Source: Rhodoglobus sp.
Lineage (GTDB): Bacteria; Actinomycetota; Actinomycetes; Actinomycetales; Microbacteriaceae
Assembly: GCA_025464445.1 (NCBI GenBank)
Contig: JAODLY010000041.1
Coordinates: forward strand, 1 to 64,000
Direction of reading: 5' to 3'
Length of the DNA stretch: 64,000 nucleotides
Each line of letters begins with the position of its first letter. Positions within the stretch are counted from its first letter, which is position 1. This document shows positions 1-64,000 of this stretch, piece after piece. The notes beneath the pieces were generated by a model. It was not told the DNA's origin. It was given only the letters and a program-made list of their open reading frames with translations, and ran no database searches. Position numbers and translations under genes: made by a program.

Positions 1-1
1 G

Positions 2-19
2 TCCGTTCCGGCCGAGTAA
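2..19 (+). CDS. 3' tail of an upstream gene, possibly grpE
   Basis: Frame 2 reads Ser-Val-Pro-Ala-Glu and then TAA at 17-19, just before the ribosome binding site of the next gene. In actinobacteria the usual order is dnaK-grpE-dnaJ-hspR, so grpE is the expected neighbour. Five codons cannot prove identity; this is inferred from gene order alone. Confidence 0.3.
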   Translation, partial: SVPAE

Positions 20-37
20 GCCGGAAGGGACACGCCA

Positions 38-1030
38 GTGGCCAGCCAGGACTGGTTCGACAAGGACTTCTACGCGGTGCTCGGCGTTTCCAAGGACGTG
101 TCAGAGGCCGAGCTGAAGAAGGTCTACAGCAAGCTCGCGCGGCAGTATCACCCCGACTCCAATCCGGGAGATGCGAAGTCGGAGGCGAAGTTCAAGGAGA
201 TCAGCGAGGCGCACTCCGTGCTCTCCGATCCCGAGTTGCGTAAGGAATACGACCAGATCAGGGCGATGGGCTCCGGTGCCCGCTTCCAGGCGGGTGGCAG
301 GCCGGGCCAGCCCGGTGGGTTTGAAGACGTCTTCGGCGGCCTCTTCAACACCGGCCAGCAGCGAACCGGCTTCCAGGCCAGCGGCGGCAACTTCGAAGAC
401 CTGCTCGGGGGCATGTTCGGCGGCGGCGGGTTCGGCACTTCCAGCGGCGGCTTCCGTGGTGCGGGAGGGCCGCTGAAGGGGCGGGATGTCGCGGCATCCA
501 CGACTCTCGATTTCATCACGGCCATCAACGGCGAGACGATCAAGCTCCAGCCCTCGGGCGGCAAGCCGATAAACGTGAAGATCCCCGCCGGGGTCAGCGA
601 CGGCCAGAAGATCAAGCTCAAAGGCAAAGGTGAACCGAGCCCCGACGGCGGCCCCGCCGGCGACCTCGTCTTGACCGTGAGCGTGCGCAAGCATCCTGTC
701 TTCGAACGGGACGGCCTGAACCTGAGGGTGGACGTGCCCGTCACATTCGTGGAAGCAGCGCTCGGCGCGACGATCGAGGTGCCGACCCTCGGGGCGGAAC
801 CGGTGAAACTGCGGGTGGCCGCCGGCACCCCGAGCGGCAGGATCCTGCGCGTGAAGGGCAGAGGCGTGACATCCGCGCGCGGCACCGGCGACCTGCTCGC
901 CGAAGTGCAGGTCGCTGTTCCGAGCCGCGTTCCGGATGACGCACTCAAGCACCTCGAGGCGTTCGCGAAGGCGATGCCGCCGGAGAATCCCCGCGCAGAA
1001 CTGCTCGCCAAGGCGAGGGGCGACCACTGA
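38..1030 (+). CDS. dnaJ: DnaJ-family co-chaperone without zinc fingers
   Basis: Hsp40 co-chaperone that stimulates DnaK ATPase activity and delivers unfolded proteins. The 330-residue product has an N-terminal J domain (about 10-77) with the essential HPD tripeptide in YHPDSN, a Gly/Phe-rich linker (about 78-146) and the two beta-barrel substrate-binding domains of the DnaJ C-terminal family. The four CxxCxGxG zinc motifs of classical DnaJ are absent, so it is a type II (CbpA-like) protein. The start is GTG at 38 after a GGAAGGGA ribosome binding site. Its TGA overlaps the hspR ATG, so the two are probably translationally coupled within a heat-shock operon that begins left of the window. Confidence 0.95.
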   Translation: MASQDWFDKDFYAVLGVSKDVSEAELKKVYSKLARQYHPDSNPGDAKSEAKFKEISEAHSVLSDPELRKEYDQIRAMGSGARFQAGGRPGQPGGFEDVFGGLFNTGQQRTGFQASGGNFEDLLGGMFGGGGFGTSSGGFRGAGGPLKGRDVAASTTLDFITAINGETIKLQPSGGKPINVKIPAGVSDGQKIKLKGKGEPSPDGGPAGDLVLTVSVRKHPVFERDGLNLRVDVPVTFVEAALGATIEVPTLGAEPVKLRVAAGTPSGRILRVKGRGVTSARGTGDLLAEVQVAVPSRVPDDALKHLEAFAKAMPPENPRAELLAKARGDH

Positions 1031-1446
1031 TGGATGAGTTGTCCCCGCTGTTCGCGATCGCGATCGCGGCCGAGCTCGCGGGCATGCACCCGCAGACGCT
1101 GCGCCAGTACGACAGGCTCGGGCTGGTGAGCCCCACGCGCACCGCGGGCCAGTCGAGACGCTATTCGATGCGGGATGTCGTGCAGCTGCGCGAGATCGCC
1201 GCCCTCGGCGCACAGGGCCTCAACCTCGAGGGGATCAAGCGCATCCTCGAGCTCGAGAACCAGGTGTCGTCGCTCTCCGACCGCGTGCGCGAGCTCGAGC
1301 ACGCGCTCGCTGACGAACTGCTCGCCCGGCCGGGTCGGCGCATTTTCGCTGCGGGGACCGCGGGCGAGGTCGTGTCGCTGCGCGCGGGGGCCAGGGCGCA
1401 GCGCCCGAACCAGGTTGTCGTATGGCGGCCGCTGCGGCGGGGCTGA
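1030..1446 (+). CDS. hspR: HspR, MerR-family heat-shock repressor
   Basis: Autoregulatory repressor of the actinobacterial dnaK operon; in the known family it binds HAIR inverted repeats and needs DnaK as corepressor. The 138-residue protein has a MerR winged helix near the N terminus (the segment with GMHPQTLRQYDRLGL followed by SRRYSMRDV) and a leucine-rich helix beyond it. Overlap with dnaJ by one base (TGATGG) indicates coupling. No HAIR box is visible inside this window; it would be expected upstream of dnaK, off the left edge. Confidence 0.95.
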   Translation: MDELSPLFAIAIAAELAGMHPQTLRQYDRLGLVSPTRTAGQSRRYSMRDVVQLREIAALGAQGLNLEGIKRILELENQVSSLSDRVRELEHALADELLARPGRRIFAAGTAGEVVSLRAGARAQRPNQVVVWRPLRRG

Positions 1447-1453
1447 GCACACG

Positions 1454-2554
1454 ATGAGCGCGACGTTCGATTTCACGGCGCTGCGCAGGCGCCCCGACGT
1501 CGAGGCGCCGAACCTATTCGCCGTCGATGCGAGCGACAGGCTCGTGCTCGATGAGGCGGCCGCGGCGCTCGCCGCGGCGGACCCGGGGTCCGTCGTCGTG
1601 ATCGGGGACGGCTACGGCGCCCTGACGCTCGGCTCGGGCGCGACCGGCGTGCGCGTCTTCCAGGACTCGATAGTCGGCGAGCGTGCTCTCGCCGCGAACG
1701 CCGGTGCCTTCGACGGGTTCAGGAACCTGCAGCTCGGTGAGGAGCTGCTTCTCGGTGCACAGGTGGTTCTCCTGCAGTTGCCGCGCTCGCTTGACGAGCT
1801 CGAGGAGCTCGCGGCGAATATCGCGGCGTACGCCGTCGATGGTGTCACGGTCTTCGCCGGGGGGCGCATCAAGCACATGACCACGGCGATGAACGTCGTG
1901 CTTGCGAAACACTTTGCGCGTGTCGACGTGAGTCATGCCCGGCAGAAGTCGCGCGTGCTCATCGCGTCGCAGCCGATCCGCGGCACGGTGCCGCCGTTGC
2001 GCCGCGAGTTCCACGACGATCTGGGGCTCTGGCTGTGCGCGAGCGGCTCCGCCTTCGCAGGCTCGCGGGTCGACATCGGCACGCGGGCACTCCTCGCCGC
2101 GCTGCCACAGGCGGCACCGCACGCGTCCACGGCCATCGACCTCGGGTGCGGCACCGGGGTCGTCGCCGCGGTGCTCGCGAAGGCACGACCCGGCGTTGCC
2201 GTGCTCGCCACCGACAGCTCTGCCGGAGCCGCGGCATCCGCTCGCGCGACCGCGGAGGCGAACGGTCTCACCAACGTGACCGTGACCAGGGATGACGCGC
2301 TCAGCGAGCAGCCCGACGCGAGCGTCGACCTCGTGCTGCTGAACCCGCCCTTCCACCTTGGCGGCACCGTGCACACCGGAGCGGCCTCGAAGCTGTTCGC
2401 CGCGGCGTCGCGCGTGCTCAAGTCCGGCGGCGAACTCTGGACCGTGTACAACTCCCACCTCGGCTACCGCGGCGAACTCGAGCGAGTCGTCGGCCCCACG
2501 CGCGAGGTCTCGCGTAGCCCAAAATTCACAGTGACAGTCTCGGAGAAGAACTAA
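1454..2554 (+). CDS. RsmC-like class I SAM-dependent methyltransferase
   Basis: A 366-residue protein whose C-terminal half is a Rossmann methyltransferase: a glycine-rich SAM loop ([14 protein letters not shown]) and the NPPFH catalytic motif used by N2-guanine and N6-adenine RNA methyltransferases. The N-terminal half looks like the degenerate methyltransferase domain of RsmC/RlmG proteins. The likely substrate is guanine in rRNA (RsmC modifies 16S G1207), but this is by family only. The start is ATG at 1454, 7 nt after hspR; an open frame continues upstream inside hspR but lacks homology. The TAA stop overlaps the clpB ATG, so this RNA-modification gene is embedded in the heat-shock operon. 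Confidence 0.85.
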
Positions 2555-4713
2555 TGGCGAACACGCAGGGCGCCCCAGGTACGGACGAAGAGCAGCAGAC
2601 CGCATTGCAGCGCTACGGCGTGAACCTCACCGACATCGCCCGCGCGGGCAAGCTCGATCCCGTGATCGGACGGGATGCCGAGATCCGCCGGGTGAGTCAG
2701 GTGCTGACCCGCCGCACCAAGAACAACCCCGTGTTGATCGGGGAGCCGGGCGTCGGCAAGACGGCCGTCGTGGAGGGGCTCGCCCAGCGCATCGTCGCCG
2801 GCGACGTCGCGGACTCCTTGAAGGACAAGCAGCTCGTCTCGCTCGACCTCGCCGCGCTTGTCGCGGGGGCGAAGTACCGCGGAGAGTTCGAGGAGCGGCT
2901 CAAGGCCGTGCTCAAGGAGATCAACGAGTCCGACGGCCAGGTGATCACCTTCATCGACGAACTGCATACGCTCATGGGCGCGGGTGGCGGCGAGGGTTCG
3001 GTCGCGGCATCCAACATGCTCAAGCCGATGCTCGCGCGGGGCGAGCTGCGGCTCATCGGCGCGACGACCCTCGACGAGTACCGGCAGTACATCGAGAAGG
3101 ATGCCGCGCTCGAACGGCGTTTCCAGCAGGTGTTCGTGGGCGAGCCGAGCGTCGAGGACACCGTCGCGATCCTGCGCGGGCTCAAGGAGCGCTACGAGGC
3201 GCACCACAAGGTGGCGATCGCGGACTCGGCGCTCGTCGCCGCTGCCACCCTGAGCAACCGGTACATCACCGGCCGCAAGCTGCCGGACAAGGCGATCGAC
3301 CTCGTCGACGAGGCCGCATCGCGGCTGAAGATGGAGATCGACTCGTCCCCGGTGGAGATCGACCAGCTCAAGCGCGCCGTCGACCGGCTCAAGATCGAGG
3401 AACTCGCGCTCAAGAAGGAGAAGGACGAGGCATCCAAGGCGCGGCTGGAGAAGCTGCGCGAAGATCTCGCCGAGCGCCAGAAGGAACTCGACGCCCTCGA
3501 GGCGCGCTGGAAGACCGAGAAGGCGTCCCTCACCGGAGTGGGCGAGCTCAAGACGCGCCTCAACGACGCGCGCATCGAACTCGATCGCGCCATGCGCGAG
3601 GGCGACTACCAGAAGGCCTCCAAGCTCAACTACGAAACGATCCCCGACATCGAGAAGGCACTCACCGACGCTGAATCCGTCGAGCAGACGGGGCCGCGCA
3701 TGGTCAACGACCAGGTCACCGAGGAGGACATCGCCAGCGTCGTGGCGGCCTGGACGGGCATCCCGGTCGACAGGCTCACCCAGGGCGAGACCGAGAAGCT
3801 GCTGCATCTCGAGTCCGAGCTCGGCAAGCGCCTGATCGGGCAGAAGGAGGCCGTGCAGGCCGTGTCGGAGGCCGTGCGTCGCACGCGAGCCGGCATCTCC
3901 GATCCCGATCGGCCGACAGGATCGTTCTTGTTCCTCGGCCCGACGGGCGTCGGCAAGACAGAGCTCGCGAAGGCGCTCGCCGAGTACCTGTTCGACGATG
4001 AGAAGGCGCTCGTGCGCATCGACATGAGTGAGTACGGCGAGAAGTTCTCGGTGTCGCGGCTGGTCGGGGCCCCTCCCGGCTACGTCGGTTACGAGCAGGG
4101 CGGGCAGTTGACAGAGGCCGTGCGGCGCCGTCCGTACTCGGTGATCCTGCTTGACGAGGTGGAGAAGGCTCATCCCGAGGTCTTCGACGTGTTGCTGCAG
4201 GTGCTGGACGATGGCCGCCTTACCGATGGCCAGGGCCGCACAGTCGACTTCCGCAATGTCATCCTGGTCTTGACCAGCAATCTCGGCAGCCAGTTCATCA
4301 CGGACCAGAACCTGCCGTGGGAGGAGCGCAAGGCCGCGGTCAACGAGCTCGTGCGCCAGGCGTTCAAGCCGGAGTTCGTCAATCGGCTCGATGACATCGT
4401 GGTGTTCGCGCCGCTGACCACGGACGACCTGGGTTTCATCGTGGAGTTGTACATCGACCGCCTGGGTTCACGGCTCGCCGGTCGGCGGCTCGAGCTCGCG
4501 GTCACACCGGATGCGAGGGCCTGGCTCGCGGAGCGCGGCTACGACCCGGTGTATGGGGCGCGCCCGCTGCGTCGGCTCATGCAGCGCGAGATCGACGACA
4601 AGCTCGCGAAGTCTCTACTGGCTGGCGAGATCCGGGATGGGGACACGGTGCTTGTCGGGGTAGCCGACGACGGCGATGGACTCGTAGTGACTCGGATGGA
4701 AGTCGCCTCGTAG
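2554..4713 (+). CDS. clpB: ClpB-type AAA+ disaggregase lacking the N-domain
   Basis: ATP-driven disaggregase that works with DnaK/DnaJ. At 719 residues it is shorter than the usual ~850-870. The protein starts almost at the linker to the first AAA+ module ([16 protein letters not shown]) and lacks the N-terminal Clp-N repeats. Both nucleotide sites are intact: GEPGVGKT (near 62-69) and GPTGVGKT (near 465-472). Between them is a long charged coiled coil, the M domain that separates ClpB from ClpA/ClpC and mediates DnaK contact. It overlaps the methyltransferase stop (TAATG), making it the fourth gene of the operon. Confidence 0.93.
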
Positions 4714-4722
4714 GCTGGGAGC

Positions 4723-5772
4723 ATGCTCGCGACTCTGATCTACGGCGAACGGGACATCCGACTCGAAGAGGTACCGGATCCGGTGCTCTCCACGGGCGGC
4801 GACGCGATAGTGCGGGTCGTCGCGGCCTGCGTCTGCGGCTCCGACCTCTGGCCGTACCGCGGGGTGGTGCCGACGACCCGCGCCCACCGCATCGGCCACG
4901 AGTTCGTGGGCATCGTGGACTCCGTCGGTGCAGAGGTGTCGAAGATCAAGGCCCGCGACTTCGTGATCGCACCGTTCTATGACTGCGACATGACCTGCGT
5001 GAACTGCCTCAACGGGGTCAGCACGTCCTGCCTTCACGGTGGCTGGTGGGGCGCGGATGACCGGCTCGGCGGCTTCGCGGACGGCGCGCAGGGCGAACTC
5101 GTGCGTGTGCCCCACGCCGACGGATCACTCGTCGCGACGCCGTCCCTGCCGCCAGAGCACCTCATCCCGGGCCTGCTCACTCTCGCGGATGTCATGGGCA
5201 CCGGACACCATGCGGCCGTGTCCGCCGGGGTCACGAAGGGCAGCACTGTCGTCGTGGTGGGCGACGGGGCAGTCGGGCTCTGCGCCGTGCTCGCCGCGAA
5301 GCGGCTCGGGGCATCCCGCATCGTCGCGATGTCGCGCCATGCCGACCGGCAGGTCGTCGCGCGCGAATTCGGCGCGACGGACATCGTCGAAGGGCGTGGC
5401 CCGGAGGGCATCGCCGCGATCAAGCAACTCTTCGGCGGGATCGGCCCAGACTGCGTGCTCGAGTGCGTGGGAACGAAGGAATCGATGGACCAGGCGATCA
5501 AGTCGGTGCGGCCCGGCGGCGCGATCGGCTACGTCGGGGTGCCCAACGGCGGCTCGGAACTGCCGATCCGGGAGCTGTTCAACACGAACGTGGGAGTGAA
5601 CGGCGGTGTCGCCCCCGTGCGCAATTACATCGAGGAGTTGCTGCCCGAGGTGCTCGACGGCACGATCAACCCCGGTCGGGTATTCGACCTCGAGTTGCCT
5701 CTCACGCAGGTGGCGGAGGCGTACGCGGCCATGGACGAGCGCCGCGCGATCAAGGTGCTGCTTCGCCCCTAG
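4723..5772 (+). CDS. Zinc-dependent alcohol dehydrogenase family protein
   Basis: Medium-chain NAD(P)-dependent dehydrogenase of 349 residues. Catalytic zinc ligands are visible in ACVCGSD (Cys near 38) and RIGHEF (His near 60); the structural zinc site is the C-x3-C-x2-C-x7-C cluster near 88-102. A Rossmann fold follows (VVVGDGAVGLCAV). The substrate is not evident; threonine, sorbitol or formaldehyde dehydrogenase-like activity are all possible. A TAGGCT -10 box at 4711-4716 lies 6 nt before ATG, suggesting a leaderless mRNA. Its TAG stop shares the four bases CTAG with the stop of the opposing gene. Confidence 0.88.
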   Translation: MLATLIYGERDIRLEEVPDPVLSTGGDAIVRVVAACVCGSDLWPYRGVVPTTRAHRIGHEFVGIVDSVGAEVSKIKARDFVIAPFYDCDMTCVNCLNGVSTSCLHGGWWGADDRLGGFADGAQGELVRVPHADGSLVATPSLPPEHLIPGLLTLADVMGTGHHAAVSAGVTKGSTVVVVGDGAVGLCAVLAAKRLGASRIVAMSRHADRQVVAREFGATDIVEGRGPEGIAAIKQLFGGIGPDCVLECVGTKESMDQAIKSVRPGGAIGYVGVPNGGSELPIRELFNTNVGVNGGVAPVRNYIEELLPEVLDGTINPGRVFDLELPLTQVAEAYAAMDERRAIKVLLRP

Positions 5773-6170
5773 GCTCCCGGAACCGCCAGGTGGACGATCA
5801 CCGACCCCAGCAGGAACACGCCGACGACGACAACCGCGCCGATGAGCGGCATCAGGAACGACAGCTTGCGGCGGGCAATCCACACTATCGAGAGCACGAT
5901 ACCCGCGAGCGTCACGAGCGGAATGCCGACGATGGCGACGAGCGACCCGACGCTGATGAAGTCGTAGTTGCACGCCGAGGAGTCCGCGCAGGCAATCGTC
6001 GAGACCGTCAGGCCCACCGCGAGGAACTCGAAGATCACCGCAAGCACGAGCAGCACGAAGATCAGGAAGATCGTCAGGAAGAAATCCCAGGTGCGAGGGG
6101 GCCTGCCCTCCGGCGTATTCTCCGCAAACACCTGCCCGCCAAAGTCCTGCTCGTTGAACTCGTCGGTCAT
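5769..6170 (-). CDS. Small membrane protein, DUF6264-like
   Basis: A 133-residue protein with a hydrophilic N terminus and three or four hydrophobic segments (about 30-52, 72-95, 105-128). It resembles the uncharacterised DUF6264 membrane proteins of Microbacteriaceae; that match is from memory and moderate. No catalytic motif is visible. A TACCTT -10 box at 6177-6182 is 6 nt before the start, so it probably has its own leaderless promoter. It ends convergently with the alcohol dehydrogenase, sharing CTAG. Confidence 0.7.
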   Translation of the reverse strand: MTDEFNEQDFGGQVFAENTPEGRPPRTWDFFLTIFLIFVLLVLAVIFEFLAVGLTVSTIACADSSACNYDFISVGSLVAIVGIPLVTLAGIVLSIVWIARRKLSFLMPLIGAVVVVGVFLLGSVIVHLAVPGA

Positions 6171-6182
6171 GTCATGAAGGTA

Positions 6183-7232
6183 TCAGGCGCCGAGCTCCGC
6201 GCGGACGGCTGCCACGAAGGCATCGATGTCGCCCTCCGTGGTGTCGAACGCGGTCATCCAGCGCACCTCGCGCGTTGCGGGATTCCAGTCGTAGAAACGG
6301 AAGTTCTGGCGAAGGCGGTCGGCGACTCCCGCCGGCAGCACCGCGAAGACCGCGTTCGCCTGCGTCCGCTGGGTGAAGGTGAGACCGTCAACGCCCTCGA
6401 GCGCCCCGCGCAGCCGCGCGGCCATGTCATTGGCGTGCGACGCCGAGCGCCTCCACAGGTCGTCCGTGAGCAACGCGATGAGCTGCGCTGAGACGAAACG
6501 CATCTTGGAGGCGAGCTGCATGTTGAGCTTGCGCAGGTAGATGAGGCCGTCTGAGACGTCGGGGTTCAGCACGACCACGGCTTCACCGTAGAGCAGGCCG
6601 TTCTTGGTGCCGCCGAAGCTCAGGATGTCGACCCCGGCATCCGTTGTGAACTCCCGGAACCCGACGCCGAGGGCCGCGGCCGCGTTGGAGACCCGCGCTC
6701 CGTCCATGTGCAGCGCCATGCCCCTGGAGTGCACGTGGTCGGCGATCGCGCGCACCTCGTCGACCGTGTACAGGGTGCCGAGTTCGGTGGTCTGGGTGAT
6801 GCTCACCGCGAGCGGCTGGGCGCGGTGCTCGTCGCCCCAACCCCACGCCTCCTCGTCGATGAGTGCCGGGGTGAGCTTGCCATCGGGGGTGTGCACCGTG
6901 AGCAGTTTGAGCCCGCTGATCCGCTCGGGGGCACCGTTCTCGTCGGTGTGGATATGGGCGGTCGAAGTCGCGACGACCGCACCCCAGCGCGGCAGCAGGC
7001 TCGTGAGTGCGGTCACGTTCGCCCCGGTGCCGTTGAATACCGGGAATGCCTCGGCGCGCTCGCCGAAATGCTGTTTCATGACGGCCTGGAGCTTCGCCGT
7101 GTAGACGTCTTCGCCGTAGGCGACCTGGTGCCCACCGTTGGCTTCGGTGATCGCCGCCAGCACTTCGGGGTGTGCTCCCGCGTAGTTGTCGCTGGCGAAT
7201 CCGCGGTAGTTCGTATCGTGCAGTTGGGTCAC
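6183..7232 (-). CDS. Low-specificity L-threonine aldolase (PLP-dependent)
   Basis: Beta-eliminating lyase family enzyme cleaving threonine or allo-threonine to glycine and acetaldehyde. The 349-residue protein has the expected fold-type I features: the HMDGAR segment (aspartate that contacts PLP) and the PLP-binding lysine in SFGGTKNG. Start is GTG at 7232; a TAGGGT -10 box at 7239-7244, 6 nt upstream, supports this start and a leaderless transcript. Confidence 0.9.
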   Translation of the reverse strand: MTQLHDTNYRGFASDNYAGAHPEVLAAITEANGGHQVAYGEDVYTAKLQAVMKQHFGERAEAFPVFNGTGANVTALTSLLPRWGAVVATSTAHIHTDENGAPERISGLKLLTVHTPDGKLTPALIDEEAWGWGDEHRAQPLAVSITQTTELGTLYTVDEVRAIADHVHSRGMALHMDGARVSNAAAALGVGFREFTTDAGVDILSFGGTKNGLLYGEAVVVLNPDVSDGLIYLRKLNMQLASKMRFVSAQLIALLTDDLWRRSASHANDMAARLRGALEGVDGLTFTQRTQANAVFAVLPAGVADRLRQNFRFYDWNPATREVRWMTAFDTTEGDIDAFVAAVRAELGA

Positions 7233-7244
7233 GCTGCCACCCTA

Positions 7245-8663
7245 CTAACCGTGGGCAGCCGTGATCCCCGCCGTCGACTCGATCACTGTGGCCATCTTCT
7301 TGCCGAGCGCCTCGTAGAACATCGAGAGGGGGAACTCGTCATCGAGCACCGCGTCGGTGTATCCCTTCGGCGGGCCGTCGAGCGGCAGGTCGCGCACCGC
7401 CCACCTCGACGCGGGGTGCGGCGTGAGGGTCGCTGCGACGAGGTCATAGGCCGCGAGCCAGTGCGAGACCTTCGGCCTGTCGATCGAGTGCCAGTAGAGG
7501 TCGTTTATCGCGTCGGAGAGGGCCACGACCACCGCGGGAACCTCGGGCCAGTCGATTGTCAGCTGCGTGTCGGTCCAGTGCAACACGTGATGCTGGTGCA
7601 GCCACGCGAACAGCAACTGGCCCCCGAGGCCGTCGTAGTTGCGCACCCTGGTGCCGGTGATCGCGAAGCGGAAGATGCGGTCGAAGATCACCGCGTACTG
7701 CACGAGCTTTGCGTGCTCGGCCGTGGCCGGGTCATCCGATGCCTCGAGCTTCACCGCCTCGCGATAGGCGGTGAGGTCGCAGCGCAACTCCTCGAGGGAA
7801 TACAGGAAGAAGGGCATCCGCTGCTTGATCATGAACGGGTCGAACGGCAGGTCGCCGCGCATGTGGGTGCGATCGTGGATGAGGTCCCACATCACGAAGG
7901 CTTGCTCCGTGAGCGCCTGGTCGTCGAGCATGCGCGCCGCATCGTCGGGTAGTTGCAGCTTTGTGATCTCCGATGCGGCGCGCACGACCCTGCGGAACCG
8001 TGCAGCCTCCCGGTCCGCGAAAATCGCCCCCCAGGTGAATCGCGGAACCTCGCGCATTGCGACAGTTTCGGGAAACAGCACTGCGGAGTTCGTGTCGTAG
8101 CCGTCGGTGAAGTCGATGAACCGGATCGGTACGAAGAGCGCGTTCGAGTAGTCGCCGGACTGGAGGGCGTCGATGAATCCTGGCCAGATGACTTCGATGA
8201 GGATCGCCTCGACGAGCCGGTCGGAGCTGCCATTCTGCGTGTACATCGGGAAGAGCACGAGGTGCCTGAGGCCATCGATGCGGTCGCGCTGGGGCTGGAA
8301 CTCCTGTAGCGAGTCGAGGAAGTCCGGGATGCCGAACCCGCCATCGGCCCAGCGTGCGAGGTCGACATCAAGTGCGGCGAGATACGCGGCATCGTGCGGG
8401 AAGATGCCGGCGAAGGTCGGGAGTTCCGCCCTGATGGCGTTGACGTGGCGCGCCGCGGCGGGACGGTTCTTTGCAACGCTGCCGTCCTGCGACTGCATTG
8501 GCCGCAGGGCGCTCGCGGCCGCCTTCAAACGCAACCAGGCGGGATGGGATGCGAGGTCCTCGACCACTTTCCCCTTCGCACGGACGCCCGATGCCGGCGC
8601 ATCGTGCGTAACCGGCTCCGTTGGCTCAAGTTCTCCCAGGATCGCGCCGCTCGTACGGGTCAT
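7245..8663 (-). CDS. DUF6421-like conserved protein with a possible metal site
   Basis: A 472-residue soluble protein that I recognise only as resembling the actinobacterial DUF6421 family; its function is unknown. A conserved-looking block near 275-315 contains HDRTH and, about 27 residues later, EELRCDL. The spacing recalls metallohydrolase zinc sites (HxxxH plus a downstream acidic residue), which is suggestive only. No signal peptide or membrane segment is seen. A good Shine-Dalgarno (GGAGGTGA) precedes the ATG, unlike many leaderless neighbours. It ends 12 bp before the threonine aldolase start; linked function is not evident. Confidence 0.72.
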   Translation of the reverse strand: MTRTSGAILGELEPTEPVTHDAPASGVRAKGKVVEDLASHPAWLRLKAAASALRPMQSQDGSVAKNRPAAARHVNAIRAELPTFAGIFPHDAAYLAALDVDLARWADGGFGIPDFLDSLQEFQPQRDRIDGLRHLVLFPMYTQNGSSDRLVEAILIEVIWPGFIDALQSGDYSNALFVPIRFIDFTDGYDTNSAVLFPETVAMREVPRFTWGAIFADREAARFRRVVRAASEITKLQLPDDAARMLDDQALTEQAFVMWDLIHDRTHMRGDLPFDPFMIKQRMPFFLYSLEELRCDLTAYREAVKLEASDDPATAEHAKLVQYAVIFDRIFRFAITGTRVRNYDGLGGQLLFAWLHQHHVLHWTDTQLTIDWPEVPAVVVALSDAINDLYWHSIDRPKVSHWLAAYDLVAATLTPHPASRWAVRDLPLDGPPKGYTDAVLDDEFPLSMFYEALGKKMATVIESTAGITAAHG

Positions 8664-8773
8664 GGCTCACCTCCGGAATTCGTCGTCAATTCGAGGCTAG
8701 CCGCGGCATCGCGGCGTTTGGTTGTGGTTCGCGACGAAAAGCTGCGTCGACGCCGGTTTCGGCGCAACGCGGT

Positions 8774-9448
8774 TCAGTCGAGCGGTATCTCGATGCGGCG
8801 CAGGATCGCCATTGCCCGACGGGCAGCATCCAGGTCCTGTCCCCTCACCGCGGCGATCAGCAGCTCTTGCGACTCCGCGAGCGCGGCGAGGTCGATGTAT
8901 TCGGGAAGGTGCAGGCTTCCGAGTCGCACGACGTGCACGACCGCCGTGATTGCGCGCTGGAGAGCCGGATTGCGCGACAAGGCCACAAGTCTTTGGAAGA
9001 ACAGGAAATTGGCGGTCGCGATGCGCTGCGCCTCGAGCGCCTTCATGCTTGCGATGAACTCCGCGTGATCAGCTTCGATCGACGGGAGTATGTCGGCGGA
9101 AATGCCCGGGATGACCTCGTCGAGCAGTGTCGCATAGAGCGCGAGCCAGACCACGAACGCCTGCGTGGTCTGGGTGGGCGTGACGACTGCCACCCTGGTG
9201 AAACGACTCGCGGATGCCTCGACCACCCCGATCTCGCGAAGCCTGAGCAGCGCCTCCCGCACCGGAGTGCGGGACACGCCCAGCTGCTCGGCCAGCGCTG
9301 CATCGCTTATGCGCTGGCCGGGCAGGAGCTCCCCGGTGTGGACGGCCGCCAGTATCTGCTCGAAAACCGTCGTGACCACTGGCGAAATCGCGAGCTTCGA
9401 CGCCTCTTCCGTCTCATCACCCGCCGGGTGCGATATCACCTCCGCCAC
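8774..9448 (-). CDS. GntR-family transcriptional regulator (FCD subfamily)
   Basis: Ligand-responsive DNA-binding protein. An N-terminal winged helix contains the GntR signature (GQRISDAALAEQLGVSRTPVREAL), followed by an all-helical FCD effector domain in which metal-binding histidines are not obvious. The frame is open further upstream to 9559, but GTG at 9448 is preferred: a TAGGAT -10 box at 9456-9461 lies 7 nt before it. It is divergent from an AEC transporter gene, so the transporter is its most likely target. Confidence 0.85.
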   Translation of the reverse strand: MAEVISHPAGDETEEASKLAISPVVTTVFEQILAAVHTGELLPGQRISDAALAEQLGVSRTPVREALLRLREIGVVEASASRFTRVAVVTPTQTTQAFVVWLALYATLLDEVIPGISADILPSIEADHAEFIASMKALEAQRIATANFLFFQRLVALSRNPALQRAITAVVHVVRLGSLHLPEYIDLAALAESQELLIAAVRGQDLDAARRAMAILRRIEIPLD

Positions 9449-9465
9449 GCCTGCGATCCTATGGT

Positions 9466-9484
9466 CCCGCCCATCTCCGGCGGG
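9466..9484. promoter_or_regulatory. Inverted repeat in the gntR/AEC divergent promoter
   Basis: CCCGCC at 9466-9471 and GGCGGG at 9479-9484, separated by 7 nt, sit between the two divergent -10 boxes (9456-9461 and 9504-9509). The placement suits an operator for the GntR protein. GC-rich inverted repeats arise easily by chance here, so this is tentative. Confidence 0.35.
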
Positions 9485-9515
9485 CATGCAACGCGGGCGC
9501 TGCCAGACTGGTGCG

Positions 9516-10436
9516 ATGGGTGGCGTGCTTGTCGGGTTTGCGATCATCGGCTTCGTCATCCTCGCCGGCTACATCGTCGGGCGCACGGGAATTCTCGGGG
9601 AGCACGCCCAGTTCGTCCTCGGGCGCGCAGCCTTCTACGTGTTGTCGCCGTTCCTGCTCTTTACCGTGCTGAGCGAAGCCGATGTGCACGTGCTGTTCTC
9701 GTCACTGCTCGTGGTGTCTCTCATCGCTGCCGCGGTCTCCGGTCTGGCGTTCCTGGGGATTGCCCGTGCACTGTGGAAGCGGCCGGTATCGGAGGCGGTG
9801 ATCGGGTCGCTCGCGTCCGGCTATGTCAACGCCAACAACATCGGCATCCCGGTGGCGCTGTACGTGCTGGGCGATCCCGCGTACTCGGCCCCAGTCGTGC
9901 TGTTGCAACTTCTCGTTTTCGCACCGATCGCACTGACCATCCTCGACGTGCAGGATCGCGGCACCGTGTCGATCAGGCGGATCCTGCTGGGGCCGCTCAC
10001 CAATCCGATAATCGTCGCCTCGGTACTCGGTGTGCTCCTGGCCGTGTTCGCGGTGAAACTGCCCGAGCCCGTGATTGAACCGTTCCGGCTGATCGGGGGC
10101 GCGGCCGTGCCCGTCGTGCTGCTGGCGTTCGGGATGTCGCTGCACGGCCAGCGCCCGTTGGCGCCCGGGTCATCACGGCGCGACGTGATTCTCGCCTCCG
10201 CCCTCAAACTCGCACTCATGCCGCTCGTTGCCTGGCTGGTCGGCGGCCCCCTGTTCCACCTGCCCCCACCCCAACTGTTGGCAGTGGTAGTGCTCGCCGC
10301 GCTGCCTACCGCCCAGAATGTCTTCAACTACGCGCAGCGCTACGAGCGTGGCGAGATACTGGCGCGGGATGTCGTGCTCGTCACGACCGTGCTGTGCGTG
10401 CCGGTGCTCGTGCTGGTGGCGGCGCTACTTGCCTAA
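9516..10436 (+). CDS. AEC-family (auxin efflux carrier-like) transporter
   Basis: Integral membrane protein of 306 residues with about ten hydrophobic segments. It carries the NANNIGIPVALYVLG motif typical of AEC/PIN-like carriers, which in bacteria export or exchange small organic acids such as malate and malonate. ATG at 9516 fits the hydrophobic start (GGVLVGFAIIGFV) and a CAGACT -10-like box at 9504-9509, 6 nt upstream. Regulation by the divergent GntR protein is inferred. Its TAA overlaps the stop of the opposing exonuclease gene by four bases. Confidence 0.88.
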   Translation: MGGVLVGFAIIGFVILAGYIVGRTGILGEHAQFVLGRAAFYVLSPFLLFTVLSEADVHVLFSSLLVVSLIAAAVSGLAFLGIARALWKRPVSEAVIGSLASGYVNANNIGIPVALYVLGDPAYSAPVVLLQLLVFAPIALTILDVQDRGTVSIRRILLGPLTNPIIVASVLGVLLAVFAVKLPEPVIEPFRLIGGAAVPVVLLAFGMSLHGQRPLAPGSSRRDVILASALKLALMPLVAWLVGGPLFHLPPPQLLAVVVLAALPTAQNVFNYAQRYERGEILARDVVLVTTVLCVPVLVLVAALLA

Positions 10437-11269
10437 AGGAACATCGGGCGGTCGTCGTCATCCTCCGGCTCGAGTGCGAGGTCGACGGAGAGCGGAACGT
10501 GGTCGCTCGGGGCGTCACCCTTGCGCTCGTTGCGGTGGATCTTCGCGTCTGTCACGAGCTGGTTGAACAGGCCAGAGCCGAGGATGAAGTCGATGCGCAT
10601 GCCTTCGTTGCGCGGGAACCGCAACTGCTGGTAGTCCCAGTAGGTGTAGCCCTCGACGCCGCGGGTGCGCAGCGCGTCGATGAGTCCGGCCGACTCGAGA
10701 GTTGCGAAGGCGTCTCGCTCGGGCTGGCTCACGTGGGTATGGCCCTGGAACAGCGAGATGTCCCAGACATCGGTATCGAGGGGTGCGATGTTGAAGTCGC
10801 CCATGAGGGCGAGCGGCTGATCGGGGTTGTTCTCCAGCCAGCCGCGGGTCTCGCCGGCAAGGTTCGCGAGCCATTCGAGCTTGTACGGGTAGTGGGCGTT
10901 CTCGAGTTCCCTGCCATTGGGCACATAGAGGCTCCACAACCGAACGCCGTTGACTGTCACGCCCATGGCGCGCGCCTCTTTCGGCAGCGTGCCGTCTTCC
11001 AGCGGCTTGCCGAACCCCGGGGCCGTGTCGAAGCCGAGCGCGACATCTGACATCGGCAGCCGACTCGCGAAAGCCACGCCGTTCCACTGGTTCAGACCGT
11101 GCAGCTCCACCCGGTAACCGGCGTCCGTGAACTCATCGAAGGGAAACTGCGCCTCCGTGCACTTGATCTCCTGCATGGCGAGCACGTCCACGTCTTCGCG
11201 CACCAGCCAGTCAGTGACTCGCGCGACTCTGCTGCGGATCGAGTTGACATTCCAGCTGGCTACGCGCAT
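10433..11269 (-). CDS. xth: Exodeoxyribonuclease III / AP endonuclease
   Basis: Base-excision repair enzyme (3'-5' exonuclease and AP endonuclease), 278 residues. Signature blocks of the endonuclease/exonuclease/phosphatase fold are present: WNVNSIRSR at the start, QEIKCTEAQFP with the metal-binding Glu, GDFNIAPLDTDVWD, and the terminal SDHVPL histidine. A TAGCCT -10 box at 11276-11281 is 6 nt before ATG (leaderless). Confidence 0.95.
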   Translation of the reverse strand: MRVASWNVNSIRSRVARVTDWLVREDVDVLAMQEIKCTEAQFPFDEFTDAGYRVELHGLNQWNGVAFASRLPMSDVALGFDTAPGFGKPLEDGTLPKEARAMGVTVNGVRLWSLYVPNGRELENAHYPYKLEWLANLAGETRGWLENNPDQPLALMGDFNIAPLDTDVWDISLFQGHTHVSQPERDAFATLESAGLIDALRTRGVEGYTYWDYQQLRFPRNEGMRIDFILGSGLFNQLVTDAKIHRNERKGDAPSDHVPLSVDLALEPEDDDDRPMFL

Positions 11270-11365
11270 GCCTTAAGGCTAGTAGCTGCCACCGGCCGAA
11301 CCACGCTCGTTCTCTCCCCCTAACTGGGCGGGGACAGGACCGACCGGAAACCCTAGGGTGCAAGC

Positions 11366-11512
11366 ATGGCGGAACGCGAAGAGCATCTCGATGCGCTCGC
11401 GAGCGCCGAGAATCGCCGGGACACGCGTCGTGCCGTGATCATCACTCTTGTCGCCCTCACGACAGTCGTGCTGGCGAGCCTGCTCGTCGTGCTCGGCGGC
11501 GTCCACTCCTGA
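11366..11512 (+). CDS. Small single-pass membrane protein (48 aa)
   Basis: A short gene with a charged N-terminal helix (about 20 residues, acidic then Arg-rich) followed by one hydrophobic segment (about 24-46) ending GGVHS. A TAGGGT -10 box at 11354-11359 lies exactly 6 nt before ATG, the same geometry as many real genes in this window, which is the main support. The topology predicts a cytoplasmic N terminus. Function unknown. Confidence 0.65.
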   Translation: MAEREEHLDALASAENRRDTRRAVIITLVALTTVVLASLLVVLGGVHS

Positions 11513-11545
11513 TCGGCGGCCGGCCGGGATCGCTAGTGTTGTGGG

Positions 11546-12097
11546 GTGACCGACGCGAAGCAGCAGCTCATCGACTACATCTCAGCAGAGGCTGTCTTTC
11601 ACGGGAATTTCACACTCACGAGTGGCAAGCAGGCGAGCTACTACGTCGATCTGCGCAAAGTCAGCCTCGACCATCGCGTCGCGCCCCTTATCGGCGAGGT
11701 CATGCTCGACCTGGTCGCAGGCATCCCGAACGTGCGCGCTGTAGGCGGGATGACCATGGGGGCCGATCCGGTAGCGACCGCGATCCTGCACCAGGGCGCT
11801 GCGCGGGGGCTAGCCTATGACGCGTTCGTCGTGCGCAAGGAGCCCAAAGACCATGGCCGCGGCAAGCAGGTCGAGGGGCCAGATCTCGCCGGGCAGCGCG
11901 TCATCGTGCTCGAAGACACGTCGACGACGGGCGGCTCACCTCTCGCGGCCATCGAGGCACTCCTCAAGGTCGGTGCCGAGATTGCCGCCGTCGCTGTTGT
12001 CGTGGACCGCAACACCGGCGCACGCGAGCGCATCGAAGCGGCAGGATATCCCTACCTCGCCGCGATCGGCCTGGATGACCTCGGGCTGACCCCGTGA
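11546..12097 (+). CDS. pyrE: Orotate phosphoribosyltransferase
   Basis: Transfers phosphoribose from PRPP to orotate, giving OMP in pyrimidine synthesis. The 183-residue protein has an N-terminal hood (HGNFTLTSGKQASYYVDLR) and the PRPP-binding motif in VIVLEDTSTTGGS. Start is GTG at 11546 with a TAGTGT -10 box at 11534-11539, 6 nt upstream, suggesting a leaderless message. The stop overlaps the next gene's GTG (GTGA), so the two are cotranscribed. Confidence 0.95.
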   Translation: MTDAKQQLIDYISAEAVFHGNFTLTSGKQASYYVDLRKVSLDHRVAPLIGEVMLDLVAGIPNVRAVGGMTMGADPVATAILHQGAARGLAYDAFVVRKEPKDHGRGKQVEGPDLAGQRVIVLEDTSTTGGSPLAAIEALLKVGAEIAAVAVVVDRNTGARERIEAAGYPYLAAIGLDDLGLTP

Positions 12098-13494
12098 CGC
12101 CAGGGGACGAGATCGACCCGAGCGACTGGCTCGCTGACCAGTTCGGCGAGGAGCCACCAAAGCCCGCTGCGCGTCGCCCAGAGCACGCCCCGCCCACCGA
12201 GGCGCCGCCGGTGGCACCCTCGGCCGTCCCTCAGGCAGCCCCGCCGCCCGCCGCGAGCGCCGCATCCCCCGGCCCCGGCGTCCCGTTCCAGTGGGGACTG
12301 ACGCCCGGCGCCGACCCCGCGGAGGCTGCCCCCCAGCCGCAGCCACCAGTTACGCCGCCGCCGGTGCAGCCCACCTACCCCACGTACACGCCCCCGCCCG
12401 AGCAGCCGACGGCGCCACCGGCGACGCAGCCGCCTTACACCGCGACGCCGTTAGGCGAACCGGCACGTGACCCGTACAACCAGCAGCCACAGTTTCCCGT
12501 GGAACATCTCCCGTGGGATGCACCGACCACCGCCTTCCCCGCCGCGCCGACAGAGGCCCTCCTCGGCCAGGCCGTGCAGCCGGTGCCCCAGGTTCCGGAA
12601 CCGTCGCAGTGGTTCGCCGCCCCGTTGGATCCGGCACTCGACGGCGTGACGGAAGTGTTCGAAGCCGAGCTGGTGGGGCTTAGCGCTCCGGTCGGCGAGG
12701 GCCTGGCGGCATCCGCAATCGACGATCTGTTCGGCGACAGCCAATTCCGCGACTTCGGCGACGAGCCCCTCATTGCTCCGCCGCCGCCACGGTCCCCAGG
12801 TCGCGGCGGAGGGGGCAAGCCGCCGGGGGGACCACGGGAGCCCATTCCGCGGAACCAGAAGATCCTCATCTGGGTGGCGGGCGGGCTCGTTGCCGCACTC
12901 GCCCTTGTCGCCCTGTTCGCCCTCGGGATGAGGCTCGCCAGCCTCGCCCCAGCGCCCGCGGTGACGCCAAGCGCATCGCCAAGCCCCTCGCCAATGCCCA
13001 CCCTGCTGCCGGTCGGCCCGATCCAGCCCGGCGTCTACCACTGGGACGCGCTGCTCGGCGGGGAATGCCTCAAGCCGTACACCTCGGCGTGGCAGGACGA
13101 GTACACAGTCGTGGACTGCGCAACGCCGCATCCCGCGCAGATGGCCCATCGAGGCACGTTCGACGACCCCGCAAGTGCGACGTACCCGGGGCTCGATGAA
13201 CTGCAGAAGCGAATAAACCTGCTGTGCACTGCGCCCACCGTCATCGACTACGCCGTCGCCGGCACCGCGCAGGACATCCAGGTGACGGCAAGCTTCGCGG
13301 CCGACGAACAGGAGTGGGACGCGGGAAACCACTCGTACTTCTGCTTCGTGACGCGCTCGACCGGGGCAGACCTCACGGCCTCGGTCGCGATCCCGCAGGT
13401 GGCGGTGGCACCAGCCCCGGCGCCGCCGGTGTCGGCAACGCCGGGAGCGCCCGTGACGCGCGGTCACGCGGATGGGCCGCCCAAGACGCCATAG
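12094..13494 (+). CDS. Proline-rich membrane protein with septum-formation-type domain
   Basis: A 466-residue protein with a long Pro/Ala/Gln-rich disordered N terminus (about 1-230), one transmembrane helix (about 265-287) and an extracytoplasmic domain with paired cysteines (GECLKPY, VVDCATPHPAQM, LLCTAPTV, YFCFVTR). This layout fits the actinobacterial Septum_form/DUF4190-type envelope proteins. The extracellular domain resembles that family; a role in division is by family name only. The stop is a few bases from the converging HAD phosphatase gene. Confidence 0.78.
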   Translation: MTPGDEIDPSDWLADQFGEEPPKPAARRPEHAPPTEAPPVAPSAVPQAAPPPAASAASPGPGVPFQWGLTPGADPAEAAPQPQPPVTPPPVQPTYPTYTPPPEQPTAPPATQPPYTATPLGEPARDPYNQQPQFPVEHLPWDAPTTAFPAAPTEALLGQAVQPVPQVPEPSQWFAAPLDPALDGVTEVFEAELVGLSAPVGEGLAASAIDDLFGDSQFRDFGDEPLIAPPPPRSPGRGGGGKPPGGPREPIPRNQKILIWVAGGLVAALALVALFALGMRLASLAPAPAVTPSASPSPSPMPTLLPVGPIQPGVYHWDALLGGECLKPYTSAWQDEYTVVDCATPHPAQMAHRGTFDDPASATYPGLDELQKRINLLCTAPTVIDYAVAGTAQDIQVTASFAADEQEWDAGNHSYFCFVTRSTGADLTASVAIPQVAVAPAPAPPVSATPGAPVTRGHADGPPKTP

Positions 13495-13506
13495 CTAGCC
13501 GGCGGT

Positions 13507-14307
13507 TCAGTCGATGTCGACTTCGATCGGCTCATGGGTGAGCAGGTCGGCAACGCTGTCGAGGATCTCGTCGGGCCGGAACGGATAGCGCTCGATCTCC
13601 GCCTGGTCGCTGATGCCGGTGAGCACGAGGATGGTGTGCAGGCCCGCTTCTATGCCGGCGACGATGTCGGTGTCCATGCGGTCGCCGATCATGCCGGTGT
13701 TCTCGGAGTGTGCCCCGATCTTGTTCATCGCGGAGCGGAACATCATCGGGTTCGGTTTGCCGACCACGTATGGCTCCTTGCCCGTGGCTTTCGTGATGAG
13801 GGCGGCGACGGCGCCGGTGGCCGGCATCGGTCCCTCCGGGCTGGGACCCGTGGCATCCGGGTTGGTCACGATGAAGCGCGACCCGTCACCGATGAGGCGG
13901 ATCGCCTTGGTGATCGCCTCGAATGAGTAGTTGCGGGTCTCGCCGATCACGACGTAGTCGGGATCGTTCTCGGTCATGATGAAACCGGCCTCGTGCAGCG
14001 CCGTCGTGATACCAGCCTCGCCGATGACGAAGGCGCTGCCGCCGGGCATCTGTGACTTGAGGAAGTCGGCGGTCGCGAGCGCGGACGTCCAGATCGACTC
14101 CTCGGGTACGACGAGCCCGGACGCCTTGAGCCGCGCGCTCAGGTCGCGCGGCGTGAATATCGAGTTGTTGGTCAGCACGAGGTACGGTTTGCCCTCGTCG
14201 CGCCACTGCTGCAGCAGTTCGGCCGCCCCGGGAACGGGGTGATTCTCGTGCACGAGAACGCCGTCCATGTCGGTGAGCCAGCACTCGATGTCACCGCGGT
14301 TGCTCAT
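13507..14307 (-). CDS. HAD-IIA family phosphatase (NagD-like)
   Basis: A 266-residue haloacid-dehalogenase phosphatase. The catalytic DxD motif is in WLTDMDGVL, motif II Thr/Asn in VLTNNS, and the C-terminal GKPNPMMF and MIGDRMDTDI motifs supply Lys and Mg-binding Asp. The capped IIA subfamily dephosphorylates sugar phosphates, nucleotides or p-nitrophenyl phosphate; the true substrate is unclear. A TACCAT -10 box at 14314-14319, 6 nt before ATG, suggests a leaderless mRNA. Confidence 0.9.
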   Translation of the reverse strand: MSNRGDIECWLTDMDGVLVHENHPVPGAAELLQQWRDEGKPYLVLTNNSIFTPRDLSARLKASGLVVPEESIWTSALATADFLKSQMPGGSAFVIGEAGITTALHEAGFIMTENDPDYVVIGETRNYSFEAITKAIRLIGDGSRFIVTNPDATGPSPEGPMPATGAVAALITKATGKEPYVVGKPNPMMFRSAMNKIGAHSENTGMIGDRMDTDIVAGIEAGLHTILVLTGISDQAEIERYPFRPDEILDSVADLLTHEPIEVDID

Positions 14308-14366
14308 GCGGCCATGGTAGCCGGGCGGTGTTACAGCGGGATGAACCCGGGCACGACCGTCGCGAC

Positions 14367-15209
14367 TCAGACGAACAGCGTGGATGGCGGGAGGCGCTCG
14401 CGCATGATGGCGATCGCATCCGGATTCTCATCCACGAGCACGAAGCGCCGCCCGAGTGAGGCGGCGACGGCACCCGTCGTGCCACTGCCGGCGAAGAAGT
14501 CGAGCACCCAGTCGCCCGGTGCGCTCGACGCCTGGACGACGCGACGCAGGATGCCCGCGGGTTTCTGCGTCGCGTACCCGGTCTTCTCCCTGCCGGTTGG
14601 CGAGACTATGGTGTGCCACCAGACATCCGTGGGGAGCTTACCGAGCGCGGCCTTCTCCGGGGTGACCAGCCCGGGAGCCATGTACGGCTCGCGGTCCACA
14701 GCGAGATTGTCGAAGTAATACGTCTTCGGGTTCTTCACGTAAACGAGAATCGTGTCGTGCTTCGCCGGCCACTTGCGCGTGGCGCGGGCGCCGTAGTCGT
14801 AGGCCCAGACGATCTCATTGAGAAAACAGTCCCGGCCGAAGAGCGCGTCGAGCACGACTTTTGCGTAGTGCGCCTCCCGATAATCCAGGTGCAGGTACAG
14901 GGTGCCGTCGTCGGCGAGCAGCCGCCAGGCCTCGATCAGCCGGGGCTCGAGAAACTCCCAGTAGTCGGCGAAGGTGTCGTCGTACTTCGTCAGGATGCCC
15001 TTTATCGTGTCGTAGTTGTTGCCCTTGAAGCCCTTCCTCGTGCCGGCGCTGTTCCTCGTGGTCGTGATTGCCCGGCGCGCCTGCACCCGCCCGGTGTTGA
15101 ACGGCGGGTCGAGGTAGATGAGGCGGAAGCTCTCCGCGGGCAGCTCCTCGATGACCGGCAGGTTGTCGCCGTGGATCACGAGGTCGGGGCCGGCGCTCGT
15201 CCACTGCAT
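14367..15209 (-). CDS. Orphan DNA methyltransferase, beta class (N6-A or N4-C)
   Basis: A 280-residue amino-methyltransferase with catalytic motif IV DPPF (34-37) ahead of the SAM-binding FAGSG (239-243) and a TQKP block at 214-217. This circular order defines the beta class, as in CcrM and many type II/III enzymes. No restriction endonuclease, specificity subunit or Vsr gene lies alongside, so it appears solitary, which suggests a regulatory or housekeeping role. The recognition sequence cannot be read from the protein. A TAATCT -10 box at 15216-15221 is 6 nt before ATG. Confidence 0.87.
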   Translation of the reverse strand: MQWTSAGPDLVIHGDNLPVIEELPAESFRLIYLDPPFNTGRVQARRAITTTRNSAGTRKGFKGNNYDTIKGILTKYDDTFADYWEFLEPRLIEAWRLLADDGTLYLHLDYREAHYAKVVLDALFGRDCFLNEIVWAYDYGARATRKWPAKHDTILVYVKNPKTYYFDNLAVDREPYMAPGLVTPEKAALGKLPTDVWWHTIVSPTGREKTGYATQKPAGILRRVVQASSAPGDWVLDFFAGSGTTGAVAASLGRRFVLVDENPDAIAIMRERLPPSTLFV

Positions 15210-15260
15210 GTCCCGAGATTAACAGGGCGGGGTTCGCCGCCCGGGCATCCGCCCTCGGAG

Positions 15261-15305
15261 CCGCTTCCGAACCGCTTCCGAAACTGCTTCCGAACCGCTT
15301 CCGAA
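15261..15305. repeat. Four-unit tandem repeat, CCGCTTCCGAA
   Basis: Four consecutive units of 11, 11, 12 and 11 bp (starts 15261, 15272, 15283, 15295), all ending GCTTCCGAA. The last unit runs into the left arm of the inverted repeat at 15298-15385. It is intergenic, between the divergent DNA methyltransferase and SpoU methyltransferase genes. It may have arisen by expansion of the repeat end. Confidence 0.85.
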
Positions 15306-15385
15306 ATGACGGAGTTTTGGCGAATTGTTCGCGATTTTTGCTGGTGGGGCTGATGTGCGGGCCGCAATCTCCGTCATTTCGGAAG
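15298..15385. repeat. Palindromic dispersed repeat, copy 1 (intergenic)
   Basis: A perfect 17-bp inverted repeat: CTTCCGAAATGACGGAG at 15298-15314 and its reverse complement at 15369-15385, with a 54-bp loop. The loop is relatively AT-rich (AGTTTTGGCGAATTGTTCGC). The same arms recur inside the kinase gene at 45799-45898, so it is a mobile or REP-like element rather than a local terminator. No transposase is associated. Confidence 0.85.
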
Positions 15386-15412
15386 GGGGCGGCGGCCGAC
15401 TAGCCTCAACTC

Positions 15413-16045
15413 GTGGACGAAGAGCCGAACCCGAGCGTCGAGCTCTCCACCAACGGGGTGGGTCCGTGGCGGGGCGAGCTGCCGTCCGATCCGCGCTATG
15501 ACCGCGAATTGTTGGCGCGAGGCGACTCCCGCAATGTCATCGACAGGTACCGGTATTGGACGATCGAGGCGATCGTCGCGGACCTGGATGAGACGCGGCA
15601 TCCGTTCCATGTCGCCATCGAGAACTGGCAGCACGACATGAACATCGGCTCCATCGTGCGCAGCGCCAACGCTTTCGGGGCCGAGTCCGTGCACATCATC
15701 GGCCGGCGGCGGTGGAACAAGCGCGGCGCAATGGTGACCGACCGCTACCAGCACGTGCTGCAGCATCCGGATGTCGCGGCTTTCGTAACCTGGGCGCGCG
15801 AGCACGAGCTGCCGATCGTCGCCATCGACAATGTTCCAGGCAGCGTGCGGATCGAGACGTGGCCGATGCCGGAGCGCTGCGTGCTGCTGTTCGGGCAGGA
15901 GGGACCCGGGCTCTCCGCCGAGGCGCTCGCCGCCGCTGACGCGACAGTGGAGATCACCCAGTTCGGGTCGACGCGCAGCATCAACGCCTCTGCCGCTGCC
16001 GCCGTGGCGATGCACGCCTGGGTGACCCAGCACGTCGAATTCTGA
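15413..16045 (+). CDS. SpoU/TrmH-family RNA 2'-O-methyltransferase
   Basis: A 210-residue SPOUT methyltransferase for tRNA or rRNA ribose methylation. All three SpoU motifs are seen: motif 1 NIGSIVRSANAFGAE (Asn and Arg), motif 2 VLLFGQEGPGLS and motif 3 FGSTRSINASAAAAVAMHAW forming the SAM-binding knot. The target nucleotide is not determined. Start GTG at 15413 is supported by a TAGCCT -10 box at 15401-15406, 6 nt upstream (leaderless). Confidence 0.9.
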   Translation: MDEEPNPSVELSTNGVGPWRGELPSDPRYDRELLARGDSRNVIDRYRYWTIEAIVADLDETRHPFHVAIENWQHDMNIGSIVRSANAFGAESVHIIGRRRWNKRGAMVTDRYQHVLQHPDVAAFVTWAREHELPIVAIDNVPGSVRIETWPMPERCVLLFGQEGPGLSAEALAAADATVEITQFGSTRSINASAAAAVAMHAWVTQHVEF

Positions 16046-16104
16046 AACTTCTTCGAAAGCCACTAGCCTTAGACGTCCCATCCCTGAGCCCGAAAGTCGG
16101 ACCC

Positions 16105-17589
16105 ATGTTCCTGCCCAGCCGTTTTCGCCCAATGGTCGTTGGCGCTCTCGCTCTCGGGTTCGTTGCTCTCGTGGCCACGCCCGTCCTCGCCGCCGTGCCT
16201 GTCGCCGGTGCGACCCAGCTCGTGAGCGTGAACTTCGCCGGCACCGCCGGCGGGGATTCCTCGGCCAGCGACGGCCAGATCTCGGCGGATGGTCGCTACG
16301 TGGTGTTCTCCTCTGCAGCCGACGACCTCGTGCTGCTTGACACCAACGGCCTCAACTATGACGTCTTCCGCCGTGACCTCGTCACCGGCGACACCATCAT
16401 GGTGAGCATGAGCACCCTCGGGTTCCAGGGGAACGCCGGATCGGGCGGCGCGCAGATCTCGGCGGACGGTCGCTACGTGGTGTTCGATTCGACGTCGACG
16501 AACCTGGACCCGCTCGACACCACGACCACGACCGACGTGTTCATTCGTGACCTCGTGCTGTTCACGACAACGCTTGTCAGCGTCAACACGGCGGGCACCG
16601 CCGGCGGCGACAACGACTCGTACAACCCGGCAATCTCGGCGGATGGCTCGATCGTCACGTTCACGTCGATGGCGACCGATGTGGCGGCCGGTGACGTCAA
16701 CGGTGTCAACGACGTCTTCTACCGCACGGTTTCCGCGGTCGTGCCCTCCACAGGTCTCGTGAGCGTCAGCACGGCCCTCGTCGCCGGCGATGACGATTCG
16801 GGCTACGCCCCCGCATCGATCTCGGCGGACGGCCGCTATGTCGCATTCGATTCCCTCGCGACGACTTTCGCGCCCGTTGTCCCCGGCAACTACCAGCTCT
16901 ACTGGCGCGACATCATCGGCGGCAACACCGTGCTGGTGAGCGCCAACACGCTGGGAGTCGGCGGCAGTGGCAGCTCGTTCTATCCCTCGATGTCGGCAGA
17001 CGGCGACCTTGTCGCTTTCGCATCGGGGGCGGCAGACCTCGTGACCGGCGACCTCAACGGTGTCGACGACATCTTCGTGCGCGCGATCGGTGCGGCAACG
17101 ACGACGCTGGCCAGCGTGCCGCGCGCCTCCGGTGGGGGCACGCCGAACGACTCAGACCGCCCGGCGCTCTCCGCGGACGGGACGGTTATCGCCTGGGAGT
17201 CTGACGCCGACAACTTCGTCGACCTGCCGGTCACCGGAAACCACGACGTCTACGCTCGCTCGCTCGTCACCGGCACGAACCAGCTGCTGAGCATCAACGC
17301 GGCGGGCACGGGCGGCGCGAGCGACCGTTCCTACGGGGCGACGCTCTCGGCCGACGGCACCGTCGCCGCGTTCGCCTCCCGGGCAGTAGACCTCGCACCC
17401 CTCGCTGTGTCCGGGTTAACCGACATCTTCGCCAGGGGACTCACGGCCGCTATCGTGCCGCCCAGCCCGACCCTCGCCGCGACAGGCAGTCGGGATTCGA
17501 CGTGGGTCGCGGTGTCTGCCATCGGTCTCGTGGGTCTGGGGGCGGTGCTCGTCATCACGCGGCGCAAGCGCCGGGTGCACGCAGCCTAG
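16105..17589 (+). CDS. LAxTG-anchored surface protein with TolB/PD40-type propeller repeats
   Basis: A 494-residue secreted protein. A signal peptide (about 1-30, ending PVLAA) is followed by seven or so repeats built around ISADGRYVVF and FxRDLVTG, typical of PD40/WD40-like beta-propellers. The C terminus has LAATG (about 457-461), a hydrophobic helix and a RRKRR tail. That is a cell-wall sorting signal of the LAxTG type used by class E sortases of high-GC Gram-positives. It should be covalently displayed on the wall. Ligand unknown. No sortase gene is in this window. Confidence 0.82.
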   Translation: MFLPSRFRPMVVGALALGFVALVATPVLAAVPVAGATQLVSVNFAGTAGGDSSASDGQISADGRYVVFSSAADDLVLLDTNGLNYDVFRRDLVTGDTIMVSMSTLGFQGNAGSGGAQISADGRYVVFDSTSTNLDPLDTTTTTDVFIRDLVLFTTTLVSVNTAGTAGGDNDSYNPAISADGSIVTFTSMATDVAAGDVNGVNDVFYRTVSAVVPSTGLVSVSTALVAGDDDSGYAPASISADGRYVAFDSLATTFAPVVPGNYQLYWRDIIGGNTVLVSANTLGVGGSGSSFYPSMSADGDLVAFASGAADLVTGDLNGVDDIFVRAIGAATTTLASVPRASGGGTPNDSDRPALSADGTVIAWESDADNFVDLPVTGNHDVYARSLVTGTNQLLSINAAGTGGASDRSYGATLSADGTVAAFASRAVDLAPLAVSGLTDIFARGLTAAIVPPSPTLAATGSRDSTWVAVSAIGLVGLGAVLVITRRKRRVHAA

Positions 17590-17590
17590 A

Positions 17591-17624
17591 TAAGATGGGG
17601 TGTAATCCCACTTCTTCGAAGGGA
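17591..17624 (+). promoter_or_regulatory. Promoter -10 and ribosome binding site of purA
   Basis: TAAGAT at 17591-17596 (within TAGATAAGAT) is a good -10 box right after the preceding stop codon. GAAGGGA at 17618-17624 is a Shine-Dalgarno 5 nt before ATG. This gene therefore has a conventional ~27-nt leader, unlike the leaderless genes around it. Confidence 0.6.
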
Positions 17625-17629
17625 CCACC

Positions 17630-18916
17630 ATGCCTGCAATCGTGATCATTGGCGCCCAGTGGGGCGACGAGGGCAAAGGCAAGGCCACCGACCTGCTGAG
17701 CCATCGCATCGACTACGTGGTCAAGTTCAACGGCGGCAACAACGCCGGCCACACGGTGGTGATCGGCGACCAGAAGTATGCGCTGCACCTGCTGCCGTCC
17801 GGCATCCTCACCGAGGGCGTCATCCCGGTGATCGCGAACGGCGTCGTCGTTGACATCGAGGTGCTCTTCCATGAACTCGAGGCGCTGAGCAGTCGCGGAG
17901 TGGACGTCTCGCGCCTCGTCGTGAGTGCGAACGCCCACGTCATCACGCAGTACCACCGCACCCTCGACAAAGTCACGGAGCGCTTTCTCGGCAAGCGCCA
18001 GATCGGCACGACCGGGCGGGGGATCGGGCCGGCATACGCCGACAAGATCAACCGGGTCGGCATCCGGATCCAGGACCTGTTCGACGAGAACATCCTGCGC
18101 CAGAAGGTTGAGGGGGCTCTGCACCAGAAGAACCACCTGCTGGTGAAGATCTACAACCGCCGCGCGATCTCGGTCGATGAGGTCGTCGACGACCTGCTCA
18201 GCTACACCGAACGGCTTCGCCCGATGGTGGCCGACACCGGCCTGCTGCTCAACCAGGCTCTCGACGCGGGCAAGACAGTCGTGTTCGAGGGCGGCCAGGC
18301 GACGATGCTGGATGTCGACCACGGCACATACCCGTTCGTCACGTCTTCGAACTCCACGAGTGGCGGCGCCGCCACGGGATCGGGCGTGGCCCCGAACCGG
18401 CTCGACCGGGTTATCGGCATCGTCAAGGCGTACACGACCCGTGTGGGTTCGGGACCATTCCCAACCGAGCTGCTCGACGACTCCGGCGAATGGTTGCGCT
18501 CGAAGGGCTTCGAGTTCGGCACCACCACCGGTCGTCACCGCCGCACCGGCTGGTACGACGCCCCGATAGCGCGCTATTCGGCACGCGTCAACGGCGTGAC
18601 CGATTTCGTCATGACCAAGCTGGACGTGCTCACCGGGCTGAAAACGATCCCGGTCTGCGTCGCCTATGACATCGACGGCGTGCGGGTCGAGGAGGTGCCG
18701 GTCTCGCAGTCCGACTTCCACCATGCTGTGCCGATCTACAAGGAATTCCCGGGCTGGGACGATGACATCACCGCCGCGCGCACGTTCGAAGAGCTGCCGA
18801 AGAACGCGCGCGACTACGTGCTCGCCGTGGAGGCGATAAGCGGGTCGCGCATCTCCGCGATCGGGGTCGGACCCGATCGTGAAGCGATAATCGTGCGCCA
18901 CGACCTGCTCGGTTAA
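17630..18916 (+). CDS. purA: Adenylosuccinate synthase
   Basis: GTP-dependent ligation of aspartate to IMP, the first committed step to AMP. The 428-residue length is standard. Motifs include [14 protein letters not shown] at the N terminus (P-loop-like, catalytic Asp), [10 protein letters not shown] (catalytic His), [13 protein letters not shown], and [11 protein letters not shown]. Its TAA stop lies inside the first TTAACC box of the regulatory region that follows. Confidence 0.97.
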
Positions 18917-18931
18917 CCCCCGCCTTAACCC
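18913..18931. promoter_or_regulatory. Direct-repeat box A of the polysaccharide locus
   Basis: TTAACCC at 18913 and again at 18925 (12-bp period, 5-bp spacer), the first overlapping the purA stop. The leader that follows holds a C5/G5 inverted repeat (18978-18991) and the word CACACCCGAATAA (19072-19084) before the priming transferase gene at 19143. The same arrangement occurs at 26669, 32584 and (one box degenerate) 37390. I infer an operator for a shared regulator. Confidence 0.6.
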
Positions 18932-19142
18932 GCGCGCAGCCCCGATACCCGCTCAGCTGATTAGTCCGCTCTTGCGGCCCCCGGACGGGGGTCCTCCCTT
19001 CGGGGGACTCCCTAACGTGAGCATTGCCGATACCCGCCGGAGACGCTTACCCCTTTGAGTCCTCCGGACGGCACACCCGAATAACCCGACGACCTCGTCG
19101 GCGTCATCTTTGCGGCGCCGACGGGGCGAGTGGACGTGACCC

Positions 19143-20645
19143 ATGACGCATACCGTCGACCGCGGATACCCGTGGCAGCTCTCTGGCGAGCGCGTACAGC
19201 CGCGGCGCCGAGAGCGCACTGTCTCTACCGACTGGGTGCGGGCATTCTCCCGGCTCGTCATCGCGAGCGATTTCGTCGTCGTGCTCGTGGCAACGGCGAG
19301 CACCCACCTCATTTGGTTCGGATTCCGACCGGTGCGGGTTAGCGCTGCCGAAGACGCATTCGGCGTCGACTATCTTGCCTTCTCCGCCGCCCTCGTCGTG
19401 GCCTGGATGATCGCCCTGTCTGTCGTCGGCTCGCGGGACACCCGGGTGCTTGGCACGGACTCGACGGAGTACCGCAGGGTCGTCAATGCGACGTTGCTGC
19501 TGTTCGGCGGCATCGGGGTTTTCGCGGCGATGACCCAGACGGATGTCGCCCGCGGTTACCTGATCACCGCATTCCCCCTCGGTCTGGCAGTGTTGCTGGT
19601 CTCCCGGCGGTGGTGGCGCCGCTGGCTGCAGGTGCGGCGCTTGCGAGGGGCCTTCTCCTTCCGGGTGCTCATCATCGGCACGGCGGAGAGCGTGCGCGAA
19701 CTCGCCGATTCCCTTGCCGAGCGTCCACAGGCCGGGTACCGCGTGGTGGGCGCGCTCGTCACGGACACCGATCCGATTGTCGGTCCGGCGGGCATCCCGA
19801 TTCGACGGGTGCGCAAGGACGAGCTGTTCGCCCAGGTGGCTGAGGCCGCACCAGACACGGTGATCGTCGTGGGCTCGGATGAGTTGTCGTCAGCCAGCAT
19901 CAAGGAACTGAGCTGGCGCCTGGACCCGGGCCAGCAACTCGTCCTCGCCCCCCAGCTCGTGGGTGTTGCGGGCTCCCGCATCCACACCCGCCCCGTTGCC
20001 GGGTTGCCGCTTATCCACGTCGAGACCCCGTCGTACGACGGCACCAAGCGGTTCACCAAGCGCGCCCTCGACCTTGTGGGTTCCACGGCGATCCTCGTGG
20101 CGCTGGCACCCCTGCTCGTGGTGACCGCCACCTTGATCAAACTGAGCTCGCCCGGGCCGGTGTTCTACCGCCAGGAGCGCATCGGGCTGAGCGGCGAGCC
20201 GTTCACGATACTCAAGTTCCGCAGCATGGTGACCGGCGCGGAGAACCGCCTCGACGCCCTCCTGTCGGAGCAGGGCGCGAGCGGTGTCCCGCTGTTCAAG
20301 GTCAAGGACGACCCCCGCATCACACCCGTAGGCGCGATACTGCGGCGCTATTCGATCGACGAGCTCCCCCAGTTGCTCAATGTCTTCCGCGGCGACATGA
20401 GCCTCGTCGGCCCGCGCCCCCAGGTGGACGGGGAAGTGCGGCTGTACGACTCGAAGTCCAGCCGTCGGCTCGCGGTCAAACCCGGCATGAGCGGCCTGTG
20501 GCAGGTCAGCGGGCGCTCCAACCTCTCGTGGGAGGACAGCATCCGCCTCGACCTGTACTACGTGGAGAACTGGTCACTCACCAGCGACCTTGTCATCCTG
20601 TTGCGCACCCTTCGCGCAGTTGTCGGCCACGACGGCGCCTACTGA
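19143..20645 (+). CDS. Polyprenyl-phosphate sugar-1-phosphate transferase (WcaJ/CpsE-like)
   Basis: Initiates polysaccharide repeat-unit synthesis by moving a hexose-1-phosphate from a nucleotide sugar onto undecaprenyl phosphate at the inner membrane. The 500-residue protein has four or five N-terminal membrane helices, a Rossmann-like central domain and the bacterial sugar-transferase domain at the C terminus: KRALDLVGS, PVFYRQERIGLSGEPF, KFRSM, DELPQLLNV and SLVGPRP. The sugar is unknown (glucose or galactose are usual). It is the first gene downstream of box A and is followed within 1 nt by the glycosyltransferase gene. Confidence 0.92.
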   Translation: MTHTVDRGYPWQLSGERVQPRRRERTVSTDWVRAFSRLVIASDFVVVLVATASTHLIWFGFRPVRVSAAEDAFGVDYLAFSAALVVAWMIALSVVGSRDTRVLGTDSTEYRRVVNATLLLFGGIGVFAAMTQTDVARGYLITAFPLGLAVLLVSRRWWRRWLQVRRLRGAFSFRVLIIGTAESVRELADSLAERPQAGYRVVGALVTDTDPIVGPAGIPIRRVRKDELFAQVAEAAPDTVIVVGSDELSSASIKELSWRLDPGQQLVLAPQLVGVAGSRIHTRPVAGLPLIHVETPSYDGTKRFTKRALDLVGSTAILVALAPLLVVTATLIKLSSPGPVFYRQERIGLSGEPFTILKFRSMVTGAENRLDALLSEQGASGVPLFKVKDDPRITPVGAILRRYSIDELPQLLNVFRGDMSLVGPRPQVDGEVRLYDSKSSRRLAVKPGMSGLWQVSGRSNLSWEDSIRLDLYYVENWSLTSDLVILLRTLRAVVGHDGAY

Positions 20646-20646
20646 G

Positions 20647-22779
20647 ATGACGAGTGTCGAAAGCCTGCAGGCGAGCCCCTTCGCGGGCGCGCAGGAGAAC
20701 GAGCGAGTGATTGTGCTCCACGTCGTCGAGAGTTGGGGCGCCGGCGTTCGTGCAGCGGTGCTGCAGTTCGCGAATGCGACGCCGGACGTCGAACACCATC
20801 TCATCCGCGGCACGGGGCGCAAAGAGTTCTCCGCCGACGGTGACCCCGTCTTCGCGAGTGTCCGCGAGCTGCCGAAGGGCGCCGTCGCGGCCAGGCGAGC
20901 GATCCGGGATGCCTCGACCGCAACGAACTCCCACATCGTGCACGCCCACTCATCCTTCGCCGGTGTCTTCACCAGGCTGGCGATCAGGAGCACGGCCGCG
21001 CGCCGAGTGCTCTACAGCCCGCACTGCTTCGCGTTCGAACGGCGCGACCTCGGTGCGGTTGCACGGGCCGCCGCCAAAACCATCGAGTGGCTGCTTGCCG
21101 TTAACACCCACACCCTCGTCGCGTGCTCTCCCGGCGAGGCCGCGGCTGCCACGCGCCTCGGCCACCGTCGGGTCGTCTATGTGCCGAACGCTGCGCGCGT
21201 CGCGAAGACCGCGGTCGGCGATTACCAGCAGCGGGTAGTCGCCGTCGGTCGGCTCGGCGCCCAGAAAGACCCGGACTTCTTCCGCGAGACAGTCCGGCTG
21301 CTGCGGACGAGGCGGCCCGGAACGAGCGCGGAATGGATCGGTGACGGTGACGCCGCCGCGAGATCCCGGCTCGAGGCCGACGACATCCGGGTGTCCGGCT
21401 GGATTCCCACCCCGGCCGTGCACCACGGGATCGCCGCGGCGGCCGTGTACCTGCACACGGCAGGCTGGGAGGGCTTCCCCGTCTCGATCCTCGAAGCAGT
21501 GGAACTCGGCATCCCCGTGCTCGCGCGCGAGGTGCCCACACTTCGCGGGGCTACGGCCACCCCCGGCATCCGCACCCCGCAACAGCTTGCGGATGCCGCG
21601 GCCCGCCTCCTCGACGGAGACGAGCCGGCCCGCCTGCGCAACCTCGCCGCCTGGCGCCTCGCGCTCGCTGCGAACACGCAGGAGCGGCAGGCGGATGCCC
21701 TCCGGCTCGCGTACGGCCCGGCCCCGCGCCCGATCCTCATCAACGGCAAATGGCTCGGCGCCCCGCAAAGCGGAATGCAGCGTTACGCGGGCGAGCTCGC
21801 CCGCCGGCTGCTCGACGCCGACGCGACTGCCCGCGTCGCCGTGCCGCGCGGCGTCACGCTGCCGCGCTGGCTGCCGGCCGAGCGGGTGGTGCGCGCGCGG
21901 CTCACGGGCGTGCTGTTCGAACAGCTCGAGTTGCCCCTGCTCGGCCGCGGGTCGACGCTCGTGAACCTCGCCGGCGCCGCGCCAATCGTGGCCCGCGAGC
22001 AGCTCGTGGTCATGCACGATGCGACCCCCGCGCGGTTTCCGCGCACATTCTCGCGCCGGTTCGTGCTCTGGTACCGGTTCATGTACCTGGCGCTGTCCCG
22101 CAGGGCGCTGCATCTTGCGACGGTGTCGGAGTTCAGCCGCCTGGAGTTGTCCGAGGTACTCGGCATCGACGCCCTGCGTATCGCCGTCGCGGCCAACGGT
22201 CATGAGCACGCCGTCGCCGAGCCCGGGTTCGCCCCTACCGCTGAGCTGTGGGCCCGCGCGGCCAAGCCGTACGTGCTCTTCGTCGGTAACCTCACGCCGA
22301 GCAAGAATCTCGCGCCGGTGGCCGCGGCGTTCGCCGCCGAAGGCGTCCCGGTGATCGTCGTCGGGGCGGCGAACACGACGCGCGTGTACGCGCGCGAGGC
22401 CGGGCTCGACATCCCGGGCGTGTGGCTCGCCGGTCGCCTCAGCGATGCCGAGCTGGCCTGGCTGCTGCGCGGTGCACGTGCCCTCGTGTTCCCGTCGCTG
22501 TATGAGGGCTTCGGCCTGCCCATCGTCGAGGCGCAGGCCCTCGGCTGCCCCGTGATCGCCTCAGACCGGGCATCCATTCCCGAGGTCGCCGGGGCCGGTG
22601 CCCTGTATTTCGACCCGCTCGAGCCGCGGCAGGCGGTCGACCTCCTGCTCGGCCTCGACGGCGCGAACCGGAGGCGGCTGGTCGCACTCGGCCACGAGAA
22701 CGTCGAGCGATTCCGGTGGGATGACAGCGCGAACACGATCCTCGCGCTTGCCCGCGGCGCGAAGGTAGCCGCCCGATGA
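20647..22779 (+). CDS. Fused double glycosyltransferase (two GT-B domains)
   Basis: A 710-residue protein that joins two complete GT-B glycosyltransferases. The first (about 18-365) has the GT4-like features HVVESWGAGVR and EGFPVSILEAVELG; the second (about 368-700) begins RPILINGKWLG, contains YVLFVGNLTPSKN and YEGFGLPIVEAQALG. Each EGF-P motif carries the C-terminal Glu that contacts the nucleotide sugar, so both halves look active. ATG at 20647 follows the transferase stop by one base. One polypeptide would add two consecutive sugars to the lipid-linked unit (inference). Confidence 0.88.
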   Translation: MTSVESLQASPFAGAQENERVIVLHVVESWGAGVRAAVLQFANATPDVEHHLIRGTGRKEFSADGDPVFASVRELPKGAVAARRAIRDASTATNSHIVHAHSSFAGVFTRLAIRSTAARRVLYSPHCFAFERRDLGAVARAAAKTIEWLLAVNTHTLVACSPGEAAAATRLGHRRVVYVPNAARVAKTAVGDYQQRVVAVGRLGAQKDPDFFRETVRLLRTRRPGTSAEWIGDGDAAARSRLEADDIRVSGWIPTPAVHHGIAAAAVYLHTAGWEGFPVSILEAVELGIPVLAREVPTLRGATATPGIRTPQQLADAAARLLDGDEPARLRNLAAWRLALAANTQERQADALRLAYGPAPRPILINGKWLGAPQSGMQRYAGELARRLLDADATARVAVPRGVTLPRWLPAERVVRARLTGVLFEQLELPLLGRGSTLVNLAGAAPIVAREQLVVMHDATPARFPRTFSRRFVLWYRFMYLALSRRALHLATVSEFSRLELSEVLGIDALRIAVAANGHEHAVAEPGFAPTAELWARAAKPYVLFVGNLTPSKNLAPVAAAFAAEGVPVIVVGAANTTRVYAREAGLDIPGVWLAGRLSDAELAWLLRGARALVFPSLYEGFGLPIVEAQALGCPVIASDRASIPEVAGAGALYFDPLEPRQAVDLLLGLDGANRRRLVALGHENVERFRWDDSANTILALARGAKVAAR

Positions 22780-23969
22780 AGATCGCCCAGTTCATCAGTT
22801 CACTGCTCGCGCCCCTCGGCGGGGCGGAGCAGTACTGCCTCGAGCTCAGCCGCTGGCTGCGCGATGCCGGGCATGACGTGACGGTCGTCACCGGCTGGAT
22901 CTCCCCGGATGTCGCGGCGACACTCGCGGCAGAGGGGATCGCCGTGCGCCTCCTGCACAGCGCGCGCCCGTATCCCCCCGACCGCAAGGGCTCACGGCCG
23001 GCCGCCGCCCTGTTCCACGCGCTCGACCTGCTCGGGAGCATCAGGACCCCCTCGGCGGTGCGCGGCGTGCTCGCCGAGGAGTGGGACGTCGTGCACGTGC
23101 ACCGCGTGGCCGGCTTCGGCAGTGCGCTGCTGAACGGCCCCCGACCGACGGTGCTCACCGTGCACGACTACGCGCTCGTCGATACGAGCACGACGCTCTT
23201 GCGCGATGGCGTCGAGGCGACCGCGCCGTGGCTCCAGCGTCGGCGCACCACGGTCATCAACCGCTCGCTGCGCAGGGCGCGCCTGGTCTTCCCGAGTGCG
23301 CGCCTGCGCGAGAAGCACGTCGCCTGGGGTCTCGAACTGCCCGAAAAAACCGATGTGCTGCCGCACGGCTGGCGCATCGCGGGCAGTGGTGCCGCCGTCG
23401 CGGGCGTTCGCGATGTCGGCCCCGTGGTGTTCCTGTTCCTGGGCAAGCTCATCCCCGAGAAGGGCGTGCTGCTGCTGCTCGAGGCCTGGGGCGACGGGAT
23501 GCCGGGTGCGGAGCTGTGGATCGCCGGAGCGGGTGTGCTCGAGCCCGAGGTGTCCGCCGCGGCCGCGACCGGGAGGCTCCACGGCCTCGGCTGGCTGGAC
23601 GAGACCGGACGGCGCGCTGCCCTCGCCGCGGCATCCGTGCTCGTATTGCCTTCGGTGTGGCCGGAGAACTTCCCGCTGTCGGCTGCGGAGGGTGTGCTCG
23701 CCGGCCTGCCGCTCGTGAGCACCACGATCGCCTCCCCGCCCGTGCTCGTCGACGGGGTCAACGGCCTGCTGGTGAGCCCGGATGCCGCGAGCCTGCGCTC
23801 GGCAATGCAGCGCCTGCTCGACCCCGCGCTGCGCTCTACGCTCGCGGACGGCGCACGCGAAGTTGCCCGCGACCTCGACTTCGACACCCACGGCGCAAGG
23901 CTTCTCGCGTTGTACAGCGACCACGGCGCCCACCGCGCAGCGTCCGGCAGGGTCGAGGTCTCCCCGTGA
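22776..23969 (+). CDS. GT4-family glycosyltransferase
   Basis: A 397-residue cytosolic GT-B enzyme. The N-terminal acceptor domain starts KIAQFISSLLAPLGGAEQYCLEL, and the C-terminal donor domain has FLFLGKLIPEKGVLLLLEAW and VWPENFPLSAAEGVLAG with the conserved Glu. It overlaps the upstream and downstream genes by 4 nt each, so the block is translationally coupled. Donor and linkage are unknown. Confidence 0.9.
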   Translation: MKIAQFISSLLAPLGGAEQYCLELSRWLRDAGHDVTVVTGWISPDVAATLAAEGIAVRLLHSARPYPPDRKGSRPAAALFHALDLLGSIRTPSAVRGVLAEEWDVVHVHRVAGFGSALLNGPRPTVLTVHDYALVDTSTTLLRDGVEATAPWLQRRRTTVINRSLRRARLVFPSARLREKHVAWGLELPEKTDVLPHGWRIAGSGAAVAGVRDVGPVVFLFLGKLIPEKGVLLLLEAWGDGMPGAELWIAGAGVLEPEVSAAAATGRLHGLGWLDETGRRAALAAASVLVLPSVWPENFPLSAAEGVLAGLPLVSTTIASPPVLVDGVNGLLVSPDAASLRSAMQRLLDPALRSTLADGAREVARDLDFDTHGARLLALYSDHGAHRAASGRVEVSP

Positions 23970-24418
23970 GCCTGCAGGACCGGCTGCTGCGCGCCACCAG
24001 GAGCCGCGTGTTCGGCAGGCTGGCATACCTCGCACTCAAGTCGCTCGGTGTCGAGTTTCCGCGCTCCGTGAAGTGGGATGGCCCTCTCGAGCTCGCGCAC
24101 GGTGCCGTCGGCCTCGTCGTGCATTCGGCAACGCGAATCGGCAGCGGCGTCATCCTCATGCCCGGCGTCGTGCTTGGCAGGGCGGAATCCTGGATCCCCC
24201 CTGGCAAGGTCGCCAACCTGGGCGGCGGCATCACGGTCGGCGACCGGGTTACTGTCGGTGCCGGTGCGAAGGTGCTGTTCAGGGCCGGGCAGCAACTCGT
24301 GGTCGCTGAAGGCAGCGTCGTGGGTGCCAACGCCGTGCTCGTGGACTCGACCGGACCGTGGGAGATCTGGGCGGGCGCGCCGGCGCGCCTGGTCGGCATG
24401 CGCGAGCGCGAGGACTGA
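23966..24418 (+). CDS. Hexapeptide-repeat acetyltransferase (LbH/SAT-like)
   Basis: A 150-residue left-handed beta-helix protein: imperfect hexapeptide repeats (SATRIGSGVILMPGVVLG, then ITVGDRVTVGAGAKVL) and the closing segment IWAGAPARLVG. In polysaccharide loci these proteins O-acetylate a sugar, using acetyl-CoA. Start GTG at 23966 overlaps the glycosyltransferase stop (GTGA). A longer open frame upstream in this phase is antisense-free overlap with the glycosyltransferase and is not used. Confidence 0.85.
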   Translation: MSLQDRLLRATRSRVFGRLAYLALKSLGVEFPRSVKWDGPLELAHGAVGLVVHSATRIGSGVILMPGVVLGRAESWIPPGKVANLGGGITVGDRVTVGAGAKVLFRAGQQLVVAEGSVVGANAVLVDSTGPWEIWAGAPARLVGMRERED

Positions 24419-25768
24419 GTGATAACCGTCCTCGGGATCGCCACGGTGGCGGCCGTCGTCGCGGTGTGGTTCGTGCGCAGGCGATGGATCCAGTACGTCA
24501 TCGGTGCGACCGTCGCCTTCCCGCAGACCGCCGGCCTGATCATCGGCGACAACGGCTTTCCCCTGTTCTACCTGGCAACGATCGTGCTGCTCGGGCTGGG
24601 CATCCCGCACGTGCTTGTCGCTCTCGCCCGGCGGAACGCCCGGCCGGACTCCTCGCGGCGGCTGGCACCCGACCTCATCGGCATCGTGCTTGTCGCATGG
24701 GGCGGCGTGATCACCCTCGCCGGGCCGCGCATCTTCTCTGGCATGCGTGTGTTCGCGCCCGGACTCGGCGTGGACTCACAGGTGGAGAACATGGCGATCC
24801 TCTCGCCATCCCTGGGAAACACAGCCCAGTTCGGCTACCTCGCCCTCGGTGTCGGGTTCCTCCTGCTCGCCGGCCGGCTCTTTCCCGTGGACCGGCGCCT
24901 CATCGGCTGCGCGCTTTGGGTCTCGATAACCCTGGCGGGCGTGCGGATGATCGCTGAACCTGCCTGGCCGCATGACCTGCTGCAGAACATGCCGTCGTTC
25001 CACTACGCGACCCCCGAGCGCCTGTCCGGCACCTTTTACGAGCCGTCGGTGCTCGGACTCTATCTCGTTGCCGCCGCCGGCTACTTCACCGTGAAGCTCT
25101 TCGAGCCCGGATGGCACGGTCGGCTCGCCGCCTGCCTCGCCCTGGCCCTTGTCGTCGTCGAATTCGTCGCGAACGGCTCCGGCACCGCCCTGCTCGGCCT
25201 CGTGGTGCTCGGGGTCATCGGCGCCTCGGTGGGGCTCGTGCGGCAAATGCGCAGTGTGCGGGTCAGCGTGCGGCCATGGGTTGTCGCGGGCTCCGCTGCA
25301 GCGATCGCGATCGGGTTGACGCAGTTGCCGCTGCTCTACAAACTGACTGTCGGCACCGCCAGTGGCAAGAGCGATTCGCTGAGCTTCGCCGCCCGCACCG
25401 CGTCTAACCTACGCGCCTGGCACATTTTTCTCGAGAGCTGCGGGCTCGGCGTAGGGCTCGGCAGCAATCGCCCGTCGAGCCTGTTCTTCCTTGTGCTCAG
25501 CTGCCTCGGCGTTGTTGGCGTCGGGTTGCTCGCGGCTCTCGTATTCCTTGCGCTGGCGCGGGGCGTGAAGGCGCACTCACCCGCTGCCTGGGGGCTCGCC
25601 GGTGTCATTGTTGCCGCAGTCATCGCAGTGCCGGACCTGTCGATGCCGGTGATCTGGATCGGCCTCGCTGCGTGCCTGTTCCCCGATCGCCGGGTGGGGC
25701 ACTCCGAGCCCGAGGTCCTCTCAGCGAGCCCGCTTGCCGAGTTCCTGCCGGGCCCGGCGCGCCAATGA
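24419..25768 (+). CDS. Wzy-like polysaccharide polymerase / O-antigen ligase family
   Basis: A 449-residue polytopic membrane protein with about ten to twelve hydrophobic segments and a large extracytoplasmic loop (about 175-215, containing LSGTFYEPSVLG). This topology and the position among glycosyltransferases fit the Wzy polymerase that joins lipid-linked repeat units outside the membrane. Start GTG directly follows the preceding TGA with no gap. The last 48 nt overlap the 3' end of the converging glycosyltransferase gene. Confidence 0.8.
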   Translation: MITVLGIATVAAVVAVWFVRRRWIQYVIGATVAFPQTAGLIIGDNGFPLFYLATIVLLGLGIPHVLVALARRNARPDSSRRLAPDLIGIVLVAWGGVITLAGPRIFSGMRVFAPGLGVDSQVENMAILSPSLGNTAQFGYLALGVGFLLLAGRLFPVDRRLIGCALWVSITLAGVRMIAEPAWPHDLLQNMPSFHYATPERLSGTFYEPSVLGLYLVAAAGYFTVKLFEPGWHGRLAACLALALVVVEFVANGSGTALLGLVVLGVIGASVGLVRQMRSVRVSVRPWVVAGSAAAIAIGLTQLPLLYKLTVGTASGKSDSLSFAARTASNLRAWHIFLESCGLGVGLGSNRPSSLFFLVLSCLGVVGVGLLAALVFLALARGVKAHSPAAWGLAGVIVAAVIAVPDLSMPVIWIGLAACLFPDRRVGHSEPEVLSASPLAEFLPGPARQ

Positions 25769-26605
25769 CCATCGCTCCACAGTCGAAAGGCCGCCAAGGG
25801 ACGCAACGAACCGGGCGACGAACGGCTCGATGACAGCTCGCCCATCGCGCGTGAGCGGCCCATCGCGAGTGAAAGCCAGTTCGGCGAACCATGGCACGGT
25901 TTCAACCCCCCACAACCGGTGGGCGAACGCGAGGTATGACCGCTCGAGCACGGCATCCCAGGCCAGGCTCTCCCGCCAGCCCAGCGCAGCAGTAACCTGG
26001 GTCGCGCTTTTGCGGATGAGCACCGTCGGGCGGGCAAGGCGCACCATCGTCGCCCCGTTCGTCGCTGCCCTGAGCCAGAGGTCGTAATCCTCCGCGATCG
26101 CGCCGACGCGGTATCCACCTGCATCGCGCAGTACCGAGCTCCTTGCCAGCGATGTGGAGTGCGGGTACGGGCAGTCCAGCAGCAGGGCAAGCCTCGCGGC
26201 ATCCGGCCCGAAGCGAATCGGCGGCACCGGCCTGCGGATACCAGCCCCGATCACCTGGAATGTCGAGAACACGATGTCGGCGCCTTCATCGATCGCCGCG
26301 AGCTCCCCGCCGAAGCGCCCCCGCAGGCACACGTCATCCGAATCCATGCGCGCCACGAGTTCTCCGCTTGCGCGGGCGAGCAGCAGCTCGGCCGCCCGCG
26401 CCACCCCGAGCTGCTCGACGGAGGCGATGACCTCGACCCGCCGGTCGCCTGTCGATGAGGCGATTTCGCGGGTGCCGTCTGTGCTCGCGTCGTCGAGCAC
26501 GAGCAACTCAGCATCGCGCGGCAGGTCACGCAGTGTCGAGCGCAGCGCTTCGCCGATCGTGCGCTCTGCATTGCGGGCTGGCATCAGGACGCTGAGGCGG
26601 GGCAT
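25721..26605 (-). CDS. GT2-family glycosyltransferase
   Basis: GT-A fold transferase with the canonical start PRLSVLMPARNAE, DDASTDGT, and the metal-binding DxD in RMDSDDVCL. About 294 residues. The start is put at ATG 26605 because an AGGA Shine-Dalgarno lies 9 nt upstream; the in-frame ATG at 26614 is too close to it. It is the only glycosyltransferase of the locus on this strand and it faces away from box B, so that region may serve as a divergent promoter. Confidence 0.9.
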   Translation of the reverse strand: MPRLSVLMPARNAERTIGEALRSTLRDLPRDAELLVLDDASTDGTREIASSTGDRRVEVIASVEQLGVARAAELLLARASGELVARMDSDDVCLRGRFGGELAAIDEGADIVFSTFQVIGAGIRRPVPPIRFGPDAARLALLLDCPYPHSTSLARSSVLRDAGGYRVGAIAEDYDLWLRAATNGATMVRLARPTVLIRKSATQVTAALGWRESLAWDAVLERSYLAFAHRLWGVETVPWFAELAFTRDGPLTRDGRAVIEPFVARFVASLGGLSTVERWSLARRARQELGKRAR

Positions 26606-26637
26606 GGAATCCATTCCTCGTGGCGGGTGGGCGAGCC

Positions 26638-26670
26638 AAGCCTGACATATGAGGCGCGCAGGCCAGGCTT
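26638..26670. repeat. Inverted repeat in the GT2/phosphopantetheinyl transferase divergent region
   Basis: AAGCCTG at 26638-26644 and CAGGCTT at 26664-26670, with 19 nt between, span ACATATGAGG. It abuts box B. It may be an operator arm or part of the divergent promoter for the GT2 gene. Confidence 0.4.
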
Positions 26671-26687
26671 AACCCGCTCCTTAACCC
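26669..26687. promoter_or_regulatory. Direct-repeat box B of the polysaccharide locus
   Basis: TTAACCC at 26669 and 26681 (12-bp period). Downstream are CCCCTAGATTGGGG (26753-26766) and CATACCCGAATAA (26781-26793), ending 8 nt before the ATG at 26802. The latter word differs at one position from that of leader A, so the similarity extends beyond the boxes. The likely target is the carrier-protein cassette, perhaps also the divergent GT2 gene. Confidence 0.62.
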
Positions 26688-26801
26688 GCGCGGCGCTGCC
26701 CCGGATACGCCCTCGGTTCGGGTGGACCGACGGGCAGTGAGGGTTGCGCCCACCCCTAGATTGGGGGGCGAGTTCTCCTTCATACCCGAATAAGGAACAG
26801 C

Positions 26802-27233
26802 ATGCACAGCACCCGAGCTGGCGTGATCGAAGCACACCGCGATATGCGTGTGGGCTGCGACATCCACCCCGTATCCAATGTCGTCCAGAGCATCGAGGTC
26901 TTCGGCGACCGCTACCTCGCCCGCGTCTTCACGCCAGCCGAGCGCGAATACTGCGCCGGTCCGTCGTTCGTCGAGAAGCTCGCAGGCCGGTTCGCGGCCA
27001 AAGAGGCGGTGCTCAAGGCGCTGCAGGTGCCTGGCGACATCCCGATCCCGTGGCCGAACATCGAAGTGCTCCCGGATGCGGTCGGCGCCCCGATAGTGCG
27101 CCTCGCCGGCAACGCTGCGGCTTTCGCGGCCGCCAGGGGAGTTTCGAGCATCCAGCTGTCGATCAGCCACGACGATGGGTTCGCTTTCGCCTTCGCGATC
27201 GCCGTACATGACAGATTGGAGCAGGCGGCATGA
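26802..27233 (+). CDS. AcpS-type 4'-phosphopantetheinyl transferase
   Basis: Transfers phosphopantetheine from CoA onto a carrier-protein serine. The 143-residue protein keeps the AcpS signatures: VGCDIHPV (Mg-binding Asp20), FTPAEREYC, and RFAAKEAVLKAL (Glu68 and Lys), then SISHD. An in-frame ATG at 26844 is an alternative start that trims a non-conserved 14-residue lead. It is first in a five-gene overlapping cassette, so it probably serves the carrier protein encoded next rather than fatty acid synthesis. Confidence 0.88.
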   Translation: MHSTRAGVIEAHRDMRVGCDIHPVSNVVQSIEVFGDRYLARVFTPAEREYCAGPSFVEKLAGRFAAKEAVLKALQVPGDIPIPWPNIEVLPDAVGAPIVRLAGNAAAFAAARGVSSIQLSISHDDGFAFAFAIAVHDRLEQAA

Positions 27234-27481
27234 TCGCTCTCGACGACATCCGGCGCATACTCGATGCCCACGCCAAATTGCGCGTTCCTGCTGCATCCGT
27301 CGAACCGAACGACGACCTCTACGCGTCCGGGATGACCTCGCATGCGAGCGTGAACGTCATGCTCGCGCTCGAGGACGCGTTCGATGTCGAGTTTCCGGAC
27401 GACCTTTTGACAAAGACCACCTTCTGCACGATTTCCGCGATCGGCGCAGCACTCGACACCCTCGTGACGGTGGATGCATGA
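27230..27481 (+). CDS. Dedicated acyl/peptidyl carrier protein
   Basis: An 83-residue carrier protein. The phosphopantetheine serine is Ser37 in GMTSHAS, placed eight residues before LALEDAFDVEFPD, as in fatty acid ACP. The usual Asp before this serine is Thr here. Overlap of 4 nt on both sides links it to the phosphopantetheinyl transferase and the dehydrogenase. In this context it most likely carries an aminoacyl group loaded by the ligase encoded two genes downstream. Confidence 0.9.
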   Translation: MIALDDIRRILDAHAKLRVPAASVEPNDDLYASGMTSHASVNVMLALEDAFDVEFPDDLLTKTTFCTISAIGAALDTLVTVDA

Positions 27482-28644
27482 GCGCAACCACCATCCAACC
27501 CACGGTAACCCTCGCCGCGAGGGCAGCCGTGGTCGCCGCAATCGCCGCCCAATACGCCGCCGACGTGGATGCCGCGGCTCGCTTTCCTCACGAAGCGATA
27601 GCCGCGCTGCGCGAGCACGGCCTGCTGGGCACCTCTGTGCCCCGCGAGTTCGGCGGCGAAAGCGCCACGCTGGCGGACCTCGCCGCTGTCGCAGCAGTGC
27701 TGGGCGCTGCCTGCTCATCGACCGGGATGATTTTCGCGATGCACCACAGCCAGGTGCTCAGCCTCACCCGTCACCTCGACGGTGCCCCCGCACTCGAACT
27801 GCTCGTCTCACGCATCGCGAGTGAGCAGTTGTTGGTGGCTTCGGCCACCACGGAGCTGGGCATCGGCGGGGATGTGCGATCGAGCCTCTGTTTCGTCGAC
27901 AGGGATGGCCAGACGGCGACCCTGGCCAAGAATGCCCCGGTCATCTCCTACGGGGCCGAAGCCGATCTCATCCTCGTGACCGCGCGGACGGATGCCGACA
28001 GTGCGCCGAGCGACCAGGTGCTTGTCGCCTGCGATCGCGATTCCACGACCCTCGAGGAGACCTCGGGCTGGGACACCATGGGCCTGCGCGGCACGAGCAG
28101 CAGGGGCTACCGGCTCACGGCCCGCGTCGACCTCGAACGGGTTGTGCCCACGCCCTACGAGGCGATCTCGACCGAGACGATGCTTCCCGTTTCGCACACC
28201 CTGTGGGCTGCGGTCTGGCTGGGCATGTCGCGCGCGGCAACCGAGATCTCCCGCCAGTACGTGCGCGCGGCGGCACGGCGCAGCATTGGCAGCCTGCCCT
28301 CCGGGGCGACCGCACTCGTCGGCCTCATCGCGGAGCTTGAACGTTTCGAGGCACTCGTAACCGCTGCGGGCGCGCGCTTCGATGACCTCAGCGCGGACCG
28401 AGCTGCGCTCGGCTCTGTCGGCTATCTCGTGAGCATGAACAACCTCAAGGTCACGGCATCGACACTCGTCGCGGACATTGTCGCTCGCGCCCTCTCCATC
28501 ACCGGCATCTCCGGCTATCGCAACGAGGGCCAGTACAGCGTCGCACGCCTGTTCCGCGACGCGCAGGGTGCAGCCCTCATGGTGCACAACGACCGGATCA
28601 TCGCGAACACCGCACAGCTCATCCTCGTCCAGAAGGGTTCATGA
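27478..28644 (+). CDS. Acyl-CoA dehydrogenase-like flavoprotein
   Basis: A 388-residue FAD enzyme of the acyl-CoA dehydrogenase superfamily, with the helical N domain, the beta domain (ASATTELGIGGD, GWDTMGLRGTSSRGY) and the helical C domain (ITGISGYRNEGQYSVARLFRD). Near the position of the catalytic Glu of medium-chain dehydrogenase (after the RDA at 360-362) the sequence has VHND and no Glu. A carrier-bound aminoacyl thioester is a likely substrate, comparable to prolyl-S-carrier dehydrogenases; this is inference from context. ATG at 27478 overlaps the carrier protein stop. Confidence 0.85.
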   Translation: MSATTIQPTVTLAARAAVVAAIAAQYAADVDAAARFPHEAIAALREHGLLGTSVPREFGGESATLADLAAVAAVLGAACSSTGMIFAMHHSQVLSLTRHLDGAPALELLVSRIASEQLLVASATTELGIGGDVRSSLCFVDRDGQTATLAKNAPVISYGAEADLILVTARTDADSAPSDQVLVACDRDSTTLEETSGWDTMGLRGTSSRGYRLTARVDLERVVPTPYEAISTETMLPVSHTLWAAVWLGMSRAATEISRQYVRAAARRSIGSLPSGATALVGLIAELERFEALVTAAGARFDDLSADRAALGSVGYLVSMNNLKVTASTLVADIVARALSITGISGYRNEGQYSVARLFRDAQGAALMVHNDRIIANTAQLILVQKGS

Positions 28645-28645
28645 C

Positions 28646-29587
28646 ATGACGATCATCGACACGGAGCGGGTTTCCGCTCTCGACGCCGCGAGGTCGGAGT
28701 TCAGGGACCAGCTGCTGGCCTCCGGCCTGTTGGTCGGCACGTCCGTGCCCGGCATCTACGGCCGCTCCGGCGCATTCGAGAGCATCGTCGCCGGGCTCGA
28801 CAGGTTGCTCGCCGAGATGGTCGGTCCGCTTCAAGCCCAGGTGCTGCGCTTCCCGCCGGTCTACCCACGTGCCGACTTCGAGCGCACCGACTACATCGCA
28901 TCCTTCCCCGACCTCAGCGGGGTGGTGTCGAGTTTCGAGCGTGGCGACAAGGAGCACGCAGCGCTGCTCAGCGCGCGCGCGGACGGCCACGCCTGGGACG
29001 GCTGGCTCGATCCCACGGACGTCGTGCTCACGCCCGCCATCTGTCACCCGCTGTATGCGACGCTCGAGGGGGAGCTGCCGGATGGCGGTGCCACCTTCGA
29101 CCTCTCGGGCTATGGCTTCCGCCACGAACCCTCAAATGACCCGATGCGCATGCAGTCGTTCAGGATGCGCGAGTTCGTCTACGTGGGAACCCCGGACGCA
29201 GCCCAATTGTTCCGTGACTCCTGGCTGGACAGGGCGCTCGAGACGCTCGCATCCCTCGGCCTCGCTGTCGACGCCGTGCCTGCGAACGACCCGTTCTTCG
29301 GCCGTGCCGGGCGCATGCTGGTGAGCGCCCAGTTGCGCGAGAACCTCAAGATCGAGATCGTCGTTCCCCTCTATGGCGACCTCTCCGAGGGCACGGCGAT
29401 CGCGTCCGCGAACTGCCAGCGCGATCACCTCACCGCCGCCTTCGGCATCCTGACTGCGGATGGCGCTGTAGCTCACGGCGCCTGCGTCGCGTTCGGCATG
29501 GAGCGCGTAACGCTCGCGTTGCTGCGCACCCACGGCCTCGATTTCCTGGCCTGGCCGGAGGGCGTTCGCGCACTCCTGGGGCTGTGA
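28646..29587 (+). CDS. Amino acid:[carrier protein] ligase (class II aaRS-like)
   Basis: A 313-residue relative of the class II synthetase core, resembling the atypical seryl-tRNA synthetase catalytic domain without a tRNA-binding domain. Known members activate glycine or alanine with ATP and load it on a carrier protein. Predicted zinc ligands are present and similarly spaced: Cys133 (AICHP), Glu176 (MREFVYVG) and Cys280 (GACVAFGMERV), with motif 3 Arg287. The start is ATG at 28646, 1 nt after the dehydrogenase stop; the open frame upstream is shadow. It should load the carrier protein of the same cassette. Confidence 0.87.
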   Translation: MTIIDTERVSALDAARSEFRDQLLASGLLVGTSVPGIYGRSGAFESIVAGLDRLLAEMVGPLQAQVLRFPPVYPRADFERTDYIASFPDLSGVVSSFERGDKEHAALLSARADGHAWDGWLDPTDVVLTPAICHPLYATLEGELPDGGATFDLSGYGFRHEPSNDPMRMQSFRMREFVYVGTPDAAQLFRDSWLDRALETLASLGLAVDAVPANDPFFGRAGRMLVSAQLRENLKIEIVVPLYGDLSEGTAIASANCQRDHLTAAFGILTADGAVAHGACVAFGMERVTLALLRTHGLDFLAWPEGVRALLGL

Positions 29588-29594
29588 TCTCCGG

Positions 29595-31298
29595 ATGATG
29601 GTCGATACCTGGTTCGGTGCAGAAGATGCACGGACCCTGGGTTTCCTGCACGTTCCCGACGACGGCGTAGCCCGTGGCGGTGTGGTCATCTGCCCACCGC
29701 TCGGGTACGACCACGCCCTTGGCTACCGGGGGATGCGCTACTTCGCGCAGCAACTGGAGGCTGCCGGCGTCGCGGCAATCCGCTTCGACTACCTCGGTGA
29801 GGGCGATGCGAGCGGTGCAACGGCATCCCCCAACTCGCAGGAGCGCTGGCTCACGACAATCGAGAACGCCGTCGCCTACCTGCACGAGTCCGGCGTGGAG
29901 CGTGTCGTCGTTCTCGGCTTGCGCAGTGGCGCCCTTCTCGCGGTCCGCGCGATGGATCGGCTGCGGGATGTCGCGGCTCTTGTGCTTTGGGACCCCGACC
30001 TTTCCGGCCGCCGTTTCGTGCGCAGGCAGCGCTCCTTGTACGAACTCACTGTCGGCGCAACGCCGCAAAGTGCAGACGACGCTGTGGCTCTGATCTCGCT
30101 CACACTCCACTCGTCCACGGCGGCATGGGTCGAGGGACTCGAGGTCACAGCGGGAGGTCTCTCCTCGGTCGGCGTCGAGACCCTCGTGCTCGGGCGCCGC
30201 GCGGACGATGCGAGCGCGGCATCCCGCAGAATCGCGCAAAGCGATGCCGCCGGCGTCGACTACCGCGTCATCGACGGGCAGGAAGAGTGGCTCGAGGCGC
30301 CCGGCGCGCTCGCGATCCTGCCCCAGGACTCCATTCGCACGATCATCCAGTGGGTGGGTGAGCGTCTTCCCGTTGCGGGAGGGCCCGTCCTGCCGGCGAT
30401 CACCGCGGAAACCCTCGTGGGCACATCGGCGGACGGCGTACCGATCGTCGAGCGCATTCGCCGCGTTGGCCCGAACGAACTCTTCGCCATCGAGACAGTT
30501 CTTGGCGACCAGCCGACCGAGGAGGAGCGCGGCATGATCGTGCTTCAGCCGGGCGCGGCGGAGCACCGTGTGGGCCCGGGCCGCTTCCAGGTGGACGCGG
30601 CCCGCGAGCTCGCTGCCCAGGGGTTTCGCGCAATCCGTTTCGACCGCAGGATCACCGGTGACAGCACTGAGGTGCGCCCTGGTGAACCGAGCCTCGTTTT
30701 CGCCGAGGAGTGGGTGGACGACGCCGATGACCTCATCGCGGGGCTCGCGACCGACAGCCCCCTCGTACTCGCCGGCCTGTGCGCCGGCGGCTGGGTGTCT
30801 GCTCGGGTTACCGAACGCCACACTGCCCGCCTGACGGTGCTCATGAGTCCGAACTACTTCAAGACCACATCGCTCAAGCCAGGCGGCTATACGAGGCTCA
30901 CCGAGACCCACCGCGATCACACACCCCTCATCGATAGGGTCAAGGGCGCGCTGCGGGAGCATGTCCCCGGCTGGCTGTGGCGCATGCTGGCGGGCCTCCA
31001 GCTATTCCACGATCCTGCGGTGCTCCTCGAAGCACCCAGTCGCAACCGGCGGAGCACGGTGGCGATCCTGCTCACTCCCGAAGACGTGGAGAACTTCGCA
31101 GGGCACCGCGGACCCGATGCGGTCGCGAGGCTCCGGGTTCACGGCGCAGATATTCGCGTGACGACCTACCCCTTCGGCGACCACTCGCTGTTCGGTGAGG
31201 AGGTGCGCGCGGCGATGCGGCGCGACCTGCTTGCGCTCGCCGAGAGCACGGTGCCCCAGGTCGCCGGGCCAGCCCTCGCGGAGCGCAGGCCGGCGTGA
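29595..31298 (+). CDS. Two-domain alpha/beta-hydrolase, both nucleophile elbows atypical
   Basis: A 567-residue fusion of two alpha/beta-hydrolase domains. Domain 1 (about 1-260) has the elbow GLRSG (108-112), where the nucleophile position is Arg. Domain 2 (about 275-550) has GLCAG (394-398), with Cys as nucleophile, and a late His530 in GDHSLF. The GLRxGA and GLCxG elbows recall the paired hydrolases of exosortase-type exopolysaccharide loci. I infer that domain 1 is non-catalytic and domain 2 a Cys-dependent thioesterase or acyltransferase. It starts 7 nt after the ligase gene; its own stop overlaps the flippase start. Confidence 0.8.
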   Translation: MMVDTWFGAEDARTLGFLHVPDDGVARGGVVICPPLGYDHALGYRGMRYFAQQLEAAGVAAIRFDYLGEGDASGATASPNSQERWLTTIENAVAYLHESGVERVVVLGLRSGALLAVRAMDRLRDVAALVLWDPDLSGRRFVRRQRSLYELTVGATPQSADDAVALISLTLHSSTAAWVEGLEVTAGGLSSVGVETLVLGRRADDASAASRRIAQSDAAGVDYRVIDGQEEWLEAPGALAILPQDSIRTIIQWVGERLPVAGGPVLPAITAETLVGTSADGVPIVERIRRVGPNELFAIETVLGDQPTEEERGMIVLQPGAAEHRVGPGRFQVDAARELAAQGFRAIRFDRRITGDSTEVRPGEPSLVFAEEWVDDADDLIAGLATDSPLVLAGLCAGGWVSARVTERHTARLTVLMSPNYFKTTSLKPGGYTRLTETHRDHTPLIDRVKGALREHVPGWLWRMLAGLQLFHDPAVLLEAPSRNRRSTVAILLTPEDVENFAGHRGPDAVARLRVHGADIRVTTYPFGDHSLFGEEVRAAMRRDLLALAESTVPQVAGPALAERRPA

Positions 31299-32587
31299 GT
31301 CTCGTCGCCCTCGTGAGGGGTCGCGCCAGCAGCCTCGGGCTCTATGGCGCCTCGGTTGTGCTGAACGGCGCGATCAGCCTCATCACCATCCCGGTCATCG
31401 TTGCGATTGCCGGCGCCGGGCCGTGGGCCTCGATGGCGACCGGGCAGTCCATCGGGGGATCTTTCGGGGTGCTTGTCGCCTTCGGGTGGGGGCTCACCGG
31501 GCCCGCCACGATCGCGATGACTGCGCCCGATCGCCGACCCGCCCTCTTTCTCGACTCGCTGTTCGCCCGTGGAGCGCTGCTCATCCCGTTGCTGCTCATC
31601 GAGGCCGTGGTGACGATGGCGATTGTGCCGAATGCGAAGGTCGTCGCCTTTGCCGCCGGCCTCTCGATGACGCTCGCCGGCGCATCCGCGAACTGGTACT
31701 TCACCGGGGAAAGCCGCCCGGGCCGATTCCTCGTTCTCGACACGGTCCCGAGGGTGGGTGGAACCATCCTCGGCCTGCTCCTGGTGCTCGCCACCCACGA
31801 GCTGTTGTTCTTCGCACTCGCCCAGCTCGCCGGGTCGCTCGTGGCCCTCATCGCCTCGGCCGTCGTCATCCTTCGGCGCCGCGAGCTGGACTTTCGTGCG
31901 GCATCCCGCTGGAGTGCGATCGTCGAGAGCCTCGCCGAACAGCGCCATGGCGTCGTCGCAACCGGCCTGTACGCCGCATTCACACCCGCCGTGCTGGCGA
32001 TCGTTGCCCTGGCCGCTCCCACGGTGCTGCCGCTGTTCGTGTTGGCTGACCGGCTCTCCAAGTTCGTTGGCATGGCGGTGTCTCCGCTTACGCAGGTATT
32101 CCAGGGCTGGGTCCCATCGGTCTTTGGGGCGGAGCTCGTGCGCCGCCTGCGAGTCTCGGGCACCGTGACTGTGGTCACTGCGCTGGTTGCCGGCACCCTG
32201 TACGCGGCGCTGTTGCCCTGGTTCGCCACGCTGCTCACCCACGGCCAGGTCGTTTTCGACGCTGTGACCGCAATCGCGTTTGGTCTCATCGCCGCGATCC
32301 AGGTCGTGCTGCCCTTCCTCACCAACGTGGCACTCATGGCGGTGGGGCGGCTCCGTGTGATCGCCCTGAGTGCGTCGGTGGGGGTGCCGCTCTCGCTCGC
32401 CGCGCTCGTCTTCGTCGTGTGGGCACGAGGCGGGGAGTATTCGGCGTGGGCCCTCGTCGGTGGCAACCTGGTGATTCTCGCCTGGCAGGTCATCGCACTG
32501 CGGGAAACCCTCGCGCGACTGGGAGCCGTTGTAGGCGGCGACGCAGCCATCGTGCCGGTGCAGCGCATCCGCGTTCCGGCCCCTTAA
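31295..32587 (+). CDS. Wzx-like polysaccharide flippase
   Basis: A 430-residue membrane protein with about twelve hydrophobic segments. It fits the oligosaccharide flippase (MOP superfamily) that moves lipid-linked repeat units across the membrane. Start GTG at 31295 overlaps the hydrolase stop (GTGA), so the export step is cotranscribed with the carrier-protein cassette. Its TAA stop is part of box C. Confidence 0.85.
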   Translation: MSLVALVRGRASSLGLYGASVVLNGAISLITIPVIVAIAGAGPWASMATGQSIGGSFGVLVAFGWGLTGPATIAMTAPDRRPALFLDSLFARGALLIPLLLIEAVVTMAIVPNAKVVAFAAGLSMTLAGASANWYFTGESRPGRFLVLDTVPRVGGTILGLLLVLATHELLFFALAQLAGSLVALIASAVVILRRRELDFRAASRWSAIVESLAEQRHGVVATGLYAAFTPAVLAIVALAAPTVLPLFVLADRLSKFVGMAVSPLTQVFQGWVPSVFGAELVRRLRVSGTVTVVTALVAGTLYAALLPWFATLLTHGQVVFDAVTAIAFGLIAAIQVVLPFLTNVALMAVGRLRVIALSASVGVPLSLAALVFVVWARGGEYSAWALVGGNLVILAWQVIALRETLARLGAVVGGDAAIVPVQRIRVPAP

Positions 32588-32602
32588 CCCGGTGGTTAAC
32601 CC
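32584..32602. promoter_or_regulatory. Direct-repeat box C of the polysaccharide locus
   Basis: TTAACCC at 32584 and 32596 (12-bp period), the first overlapping the flippase stop codon. The leader continues with CCTCA/TGAGG arms at 32656-32674, a C6 run and CATACCCGAT (32705-32714), and then the Wzc-like gene at 32751. Confidence 0.6.
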
Positions 32603-32750
32603 GGAACAACGCTGAACGCTTAGTCAGCCAGCGCGGGATGTAGCGGCCCGCTATCCCTCATTGTGGGGGTGAGGAGTTTTGTCCCCCCGAGACGACTCCC
32701 CAGGCATACCCGATTGCCTGGGAACCCGAACACCCGGAGCCATCCACCCA

Positions 32751-34763
32751 ATGGACATCCACGACTATCTCGGCGTGCTGCGCCGCGGCTGGGCTTTCCT
32801 GCTGCTCGGCGTACTCGTCGGAGTCGGCGCAGGAGCCGCGGCACAATCCATACAGGTGCCCAGCTATTCGGCGACCTCAAGGGACCTCATCACGAACGAC
32901 ACGTCGACGGACCTCACGGCGTCCCTGCAGGCGTCAAACCTCGCCCAGTCGCGGATCGCCTCATACGTGCTCGTCGTCTCGAGCGGCCTCGTGCTGCAGC
33001 CGGTGATCGACGAACTGGGCCTGGACATGACTGTCGACCAACTCGCCGGGCACCTCGCGGTGAGCGCCCCGGCGAACACACTCGTCATCGAGATCACGGC
33101 CAGTGCAGCATCCCCGGCTCTCGCCCAACGCATCGCGAACGCCACGAGCACCGTGTTCAGCACGGTGGTGGCCAACCAGATCGAGGCCGGAGTGCTCGTG
33201 CCTGCGCCCACGGCGAGCCCCACGCCCGGCGCGGTCCCCACGCCGGGTGCGACGGCGGCCCCGCTCGTTGCCGTGTCACCGGTCAGGGTCGTGAACATCG
33301 AGAAGGCCACCCTTCCCGCTGCGCCGAACAGCTCCGACGCGTCCCTCTTCCTGGTCGTCGGCGCCTTCCTCGGCCTCGCCGGGGGTCTTGTCGGCGCTTC
33401 GCTGCGCGAATCGCTCGACCGCCGCATTCGGGGACGCAAGGATGTCGCGGCGGCAACCACGCTCCCGGTCGTGGGCGAGGTGCGTCCCGACCGCACGATC
33501 CGCAGCACCCCGCTCGTGGTGAACACGATCCCGGGCGGCGCGACGGCGGAATCGTTCAGGGCCCTCAGGGCGAATCTCGAGCACATCCGCCTGCGCGACG
33601 GTCGCCGCACATTCGTGCTCGCGGCAATGGGGGCCAGGCAGGGCTCGTCGACGATCGCCGCGAACCTCGCGCTGGCGGTGGCCAACACCGCGACATCCGT
33701 TGTCGTGGTCGATGCAAACCTGTTGTCACCGACTCTCTCCTTCATCTTCGACAGCGCCGGTGCCCGTGGCCTCAGCGATGTGCTCACCGGCGAGGCCGAC
33801 CTCGATTCTGTGCTTCGCCACGGCACGATCGGCGACCTGTGGCTGCTGCCCGCCGGCGCGGTTCGCCCCGGCAGCGGCGAGCTGTTGGCTACCCAGGCGA
33901 TGCGCCAGCTCCTGGCCAGGCTGGAGGAGCGTTTCGACGTCGTGTTGATCGACGCCCCGGCGATCGGCCCGGTGACGGATGCCGCAGTGCTCGGCGCGTT
34001 CGGCGGTGCGACGCTCGTCGTGGCCGCAGAGGGCGTCGCCACCCGTCCCGCTTTGGCCCAGGCACTCGTCACCCTCGTCGCCGGAGGAAGCACCCCGATC
34101 GGGATAGTGCTCAACCGCATCCCGAGGCTGCTCAAGGGCCGCAGGTCGAAGGGGCGCGCGCGCCGGTTGCCTTCGCTACCTGCTCTCGCCGCGCGCCAGC
34201 GTCCACCGCGGGCGCCCAAGGTCGCACGTGAGCTCAGGCCCTCCAAGGCCCCGAAGCAGAAGCCCCCGCGACGGACAGTCGCCCCGGTGGCCGCCAGGAC
34301 GGTTCTCGATGCGCCACCTTCGCGTTTCGCCCCGGATCCCGCCCTGTCCGGCGCACTCAAGCCCATAGTGCCGTCCGCCGCCCTGCGCGCCCTTGGCGCG
34401 CCCATGCCTGCGGTCGGCGTGAAAGAGCCGGAGCGCGAAGAGCCTACGCAGCCCGCGCAAGAGCCCGAAGCCGAGATCGAGGAACAGCGCGAGCCGCGCC
34501 GTGTGACTGTCGGCGGCTACTCGAATGTCACTGCCATTACCCCCGCGATCTCGAAGGAACGCCTGGCCCGGGAGAACTACCTGCTCAAGTCACGCGAGCT
34601 CGAGCACGCCGCGAAGGAGCGCCTCGCCCACGAGCAGCGCAGGCTCGAGCTGCGAATTCGCGACCAACTCGATCACGAGAAGCGCGAACTCGGGCTCGTG
34701 CTCGACGATGAACTCGAAGACACGGTGATCCTGCCGACATTGCTCGCTGACGGCAAGGTCTAG
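32751..34763 (+). CDS. Wzz/Wzc-like polysaccharide co-polymerase with a broken P-loop
   Basis: A 670-residue membrane protein: helix 1 (about 14-32), an extracytoplasmic Wzz domain (about 33-198) with a Thr/Pro/Ala-rich stretch, helix 2 (about 199-217), and a cytoplasmic BY-kinase-like ATPase (about 262-460). The P-loop reads GARQGSST (294-301), where the invariant Lys is Ser299; Walker A' has DAN at 321 instead of DxD, and Walker B Asp401 remains. A 200-residue tail is basic and proline-rich, then a charged coil; there is no tyrosine cluster. Expect chain-length control without kinase activity. ATG 32751 follows leader C. Confidence 0.85.
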   Translation: MDIHDYLGVLRRGWAFLLLGVLVGVGAGAAAQSIQVPSYSATSRDLITNDTSTDLTASLQASNLAQSRIASYVLVVSSGLVLQPVIDELGLDMTVDQLAGHLAVSAPANTLVIEITASAASPALAQRIANATSTVFSTVVANQIEAGVLVPAPTASPTPGAVPTPGATAAPLVAVSPVRVVNIEKATLPAAPNSSDASLFLVVGAFLGLAGGLVGASLRESLDRRIRGRKDVAAATTLPVVGEVRPDRTIRSTPLVVNTIPGGATAESFRALRANLEHIRLRDGRRTFVLAAMGARQGSSTIAANLALAVANTATSVVVVDANLLSPTLSFIFDSAGARGLSDVLTGEADLDSVLRHGTIGDLWLLPAGAVRPGSGELLATQAMRQLLARLEERFDVVLIDAPAIGPVTDAAVLGAFGGATLVVAAEGVATRPALAQALVTLVAGGSTPIGIVLNRIPRLLKGRRSKGRARRLPSLPALAARQRPPRAPKVARELRPSKAPKQKPPRRTVAPVAARTVLDAPPSRFAPDPALSGALKPIVPSAALRALGAPMPAVGVKEPEREEPTQPAQEPEAEIEEQREPRRVTVGGYSNVTAITPAISKERLARENYLLKSRELEHAAKERLAHEQRRLELRIRDQLDHEKRELGLVLDDELEDTVILPTLLADGKV

Positions 34764-37291
34764 GCCGAGCGGGAGTCCTGGTCGAGCAGGCCGAGCTCGG
34801 CGGCGACCAGCAGCGCTTCCGTTCGGGTCGAGACGTTGAGCTTGCGGTAGATGCTGCGCAACTGCGCTTTCACCGTATTGCTCGCCACGAACAGCTTCTT
34901 GGCGATCTGTTCGACTGTCGCGCCGGGATCGAGCGCCCTGAGCACCACAAGCTCGCGCTCGCTCAGTGCCCCGGCAACCTTCTGGTACGGCGCGAGGTAG
35001 CTCGTTCCGGTGAGGCCGTGCAGGCGCACGAAGCGGTCGACCTCAGGGTGCAGCGCGGCGAGGGCGTGCAGAGTCTCGTGCGGCAGGAGGTGGAATGGCA
35101 CGATGACGCCGGACTTGCCGGACTGGTTGACGGCGCGCAGGAGGGAGGCCGTGGCATCCTCTTCCCGCCCGAGGGCGAACTCTGCCGCCGCCCTCAGCAC
35201 GGCGAGGTCGAGCTGGCCGTAACGCTCGGTACGGCCGCGCCCCTGCCCTTCGAGGATGAACAACAGGGCGTGCTTGGGGCTGCCGGAGAGCAGGGCGAGG
35301 CGGGCTCGCGACACGGCGATCCAGGAGTTGCGCACAGCGCACTGGTCGAGGGCCGCCTCGGCGCGTGACTGCTGGCCGAGCATGAGGGCAAGGTCGGCCG
35401 CATCGCTCGTGAGCAGCAGTTGCGCTGTCGAGCCGGCCACGATCTTCTCACCGTGTTCCGCCCAGGAGCGGTCGAGGTCGGCGTCGGTCTCGACGGGATC
35501 GCCCCAGTAGAGGCCGTAGCGGTCGGTCGCGTGCACAGCGAACGGCCAGAACTCGTCGTCGTGGTGCGAGCTCGCGAGCCTGGCAAGCCAGTGCCTGGCG
35601 TCACGCGGGTCGAGTCGGCCGATGGAAACGAGTGCGCGCGCGACCAGCCCTGCCGTGCCGAACGTGCCGCTGTCGACGTGGGCGAGCAGCCCGGATGCGT
35701 GGCCGGCTTCGCCTTCGAGCGCGCGTACCAGCGCGGTCGCCTCCGCCGCCCTGGCCGCGCGGTCACCCTGCACGTCGCCGAGTCCCCTGGCCAGCGCGAA
35801 ACTGCGTGTGAAGCTTTCACGTGCGCCAACCAGGTCGAGCCCAAGGAGCCGGGTCATGCCCGACTGGTAGTTGGCTTCGGCGAGGGTGCCGAGGGGGCGG
35901 GCAGCGATGTCATCGGTGTCGAGAAGTGTGTCGATGGCGTCGGCAGCATCGAGGGCTCCCGCATAGTCGCCCTTCAGGCGCAGCACGATCGTCTTGACGA
36001 GGTGCAGGTGCAGGCGGTCCCACGGCGACATCACGTCCGGAAGCGCCGCAATGGTACCCGATGCCCTGCGAGTGACGACGAGATGCCCTTGGGCCGGTTC
36101 GTCGCCCGGCTGCCAGTCGAGTTCGAGGCACAGTGCGAGTCGAGGGTTTCCGTCCCGCACGCGACGAGGCAGGGCGAGGATCGCATCACGGAGACCCTGG
36201 GAGTCATCGGCGACGAGGCGGAACATCGCACCGTCGATGGCATCGACCGCGGCATCCCAGTCTTCGGCGGCGTTGAAGTGCCCGATCGCGGTGAGGGCGG
36301 CGCCGGTGCCATGAAAGTGCGATCCGAGGCGTGCGTCGAGCTCGCGCACGAGCTCGGGATCCCGCCTGCGGAGCTCGGCCATTACCGTGCGCCGCAGCGT
36401 GGCCTCCATGCGGTACGCGGGTTTGCCCGCGCCATCCTCCCGCTGCAGCACGCCCGCCTGCGCCGCGCGCTCGAGTTGCTGGCCTCCTGCCGCACCGGGG
36501 TCGAGGGCGGACAACACCGCCGAGGTGAGCACAGCGGGAATGGCGAGAGCGGCGTGAAGTGCCGAATCGTCGGCGGCCCTGAAACGCATCGTGAGGTAGT
36601 GCTCGGCCTCGTCGAGCAGGTCGAGTACGGCATCGTCGGGGGTCTCGAGCGCTTCGAGGGTCATCGAGCCGAGCACAGCAGGCAGCAGGTCGGGCAGCGC
36701 GAGCGGTGAACGGGCAAGCGCTGTCGCCTCCGCTACCGAGAGCTGCAGCCCGAACCCCGCGGAGAAGGCGGCGATCGCCTCGGGGCCGAGGATCATCGTG
36801 GAGGGCGAGACGACGATCGCGCCGTGGCTGGCGCGCCCCATGGTTTCGAAGAGCCTACGACCGGTGCAGATCGCGGCCAGCGAGAGCATCGGCGCACCGG
36901 CGAGCAGCGCGAGCAGCCCGGCATCGACATCATGTTCGACGCGGGCGTCGAGCGTCACGACGAGGAGCAGGCGCGAAGTGAGAGCGGAAAGGTGGGCGAC
37001 GACAGCCGTTGCGGCGTCCCCGGGCAGTTCGCCGCGGGATGCCGCGGCAAGGGCATCCCGCACGGCCTCCCATGCCGCGCTCTCGTCGACCGCGCCGCTG
37101 GGAAACTCCACCCAGGCGACGCCGCGGTCGGAGTCATCGGCTGCCAGCGCGACCGCCAGCAGCGAGGCCACGGGAACGAAGGGAACATCGGGGATCACGG
37201 TGACGCGATCGCCTGGCGCCGGCGCCGTGAACGGCGTGGGCGCGAGCTGCGTGCGCACTTCGGGTATTCCCTGGCGCGGGAGATGGGACAT
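34760..37291 (-). CDS. Large LuxR-type (MalT/LAL-like) transcriptional regulator
   Basis: An 843-residue regulator. The C-terminal LuxR/GerE helix-turn-helix is clear (SERELVVLRALDPG, IAKKLFVASNTVKAQLRSIYRKLNV). The middle (about 300-760) looks like alpha-helical TPR-like repeats. The N-terminal region matches the layout of a STAND NTPase, but no GxxGxGKT P-loop is visible where EFPSGAVDES stands. Start is ATG 37291, with AGGAGC 6 nt upstream. Box D and C/G-tract repeats lie within 190 bp upstream, so it may regulate itself and the polysaccharide genes (inference). It converges on the Wzc-like gene, sharing CTAG. Confidence 0.85.
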   Translation of the reverse strand: MSHLPRQGIPEVRTQLAPTPFTAPAPGDRVTVIPDVPFVPVASLLAVALAADDSDRGVAWVEFPSGAVDESAAWEAVRDALAAASRGELPGDAATAVVAHLSALTSRLLLVVTLDARVEHDVDAGLLALLAGAPMLSLAAICTGRRLFETMGRASHGAIVVSPSTMILGPEAIAAFSAGFGLQLSVAEATALARSPLALPDLLPAVLGSMTLEALETPDDAVLDLLDEAEHYLTMRFRAADDSALHAALAIPAVLTSAVLSALDPGAAGGQQLERAAQAGVLQREDGAGKPAYRMEATLRRTVMAELRRRDPELVRELDARLGSHFHGTGAALTAIGHFNAAEDWDAAVDAIDGAMFRLVADDSQGLRDAILALPRRVRDGNPRLALCLELDWQPGDEPAQGHLVVTRRASGTIAALPDVMSPWDRLHLHLVKTIVLRLKGDYAGALDAADAIDTLLDTDDIAARPLGTLAEANYQSGMTRLLGLDLVGARESFTRSFALARGLGDVQGDRAARAAEATALVRALEGEAGHASGLLAHVDSGTFGTAGLVARALVSIGRLDPRDARHWLARLASSHHDDEFWPFAVHATDRYGLYWGDPVETDADLDRSWAEHGEKIVAGSTAQLLLTSDAADLALMLGQQSRAEAALDQCAVRNSWIAVSRARLALLSGSPKHALLFILEGQGRGRTERYGQLDLAVLRAAAEFALGREEDATASLLRAVNQSGKSGVIVPFHLLPHETLHALAALHPEVDRFVRLHGLTGTSYLAPYQKVAGALSERELVVLRALDPGATVEQIAKKLFVASNTVKAQLRSIYRKLNVSTRTEALLVAAELGLLDQDSRSA

Positions 37292-37389
37292 CGGATTGCT
37301 CCTGGGCGTGGCTGACCTGGGACTCCCGGGGGAGCGCCGCGGTATCGGGTTTGGCGGGTCGGTACAGTCGCGCGGGGCGGCTTCCCCCA

Positions 37390-37408
37390 TTAACCCGCGC
37401 TTTCACCC
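37390..37408. promoter_or_regulatory. Direct-repeat box D upstream of the LuxR-type gene
   Basis: TTAACCC at 37390 and the degenerate copy TTCACCC at 37402 (12-bp period). It is next to a CCCCC-TGTC-GGGGG inverted repeat (37419-37432) and ATCCCTTTATGGGG (37442-37455). Relative to the gene it precedes (minus strand) its orientation is opposite to boxes A-C. That suits a protein-binding site better than an RNA element. Confidence 0.5.
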
Positions 37409-37479
37409 CGCGCCGGAACCCCCTGTCGGGGGGTCAAATCGATCCCTTTATGGGGACAGACGAACCTGTCTACCGAGGT

Positions 37480-38133
37480 TCATACTGCGAACCACAGGCG
37501 GGCGACCTGGATGCCGGCGGCGACGAAGATGACCGCGATGCCGAGACTGAGCACCCAGTGTGCTGCCGTCGGCTGCACGGCACCCTCGGGGTTGGGCGTC
37601 TTCGGCGACATCAGGGAGCGCCTCGCCTTCTCGCCCTCGTAGAGCTGCGCACCGTTGGCGGCGAACTGGCCGAGGAATACGCGCTGCGGGCTGCCCCTCA
37701 GCTCGAGCACTAGCGGCACGAGGCCCATGATCTCGAACATGACACCGATGATGAGCCCCACGATGTCCTGGTACGCAACGAATCCGCCAAGGAATGCCAG
37801 GCCGAGCCCGCAGAACAGGATCGGCCATGCCCACGTGGTGAGCGGCGCCCCGAAGCCCTGGGCGAGAAACGCAGAGATGGCCACGGCGATGAGCCCGCCG
37901 AAGATGCTCAGGGGGGTGAACGCGATGACGCTGTCCGGGCATTGGACGGCAATTTCGTACGGCCCGCCGCTTGCGCAGAAGCCGCCGAGCCCGATGACTG
38001 CGGTGCCGGACAGGAACAGCAAAGTGAACGAGAGCGCGAACAGGAACCAGGATGCCGCAGAGCCCACGACGCGGGTGAGCGCAAGCCTGCGCCAGCCGAA
38101 CATGGGGGCGGTGGTCGACGATGAGAAGGTCAC
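37480..38133 (-). CDS. Polytopic membrane protein of unknown function
   Basis: A ~217-residue protein with five or six hydrophobic segments and a cytoplasmic loop between the fourth and last helices. I do not recognise a family. The start is put at GTG 38133 because a TACAGT box at 38141-38146 is 7 nt upstream, the leaderless geometry used here; the frame is open to 38202. A role in the neighbouring polysaccharide locus is possible but not shown. Confidence 0.65.
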   Translation of the reverse strand: MTFSSSTTAPMFGWRRLALTRVVGSAASWFLFALSFTLLFLSGTAVIGLGGFCASGGPYEIAVQCPDSVIAFTPLSIFGGLIAVAISAFLAQGFGAPLTTWAWPILFCGLGLAFLGGFVAYQDIVGLIIGVMFEIMGLVPLVLELRGSPQRVFLGQFAANGAQLYEGEKARRSLMSPKTPNPEGAVQPTAAHWVLSLGIAVIFVAAGIQVARLWFAV

Positions 38134-38192
38134 GAGGGCAACTGTACTAACGGTGAAGGGGATTCGCCTCGTGGCGCTGGCAGACTTGCCTG

Positions 38193-38849
38193 ATGCCAGC
38201 ACAACGACCAGCCCGCCGCGTGATCGAGGGCAGCTATATCCGGCTCGAACCCCTCGATGCGACAGATCTGCCCGAACTTTACGGGGCGCTCAGCAGTCCG
38301 CGGGTCTTCGCCGGCGGCTGGGGTGGCGGCCCGGCGGGTTACCGTGACACCGAGGCCGAGTTCGTGGCCTTCGGCGAGGGGTACTTCGCCTGGGACTCCG
38401 GCAACGTCTACGGCGCGCGGCTGGTCGGCGGCGAGCACGATGGCACGCTCGTGGGCACGTCCACTCTCGGTGACTTCGACGAGGCCACCGAGCACGCGCA
38501 CATCGGCTGGACAGCCTGGAACCCGCGGGTGTGGGCCTCTGCCGTCAACCCCGAAGCCAAACTGCTCATGCTCGGTGAGGCGTTCGATCACGGATTCGGC
38601 CGCGTGAAGCTGCAGGCCGACGACAGGAACACCAGGTCGAAGGCCGCCATCGCCAAGCTCGGTGCCGCGTTCGAGGGCGTCGTGCGCCGGGATCGCACAA
38701 GAGCGGACGGGTCGTGGCGTGATACGGCGGTGTTCTCGATCCTCGCCGACGAGTGGCCGGCGGTACGCGCCGGGCTCGAGGCGAGGCTGGCCGCTTTCGG
38801 CGGCCATCCTGTCGCTTTCCGTGCGGTGGAGGACGGGGCCGGCGAGTAA
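38193..38849 (+). CDS. GNAT N-acetyltransferase (RimJ/RimL type)
   Basis: A 218-residue protein of the Gcn5-related fold, with the RimL-like order IRLEPLDATDLPELY, HIGWTAWNPRVWASAVNPEAK, and the closing KLQADDRNTRSKAAIAKLGA where the acetyl-CoA pyrophosphate loop and Asn lie. It may acetylate an amino group of a protein, amino acid or small molecule. CAGACT at 38181-38186, 6 nt before ATG, is the probable -10. Confidence 0.85.
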   Translation: MPAQRPARRVIEGSYIRLEPLDATDLPELYGALSSPRVFAGGWGGGPAGYRDTEAEFVAFGEGYFAWDSGNVYGARLVGGEHDGTLVGTSTLGDFDEATEHAHIGWTAWNPRVWASAVNPEAKLLMLGEAFDHGFGRVKLQADDRNTRSKAAIAKLGAAFEGVVRRDRTRADGSWRDTAVFSILADEWPAVRAGLEARLAAFGGHPVAFRAVEDGAGE

Positions 38850-38858
38850 CGTCGTGGG

Positions 38859-39827
38859 GTGAGCAACGCCGCGATATCCGCACCGACACGAAACATCACG
38901 GCACTGCTCCAGTTCCTGGGCATGGGGCTGATCTGGGGCGCGAGCTTCCTGTTCATGAAGGTCGCGCTCACCGGCGTCTCGTTCGGGCAGGTGGCCTGGA
39001 CGCGTACGGTGCTCGGCGCCGTGACCCTGGGTGTCGTGATCCTCGTCACGCGGCAAAGACTGCCGCGGGAACGCGCGGTGTGGGGGCACTTCCTCGTGCT
39101 GGCGGCCGTGAACTGCGTCATCCCGTACCTGCTGTTCGCCTGGGCCGAGCAATACGTCTCGTCGAGCCTGGCCAGCATCTACAACGCGACGACCCCGATC
39201 ATGACGGCGATCATGGCGACCATCGCGTTCCGGGTGGAGAAGCTCACCGGCAGCCAGGTCTTCGGTGTCGTCGTGGGCATCGTCGGCGTGCTCGTGATCA
39301 TCGGCCCCTGGCGCGGAGAAGCACTCACCGGCGACCTGTGGGGCCAGCTCGCCTGCCTCGGCGCGACCCTGTGCTACGGGTTCACCTACGCGTACATGCG
39401 CAAATTCCTTGCCCACAGGCCCATCACGGGGTCGACGCTCGCGTTCATGAACATCGGCACTGCAGCTGTCTACATGCTGCTGCTCACGCCGGTGATCGCC
39501 TGGCATCCGGTTCGGCTCGACTGGGCAATCGTCGGCAGCCTCGTGCTGCTCGGCGCCCTCGGCACCGGCCTCGCCTATGTCTGGAACTTCAACGTGCTGC
39601 GGGCCTGGGGGCCGACGAACGCGTCCACGGTCACGTACATAACACCCGCGGTCGGGGTGCTGCTCGGGGTGCTCCTGCTGGGCGAGTCGCTCACGTGGAA
39701 CCAGCCGGTCGGCGCGCTGCTCGTGCTCGCCGGCATCCTGTTCGCGCAGAAACGGCTGAAGTTGCCGTTCCGCACCCCCGGATCGCCCACGGCAGGGGTG
39801 CGATTGAGGGCCACCCGCCTGTCGTAG
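38859..39827 (+). CDS. EamA/DMT-family transporter
   Basis: A 322-residue protein with about ten hydrophobic helices in two EamA halves (the pattern GLIWGASFLFMKVAL in the first, GTGLAYVWNFNVL and LLGVLLLGESLTW in the second). Members export amino acids or metabolites; the substrate here is unknown. GTG at 38859 with TAACGT at 38847-38852 suggests a leaderless mRNA. Confidence 0.88.
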   Translation: MSNAAISAPTRNITALLQFLGMGLIWGASFLFMKVALTGVSFGQVAWTRTVLGAVTLGVVILVTRQRLPRERAVWGHFLVLAAVNCVIPYLLFAWAEQYVSSSLASIYNATTPIMTAIMATIAFRVEKLTGSQVFGVVVGIVGVLVIIGPWRGEALTGDLWGQLACLGATLCYGFTYAYMRKFLAHRPITGSTLAFMNIGTAAVYMLLLTPVIAWHPVRLDWAIVGSLVLLGALGTGLAYVWNFNVLRAWGPTNASTVTYITPAVGVLLGVLLLGESLTWNQPVGALLVLAGILFAQKRLKLPFRTPGSPTAGVRLRATRLS

Positions 39828-39836
39828 ATTTAGGGC

Positions 39837-40169
39837 ATGAGTGAGAACGAGACGTCCGCGGACCTCGCGAGCCTGCGGCAGTCGATAGACAACATCGACG
39901 CGGCGCTCGTGCATCTTCTCGCCGAACGATTCAAGTTCACCCAGCAGGTCGGGCGGCTCAAGGCCGCTGCCGGCCTGCCGCCGTCAGACCCCGAGCGCGA
40001 ACGCGTGCAGATCGCCCGACTACGCGCTCTCGCCGAGAATGCACACCTCGACCCCGCGTTCGCGGAGAAGTTCCTGAACTTCATCGTCGCCGAGGTCATC
40101 CACCACCACGAGCAGATCGCCTCGACCGGCGCGATCGACACCCAGCTCGACCCGGCCGGCGACCTGTGA
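39837..40169 (+). CDS. Chorismate mutase (AroQ class)
   Basis: A 110-residue all-helical enzyme that converts chorismate to prephenate in Phe/Tyr synthesis. The AroQ features are visible: LRQSIDNIDAALVHLLAERF at the N terminus with the catalytic Arg, and VGRLKA further on. TAGATT at 39825-39830 is 6 nt before ATG and includes the stop of the transporter. The TGA overlaps the next gene's GTG. Confidence 0.9.
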   Translation: MSENETSADLASLRQSIDNIDAALVHLLAERFKFTQQVGRLKAAAGLPPSDPERERVQIARLRALAENAHLDPAFAEKFLNFIVAEVIHHHEQIASTGAIDTQLDPAGDL

Positions 40170-41098
40170 GCCGCTGGGATCCGGACAATCTCCCCTCCCA
40201 GGCCGGCAAGACGGTGGTGGTCACCGGGGCGGGGCGCGGCGTCGGCTACTTCGTGAGCGAGCAGCTCGCGGCATCCGGAGCCCGCGTCATCATGACCACG
40301 CGCGATGCCAGGCAGCGGGATGCCGCGGCGGCAGCAATCTGCGCCGAGGTGCCGGCCGCCGACCTCGAGTTCGTCACTCTCGACCTCGCATCGCTCGCCT
40401 CGATCCGTGACGCCGCCAACCAACTGCGCGCGCTCGGACCGATCGACGTGCTCATCAACAACGCGGGCAAGACGAGCGGGTCTAGCCGGCGCGAACTGAC
40501 CGCCGACGGCCTCGAGGTGATGGTCGGTACCAACGCGTACGGGCCGTTCGCCCTCACCGCACTGCTTTTCCCCGCGCTCAGCCAGCGCGCCCGCGTCGTT
40601 AGCCTCGGCAGCATGGCGACCCGGCTCACCAAGGCCGACATCGCCGACCTGCAACAGGAGTCGGGCAGCTACTCGGTGTCGAAGGCATACGCATACTCGA
40701 AGCACGGGATGCACGCCTTCGCATTCGAGCTCGACCGGCGCCTGCGCGCGGCGGGCAGCGGCGTGCAATCACTGCTGGCGCATCCCGGATTCGCCCTTGA
40801 TGGCTCGGCTCCACGTCGTGCGGGGGTGACCGACCGCAACTCTGCGGGCAGGCGACTGCTCGAGCGCGCCCTTCGGCCGATGGCCCATGGCAAGAACCGC
40901 GGCGCCTGGCCGGTCGTGCGCGCGGCCATCGATCCGGATGCCGCGGGCGGCGAGTTCTACGGACCCTCCCGCTCGGTCACCGGCCCACCCGTGCTCGTCT
41001 CAGCGGTGCCGCAGAGCGCCGCCGCGTCATTCGGGGCCGAGTTCTGGCGGCTGGCCGAGGATTCCACGGCGCTGAAGTTCGACATTCCCGCGTCATAA
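40166..41098 (+). CDS. Short-chain dehydrogenase/reductase
   Basis: A 310-residue Rossmann oxidoreductase: VTGAGRGVGYFV cofactor loop, NNAGKTSG, and the catalytic Tyr/Lys in YSVSKAYAYSKHG. It resembles the retinol-dehydrogenase-like long SDRs. The true substrate is not predictable. GTG at 40166 overlaps the chorismate mutase stop by 4 nt. Confidence 0.88.
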   Translation: MSRWDPDNLPSQAGKTVVVTGAGRGVGYFVSEQLAASGARVIMTTRDARQRDAAAAAICAEVPAADLEFVTLDLASLASIRDAANQLRALGPIDVLINNAGKTSGSSRRELTADGLEVMVGTNAYGPFALTALLFPALSQRARVVSLGSMATRLTKADIADLQQESGSYSVSKAYAYSKHGMHAFAFELDRRLRAAGSGVQSLLAHPGFALDGSAPRRAGVTDRNSAGRRLLERALRPMAHGKNRGAWPVVRAAIDPDAAGGEFYGPSRSVTGPPVLVSAVPQSAAASFGAEFWRLAEDSTALKFDIPAS

Positions 41099-41184
41099 TC
41101 GCCAGAAAAGCCGGTCTCTTCCTGTGAGGAGCGGCGCCGCCCCCCAGAACCGGTTCCCCGAGCCGGAACGGCGCCGATACTGAC

Positions 41185-41337
41185 ATGACCGTTTCAGCAC
41201 TCGCCGTGATCATGGCTCTCGTGCTGCTCGCGCTCAGCACGGTTCTCGTGCTCGCGGCGGCAGGCCTCAAGCGCCCGCACTACCGCAGGGCCGGGCACCC
41301 TGCGGTAGAGCGGCATGGCAGGCGCACGACCGCGTAG
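41185..41337 (+). CDS. Small single-pass membrane protein (50 aa)
   Basis: ATG at 41185 opens a 50-residue frame with one hydrophobic helix (about 3-27) and a basic, Arg/His-rich tail. It ends 48 bp from the purL stop. Coding is plausible from composition and third-position G/C. No clear promoter or ribosome binding site is seen, so it is tentative. Confidence 0.45.
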   Translation: MTVSALAVIMALVLLALSTVLVLAAAGLKRPHYRRAGHPAVERHGRRTTA

Positions 41338-41385
41338 GGCCCGACTAGCGAAGCGCCGGCGTGCTCGCGCGACGGCCCAGCGCAA

Positions 41386-43674
41386 CTATGCGCCGACGAC
41401 CGCCCCGAAGTACTTCTGCATCGTGCCGGTGTGTGCGTCGCGCAGCTCTTGCCCCTCGACGGTGAACAGGTCCTGGAACTCCAGCGCCGTGCCGTCGGTC
41501 ACCCCGATGCGCGCGACGGGGTAGCCACGTCCCTCGCACAACCCCTGGAAGCGCACGTCGTCTTCGCGCGGAACGGACACGATCACGCGACCCGTCGACT
41601 CGCTGAACAGCGCCGTGGTGGCGTCGATGCCGTCGCGCTCCATGATCTCGCCGAACCAGACGCGCGCGCCAACACCGAAGCGCAGCACGGCTTCGGCGAG
41701 TGCCTGGGCCAGGCCGCCGTCGGCGAGGTCATGGGCTGAGGCGATGATGTTCTGCTCATTGCCCGCCTGCAGCAGCGCGGCGAGTGACTTCTCGGCGGCA
41801 AGGTCAACGGCGGGCGGAAGCCCCCCGAGGTGCCCGTGGATCGTGCCGGCCCACGCGGATCCGTCCAGCTCGAGCGCCGTCCTGCCGAGCAGGTAGATGT
41901 TGTTGCCCTCGTCCTGCCAGCCGCTCGGGATGCGCGCCGCGACATCCTTGATCACGCCGAGGACGGCGACGACCGGGGTCGGGTGGATCGGCACGTCCCC
42001 GGTCTGGTTGTAGAACGAGACGTTGCCGCCGGTGACGGGCACATCCAGGGCGAGGCAGCCATCCGCGAGTCCTTCGACAGCGCGGGAGAACTGCCACATC
42101 ACCTCGGGGTTCTCCGGGCTGCCGAAGTTGAGGCAGTCGGAGATCGCGACCGGTGTTGCGCCGGTGACGGCCACGTTGCGGTACGCCTCGGCGAGGGCGA
42201 GCTGCGCGCCCTGGTAGGGGTCGAGCTGGCAGTAGCGGCCGTTCGCATCCGTCGCCACCGCGAAGCCGAGGCCCGACTCCTCGTCGACCCGCACCATGCC
42301 GCCGTCGTCGGGGAAGCTCAGCGCCGTGTTGCCCATCACGTACCTGTCGTACTGGTTGGTGACCCAGCTCTTGTCGCTGAGGTTCGGGCTGGCGAGCAGA
42401 GCGAGGAACTCCTCGCGCAGGTTGCCCGTGCGGGGCAGGGTGGATGCCGTGTCGGCCTGCAGCGCATCCAGCCACCCCGGGTAGCTAACCGGCCGCTCGT
42501 ACACCGGCCCGTCGACGGCGACTGTGCGCGGCTCGACATTGACGATCTCCTCGCCGTGCCAGTTGATGATGAGTCGCCCGGTGTCGGTGACCTCGCCGAG
42601 CACGCTCGTCTCGACATCCCATTTCGCGACCACGCGCAGGAAGCCCTCGAGCTTGTCGGGCGTGACGATCGCCATCATGCGCTCCTGGCTCTCCGACATG
42701 AGGATCTCCTCGGCCGTCAGTGTCGGGTCGCGCAGCAGCACCTTCTCGAGTTCGATGAACATGCCGCCGTCGCCGTTGGAGGCGAGCTCGCTCGTCGCGC
42801 AGCTGATGCCCGCGGCACCCAGGTCCTGGATGCCCTCGACGAGCTTCTCCCTGAACAGTTCGAGGCAGCACTCGATGAGCACCTTCTCGGCGAACGGGTC
42901 GCCCACCTGCACCGCCGGCCGTTTCGTCGGACCACCCGCACTGAACGAATCCGAAGCGAGAATGGATGCCCCGCCGATGCCGTCCCCGCCGGTGCGCGCC
43001 CCGAACAGCACCACCTTGTTGCCGACGCCGCGGGCATTGGCAAGGTGCAGGTCCTCGTGGCGCAACACGCCGACGGCCAGCGCGTTGACCAGGGGATTGG
43101 CCTGGTAAACGGAGTCGAAGTAGGTCTCCCCGCCGATGTTGGGCAGGCCAAGGCAGTTGCCGTAGAACGAGATGCCAGACACGACGCCGTGCACGACGCG
43201 CGCCGTGTCGGGGTGGTCGATGGCGCCGAAGCGGAGGGCGTCCATGACGGCGACGGGGCGGGCGCCCATCGAGATGATGTCGCGCACGATTCCACCGACG
43301 CCGGTGGCGGCGCCCTGGAACGGCTCGATGTAGCTGGGGTGGTTGTGGCTCTCGATCTTGAAGGTGACGGCCCAGCCGTCGCCGACATCCACGACGCCGG
43401 CGTTCTCGCCCATGCCCACCATGAGGTTCTTCGTCATCTTCGGGCTGACCTTCGCACCGAACTGGCGCAGGTAGGTCTTGGAGCTCTTGTACGAGCAGTG
43501 CTCGCTCCACATCACCGAGTACATCGCCAGCTCGCCGCTCGTGGGGCGGCGGCCGAGAATGGTTTTGATCCGCTCGTACTCGTCCGGTTTCAGCCCGAGC
43601 GCCGCGTAGGGCTGCTCCCGCTCCGGGGTCGCTGCTGCGTTGGCTACGGTGTCTGCGGCAAGACGAGTCGGCAC
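41386..43674 (-). CDS. purL: Phosphoribosylformylglycinamidine synthase subunit PurL
   Basis: ATP-dependent amination of FGAR in purine synthesis. At 762 residues it is the small PurL that needs PurS and PurQ partners. Signatures include [35 protein letters not shown], and [19 protein letters not shown] at 43674 is preceded by an excellent TAGAAT -10 box at 43681-43686, 6 nt upstream, so it is probably transcribed alone and leaderless, apart from purSQ. Confidence 0.97.
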
Positions 43675-43793
43675 GTGTCGATTCTACCGGCGGGGCGTGG
43701 GAAGCCCGCGGCGACGAGACGCGCCGCTAGCGCATGGCCGGAGCGAACGCCAGCCCGCGCGCGTGCCGGAACCGGGACGTTAGCGTCGAAAGC

Positions 43794-44573
43794 ATGAAGC
43801 AGAGAATCATGATCACGGGCGCGACGAGCGGTTTCGGCGCCGGAACGGCGATCGGCCTGGCGAAGGCCGGCCATCGGGTCGTCGCGGCCGGCGAGACCTG
43901 GCAGCAGCTCAACTCGCTGCGCGCGCAGCAGGATGCCGCGAAGGTGAAGCTCGAGACGATCAAGCTCGACCTGCTCAACGAGATCGACCTCGCGCACGCC
44001 GCCACCTTCGAGGTGGACATCCTCGTGCTCAACGCCGGCGTACAGGAGACCGGGTCGCTCGTCGACATCCCGATCCGGCTCGTGCGGCGCTCATTCGAGA
44101 TCAACGTGTTCGCTCATCTCGACCTCGCCCAGCGGATCATTCCGCGGATGATCAAGCGCAAATCGGGCAAGATCGTCTGGGTCTCGTCGCAGGCCGGGTT
44201 GTACGCGCCCCCGTTCATGGGCGTGTATGCGGCGACGAAGCATGCGATCGAGGCGCTCGCCTCCACGATGAAGGCCGAACTCAACCCCTTCGGTATCGGC
44301 GTGGCGACCATCAACCCCGGGCTCTACCGCACCGGCTACAACGAGACCGGAGCCGAGTCCCACCGCCAGTGGTCAGACCTGAAAGACGTGCTCATCCCCA
44401 TGCCGCCGGCCGGGCCCATCCTCGCGCTGCAACACGACCCGCAGCCCATGATCGACGCGATGGTGGAATCCATCCCGGAGCCGAAGGGGGCGTATCGCAC
44501 GATGCTTCCCGAGGATGCCGTGCTCGAGGCGAAGGCCGCACAGCAATTGGGCTGGACGCAGAAGGCGCGCTAG
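43794..44573 (+). CDS. Short-chain dehydrogenase/reductase
   Basis: A 259-residue SDR with [12 protein letters not shown] (cofactor loop), LNAGVQETG and the catalytic [11 protein letters not shown]. It sits on the opposite strand between purL and purQ and has no obvious purine role. ATG at 43794 is favoured by a TAGCGT box at 43781-43786, 7 nt upstream. Its stop shares CTAG with that of purQ. Confidence 0.88.
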
Positions 44574-45268
44574 GCGCGAGCCGCGAGCGCGGCCATCGCG
44601 CTCGTGAAGAAGCGCAGTCCGTCCGTTCCGGAGCGCATGGCATCCGGCATGTCCGGTCCGAAGCCCGGCTCGGTCGCATGCTCCGGATGCGGCATCAGGC
44701 CGACGACATTGCCGCGCTCGTTCGAGACTCCCGCGATGTCGTTCATCGAGCCGTTCGGGTTCACGTCCACGTAGCGGAACACCACCTGCCCGTTGCCCTC
44801 GATGCGGGCGATCGTCTCATCATCGGCGACGAAGCGGCCGTCGGCGTTCTTGAGCGGGATGACGATCTCGTCGCCCGTTGCGAACTCGCTCGTCCATGCG
44901 GTTGTGGCGTTCTCCACGCGCAGCTTCTGGTCGCGGCGGATGAACTGCTGGTGGGCGTTGCGGGTATGGGCACCGGGCAGCAGGCGTGCCTCGGCGAGCA
45001 TCTGGAAACCGTTGCAGATGCCCAACACGGGCACCCCGCGGTTCGCCGCGTCGATGACCTCGGCCATTATCGGTGCGTGGCTCGCGATGGCGCCGGCGCG
45101 CAGGTAGTCCCCGTAGCTGAAACCGCCGGGAAGCACGACGGCGTCTACGGCGTGCAGGTCGTGGTCGCCGTGCCAGAGTGCGACCGGCTCAGCACCGGCG
45201 ATGCGGATCGCGCGGGCCGCATCCCGGTCGTCAAGCGAACCGGGGAAGGTGATGACGCCGATGCGCAT
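44570..45268 (-). CDS. purQ: FGAM synthase glutaminase subunit PurQ
   Basis: Class I glutamine amidotransferase that supplies ammonia to PurL. The 232-residue protein has the nucleophile Cys in [10 protein letters not shown] and the His-Glu pair in [10 protein letters not shown]. Its start overlaps the purS stop by one base, so the two are coupled. Confidence 0.96.
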
Positions 45269-45540
45269 CAGCTGCCCCCGCAGGCTGAGCTTGTCGAAGC
45301 CTCACCGACGAACACCACGTCTTCGATAACCGTGTTGGCGAGCATGTCTTCGGCGAGTTCGCGCACCTCGGCGAGGAGCGCCTCATCCACCGGGCCTTCG
45401 ACGGTGAGCTCGAAGCGCTTGCCGATGCGCACCGCGCTGAACTTGTCTTTGCCGAGCCGCGCGAGGGCACCGACGACTGCCTTGCCCTGCGGGTCGAGGA
45501 TCTCGGCCTTGGGCATGACCTCGACGACGATTGTGGGCAT
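45268..45540 (-). CDS. purS: FGAM synthase subunit PurS
   Basis: Small bridging subunit of the PurSQL complex. The 90-residue protein has the PurS pattern [25 protein letters not shown] and [14 protein letters not shown]. The C terminus ([12 protein letters not shown]) is not typical and is encoded by a REP-like sequence (see 45282-45302). TAGACT at 45547-45552, 6 nt before ATG, gives a leaderless purSQ transcript. Confidence 0.93.
45282..45302. repeat. REP-like fragment forming the end of purS
   Basis: AGGCT-GAGCTTGTCGA-AGCCT: 5-bp inverted ends around GAGCTTGTCGA. Sequences of the TTCGACAAGCTCAGCC type are, from memory, common dispersed intergenic repeats in Microbacteriaceae. Here it codes for the last ~10 residues of PurS. 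Only this copy is seen in the window. Confidence 0.5.
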
Positions 45541-45549
45541 GCTCCAAGT

Positions 45550-46182
45550 CTACCGAAGGGCGATCAGGTGGTCGGCGTGACGAGCTGTTGCCGCGATGAT
45601 GCGCGCGTTGGCCTCGTCGGGGCCGGTGGCCCAGGCGCGGGCATCCGCAGGGCTCTTGCCGAAACGCATGTGCCGCGCGATGAGCCGCTCCAGCCGGATG
45701 CCGTCGCCGAGTTGCACGAAGTAGGTCGCGTCGAGAAGCGGCGCGACGGCCTCCCACCCGTCGCGCTCGAGCAGCAGGTAGTTGCCCTCGACCACCACCT
45801 TCCGAAATGACGGAGAAATCGTGATCGCGTTGGGCACAGGCTCCTCGATCTCGCGGTTGAAGCCGGGAGCTGTGACCGAATCTCCGTCGTTTCGGAAGGA
45901 GGAGCCGGATGCCCGTAGCGCGCGGAGGGTCGCGACCAACCCGTCGACGTCGAACGTGTCCGGCGCCCCCATGCGCTCGCGGCGGCCGAGGCGGCGCAGT
46001 TCGGCCTGGGGCAGGTGGAAGCCGTCCATGGGCAGCAGCACCGCCGTGGGCCCGAGGTGCGCGACAAGCTGGGCGGCGATCGTCGACTTGCCCGCACCGG
46101 GCGCGCCCGCGATCCCGACGATCGCCCGCTCGCCCTCCGGAAGGGATGCGGCGAGCTCGTCGATGCTGCGGATCGTCGCCAT
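45550..46182 (-). CDS. Uridine kinase-like P-loop nucleoside/sugar kinase
   Basis: A 210-residue P-loop kinase of the uridine kinase/phosphoribulokinase superfamily: Walker A GAPGAGKST, LLPMDGFHLPQAEL (substrate loop), APGFNREIEEPVPNAI, then VVVEGNYLLLERDGW. The substrate is unknown; nucleosides, pantothenate or sugars are possible. Two copies of a palindromic repeat lie in frame and code for SFRNDGD and SPSFRK, on both sides of the conserved FNREIEEP segment. TAGTCT at 46189-46194 is 6 nt before ATG. Confidence 0.85.
   Translation of the reverse strand: MATIRSIDELAASLPEGERAIVGIAGAPGAGKSTIAAQLVAHLGPTAVLLPMDGFHLPQAELRRLGRRERMGAPDTFDVDGLVATLRALRASGSSFRNDGDSVTAPGFNREIEEPVPNAITISPSFRKVVVEGNYLLLERDGWEAVAPLLDATYFVQLGDGIRLERLIARHMRFGKSPADARAWATGPDEANARIIAATARHADHLIALR
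45799..45898. repeat. Palindromic dispersed repeat, copy 2 (inside a coding gene)
   Basis: CTTCCGAAATGACGGAG at 45799-45815 is identical to the arm at 15298. The facing arm at 45882-45898 is its reverse complement with one mismatch. The 66-bp interval keeps the kinase reading frame and its conserved residues. Confidence 0.8.
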
Positions 46183-46243
46183 CGCACGAGACTAAGCCCG
46201 CTCGTGGCCACCGGCCGCGTCCCAATATGTGTACGCTGTGAAC

Positions 46244-47458
46244 ATGACGGAGTTCCCCGCGGGCGTGCAGGCGAGGACCGTCCGCGTTCTCGTGGCAGGC
46301 CAGGTGCTCGCCGGACTGGGCCAGGGAGCGACCCTGTCCATCGGTGCTGTGCTCGCCAGCCAGGTGTCCGGTTCAGAGGCGTGGGCCGGTGCCGCCGCGA
46401 CGCTCAGCACACTCGGGTCGGCGGCCGTCGCCATCCCGCTGGCTCGCCTCGCTCAGCGTTTCGGCAGGCGCCCGGCGCTCACCATCGGGGCTCTTACCGC
46501 GGCGATCGGTTCGATAGTCACGCTCGTGGCCACCGGCCTCGGCTGGTTCCCGCTGCTGCTCGCCGGGTTCGCGCTGCTCGGCGTCGGCGCCGCCGTCGGC
46601 CTGCAGGCGCGCTTCGCCGCGACGGATGTCGCCGAGCCCTCCCGTCGCGGCCGTGACCTGTCGATCGTGGTCTGGTCCACCACCGTGGGCGCCATCGTCG
46701 GGCCAAACCTGTTCGAGCCGGGGGTGGCGCTCGCGGACCTGTTCCACCTCCCGGCCCTCACGGGCTCCTTCGTGATCGCGGTCGCGGCACAGCTGCTCGC
46801 GGCCGCCGTCTACCTCGTCGCGCTCAGGCCAGACCCGCTCACTGTCAGCCGCAGCATGCCGGTGCTGCCGCCGCCCGTCGCGGAGCCGGGCACCGTGAGC
46901 AGGCAGTCGACCCTCGTCTTCGCGATCGCGGCGCTCGCGATAAGCCATGTGGTGATGGTGTCCGTCATGTCGATGACACCGGTACACCTCATCGCCCAGG
47001 GCGCGAGCCTGACGATCGTCGGTTTCACGATAAGCCTGCACGTCGCCGGCATGTTCGGGCTGTCACCCCTCTTCGGCTGGGCGAGTGACAGGCTCGGCCG
47101 CATCGCGACGATCCTCATGGGGCAGCTGCTGTTCGTCGTCGCGATCCTCGTGCTCGCCCTCGGCGGCGGCAACAACGCCGCCGTGACCGTCGGCCTGGTG
47201 CTGCTCGGCCTGGGCTGGAGCGCGTCGACGATCGGGGCATCCGCGCTCGTCTCAGACCTCGTCACCGGCGCCGCACGGGTGCGGATGCAGGGGCGCAGCG
47301 ACATGATCATGAACTTCGCTGGGGCAGGAGGCGGCGCCCTCGCGGGGCCGGTACTTGCGCTTGTCGGCTATGCGGGGCTGGCCTGGGCGGTCGGGGTGCT
47401 CGTGATCGGCGTCATCCTCGCGGCGAGCCTTGTCGGTCGGCGGCTGCGAGTGGCGTGA
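46244..47458 (+). CDS. MFS transporter
   Basis: A ~404-residue major facilitator protein with about twelve helices and the A-motif-like loops RLAQRFGRRPAL and GWASDRLGRIATI. Drug or metabolite export is likely but unspecified. ATG at 46244 is preferred to the GTG at 46229, as TACGCT at 46232-46237 is a -10 box 6 nt before it. Its last 47 nt overlap the converging SGNH hydrolase gene. Confidence 0.88.
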   Translation: MTEFPAGVQARTVRVLVAGQVLAGLGQGATLSIGAVLASQVSGSEAWAGAAATLSTLGSAAVAIPLARLAQRFGRRPALTIGALTAAIGSIVTLVATGLGWFPLLLAGFALLGVGAAVGLQARFAATDVAEPSRRGRDLSIVVWSTTVGAIVGPNLFEPGVALADLFHLPALTGSFVIAVAAQLLAAAVYLVALRPDPLTVSRSMPVLPPPVAEPGTVSRQSTLVFAIAALAISHVVMVSVMSMTPVHLIAQGASLTIVGFTISLHVAGMFGLSPLFGWASDRLGRIATILMGQLLFVVAILVLALGGGNNAAVTVGLVLLGLGWSASTIGASALVSDLVTGAARVRMQGRSDMIMNFAGAGGGALAGPVLALVGYAGLAWAVGVLVIGVILAASLVGRRLRVA

Positions 47459-48185
47459 GCAGCCCGTTGGCCTGCGCGTCATCGAGGGCGAATTTCGCCC
47501 AGTCGCGATAGCCCGACTCGCTCGGGTGGAACAGGTCGCTCGCGAAGAACCCGTCCGTGTATTTCGGCGGGGGTGGCGACATGTGCACCCGCTCGAAAGC
47601 GGAGACCGTCGCGCGCGCGGCATCCTCGAGGCTCGTCGAGTGCAGGTAGAGGTTCCAGCGCAGCGGGTTGGGCAGCAGCACGAACTGCGAGAAGCCCGGC
47701 AGTGACGACACCAGGATCGTCGAGGCCGGGCTCGCCGCCCGCAGCCGAGTGATGATCCTGCGGATGTCGTGCACGAATCCACCCCGCGAGCGCAACGCCA
47801 GGGCGTCGTTCGCCCCCACGCTCAGGAACACCAGGTCGGCGGCAGCCCCGGTGGCGGTGTCGAGGTAACGCTCCACCAGGTCGCGCGACGTGGCGCCGTT
47901 CTCCCCCACCGCCCTCCACTCGACGCCGCGGCCCAGGCGCGCATGCAGTTCCCGGCCGAGGTTGCCCGGCAGCGCGGCATCCTGGGTTGTGGCCCCCACC
48001 CCTGCGGCCGTGGAGTCCCCGAGCACGAGGAGGTGCAGGGGGTCTGCGCCCGCGACGGATCCCGACCAGGGCTGCGCGGCATCCGGAAGTCTCGGGGTGT
48101 CGCGCCGCAGCCGGCGGCCCTGCACGATGAGCACCGGCGAGGTGGGCAGCATTGCGAGGCGACTCAGGCGGCGCGCAGCACTCAT
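47412..48185 (-). CDS. SGNH/GDSL-family hydrolase
   Basis: A 257-residue esterase/lipase-type protein. Block I has the nucleophile Ser in VLGDSTAAG, block III is VGANDAL and block V has Asp and His in SDLFHPSESGY. The N terminus (AARRLSRLAMLPTSPVL) may be a membrane anchor rather than a cleaved signal. ATG at 48185 is supported by TACAGT at 48192-48197, 6 nt upstream, and overlaps the MFS stop by 4 nt. Confidence 0.86.
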   Translation of the reverse strand: MSAARRLSRLAMLPTSPVLIVQGRRLRRDTPRLPDAAQPWSGSVAGADPLHLLVLGDSTAAGVGATTQDAALPGNLGRELHARLGRGVEWRAVGENGATSRDLVERYLDTATGAAADLVFLSVGANDALALRSRGGFVHDIRRIITRLRAASPASTILVSSLPGFSQFVLLPNPLRWNLYLHSTSLEDAARATVSAFERVHMSPPPPKYTDGFFASDLFHPSESGYRDWAKFALDDAQANGLLTPLAAADRQGSPRG

Positions 48186-49387
48186 GGTTCGACTGTAGGC
48201 CGCCGGAGGGCGACCGAGAGCAGCACCGCGGCCGCCGCGATGACTACCCCGAGGATCGCCCAGGCCGGCAGGCCGAATGCGATCACGAGAGGCAGCAGGG
48301 CCGCCGGGCCGACGATGCGGGCCAGGGTCGTCGCCGTCGAGAACACCGCCTGGAATTCGCCCTGCCGACCGACGGGGCTGAGCCGGGTGAGCTGGAACCA
48401 CGACGCCGCGCCCGCGCAGACCTCCGTCACGGTGATGAGCACGACCCCGACGATCGTGGCGACAGTCGCCCCCATGGCGCCCAGAGTCGGAGCGACGCCG
48501 AGCACGACGCAGGCCGCCACCGCAGACCCGCCCGCGACCAGCACCGACAGCCGCGCCCGAGAGGCCGTGTTCACCCAGGTCGCCCAGCGCAGTTGGGTCG
48601 CGACAACGATGAGCATGTTCATCACGAGTGCGGCCGCGGGGAGCCACTCCGGGGCGGCGGTCTTCGTGACGACCCAGATCGGCACCAGCACGCTCAGGAT
48701 CGGCATCGCGAACTGCAGCATCGCCGCGAGCGCGGTGAGGGCGAGCAGCCTGCGGTCGCGCCAGGCCGCGGACTCGGCGGGAGGCAGGCCGGCGAGCGCC
48801 GCCTTCGATGACGCATGCAGCGTGAGGTAGCCGATGCCGGTGAGCACGCAGATCACGGCGTTCACGATGAACGTGCCGACGAACACGTCGTGCAGTTGCA
48901 GCGCGATGGCGACGGCTCCCCAGGCCGCGCCCAGGCCCATACCGATGTTCAGCAGCGTGTGCAGGATGGCGCGCAGCCGCACCCGCCCGCCGAGTGGAAC
49001 CTGGGATGCCGCGAGCGCCTGCCGCACGGGCATGAGGCTCGCCTGGGCGATCCCCCAGCACAGCGCGCCGACCACATACACGGCCGGGGATTGCGCGATC
49101 GAGAACAGCACCATCGCGGTGGCGGCCACGGCGCTGAGCAGCGCGGCCATGCGCGCCAGGCCGATGCGATCGGCGAGGATGCCGTGCGGCACGGAGAGCA
49201 GCAGCCCGGCGAGCGCGCCACCGCCGAGGGCTGGGCCGACAACGCCTTCGCCGAATCCGCTGATGACGGCGAAGTAGAGGGTCGCCGTGGTGAGCACGGC
49301 ACCATCGCCGAGCGCGGTGGAGAGCTGGGCGATGTAGACGCGGCGCAATAACGGCCGGGTCTTTTCCAAAGGGGGCGCGGCATCCAC
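48182..49387 (-). CDS. MFS transporter
   Basis: A 401-residue permease with about twelve helices. A loop with ADRIGLARMAAL near the second helix fits the MFS A motif. GTG at 49387 is chosen as a TAGCCT box at 49395-49400 lies 7 nt before it; the open frame continues to 50353 only as an antisense shadow of the serine hydrolase gene. It forms an operon with the SGNH hydrolase downstream. Confidence 0.85.
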   Translation of the reverse strand: MDAAPPLEKTRPLLRRVYIAQLSTALGDGAVLTTATLYFAVISGFGEGVVGPALGGGALAGLLLSVPHGILADRIGLARMAALLSAVAATAMVLFSIAQSPAVYVVGALCWGIAQASLMPVRQALAASQVPLGGRVRLRAILHTLLNIGMGLGAAWGAVAIALQLHDVFVGTFIVNAVICVLTGIGYLTLHASSKAALAGLPPAESAAWRDRRLLALTALAAMLQFAMPILSVLVPIWVVTKTAAPEWLPAAALVMNMLIVVATQLRWATWVNTASRARLSVLVAGGSAVAACVVLGVAPTLGAMGATVATIVGVVLITVTEVCAGAASWFQLTRLSPVGRQGEFQAVFSTATTLARIVGPAALLPLVIAFGLPAWAILGVVIAAAAVLLSVALRRPTVEP

Positions 49388-49435
49388 GTCGATCAGGCTA
49401 GCGGCAGCCGGCGACCCCGTCGGTAGGCTCGTGCC

Positions 49436-50449
49436 ATGGATATCGACGGCCTCGACGCCTTCATCGCCGACCAGGAGTTCTCCGGCGCCGTGCTCATCAA
49501 GCACGGGCCGGCGACGGTCTTCGAGTCGGCGAGCGGTCTCGCGACCAGGCGCTGGGGCATCCCGAACACCATCGAGACGCGGTTCGACACGGCCTCGATC
49601 ACGAAGCTGTTCACGAGCGTGGCGGTGCTGCAGCAGGTCGGTCGCGGAAACCTCGATCTCGAAACAAGCATCCACCACTACGTCGACCTCGAGGGCACAA
49701 CCATCGGCACCGATGTGACCCTGTTGCACCTGCTCACCCACACGAGCGGCATCGCGGACGACGCCGACGAAGAGGCCGGCGAGCACTACGAGGACCTCTT
49801 CGTCGACACCCCCAACTACTCGCTCATCGAGACGAAGGACTACCTGCCGCAGTTCGCGTTCAAGGAGCCACTCAACGCCCCGGGCGTCGAGTGCCGCTAC
49901 AACAACGTCGGCTACATCCTCGCCGGGCTCGCCCTCGAAAAGGTCACCGGCATGCCCTACCGCCAGTACGTCTTCGACGAGGTCTTCACGAAGGCCGGCA
50001 TGAACGACTCGGGCTTCTACGACCGCAGGGACGAAGCCCCCCGCATCGCCGAAGGCTGGGACCGGGATGACGCTGGCACCTGGTTCTCGAACATCTACAG
50101 TTACCCGCCCATCGGCAGCCCTGCCGACGGTGCCCACGTGACGGCGCCCGACCTCATCCGCTTCCTGCAGGCGGTGCGCGGCGGAGAGCTGCTCGACGCC
50201 GAGTACACCGAGGAGTTCTTCGTGCCGCAGGTCGAGCACGACGAGGAGACGATGTACGGCCTGGGTCTCGAGTTCGACATGAACGAGGACGGCACGGTGC
50301 GCTCGTACTCGAAGGACGGCCTCAACGTCGGCGCGTCCGGGATCGTGCGGCACTATCTCGACGATTCACTCGATGTGGTCGTGCTCTCGAACAACATCGA
50401 TGGGGCGTGGCCTGTGGTGCGGGAGATTGATGAGCGGTTGGGGGGTTAG
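49436..50449 (+). CDS. Beta-lactamase-like serine hydrolase (class C/PBP fold)
   Basis: A 337-residue serine hydrolase with SxxK (SITK in FDTASITKLF) and the YxN-type motif in RYNNVGY. There is no signal peptide, so it is probably a cytosolic esterase or peptidase rather than a beta-lactamase. TAGGCT at 49424-49429 is 6 nt before ATG. A second, secreted member lies at 52475. Confidence 0.88.
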   Translation: MDIDGLDAFIADQEFSGAVLIKHGPATVFESASGLATRRWGIPNTIETRFDTASITKLFTSVAVLQQVGRGNLDLETSIHHYVDLEGTTIGTDVTLLHLLTHTSGIADDADEEAGEHYEDLFVDTPNYSLIETKDYLPQFAFKEPLNAPGVECRYNNVGYILAGLALEKVTGMPYRQYVFDEVFTKAGMNDSGFYDRRDEAPRIAEGWDRDDAGTWFSNIYSYPPIGSPADGAHVTAPDLIRFLQAVRGGELLDAEYTEEFFVPQVEHDEETMYGLGLEFDMNEDGTVRSYSKDGLNVGASGIVRHYLDDSLDVVVLSNNIDGAWPVVREIDERLGG

Positions 50450-50503
50450 CGGCTTAAGCCACCTGCGGGCACCAATCCGCCTCGCGATTCGGTCTTGACG
50501 GAT

Positions 50504-50537
50504 CACTTGTTTTTTGCAAGTGTTGACGTCGTCAACA
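50504..50537. promoter_or_regulatory. Overlapping inverted repeats upstream of the VOC/HxlR operon
   Basis: CACTTG (50504-50509) and CAAGTG (50517-50522) flank a T6G spacer. TGTTGAC-GTC-GTCAACA (50521-50537) follows and overlaps it by two bases. TTGACG at 50494-50499 could be a -35 box. HxlR proteins usually bind such palindromes by their own or neighbouring gene, so this is a good operator candidate. Confidence 0.55.
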
Positions 50538-50564
50538 TGCCCAAGTCCTGAGAGGGAGACCCCA

Positions 50565-50999
50565 ATGCCCCAGATGTTCGTAAACCTGCCCGTGACCGAC
50601 CTCGACCGCGCCAAGGCGTTCTACGAGGCGATCGGCTTCACGATCAACCCCGCCTTCACCGACCACAACGCGGCCTGCGTCGTCGTTGAGGAGGACCACA
50701 GCTACTTCATGATCCTGGTGCGCGAGTTCTTCCAGACCTTCACCGACCTGCCGATCGGCGATCCGGCAGTCAATCCCTCGGTGGCGACAGCGATCTTCCT
50801 CGACAGCCGGGATGCCGTAGACAAGACCGTCACCGATGGGCTTGCCGCGGGCGGCTCGGAGCCGCATCCGGCCTCGGACTACGGCTTCATGTACCAGCGC
50901 CAGCTCACCGACCCCGACGGCAATTTCCTCGAGTTCGGCTGGATGGACCCGGTCGCCGCTGCGCAGGGCCCCGAGGCCTTCGCGAACCAGCAGGGCTAG
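50565..50999 (+). CDS. VOC-family (glyoxalase/extradiol dioxygenase-like) protein
   Basis: A 144-residue protein starting PQMFVNLPVTDLDRAKAFYEAIGF and ending with the second half-motif DPDGNFLEFGWMD. It fits the vicinal oxygen chelate fold, as in glyoxalase-like or antibiotic-resistance proteins; metal ligands cannot be fixed with certainty. GAGGGAG is the ribosome binding site. It lies 2 nt before the HxlR gene, which probably regulates it. Confidence 0.88.
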   Translation: MPQMFVNLPVTDLDRAKAFYEAIGFTINPAFTDHNAACVVVEEDHSYFMILVREFFQTFTDLPIGDPAVNPSVATAIFLDSRDAVDKTVTDGLAAGGSEPHPASDYGFMYQRQLTDPDGNFLEFGWMDPVAAAQGPEAFANQQG

Positions 51000-51001
51000 T
51001 C

Positions 51002-51643
51002 GTGGCTGCCCGCGACTACGGGCAGTTCGGCGGCATCACGCGGGCCCTCGAGTTGGTCGGCGAGCGGTGGGCGCTGCTCATCGTTCGCGACCTGCTCGTG
51101 GGGCCACGCCGCTACGGTGAGCTCGCCGGGGGGCTTCCCCGGATCCCGAGCAACATCCTCGCGACGCGGCTCAAGGAGCTGCAGGCGGCCGGCGTCATCC
51201 GCCGGGTGCCGCACTCCCGTGTGATCGTCTACGAACTGACCCCCTACGGCCGCGAGCTCGAGCCCGCCGTGCTCGCGCTCGGTGCCTGGGGTTTTAAGGC
51301 GCTCGACGAACCGCGCGAGGAGCAGGTCATCACCCCTGACTCGATGACGATGGATCTCCGCACCGCTTTCCGCGCGAACGTCGCGGCGGAGCTGCCAGCG
51401 ACCTCGTATTCCGCGCGAGTGGATTCCGCGGAGCTGCTGATCCGGGTTGACGGCTCCTCGCTGGAAGTGTCGCGCGGGGATGGACCGGTCGACCTTGCCT
51501 TCGCAGCAGGCCCGGGCATCCACCGGCTCATCTCGGGTGAGCTCGCCCCGGATCGCGCGATCGCGACCGGCGTGGTCGAGGTGCTGCGCGGTCGCGGCGA
51601 CCTTCTCGCTCGCTTCGCGAACACGTTCCACCTGGCCGCCTGA
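51002..51643 (+). CDS. HxlR-family transcriptional regulator with C-terminal extension
   Basis: A 213-residue regulator. The first ~100 residues are the HxlR winged helix (ALELVGERWALLIVRDLL, IPSNILATRLKELQAAGVI). The remaining ~110 residues form a small alpha/beta domain resembling an SCP2-type sterol-carrier fold, often seen in longer HxlR proteins. GTG at 51002 is 2 nt after the VOC gene, so both are cotranscribed and probably autoregulated. Confidence 0.88.
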   Translation: MAARDYGQFGGITRALELVGERWALLIVRDLLVGPRRYGELAGGLPRIPSNILATRLKELQAAGVIRRVPHSRVIVYELTPYGRELEPAVLALGAWGFKALDEPREEQVITPDSMTMDLRTAFRANVAAELPATSYSARVDSAELLIRVDGSSLEVSRGDGPVDLAFAAGPGIHRLISGELAPDRAIATGVVEVLRGRGDLLARFANTFHLAA

Positions 51644-51736
51644 GGGCGGTCAGCGTCCGCACGCGCCCGCCGCCAAGGGCCACTGTGCCGGAATTGGCCG
51701 CAGCGCTCCGCGGCATCGTTGCGTTTGACTGGCCCT

Positions 51737-52444
51737 ATGAGGGTGCGAGTCGCGTACGTCGAAGAGCCGCCGTTCTATTGGACCGGCGCCGGCGGTTCGG
51801 CTACGGGTGCCGACATCGAGCTGTCCCGCGTAGTTCTCGAGGCGATCGGGGCGACGATCGACTACCAACTGGTCCCGTTCGAGGACCTCCTCACCGGGGT
51901 CGCGGCGGGCCGGTGGGACATGAACGTTCCCATCTTCGTCACGCCGGAACGCGCCGAGCGCGTGGCCTTCAGCATTCCGGTCTGGTCCCTGGGCGACGGT
52001 GTCGTAGTGCGTCGAGGCAACCCGACGGGAGTGACCAGCTACGCCGCGGTGGCGAGCAGTGGGGCCAGGCTCGGCGTCATCCCGGGACAGGTGCAGCGCG
52101 AGGCGGCTCGGGCGGCGGGCATCGATGATCGCCGGATCGTCGAATTCGATAGCCAGCCGGCAGCAGTCGCCGCTCTGCTCGCGGGGGCGATTGACGCGTT
52201 CGCCGCGACCACCGTGGGCAACCGCGCCATCGTGGCTGCGCACCCCGAACTCGAGTCAGTCGACCTCGAGCCCCACGCGGGGGCAAAGCCGCCGGTCGGC
52301 GCGTTCTCCTTCGCCCTGGAGAACCGCACCCTGCGTGAAGCTGTCGATGCGCAACTGGGTGGCTATCTCGGTTCGACCGATCATCGGCGACGTGCGGCCG
52401 CGTACGGTATCTCGGATGCCGAGATCGACGGAGCGCTCGCGTAG
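51737..52444 (+). CDS. Solute-binding protein family 3 domain without signal peptide
   Basis: A 235-residue amino-acid-binding-type (SBP_bac_3) domain: YVEEPPFYWTG, GADIELSRVVLEAIG, then GVIPGQVQREAA and FDSQPAAVAALLAGAIDAF. There is no signal peptide or lipobox, and no ABC permease or ATPase gene nearby. It might be a cytoplasmic ligand sensor, or the start could be wrong. ATG 51737 is preferred over the GTG at 51719, as MRVRVAYVEEPP is the conserved start. Confidence 0.8.
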   Translation: MRVRVAYVEEPPFYWTGAGGSATGADIELSRVVLEAIGATIDYQLVPFEDLLTGVAAGRWDMNVPIFVTPERAERVAFSIPVWSLGDGVVVRRGNPTGVTSYAAVASSGARLGVIPGQVQREAARAAGIDDRRIVEFDSQPAAVAALLAGAIDAFAATTVGNRAIVAAHPELESVDLEPHAGAKPPVGAFSFALENRTLREAVDAQLGGYLGSTDHRRRAAAYGISDAEIDGALA

Positions 52445-52474
52445 CTCGAAGCCCTCGCGGACTAGCCTTGCACC

Positions 52475-53575
52475 GTGAGTTCGTCGCGACGAGTCGTTCC
52501 GATGGCGCTCACCGGCGCCGCGATCGCGCTCGTGGCCGCGGTGGTGCTCGTGGCACTTGCGCCAGTGGCGGCGCCCGCCGATGTCGTGACCCGCAGCCGG
52601 GCATCCCTCGATGTCTTCATCGACCAGACCCGGCAGAGCGCCGAGGCTGTCACGAGCCGGGTCCCCGCAGCCCAGCCGGGATGCTCGGCAGCAGTCGCCC
52701 GCGACGGCACAGTCATCTGGGCTGGCGCCGCGGGGCTCGCCGACCTGGCCACCGGCACGCCCGTCACCACGAAGACCCGCTTCGACATGGCCTCGGTCTC
52801 GAAGCAGTTCACGGCCACGGCCATCCTCATGCTGCAGCGCGAGGGCGAGCTGAGCGTGCAGGATCCGATCGCGAACTATGTGGATGGCCTGCCCGACTGG
52901 GGCGCGACGATCACGCTCGACGAGCTCGTCCACCACACCAGCCGCATCCCCGACTACTGGGTTGCCCTCGAGGACATCGGCATCGGCTTCGCGGATGCCG
53001 CCGACCAGAACGTGACCCTCGACGCGATCCGCCGCGAGACCGACCTCGAGCCTGGGGAAGGGTTCCTCTACTCGAACTCGAACTACGTGCTGCTCGCCGC
53101 GGTGGTCGAGCGCGTGAGCGGCCAGTCCCTGGCGGACTTCCTCAAGGCCAGGATCTTCGATCCACTCGGGCTCGATATGGCGCTCGCGCCGACGCTGCAC
53201 GCTCCCGATATCGCCCTGTCCTACGACGACGACCTCTCGCTGCAGGAGGCGGGATGGACCTCTTACGGCCACACCGGCATCATCACGACCCCGTCCGAGC
53301 TGGCCCGCTGGGGCGACCAGTACCGCGCGGGAGACATCATCCAGGACGACTTCATGGACGGCGTGGTCTACGAGGCCGAGGGCGAGTACTACGCGGCAGC
53401 GATGGACATCGAGGTGGATGGCGACCTCAACCACACCGGCCGCATGGGCGGCTACATCACCGACTTCACGATCTCGAAGGACCGGCACCTGGCGATCGCG
53501 GTCATGTGCAACGGGCACCTGTCGGACCGGTTCGGGATCGCGACGGCGCTGCGGACGATCTGGGATCCGCGCTAG
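52475..53575 (+). CDS. Secreted or membrane-anchored beta-lactamase-like serine hydrolase
   Basis: A 366-residue protein with an N-terminal hydrophobic segment (about 9-33), probably an uncleaved anchor or signal peptide. The catalytic SxxK is SVSK in FDMASVSKQFT and the YxN motif is in YSNSNYVLL; HTGRMGGY (HxG) follows late. It probably acts on cell-wall or extracellular esters/peptides. GTG at 52475 has TAGCCT at 52463-52468 upstream (leaderless). Confidence 0.87.
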   Translation: MSSSRRVVPMALTGAAIALVAAVVLVALAPVAAPADVVTRSRASLDVFIDQTRQSAEAVTSRVPAAQPGCSAAVARDGTVIWAGAAGLADLATGTPVTTKTRFDMASVSKQFTATAILMLQREGELSVQDPIANYVDGLPDWGATITLDELVHHTSRIPDYWVALEDIGIGFADAADQNVTLDAIRRETDLEPGEGFLYSNSNYVLLAAVVERVSGQSLADFLKARIFDPLGLDMALAPTLHAPDIALSYDDDLSLQEAGWTSYGHTGIITTPSELARWGDQYRAGDIIQDDFMDGVVYEAEGEYYAAAMDIEVDGDLNHTGRMGGYITDFTISKDRHLAIAVMCNGHLSDRFGIATALRTIWDPR

Positions 53576-53591
53576 TCGCCTCAAAAACGCG

Positions 53592-53623
53592 GAAGCCCGG
53601 TCCGCGGGAGCGGCCGGGGCTTC
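53592..53623. terminator. Hairpin between converging genes
   Basis: GAAGCCCGG (53592-53600) pairs with CCGGGGCTTC (53614-53623), one G bulged. It sits between the convergent serine hydrolase and Lys-rich protein genes. There is no strong U tract on either side, yet position and stability suit a bidirectional terminator. Confidence 0.6.
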
Positions 53624-53639
53624 TCGACGTGCGGAAGTT

Positions 53640-54092
53640 CTAGCCGAACAGCCCCTTCTTGTGGGTCCAGCCATTGGCCTCGAGGAACGCGAACAGCGGT
53701 GTCTTGATTTTGGAGGTGTCGAACGACCAGGCGAGCACCGGTGAGATGCCGGCGTCGGTTTTGTTGATGCCACCGACCTCGAAGCTGAACTCCTTCTTGT
53801 TCTCCTTGCCGGAGAAGCCGCTCGAACCGAAGCTCAGCCCGCCGGCGCCGACCGACATGCCGCTCGACTTCTCGCGGTCCTTGTACTTGTACGTGCTCTT
53901 CTTCTCGTCGAACTCGACGGTGATCGAGTACTTCTTGTCGATCTTCTTGAACTCTTTCGGGTAGAGGGACTTCGCGCGAACGATGTCCCACTGCCCGACG
54001 ATGTTGTTGCCCTTGACCGTGTAGGTGAAGGGCTGGGCGGGGTCGTTCAGGGTCGCCACCTGGGCGAGGAGTTCTGGGAGAGGGGTCGTCAT
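53640..54092 (-). CDS. Lysine-rich conserved hypothetical protein
   Basis: A 150-residue protein of unknown family. The centre (about 45-105) is very rich in Lys (KKIDKKYS, DEKKSTYKYKDREK) with a Gly/Ser-rich loop after it, and the end is WTHKKGLFG. Lys content is far above that of the neighbouring proteins. Predicted mostly beta. TAAGCT at 54099-54104 is 6 nt before ATG, supporting real expression. Confidence 0.7.
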   Translation of the reverse strand: MTTPLPELLAQVATLNDPAQPFTYTVKGNNIVGQWDIVRAKSLYPKEFKKIDKKYSITVEFDEKKSTYKYKDREKSSGMSVGAGGLSFGSSGFSGKENKKEFSFEVGGINKTDAGISPVLAWSFDTSKIKTPLFAFLEANGWTHKKGLFG

Positions 54093-54130
54093 GCCGTCAG
54101 CTTAGGGGTTCGGCCGAGATGGCTGCTGGC

Positions 54131-56035
54131 TCAAGCGCGGTGCGAGGTTCGCGCGGCACGCGTGCCCGCGGCACGGAGCTCCTCATCCCGCCCGAAGATC
54201 TGCTCGGCGGGTGCAGGAATGTATTCAGTGCCCTCGACCATGGCACGGATTCTCCCGGCAGCAAGCTTCGGGATGCGGTTCTCGTCGGCGAGCCCATTGG
54301 TCTCTTGTGCGGTGTCGGTCAGCTGGGTGTAGCACCAACCGGCGAGGCCGTCGCTCGCCCGTGTTGCGGCGAAGAGTCCCGCGAGGTGTTCTTCGAGGTG
54401 ATCGTGCGACTCGACGTGCCGGTATCCCCAGGTTTCGCCCGTGGTGGGCTTGATACTGACGCCCCCGAACTCGCTGAGCACCACCGGCCTGCCGGCGGTG
54501 TAGGCCTGCTCCTCGGCCGTGCCGACATGCGTCCGCCGACCGCTAGGGGCGATGCCGTCCAGGCTCTGGCGTATCGCGTCTGGAGTGCCGTACGAGGCGA
54601 GAAGCCGCACGGCGTCGTTCTCGTAGTCGTGGACGGTGAGGAGGTCGGAGCGAGTGTGCTCCCAACCGTCGTTGGAGATGACAGGGCGCGTGCCATCCAG
54701 GCCCTTGGTTAGGTGGTAGAGCGTGCGGACGAGATCCTGTTGGCGGGCGTTTGTGGCGAGCTGCTGCACCCCCCAGCTCTCGTTGAAGGGAACCCAGACG
54801 ACGACGCTGGGATGGGAGCTGTCACGGCGCACCACCTCGCTCCATTCGGTGACGAGGCGCACCGAGGCGATTGCCGAGAACTCGTAGGCGCTCGGCATCT
54901 CCTCCCAGACGAGAACCCCGAGCCGATCCGTCCAATAGAGGAAGCGCGGATCTTCTATCTTCTGATGCACCCGCACTGTCGTAAAGCCGAGAGCTTTGAT
55001 GAGTTCGACTTCGGTCCGCAACGCGTCGTAGCCGGGGGCGGCGAGGTGTGACTGCGACCAGTACCCCTGCGATAGCACGCCTCGGATTTCGTACGGCCGG
55101 TCGTTGAGCAGGAATCGCCCGCCGTCGTCGCCGACGTCGCGCAATCCCAGGTACGACGCCACGCGGTCCGGTTCTTGCCCGGGAACCTCGAGTTCCAGTG
55201 TGGCGTCGAGGAGGGTCGGCTGCTCGGGCGACCAGATGTAGTCCTCGAGCGCCTGGCCGTTGCGCAGCGCGCCGAGAGAAACAACGACGACAGTATGGGG
55301 CTCGGTGAGCGTGACGGACTGGTCGGCCAGGGCCTCATCGCCTTTTCGGATGGCGATGCGCAGTCGAGTTGCGGGCTGAGGACGTTCGCTCAACTCGATG
55401 GAGAGGGTTGCCTGCGCCTCCGCGACGTTCGGTCGCCAGGCGAGGTGGATGATGTGCTGGCGCGGAACCGATTCGATCCAGACGGGTTGCCAGATTCCGC
55501 TCGTCCTGTCGTACCAGACGACGTGGCGCTGCTCCGCCCAGTCCTGCTTTCCCCTGGGCTGCGCGAGATCGCGGGGGTCATCTTCGACCCGGACGACGAT
55601 ATCGAATCCGGCGCTCGCATCCGGGACCTCGGCAAAGAACGGTGTGTGGCCGCCCTCGTGATGGGCGACGTGCCTGCCCGCAGCCCACACATCGGCGCGG
55701 TAGTCGACGGCTCCGAAATGCAGCAGCAGGCGCCGGTTCGGCTGGTGGCCGACCGCGGCCACCTCTTCGGCGGTGACGAAGCGCCGATACCACATGACGT
55801 GGTGATATCCGGGGTCGCCGATGCCCGAGGCCGGCGACTCGGGGGGAAAGGGAACGGTAATCGACCGGGAGAATGGCTCCCGAGCGGTTGCCCATGCCGC
55901 CTCGTGACCCTCGTTCGCGTCGTCGAACTCGAACTCCCAGGTTCCGGCGAGGTCCAGCCAGGCAGGGCGGACCAGCTGGGGCCGCGGGTACGAACCATCC
56001 TGTTCGCTCGCGCACGTCGCCGAAGTATCACGCAT
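54131..56035 (-). CDS. Glycoside hydrolase family 2 (beta-galactosidase/glucuronidase-like)
   Basis: A 634-residue cytosolic GH2 enzyme with the N-terminal jelly-roll domain (AWLDLAGTWEFEFD), an Ig-like sandwich and the TIM barrel. The acid/base Glu (about 419) is in VPFNESWG and the nucleophile Glu (about 522) in VLSEFGGVS. No signal peptide: it acts on imported oligosaccharides. Specificity is open (galactoside, glucuronide, mannoside, arabinoside). TATGGT at 56042-56047 is the -10 box, 6 nt before ATG, and a LacI-type operator lies just upstream. Confidence 0.9.
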   Translation of the reverse strand: MRDTSATCASEQDGSYPRPQLVRPAWLDLAGTWEFEFDDANEGHEAAWATAREPFSRSITVPFPPESPASGIGDPGYHHVMWYRRFVTAEEVAAVGHQPNRRLLLHFGAVDYRADVWAAGRHVAHHEGGHTPFFAEVPDASAGFDIVVRVEDDPRDLAQPRGKQDWAEQRHVVWYDRTSGIWQPVWIESVPRQHIIHLAWRPNVAEAQATLSIELSERPQPATRLRIAIRKGDEALADQSVTLTEPHTVVVVSLGALRNGQALEDYIWSPEQPTLLDATLELEVPGQEPDRVASYLGLRDVGDDGGRFLLNDRPYEIRGVLSQGYWSQSHLAAPGYDALRTEVELIKALGFTTVRVHQKIEDPRFLYWTDRLGVLVWEEMPSAYEFSAIASVRLVTEWSEVVRRDSSHPSVVVWVPFNESWGVQQLATNARQQDLVRTLYHLTKGLDGTRPVISNDGWEHTRSDLLTVHDYENDAVRLLASYGTPDAIRQSLDGIAPSGRRTHVGTAEEQAYTAGRPVVLSEFGGVSIKPTTGETWGYRHVESHDHLEEHLAGLFAATRASDGLAGWCYTQLTDTAQETNGLADENRIPKLAAGRIRAMVEGTEYIPAPAEQIFGRDEELRAAGTRAARTSHRA

Positions 56036-56056
56036 GGGAGAACCATATGCGTCCGA

Positions 56057-56069
56057 TTCAGCGCTGTAA
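56057..56069. promoter_or_regulatory. LacI-type operator at the GH2 promoter
   Basis: TTCAGCGCTGTAA has the perfect core CAGCGCTG with central CG, as in LacI-family operators. It lies about 10 bp upstream of the GH2 -10 box and resembles the site at 57139. The protein encoded at 56080-57099 is the obvious candidate. Confidence 0.6.
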
Positions 56070-56079
56070 AGTCAAAACC

Positions 56080-57099
56080 TCAAGTGGTTGCGCGCTCGAT
56101 GATGGCGTGCGGCACGATCTGATGGCGTCCGACCCCGTCGTAGCCCTGCATGCGCTCCTCGAGCAACCCGAAGGCAACGGCGGCGAGGGCGCGCTTGTCG
56201 GGCGACACCGATGACAGCGCCGGGGTGCTGTAACGCGCGACGGCGGTGTCGTCCCAGCCGAGCACTGACACGTCCTCGGGAACGCGAAGACCAGCCTGCC
56301 CCAGCGCCCTCAGTGCGGCCAAGGCGAACAGGTCGTCCCGGCACAGCACCGCGTCGAACGTGACGCCCGCCTCGATGGCCGCGGAGATCGCGCGGACACC
56401 GTCGTCGATCGAGAAGCCGTCGCTTTGCAGCACGAGTCTCGGGTCCAGCTCGATGCCGGCGGCGAGGAGCGCCTCCTGGTAGCCGAGCAGGCGCAGGTGG
56501 GTCGACTCGGTGATGTCGCCGCGTACCGTGGCCAGGAACGCGATCCGGCGGCGCCCCGAGCGCATGAGCATCTCCACGCCGTCGCGGGCGGCTGAGGTGT
56601 TATCGATCATCACGTGGTCAGTGTTTACGGGCCTTGCGGCCTCCCCGAGCAGCACCAGGGGCGTCCCGGGACGAAGGCGGGCGATCTCCAACGTGTCGAT
56701 GCGCGCAGGATGGAAGATCACGCCGTCGACGAGACCCTCCTCCCTGTCCCGGATCACCGCGCGCTCGGCCTCGACATCGTTGAGAGTCTGCTCGACGATG
56801 ATTCGATAGCCGTGGCGCCCCGCCTCCTCACCGATGTGCCGTGCCATCTCTGCAAAGTAGAACTGATCCATCTCGGGAATGGCCAGGGCGATCATCCCCG
56901 TCTTGCCTGTCGCGAGCCTGCGCGCTGTCAGGTTCGGCCGGTACCCGAGTTCGTCGATCGCCGCTTGCACCCGACCACGCATGGTGGAGGAGACGTGCTC
57001 GTAGTTGTGCACGACGTTCGACACGGTCTTCATCGACACGCCCGCGAGGACGGCGACGTCCTCCAGGCGTACGCGTCCGGCCGATCTTCCCGTTGTCAT
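56080..57099 (-). CDS. LacI-family transcriptional regulator
   Basis: A ~339-residue repressor: LacI helix-turn-helix (VRLEDVAVLAGVSMKTVSNVVHN), hinge (LGYRPNLTARRLATGKTG) and a periplasmic-binding-protein-like effector domain. It should sense a sugar derived from the glycan handled by the flanking genes. The start is put at ATG 57099 and not 57105, as the TAAGAT -10 box (57106-57111) is then 6 nt away, as in other genes. Confidence 0.92.
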   Translation of the reverse strand: MTTGRSAGRVRLEDVAVLAGVSMKTVSNVVHNYEHVSSTMRGRVQAAIDELGYRPNLTARRLATGKTGMIALAIPEMDQFYFAEMARHIGEEAGRHGYRIIVEQTLNDVEAERAVIRDREEGLVDGVIFHPARIDTLEIARLRPGTPLVLLGEAARPVNTDHVMIDNTSAARDGVEMLMRSGRRRIAFLATVRGDITESTHLRLLGYQEALLAAGIELDPRLVLQSDGFSIDDGVRAISAAIEAGVTFDAVLCRDDLFALAALRALGQAGLRVPEDVSVLGWDDTAVARYSTPALSSVSPDKRALAAVAFGLLEERMQGYDGVGRHQIVPHAIIERATT

Positions 57100-57110
57100 G
57101 GCCATATCTT

Positions 57111-57124
57111 AAGCGGCGCCGCTT
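57111..57124. promoter_or_regulatory. 14-bp perfect palindrome at the lacI promoter
   Basis: AAGCGGCGCCGCTT touches the lacI -10 box. It differs from the AGCGCT sites and could be an autoregulatory operator or another protein's site. Confidence 0.5.
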
Positions 57125-57131
57125 GCGTTCG

Positions 57132-57160
57132 TTGACATTTACAGCGCTATAGATTAGCGT
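57132..57160 (+). promoter_or_regulatory. Promoter of the ABC sugar importer operon with embedded LacI operator
   Basis: TTGACA (57132-57137), a 17-bp spacer and TAGCGT (57155-57160). The spacer holds TTACAGCGCTATAG (57139-57152), a near-palindrome with core AGCGCT matching the GH2 site. Repressor bound here would block RNA polymerase. The transcript would have a leader of ~90 nt. Confidence 0.7.
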
Positions 57161-57256
57161 CCACTTTCAACCGAGCTACCCGCCGGTCGACGACGACCGG
57201 ACCCCGAGCGATGCTGCTGACGGGGACCCGGGATGCTCCCGGCACCAGGAGACAGA

Positions 57257-58567
57257 ATGAAGAAACGCAGCGCTACGGTCGCCATCTTCGCGGCAGCCGC
57301 ACTCGTACTGAGCGGATGCAGTGCCGCCCAATCCGGTTCGGGCGACCACACGATCACCTTCATGGGCTGGGGGTCTGACCAGGAGATCGCCGTCTTCAAC
57401 GACATGATCGCCCAGTACGAGACCAAATACCCCGGCGTCAAGGTCGACTACATCACCGTGCCCGCTGCAGACTTCCAGACGAAACTGCAGACGATGATCG
57501 CGAGCAACAAGACGCCAGACGTCTTCTACCTCGCGCCCGAGAATGTGATGCCGTTCGCCAGCAGTGGCATCGTCGCCGACCTCAGTGACTACGTGAAGAG
57601 CAACACCGAGTTCGACGTAAACAACGTATGGGCGAAGGCGATCGACATGTATCGCTACGACGGCACGACCCCAGGCAAGGGTGCCGTCTACGGCCTGCCG
57701 AAGGACATCGGGCCGTTCGCCCTCGCCTACAACAAAGACCTGTTCGACGCCGCAGGCATCACCGCGCCAACAGATGACGCCCCGTGGACCTGGAGTCAAT
57801 TCGAGGATGCCGCGAAGAAGCTGACGACGGGATCGGGCGACACCAAGGTTTACGGCTCGGCCCCGTATTCGCTCGAGTCCGCGGTCTGGTCGAATGGCGC
57901 AGACTGGCTCAACGCTGATCACACCAAGGTGACTGTGACCGATCCGAAGTTCGTCGAAGCCCTGCAGTGGGTGGCCAACCTGAGCCTCGTCGACGGTGTG
58001 GTTCCGACAAGCGAGGAGGAGAGCTCGCTGCCGAGCTTCCAGCGCTTCCTGAACGGCAACGTCGGCATGATGGGTGTCGGCCCGTGGAACCAGGGCGGCT
58101 TCTGGGCCGACGCGAAATTCAACTGGGACCTCATGCCGTGGCCGGTCAGCCCGGCCACCGGTGAGAAGGCGATCTGGTACGGCGGCATCGGCTTCGGCGT
58201 CGCGAACAAGAGCGCGGACAAGCAGGACGCGTCGAACCTCGCAGCCTTCCTCGCCTTCAACGAGGGTGCGCAACGCACAAACATGGAGCAGGGCCAGGCG
58301 GTGCCGAACCTTATCGACATGACGAAGAACGAATACCTGAAGTCGGACAAGGCGCCGGCGAACAAGCAGGAGTTCGTCAACATCATCGAAGACTGGGGCC
58401 GTCGCGCGACGCAGACCTACACCTACAACAGTGAGTGGTTCACGCTCTTCAACTCCAACCTGGCGAACGTGTGGACCGGTCAGCAGACCGCGCAGGACTA
58501 CACGAAGTCGGTGGAGAAGGACATGCAGGACCTCCTCGACAAGGGCATCGCCGAGCAATCAAAGTAG
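57257..58567 (+). CDS. ABC sugar importer solute-binding lipoprotein (family 1)
   Basis: A 436-residue extracytoplasmic binding protein. A lipoprotein signal ends LVLSGC with lipidated Cys21, followed by the family 1 pattern ITFMGWGSDQEIAVFND and later AYNKDLFDAAGI. It should capture an oligosaccharide released outside. ATG 57257 has an AGGAG Shine-Dalgarno. Permease genes follow after a stable hairpin. Confidence 0.93.
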   Translation: MKKRSATVAIFAAAALVLSGCSAAQSGSGDHTITFMGWGSDQEIAVFNDMIAQYETKYPGVKVDYITVPAADFQTKLQTMIASNKTPDVFYLAPENVMPFASSGIVADLSDYVKSNTEFDVNNVWAKAIDMYRYDGTTPGKGAVYGLPKDIGPFALAYNKDLFDAAGITAPTDDAPWTWSQFEDAAKKLTTGSGDTKVYGSAPYSLESAVWSNGADWLNADHTKVTVTDPKFVEALQWVANLSLVDGVVPTSEEESSLPSFQRFLNGNVGMMGVGPWNQGGFWADAKFNWDLMPWPVSPATGEKAIWYGGIGFGVANKSADKQDASNLAAFLAFNEGAQRTNMEQGQAVPNLIDMTKNEYLKSDKAPANKQEFVNIIEDWGRRATQTYTYNSEWFTLFNSNLANVWTGQQTAQDYTKSVEKDMQDLLDKGIAEQSK

Positions 58568-58582
58568 GTCCATCAGAAATGA

Positions 58583-58618
58583 GCGGGGCGCGCGGCCGAG
58601 GATGGCCACGCGCCCCGC
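58583..58618. terminator. Intercistronic hairpin between binding protein and permease genes
   Basis: GCGGGGCGCG (58583-58592) and CGCGCCCCGC (58609-58618) form a perfect 10-bp stem. Such structures let more binding protein than permease be made, by partial termination or mRNA protection. Confidence 0.65.
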
Positions 58619-58639
58619 TTCCGGGAAGGATGCTCGCCA

Positions 58640-59542
58640 ATGACCACGATCAGGCGTAGGCAGGTCATGCAGCGGCGCGAAAGGCTGTGGGGGCTGCTGT
58701 TCGTCACCCCGATCGGGCTTCAGGTGCTGCTCTTCTGCATCGTGCCGGTGGGGATCGCAATAGTCGCCGGCTTCACGAACTGGAATGTCATCAAAGGCAC
58801 CTACGACTTCATCGGCCTGGACAACTTCGTCGAGTTCCTGACAGACAAGAAGTTCTGGATCGCGGCCGGCAACACCGTCTACATGCTGATCCCGATTCCG
58901 TTCTATCTCTTCTTCGGCATCCTGTTCGCCCTCGGTAGCCATCGCGGAACGCCGGGGAGCAGGATCTTCCGCATCCTGTTCTTCCTGCCTTACATCTCGT
59001 CGATCGTCGCACTCGTGGTGATGTGGCGGTGGCTGTTCAACTACCAGTACGGACTGGTCAACCAGATGTTGGCGGGCATCGGGATCCAAGGGCCCGATTG
59101 GCTGGGAGATCCCGCCTGGATCAAGACCACGATCGTGATCATGATCGTCTGGAAGATGATCGGGATCACCTCGATCTATGTGCTCGCCGCGCTCAAGAAC
59201 ATCCCGGAGGTGTACTACGAGGCCGCGCGCCTGGACGGCGCATCCGCCATCCGGATGTTCTTCCAGATCACCCTGCCGATGCTGTCTCCCGCGATCTTCT
59301 TCCTCACGATCGTCGGCATCATCGGCTCGCTGCAGACCTTCGTCGAGGTGCAGCTGTTCACCTCAGACGGTGGCCGCAACTACAGCGCCGCGACGATCAC
59401 CTACTACATCTGGCAGAAGGCATTCGTGTCCAACGACCTGGGGCTCGCGTTCGCCGCAGCCTTCTTCTTCGCTCTCGTCATCCTCGGCGTGACCCTTATC
59501 CAATTCCGGCTGTCCCGCCGCTGGGTCTACGAGGGAGAGTGA
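58640..59542 (+). CDS. ABC sugar importer permease, MalF-like
   Basis: A 300-residue membrane protein with six helices and the EAA motif contacting the ATPase (EVYYEAARLDGASAIRMFFQITLPMLSP). It pairs with the second permease. No ATPase gene is seen in the window; such importers often share a distant MsmX/MsiK-type ATPase. Confidence 0.93.
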   Translation: MTTIRRRQVMQRRERLWGLLFVTPIGLQVLLFCIVPVGIAIVAGFTNWNVIKGTYDFIGLDNFVEFLTDKKFWIAAGNTVYMLIPIPFYLFFGILFALGSHRGTPGSRIFRILFFLPYISSIVALVVMWRWLFNYQYGLVNQMLAGIGIQGPDWLGDPAWIKTTIVIMIVWKMIGITSIYVLAALKNIPEVYYEAARLDGASAIRMFFQITLPMLSPAIFFLTIVGIIGSLQTFVEVQLFTSDGGRNYSAATITYYIWQKAFVSNDLGLAFAAAFFFALVILGVTLIQFRLSRRWVYEGE

Positions 59543-59543
59543 C

Positions 59544-60389
59544 ATGGCGCGCACGAACACCGCGGTCCGCCGCACCGGAACTGTCGTTTCATTCCTCCTC
59601 ATGCTCGCCGGCGGCGTGACGATGGTGCTGCCGTTCCTGTGGATGCTGTCGACGTCGTTGAAGCAGTCAAACCTCGTTTTCGGCCCTCCGCAGTGGATCC
59701 CCGATCCGATCAACTGGGCGAACTACTCGAGGATCTGGGATGCCGCGCCGCTGGCCACGGGCCTGGCGAACAGCACTATCGTGACCGTGCTGGTGGTGGC
59801 GGTCGGCACCTTCTCGTCCACCATGGCAGCGTTCGCCTTCGCGAAACTGGCGTTCCCGCACAAGCGCACCCTGTTCGTGGCACTGCTGGCGACAATCATG
59901 ATCCCCCTGGTGGTGCTGATCCTCCCGCAGTTCCTGGTGTACGCGCAGATCGGCTGGATCGACACGCTGCTGCCGCTCATCGTGCCCGGCCTGCTGGGCA
60001 ACGTGACGATGATCTTCTTCCTTCGCCAGTACATGCTCGGCATCGCGACCGAACTCATGGAGGCCGCGAAGCTCGACGGTGCCGGGTTCTTCCGCATCTA
60101 CTGGAGCATCTTCCTGCCGCTGTGCAAACCGGCCATCGCCGCCAACGTGATCATCGTGTTCATGGCAACCTGGAACGACTACCTGGGGCCGCTGATCTTC
60201 ACCAGCTCGCCCGAGAACTCGACTGTGCAGCTGGTCATCGCCTCGCTCAACTCCTTCCACGCTGAGCAGACCGATTTCCCGCTCATCATGGCGGCATCGA
60301 TCATCGCGGTGCTGCCCGTCGTCATCCTGTTCACGATCACGCAGAAATATTTCGTCGACTCGTTCGCCTTCACCGGAATCAAGGGCTGA
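59544..60389 (+). CDS. ABC sugar importer permease, MalG-like
   Basis: A 281-residue partner permease with six helices and the EAA loop ELMEAAKLDGAGFFRIYWSIFLPLCKP. It begins 1 nt after the first permease and its TGA overlaps the GH43 ATG, so the operon is tightly coupled. Confidence 0.93.
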   Translation: MARTNTAVRRTGTVVSFLLMLAGGVTMVLPFLWMLSTSLKQSNLVFGPPQWIPDPINWANYSRIWDAAPLATGLANSTIVTVLVVAVGTFSSTMAAFAFAKLAFPHKRTLFVALLATIMIPLVVLILPQFLVYAQIGWIDTLLPLIVPGLLGNVTMIFFLRQYMLGIATELMEAAKLDGAGFFRIYWSIFLPLCKPAIAANVIIVFMATWNDYLGPLIFTSSPENSTVQLVIASLNSFHAEQTDFPLIMAASIIAVLPVVILFTITQKYFVDSFAFTGIKG

Positions 60390-62290
60390 TGGCGCACACC
60401 TATAGCAATCCCATCCAGCGCGCCGGCGACTTCGCCGACCCCTTCGTGCTGCGGCACGACGGGCGCTACTACCTGTACTGCACGAATCCGGACGTGCGGT
60501 GCTGGAGCTCGCGGAACCTCGTCGACTGGACGCTCGAGGGTGCGTCGATCGAGCCGGATGCGTTCCCGGGCCTGGTGCCGTTCGCCCCGGAGGTCGTGTA
60601 CGCCGACGGCTTCTTCTACATGTACACGTCCCCATCCGGGCACGGGCATTTCGTGCTGCGGTCGGACTCCCCGACGGGGCCGTTCCGCGCAATCTCCGGC
60701 AACGTCGGGCATGCGATCGACGGGAACGTGTTCGTCGACGACGACGGCCAGTGGTACTTCTACTGGGCGGGGGACGAGGGCATCTGGGGGTGCGAGATGG
60801 CTTCGCCCACCGAGTTCGGAACCCCGGTCTTTACCGGCATCAGCATGAACGGCTGGACCGAGGGGCCGTTCGTCAGCAAGCGCGACGGTGTCTACTTCAT
60901 GACGCTCACGGGCAACCACTACCTGAGCCCCGGCTACCGCATCGACGCGGCCTCGAGCGACCATCCCTTGCGGGGTTATGTGCCGGATCCGCTCAACCCG
61001 GTACTGCTCAGCACCGAAGGGGCGGTCGTCGGGCTCGGGCACAGCTGCAGCGTGACCGGTCCAGACCTCGTCTCGACGTACCTCGTGTACCACAACCTCA
61101 ATCCCGACGCGTCGCGTGACCTCGACATCGATCGGCAGGTCTGGAGCGGCCGCAGCCTGCAGGTGCTCGGCCCGACGACCTCGGCACCGGTGCCGTCGCC
61201 GCCCGACACCGAGTGGGACGCGAGCACCGAGGCCCCTGCGCTGGCCGAGGTCTTCACCGCCGAACTGAATCTCACCGCCCCCGAGACGGGCGCCGGCTAC
61301 GGGCTCTCGCTCGGCGATGCGCTCACCATCCGGGTTGACCGCGATGGCACGGTAACCGTGCTGGGCGCCCCGGATGCCGTGCTCGCAGCGAGTGCGCTCC
61401 CCGCCGGTTTCGCGCATGCGGCCCTGCATTGCTGGCGGCTGGTCTACAACCGCGGGGACCTGCGGGTATTCGTCGACGGCCGGTTACACCTCGCCCTGCG
61501 GCACCAGCTGCCTGCGGGATCCCGGATCGGGGTGAGCGACGGCGTGCGCGCCGGGTACTGCGCGATGACCGACGCGGTTGCGGAGGCCGCGGACCGCCGG
61601 GCGCCCCGTCCCGTCCCCGGCCGGTTCTGGGTGGATGCCGAGGGGTCATACGAACTGCATGTGCAGCGGCCGGGCCGGTACATGGTCTACGTCGCCGATC
61701 CGCCCGGCGGACAGCGATCGTTCCCCCTCGACCTCGATGAAGGCAGCCGCCTACTCTCGCTGGGGCCGGGCCCGGATGGCCGCCTGGTGACCGTTGCCCC
61801 CGCCTCCGACGGCCGGACAGCGACCTTCGCTGCCGAGTCCGCTTCCGGTACTGGCAAGCGGCTCCTCGGGGACGCCCGCTGGGACGACTTCGCGCTCACT
61901 GCCACGGTGTCGTACACCCTCGAGTCGCCGGGCGGGCACGCCGACCTGATCCTGCGCGCCAGCCAGCTCTCCGAGGGTGGCGAGGGTGACGACACGGTGC
62001 TCGGCGCCGACTTCTTCCTCGGCTACTCGATCCAGCTGCATCACGATCGCATCAGGTTCGCCCGCCACGACTACGACGAGCGCGTGCTCGCCGAGCGCGA
62101 GCTGACGATCGACAAGACCCGACCGCACGTCATGGGCGTGCGCGTACATGGAAGCTCGTTCGCCGTCGACGTCGACGGCGTAGAGGCACTGCGCCTCGAT
62201 GACGCGTTTCCGCATCCCGCCGGTCACATCGGCATTCGCACAATCGGCTCCGACCTGCGGGTCGAGTCGCTCACCATCTCTAAGGAGTAA
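60389..62290 (+). CDS. Glycoside hydrolase family 43 with C-terminal accessory domains
   Basis: A 633-residue cytosolic enzyme. The five-bladed propeller (about 1-290) has the GH43 triad: base Asp17 (FADPFV), Asp111 (AIDGNVF) and acid Glu158 (WTEGPF). The rest holds two beta-sandwich regions resembling LamG/GH43 C-terminal domains. GH43 enzymes act on arabinosyl or xylosyl (sometimes galactosyl) linkages. No signal peptide: it probably works on imported oligosaccharides together with the GH2 enzyme. Confidence 0.9.
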   Translation: MAHTYSNPIQRAGDFADPFVLRHDGRYYLYCTNPDVRCWSSRNLVDWTLEGASIEPDAFPGLVPFAPEVVYADGFFYMYTSPSGHGHFVLRSDSPTGPFRAISGNVGHAIDGNVFVDDDGQWYFYWAGDEGIWGCEMASPTEFGTPVFTGISMNGWTEGPFVSKRDGVYFMTLTGNHYLSPGYRIDAASSDHPLRGYVPDPLNPVLLSTEGAVVGLGHSCSVTGPDLVSTYLVYHNLNPDASRDLDIDRQVWSGRSLQVLGPTTSAPVPSPPDTEWDASTEAPALAEVFTAELNLTAPETGAGYGLSLGDALTIRVDRDGTVTVLGAPDAVLAASALPAGFAHAALHCWRLVYNRGDLRVFVDGRLHLALRHQLPAGSRIGVSDGVRAGYCAMTDAVAEAADRRAPRPVPGRFWVDAEGSYELHVQRPGRYMVYVADPPGGQRSFPLDLDEGSRLLSLGPGPDGRLVTVAPASDGRTATFAAESASGTGKRLLGDARWDDFALTATVSYTLESPGGHADLILRASQLSEGGEGDDTVLGADFFLGYSIQLHHDRIRFARHDYDERVLAERELTIDKTRPHVMGVRVHGSSFAVDVDGVEALRLDDAFPHPAGHIGIRTIGSDLRVESLTISKE

Positions 62291-62294
62291 GGCA

Positions 62295-64000
62295 ATGATC
62301 GGTTTACTCGATTCGCGTCGCCGGCTGCTCGTCTGGGCAGCCGTGCTGACGGCGCTTCTTCTCGCGCTCCAGGTGCTCAGCCCGACCCCGGCGTTCGCCT
62401 CCCCGGGCTCGATCGTCGCCGCGCCGTCATCCGGCACGGGCCTGGAGAACAATGACTATCCGCGCATCATCCGGCTCGCGGCGAGCGCCGACACGAGCAA
62501 ACGGGGCAACCTGCTGGTGATGTACAGCATCAACGACACCGGCGTGCGCACGCATTCGGCGATCAAGCGCAGCACCGACGGTGGCCAGACCTGGACGACG
62601 ATCAGCACCCTCTTCTCGCCGACAGCCGGCTGGGGCATCTACTTCGGCTCAATGTACGAGCTGCCGGTGGCCAGCGGCGGTCTCGCCGCCGGCACGATCG
62701 TCGCCGCGGGCAACGCCTGGGACAACGTCAACTGGGGGTTCCAGGAGGTTCAGACATTCATCAGTACCGACTACGGGGTCACGTGGACGCAACGCGGCAA
62801 TTGCGCGACGAAGTCTGGTACCCCCAACACCGTCTCGACAGGCTTGTGGGAGCCGGAGATCATCGTCAATGCCGATGGCAAGCTGGCCTGTCACTTCTCC
62901 GACGAACGACTGCGCGCGTCTGGGTACAGCCAGAAGCTCGTCATGGTCACCTCATCGGACGGCGGCGCGACATGGGGCGGCGCCGTGGACACCGTGGCGA
63001 TCAACGACAGCAACTCCCGGCCCGGCATGCCGGTGGTTCGCAAGCTGCCGAACGGCAGCTACGCGATGGCGTTCGAGCTGTGCCGTGATTCCGTGGGTAA
63101 TGCCGACCAGACCTGCCGGGTGTACATCAAGACCTCGGTCGACGGAGCGGCATGGGGCACGCCGAGCAACGTCGGCACGCTCGTCCAGACGGTGGACGGC
63201 CGCCAGCTGCTTCACACCCCGGGGCTCGCGTGGAGCCCGGCAGGCGGCCCCAACGGCACGCTGGTGATGTCGGGACAGCGTGTGGTGACCGGCGCGGACG
63301 GCCCGACGACTGTCGTGAAACCCGAGTCGGGTCGCGTCGTGTTCACCAACACCGCACTCGGGGTCGGTGCCTGGCAGGAGGTGTCTGCACCCGCCACGAT
63401 CGATCCCACCGGCGACTACAACAACGGTCCAGGCAAGCAGTGCGCCAATTACAGTCCGAGCCTGGTGTCCACGGCGTCGGGTTCCGCGGTCATGATAGTG
63501 ACCCCGCGCTACGTCTCCGGTTCCACCACCCGCTGCGACGTGCGGTTCGGGATCGGGCCGATCGGAACACTTCCGCTCTACGCGCCATTCGACTCGGGGA
63601 ACGACATGGGCTGGTCCACCTATGGCGGAACCTGGTCGGTGAGCGGAGGGGTCTATTCGCAGGCCGGGGTGTCGTCCGGGCCCAAGTCCCTCGTCGGATC
63701 CAGCGGGTGGTCTGACGTGACGGTCACGACCGACCTGCGCCTGGACAGTTCCGGGCAGGCCGGGGTGCTGCTGCGCACCACAGCACCGGATGTCGGTGCT
63801 GACAACCACAACGGGTACTACGTCGGAATCGAGACCACCGGGAACCTGTTCATCGGCCGGCAGACATACGGTTGGACGGGGCTGGCTTCGCAGGTCGTAT
63901 CCGGCGGGATCACCACGGGTGTCTGGTACAACGTGCAGGCCAGCATCATCGGCTGCACGATCACCGCGATCCTGAAGCGGGATAACGCGACAGCGACCAC
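62295..64000 (+). CDS. Secreted BNR/sialidase-fold protein (5' part; cut by window end)
   Basis: An open frame from ATG 62295 (AGGAG upstream) runs without stop to the window end, so at least 568 residues. Residues ~1-36 are a Sec signal peptide (LLLALQVLSPTPAFA). Asp-boxes SxDxGxTW occur three times (STDGGQTW, STDYGVTW, SSDGGATW), as in sialidase-fold glycosidases such as GH33 and GH93. From about 430 a LamG/DUF1080-like beta-sandwich follows (FDSGNDMGWSTYGGTWSV). With GH43 alongside, an exo-arabinanase (GH93-like) is plausible but not proven. It would supply oligosaccharide to the importer. Confidence 0.82.
   Translation, partial: MIGLLDSRRRLLVWAAVLTALLLALQVLSPTPAFASPGSIVAAPSSGTGLENNDYPRIIRLAASADTSKRGNLLVMYSINDTGVRTHSAIKRSTDGGQTWTTISTLFSPTAGWGIYFGSMYELPVASGGLAAGTIVAAGNAWDNVNWGFQEVQTFISTDYGVTWTQRGNCATKSGTPNTVSTGLWEPEIIVNADGKLACHFSDERLRASGYSQKLVMVTSSDGGATWGGAVDTVAINDSNSRPGMPVVRKLPNGSYAMAFELCRDSVGNADQTCRVYIKTSVDGAAWGTPSNVGTLVQTVDGRQLLHTPGLAWSPAGGPNGTLVMSGQRVVTGADGPTTVVKPESGRVVFTNTALGVGAWQEVSAPATIDPTGDYNNGPGKQCANYSPSLVSTASGSAVMIVTPRYVSGSTTRCDVRFGIGPIGTLPLYAPFDSGNDMGWSTYGGTWSVSGGVYSQAGVSSGPKSLVGSSGWSDVTVTTDLRLDSSGQAGVLLRTTAPDVGADNHNGYYVGIETTGNLFIGRQTYGWTGLASQVVSGGITTGVWYNVQASIIGCTITAILKRDNATAT

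What the first reader, a model, noticed from the sequence alone, without database searches (positions are those of the whole stretch)
26802..31298. Carrier-protein amino-acid activation cassette embedded in an exopolysaccharide locus
Five closely packed genes encode a phosphopantetheinyl transferase, a carrier protein, an acyl-CoA-dehydrogenase-like flavoprotein, an amino acid:[carrier protein] ligase with predicted Zn ligands C133/E176/C280, and a two-domain hydrolase; the hydrolase stop overlaps the Wzx-like flippase start. Established: ligases of this aaRS-like family load Gly/Ala on carrier proteins, and ACAD-like enzymes can oxidise carrier-bound prolyl thioesters. Inference: a small amino acid is loaded, oxidised on the carrier and transferred to, or used to modify, the polysaccharide. 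I know of no described pathway with exactly this set.
Basis: partly seen in the sequence, partly recalled or inferred. Interest (0 to 1): 0.82.

Follow-up and report, generated by a model that had tools for sequence, protein, structure and literature searches.

The report
Amino-acid tailoring cassette in polysaccharide locus
An actinobacterium carries, inside a gene set for a probable secreted polysaccharide, five genes that may load a small amino acid on a carrier protein, oxidise it and attach it to the polysaccharide; a related system was predicted in 2010 and I found no test of it in the papers I could search, and this version lacks the attaching enzyme predicted then.

Summary
Window 26802-31298 encodes an AcpS-type phosphopantetheinyl transferase, carrier protein, acyl-CoA-dehydrogenase-like flavoprotein, amino acid:[carrier protein] ligase (above its NCBIfam cut-off; Zn ligands C133/E176/C280 in 30 of 30 aligned) and a two-domain alpha/beta hydrolase (HYD) overlapping a Wzx-like gene. 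The five-gene order recurs in 24 other genomes: 7 in the same polysaccharide locus, 17 without a recognised polysaccharide gene nearby, 12 of these at one Curtobacterium site. In the window's genus, ligase and locus glycosyltransferase occur in the same 6 of 27 genomes.

The core idea is not new: a 2010 note in proof (PMC2922099) predicted that ligase, carrier, redox enzyme and a conserved ORF aminoacylate cell-surface sugars. DUF1839, which I take to be that ORF, has no match in this genome. HYD has an inactive-looking N-domain and Cys395-Asp496-His529 in its C-domain, fitting a carrier-to-glycan acyltransferase. The flavoprotein has no Asp/Glu at the canonical base columns in 62 of 62 sequences, so simple desaturation is doubtful, though a conserved acid sits nearby. 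Verdict: new variant of a predicted kind; chemistry untested.

The parts
26802..27233 (+). PPT: AcpS-type phosphopantetheinyl transferase, 143 aa; D20, E68, K72 conserved (taken as the AcpS catalytic residues from recall)
   Evidence: PF01648 57 bits; D20 in 58 of 59, E68 and K72 in 59 of 59 aligned homologues, duplicates included
27230..27481 (+). CP: carrier protein, 83 aa, phosphopantetheine site Ser37 in GMTSHASVN
   Evidence: NF005480 93.8 bits, cut-off 72; Ser37 in 96 of 96, duplicates included; fused to PPT in 5 other loci
27478..28644 (+). ACAD: acyl-CoA-dehydrogenase-fold flavoprotein, 388 aa, probably oxidises the carrier-bound aminoacyl group
   Evidence: PF02771/PF00441; AlphaFold model pLDDT 93.6; Foldseek ranks 1-3 are the monooxygenases TdsC and DszC, with dehydrogenases at ranks 4 and 6; sequence profile ranks dehydrogenases first; no Asp/Glu at the canonical base columns
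28646..29587 (+). LIG: amino acid:[carrier protein] ligase, 313 aa, Zn ligands C133/E176/C280
   Evidence: NF005479 398.5 bits, cut-off 357; 4h2w E 5e-68; ligands invariant in the 30 aligned
29595..31298 (+). HYD: two-domain alpha/beta hydrolase; N-domain mostly without nucleophile, C-domain with Cys395/Asp496/His529; proposed carrier-to-glycan acyltransferase
   Evidence: C395 54 of 54, H529 54 of 54, D496 52 of 54; N-domain nucleophile column R33/A12/G6/S3 (53 of 55 named-locus HYDs by length, plus the window); Ser at the Cys place in one further row, L054; model pLDDT 93.9, solved structures match about half of it
31295..32587 (+). Wzx-like flippase, start overlaps HYD stop
   Evidence: 430 aa, 10 TM-like segments, no family hit; follows HYD in 7 of 7 other polysaccharide loci
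32751..34763 (+). Wzc-type chain-length regulator / tyrosine autokinase
   Evidence: TIGR01007 117.3 bits, cut-off 108
19236..20645 (+). priming sugar (polyprenyl glycosylphospho)transferase
   Evidence: PF02397 225 bits
20647..22779 (+). double GT4 glycosyltransferase
   Evidence: PF13692, 2 stretches; present in the same 6 of 27 genus genomes as LIG
22776..23969 (+). GT4 glycosyltransferase
   Evidence: PF13692 77.3 bits
23966..24418 (+). hexapeptide-repeat acetyltransferase; no copy was called in the Salinibacterium sp. G-O1 locus (L039 = L072), so probably not essential to the cassette
   Evidence: PF00132; arrangements
24419..25768 (+). Wzy-like polymerase
   Evidence: 449 aa, 10 TM-like segments; no family hit above noise
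25721..26614 (-). GT2 glycosyltransferase, opposite strand, separates the cassette from the upstream genes
   Evidence: PF00535 83.9 bits

Best explanation
A dedicated carrier-protein tailoring cassette for the exopolysaccharide built by the surrounding Wzx/Wzy-type locus. PPT makes holo-CP (supported by motifs). LIG adenylates a small amino acid, most likely glycine or alanine, and loads it on CP as a thioester (by membership of a characterised family; amino acid inferred). The ACAD-fold flavoprotein then oxidises the carrier-bound aminoacyl group; N- or C-alpha oxygenation or oxidation is more likely than alpha,beta-desaturation (inferred). HYD accepts the acyl group on Cys395 of its C-terminal domain and hands it to a hydroxyl or amino group of the lipid-linked repeat unit in the cytoplasm, just before the co-encoded Wzx-like protein flips it (inferred).
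For: LIG and CP pass family cut-offs; key residues are conserved in PPT, CP and LIG. PPT and CP are one fused protein in 5 loci. In the window 3 of 5 joints, counting that into Wzx, are 4-nt overlaps, and HYD is followed by the Wzx-like gene in 7 of 7 other polysaccharide loci. LIG and the locus glycosyltransferase occur in the same 6 of 27 genus genomes. In the wider ligase family 37 of 75 named loci have a glycosyltransferase or EPS-type gene within 6 genes of LIG; a priming transferase is found in 20 of 80 named and 10 of 33 unnamed loci against 0 of 20 control stretches. At the Curtobacterium-type aceE site, where most cassettes stand alone, one locus (L054, fused form) has a priming transferase, a double GT4 and a GT4 next to it. 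HYD Cys395 is conserved in 54 of 54 (one Ser row outside that set). A HYD homologue (276 bits, GLCAG elbow) ends a CP-ACAD-LIG-DUF1839-GH2-hydrolase run in Azospirillum lipoferum. HYD has no TM-like segment, so a cytoplasmic step fits.
Against: 17 of 24 other genomes with the intact order have no gene like those of the window's polysaccharide locus in the fetched stretch. Amino acid, oxidation and acceptor are not shown. HYD could be a plain thioesterase. By sequence profile the ACAD is nearest to dehydrogenases, and an acid conserved in 62 of 62 (D/E372) could be a shifted base. Co-inheritance of cassette and locus may only reflect transfer of one contiguous block.
Confidence: 0.5

Rival explanations
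1. The cassette makes a free small molecule (an oxidised amino-acid derivative or conjugate); HYD releases it as a thioesterase, and its place in the polysaccharide locus is a chance insertion in one clade.
For: Intact cassette without a recognised polysaccharide gene nearby in 17 of 24 other genomes, 12 of them at one Curtobacterium site beside aceE and an AhpC-type gene.
Against: Same locus and HYD followed by the Wzx-like gene in 7 of 7 EPS-type genomes; ligase relatives beside glycosyltransferase genes in Thiomonas (L138), Methylobacterium (L150) and Tsukamurella; L054 has three such genes at the Curtobacterium site; no exporter gene belongs to the five-gene unit.
Confidence: 0.2
2. As in the best explanation for the glycan, but HYD is a proof-reading thioesterase and another enzyme is the transferase, for example the hexapeptide acetyltransferase at 23966-24418 or a membrane protein of the locus.
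For: Alpha/beta hydrolases beside carrier proteins are often editing thioesterases (recalled); 18 of 75 named ligase loci have both HYD and DUF1839, and DUF1839 is, in my reading, the transferase predicted in 2010.
Against: DUF1839 has no match in the window genome and is absent in 19 of 21 ligase-bearing genomes searched, one of them only 77 % complete; no hexapeptide gene was called in the Salinibacterium sp. G-O1 locus, which keeps the cassette; Cys instead of Ser at the nucleophile is unusual for editing enzymes (recalled).
Confidence: 0.2
3. The flavoprotein is a true dehydrogenase that makes an alpha,beta-unsaturated or iminoacyl thioester, perhaps with a displaced base (D/E372). (This concerns one step and can be combined with the other readings.)
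For: Acyl-CoA dehydrogenase Pfam domains; dehydrogenases rank first by sequence and the best NCBIfam model is a dehydrogenase, Rv1679/FadE16, 110.8 bits against a cut-off of 600; dehydrogenases at fold ranks 4 and 6; D/E372 acidic in 62 of 62.
Against: The canonical base columns lack acids in 62 of 62, while 9 of 9 usable controls have Glu at the IVD-type column (the controls were the best matches to the prolyl-CP dehydrogenase model, so they lean to that type); fold ranks 1-3 are the monooxygenases TdsC and DszC; glycine, a likely substrate, has no beta carbon.
Confidence: 0.3

Closest known systems
Amino acid:[carrier protein] ligases (Bradyrhizobium Bll0957, PDB 3mey/4h2w; NF005479)
   Same: Ligase itself: above the curated cut-off, aligned over residues 24-313, same three Zn ligand positions in the alignment, adjacent carrier protein of family NF005480
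   Different: The cassette adds a dedicated PPT and HYD; substrate of this ligase untested
Predicted cell-surface sugar aminoacylation system (note in proof, PMC2922099, 2010): ligase + ACP + redox enzyme + Atu2574-type protein (DUF1839 in my reading) + glycosidase
   Same: Ligase, carrier and redox enzyme core; genomic link to polysaccharide genes; proposed function
   Different: No DUF1839 match in the genome; no DUF1839 or GH2 gene in the cassette; a two-domain Cys hydrolase is the candidate for the transfer step
Exosortase-A associated hydrolases 2 and 1 (TIGR03101, TIGR03100)
   Same: N half of HYD resembles hydrolase 2, C half hydrolase 1 (78.5 and 66 bits)
   Different: Far below cut-offs 202.75 and 168.45; two domains in one protein; no exosortase was looked for in this genome
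Prolyl-carrier-protein dehydrogenases (RedW type, NF045652)
   Same: Acyl-CoA dehydrogenase fold; known to act on carrier-bound proline (recalled and model name)
   Different: 38.7 bits against a cut-off of 650; no Glu at the canonical base columns
ACAD-fold flavin monooxygenases (TdsC, DszC) and nitrososynthases (KijD3, DnmZ)
   Same: Best fold matches of the ACAD model, TM about 0.8
   Different: About 20 % identity; DszC model 39.1 bits against cut-off 850; none of the five genes is a flavin reductase

Membership tests
Amino acid:[carrier protein] ligase (NF005479) | score above curated family cut-off | tested here: met
   398.5 against 357 bits
Amino acid:[carrier protein] ligase (NF005479) | Cys/Glu/Cys zinc site | tested here: met
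   C133/E176/C280 invariant in the 30 aligned; aligned with 3mey/4h2w; metal binding itself not tested
Amino acid:[carrier protein] ligase (NF005479) | no tRNA-binding domain; only the catalytic core resembles type-2 SerRS | tested here: met
   313 aa; SerRS 3w3s matched only over chain residues 298-505 of 527
Amino acid:[carrier protein] ligase (NF005479) | loads Gly or Ala on a holo-carrier | not testable with these tools
   needs assay; the Gly/Ala statement was read in a passage of PMC5370406
2010 predicted sugar-aminoacylation system | ligase + carrier + redox enzyme together | tested here: met
2010 predicted sugar-aminoacylation system | Atu2574-type amide-forming protein (taken as DUF1839) | tested here: not met
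   no PF08893 match in the window genome; 2 of 21 ligase-bearing genomes have one. That Atu2574 is DUF1839 is my reading; no call compared them
2010 predicted sugar-aminoacylation system | operon glycosidase (GH2-like) | tested here: not met
   no such gene in the window cassette or called by the GH2 model in five of the seven matching EPS loci, L072-L076; not searched for genome-wide. A different GH2 protein lies at window 54131-56035
2010 predicted sugar-aminoacylation system | linked to polysaccharide genes | tested here: met
Prolyl-CP dehydrogenase (NF045652) | family score | tested here: not met
   38.7 against 650 bits
Prolyl-CP dehydrogenase (NF045652) | glutamate general base at a canonical ACAD position | tested here: not met
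   0 of 62 with D/E at columns 238, 239 or 369; D/E372 noted; base positions recalled
ACAD-fold flavin monooxygenase | fold | tested here: met
   TdsC and DszC are ranks 1-3; the dehydrogenase fold is the same, so this does not discriminate
ACAD-fold flavin monooxygenase | family score (DszC, NF043015) | tested here: not met
   39.1 against 850 bits
ACAD-fold flavin monooxygenase | need for reduced flavin and O2 | not testable with these tools
   biochemical
Exosortase-A hydrolase 1/2 (TIGR03100, TIGR03101) | score above cut-off | tested here: not met
   66 against 168.45 and 78.5 against 202.75

The most novel reading that the evidence does not exclude
The five genes are a portable polysaccharide-decorating module with a new type of acyltransferase: a pseudo-hydrolase/Cys-hydrolase fusion that moves an N- or C-alpha-oxidised glycyl group (for example N-hydroxyglycyl or glyoxylyl, a reactive aldehyde or metal-binding handle) from a carrier protein to a polysaccharide repeat unit before export, replacing the DUF1839 route of the ligase family.
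Probability: 0.2. Interest if true: 0.78.

Novelty: new variant of a known kind. Interest (0 to 1): 0.52.

Why it matters
The ligases have solved structures and a reported loading reaction, but I found no paper that shows what the loaded amino acid is for; a role on surface sugars was predicted in 2010. A cassette that sits in a compact Wzx/Wzy polysaccharide locus, has only five genes and has no DUF1839 in the genome makes that question directly testable: one ligase or HYD deletion and one polysaccharide analysis. If the reading is right, it adds carrier-protein chemistry of the nonribosomal-peptide type to the tools by which bacteria decorate polysaccharides, with HYD as a candidate Cys-dependent transferase.

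Tried and rejected
Rejected: a GT2-PPT fusion in L049/L050. The long ORF was my gene caller running through the antisense of the GT2 gene. Rejected: membership of the prolyl-CP dehydrogenases for the ACAD. A mobile-element origin was not tested as such; 94 plasmid records carry a ligase relative, all below 60 % identity.

Led nowhere: the NF045652 search returned no match over the cut-off in 149 genomes; ten of its matches were used as controls and one (L173) dropped because its frame was wrong. Promoter scan: 0 found. Paper searches on the exosortase link, on DszC-type catalytic residues (passages of PMC10696468 gave no residue usable here) and on glycyl exopolysaccharides gave nothing that I used. 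A comparison of the ligase alignment with the window ligase, itself a row of it, was uninformative. My GT/EPS detector uses models from the window's own genes, so its counts are a floor; 5 of 80 named loci (L122, L131, L141, L142, L148) gave no gene calls. I did not reach other phyla with the genome search, so the neighbourhoods of hydrolases 1/2 in exosortase genomes were not examined. No model coordinates were in the Python box, so distances between H89, H240, D372 and the flavin site were not measured. On recheck I corrected one draft statement: 12, not 13, of the Curtobacterium-type genomes with the intact order share the aceE site; L110 lies elsewhere.

Papers: PMC2922099, passages and all of section 17; PMC10318531, PMC9437257, PMC5370406, PMC10696468, passages; PMC4663550, search listing and start of abstract. 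The original ligase papers (PNAS 2010, Structure 2013) were not seen (the first is not held; the second was not asked for). That I found the exact five-gene set nowhere in print rests, in an open-licence library only.

Full report
What is there. The window is contig C30:1-64000 of a 2.84-Mb genome; its nearest named relatives by ligase are Salinibacterium sp. G-O1 and MAGs labelled Rhodoglobus, Leifsonia and Schumannella, that is Microbacteriaceae. From 26802 to 31298 five genes lie head to tail on the + strand; of the five joints, counting the one into the Wzx-like gene at 31295, three are 4-nt start-stop overlaps. Family searches give an AcpS-type phosphopantetheinyl transferase (PPT), a carrier protein (CP; NF005480 over cut-off), an acyl-CoA-dehydrogenase-fold protein (ACAD), an amino acid:[carrier protein] ligase (LIG; NF005479 398.5 bits, cut-off 357; solved relatives 4h2w/3mey) and a 566-aa alpha/beta-hydrolase protein (HYD).

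Surroundings. Upstream: a priming sugar transferase, a double GT4 glycosyltransferase, a GT4, a hexapeptide acetyltransferase, a Wzy-like membrane protein and a GT2 on the opposite strand. Downstream: a Wzx-like flippase, a Wzc-type tyrosine kinase, and a LuxR-type regulator on the opposite strand. Wzy and Wzx are named by size, 10 TM-like segments and position; no family model matches them. I read this as a Wzx/Wzy-type exopolysaccharide locus.

Distribution. At E <= 0.001 LIG occurs in 6 of 27 genomes of the genus (6 over the family cut-off), 18 of 349 of the family (14 over) and 10 of 396 of a phylum sample (4 over), the window's genome included each time. The locus glycosyltransferase (window 20647-22776) occurs at E <= 1e-80 in 6 of the same 27 genus genomes, and they are the same six. 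In 7 of these it lies in the same polysaccharide locus and HYD is followed by the Wzx-like gene. In 17 no gene like those of the window's polysaccharide locus was recognised in the fetched stretch. Thirteen of the 17 are Curtobacterium-type genomes (named, or of genus label g32, which two named Curtobacterium contigs share); 12 of these lie beside homologues of aceE and an AhpC-type gene, L110 does not. Five further loci carry PPT and CP as one fused protein, PPT~CP-ACAD-LIG, four of them followed by HYD. The fusion is good evidence that this PPT serves this CP. Four of these five loci have at least one glycosyltransferase-type hit, and L054, at the aceE site, has a priming transferase, a double GT4 and a GT4 directly upstream.

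The wider system. Of 80 named ligase loci, 75 gave gene calls with a ligase above my threshold: CP in 72, ACAD in 66, PPT in 42; HYD without DUF1839 in 35, DUF1839 without HYD in 18, both in 18, neither in 4; 37 of 75 have a glycosyltransferase or EPS-type gene within six genes of LIG. Controls are few and only actinobacterial, the two locus sets overlap, and related genomes are not independent. Annotated plasmid examples: Tsukamurella tyrosinosolvens has PPT, CP and ligase inside an exopolysaccharide cluster; Azospirillum lipoferum has CP-ACAD-LIG-DUF1839-GH2-hydrolase in one run with no glycosyltransferase beside it, and that hydrolase matches my HYD model at 276 bits with the same GLCAG elbow; Rhizobium acidisoli has CP-ACAD-LIG-DUF1839 behind an exopolysaccharide repressor gene, next to nif genes; Shinella has CP-ACAD-LIG-DUF1839-GH2 without adjacent glycosyltransferases, with a GumC-family gene about 6 kb away. 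These are 4 of the 94 plasmid records with a match. In a ligase tree of 88 rows the window and five named loci of the polysaccharide type form one clade (100/100), while HYD and DUF1839 partners are spread over the rest.

What was already proposed. A note added in proof to PMC2922099 (2010; section 17 read) says that the ligase is linked to an ACP, a redox enzyme, a conserved uncharacterised protein (for example Atu2574), a glycosidase and liposaccharide genes, and predicts ligation of an amino acid to an amino group of a cell-surface sugar, with the redox enzyme modifying the aminoacyl group, probably by monooxygenation. I take Atu2574 to be a DUF1839 protein; no call compared them. PMC10318531 (passages) describes DUF1839 as papain-like and suggests glycan processing. 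New here, as far as the searched library shows, is the DUF1839-free version: PF08893 has no match in the window genome and is found in only 2 of 21 ligase-bearing genomes searched (one of the 21 is 77 % complete), so HYD has to be considered for the transfer step.

HYD. Both halves have alpha/beta-hydrolase family matches; the model has pLDDT 93.9 and solved structures match about half of it. In 54 aligned sequences (the window and 53 of 55 named-locus HYDs that passed a length filter) the C-terminal domain has Cys395 in 54, Asp496 in 52 and His529 in 54, in a G-x-C-x-G elbow. At the N-domain nucleophile column there is Arg in 33, Ala in 12, Gly in 6 and Ser in 3, so that domain looks inactive in most members. 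In the other alignment of 24 one row, L054, has Ser in place of Cys. A Cys nucleophile suits acyl transfer from a thioester (general knowledge, inference). HYD resembles exosortase-associated hydrolases 2 and 1 but is far below their cut-offs.

ACAD. By sequence the nearest solved structures are acyl-CoA dehydrogenases. The fold model (pLDDT 93.6) is closest to the FMN monooxygenases TdsC and DszC (ranks 1-3), with a dehydrogenase at rank 4, KijD3 at 5 and a dehydrogenase at 6, all within about one order of magnitude in E-value. Columns 238, 239 and 369, which cover the two known base positions of acyl-CoA dehydrogenases (positions recalled), hold no Asp or Glu in 62 of 62 sequences (the window and 61 of 66 named-locus ACADs that passed a length filter), whereas 9 of 9 usable controls have Glu at the IVD-type column. 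H89, S157, H240, N371 and R373 are invariant in these 62; in the other alignment of 25, N371 has an exception. Against this reading, D/E372 is acidic in 62 of 62 and might be a displaced base. I take oxygenation or other non-desaturating oxidation as more likely, not as shown.

Mechanism and its status. Supported by sequence: PPT and CP key residues, ligase family, operon-like layout. Inferred from the family: loading of Gly or Ala (PMC5370406 passage). Inferred only: type of oxidation, transfer by HYD Cys395, acceptor on the lipid-linked repeat unit, timing before Wzx. An amino-acid-decorated exopolysaccharide is reported for Vibrio alginolyticus (PMC4663550, title and start of abstract), so such a product is chemically reasonable. 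The strongest evidence against a purely polysaccharide role is the stand-alone cassette in most Curtobacterium-type genomes; a diffusible product remains possible there.

Verdict. Observation confirmed; interpretation partly supported; a new variant of a predicted kind of system for which I found no test. It is useful because this compact version makes the question of what the loaded amino acid is for directly testable.

Noticed in passing
L045 about 13814-13951 (G155:C30:16613-16750): A 46-residue match to the ligase C-terminus (29 bits, E 7e-7) lies between a PPT gene and a HYD-like gene, beside a complete CP-ACAD-LIG-DUF1839-GH2 set: it may be a remnant of a second cassette.
   Followed up: partly
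L041 and L042 (G016:C8 and G016:C10): One genome of the window's genus carries both forms: the five-gene cassette in its polysaccharide locus and a separate CP-LIG-DUF1839-GH2 set.
   Followed up: partly
L054 (G316): At the aceE site where most Curtobacterium-type cassettes stand alone, this locus has a priming transferase, a double GT4 and a GT4 upstream of a fused PPT~CP cassette; its HYD has Ser in place of Cys395.
   Followed up: partly
window 34760-37291 (-): A LuxR-type regulator of about 843 aa follows Wzc on the opposite strand and is conserved there in 6 of 7 other polysaccharide loci; the seventh contig ends before it.
   Followed up: no
window:27478-28644, residue 372 of the ACAD: Asp or Glu in 62 of 62 relatives, three residues after the usual MCAD-type base column: possible displaced catalytic acid.
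   Followed up: no
L143 (Propionibacteriaceae MAG): PPT-CP-ACAD-LIG-HYD followed by a second, divergent ligase.
   Followed up: no
L059 (G224): Fused PPT~CP with ACAD and LIG, but no HYD was called; a 57-aa ORF lies in its place.
   Followed up: no
L192 (Rhizobium acidisoli plasmid pRapFH23a): Ligase operon downstream of nif genes and an exopolysaccharide repressor gene on a plasmid typed as conjugative, strain from a root nodule.
   Followed up: no
window 54131-63998: A carbohydrate-use region: GH2, solute-binding protein and a transport permease, GH43 and a BNR/3-keto-disaccharide-hydrolase-like protein.
   Followed up: no
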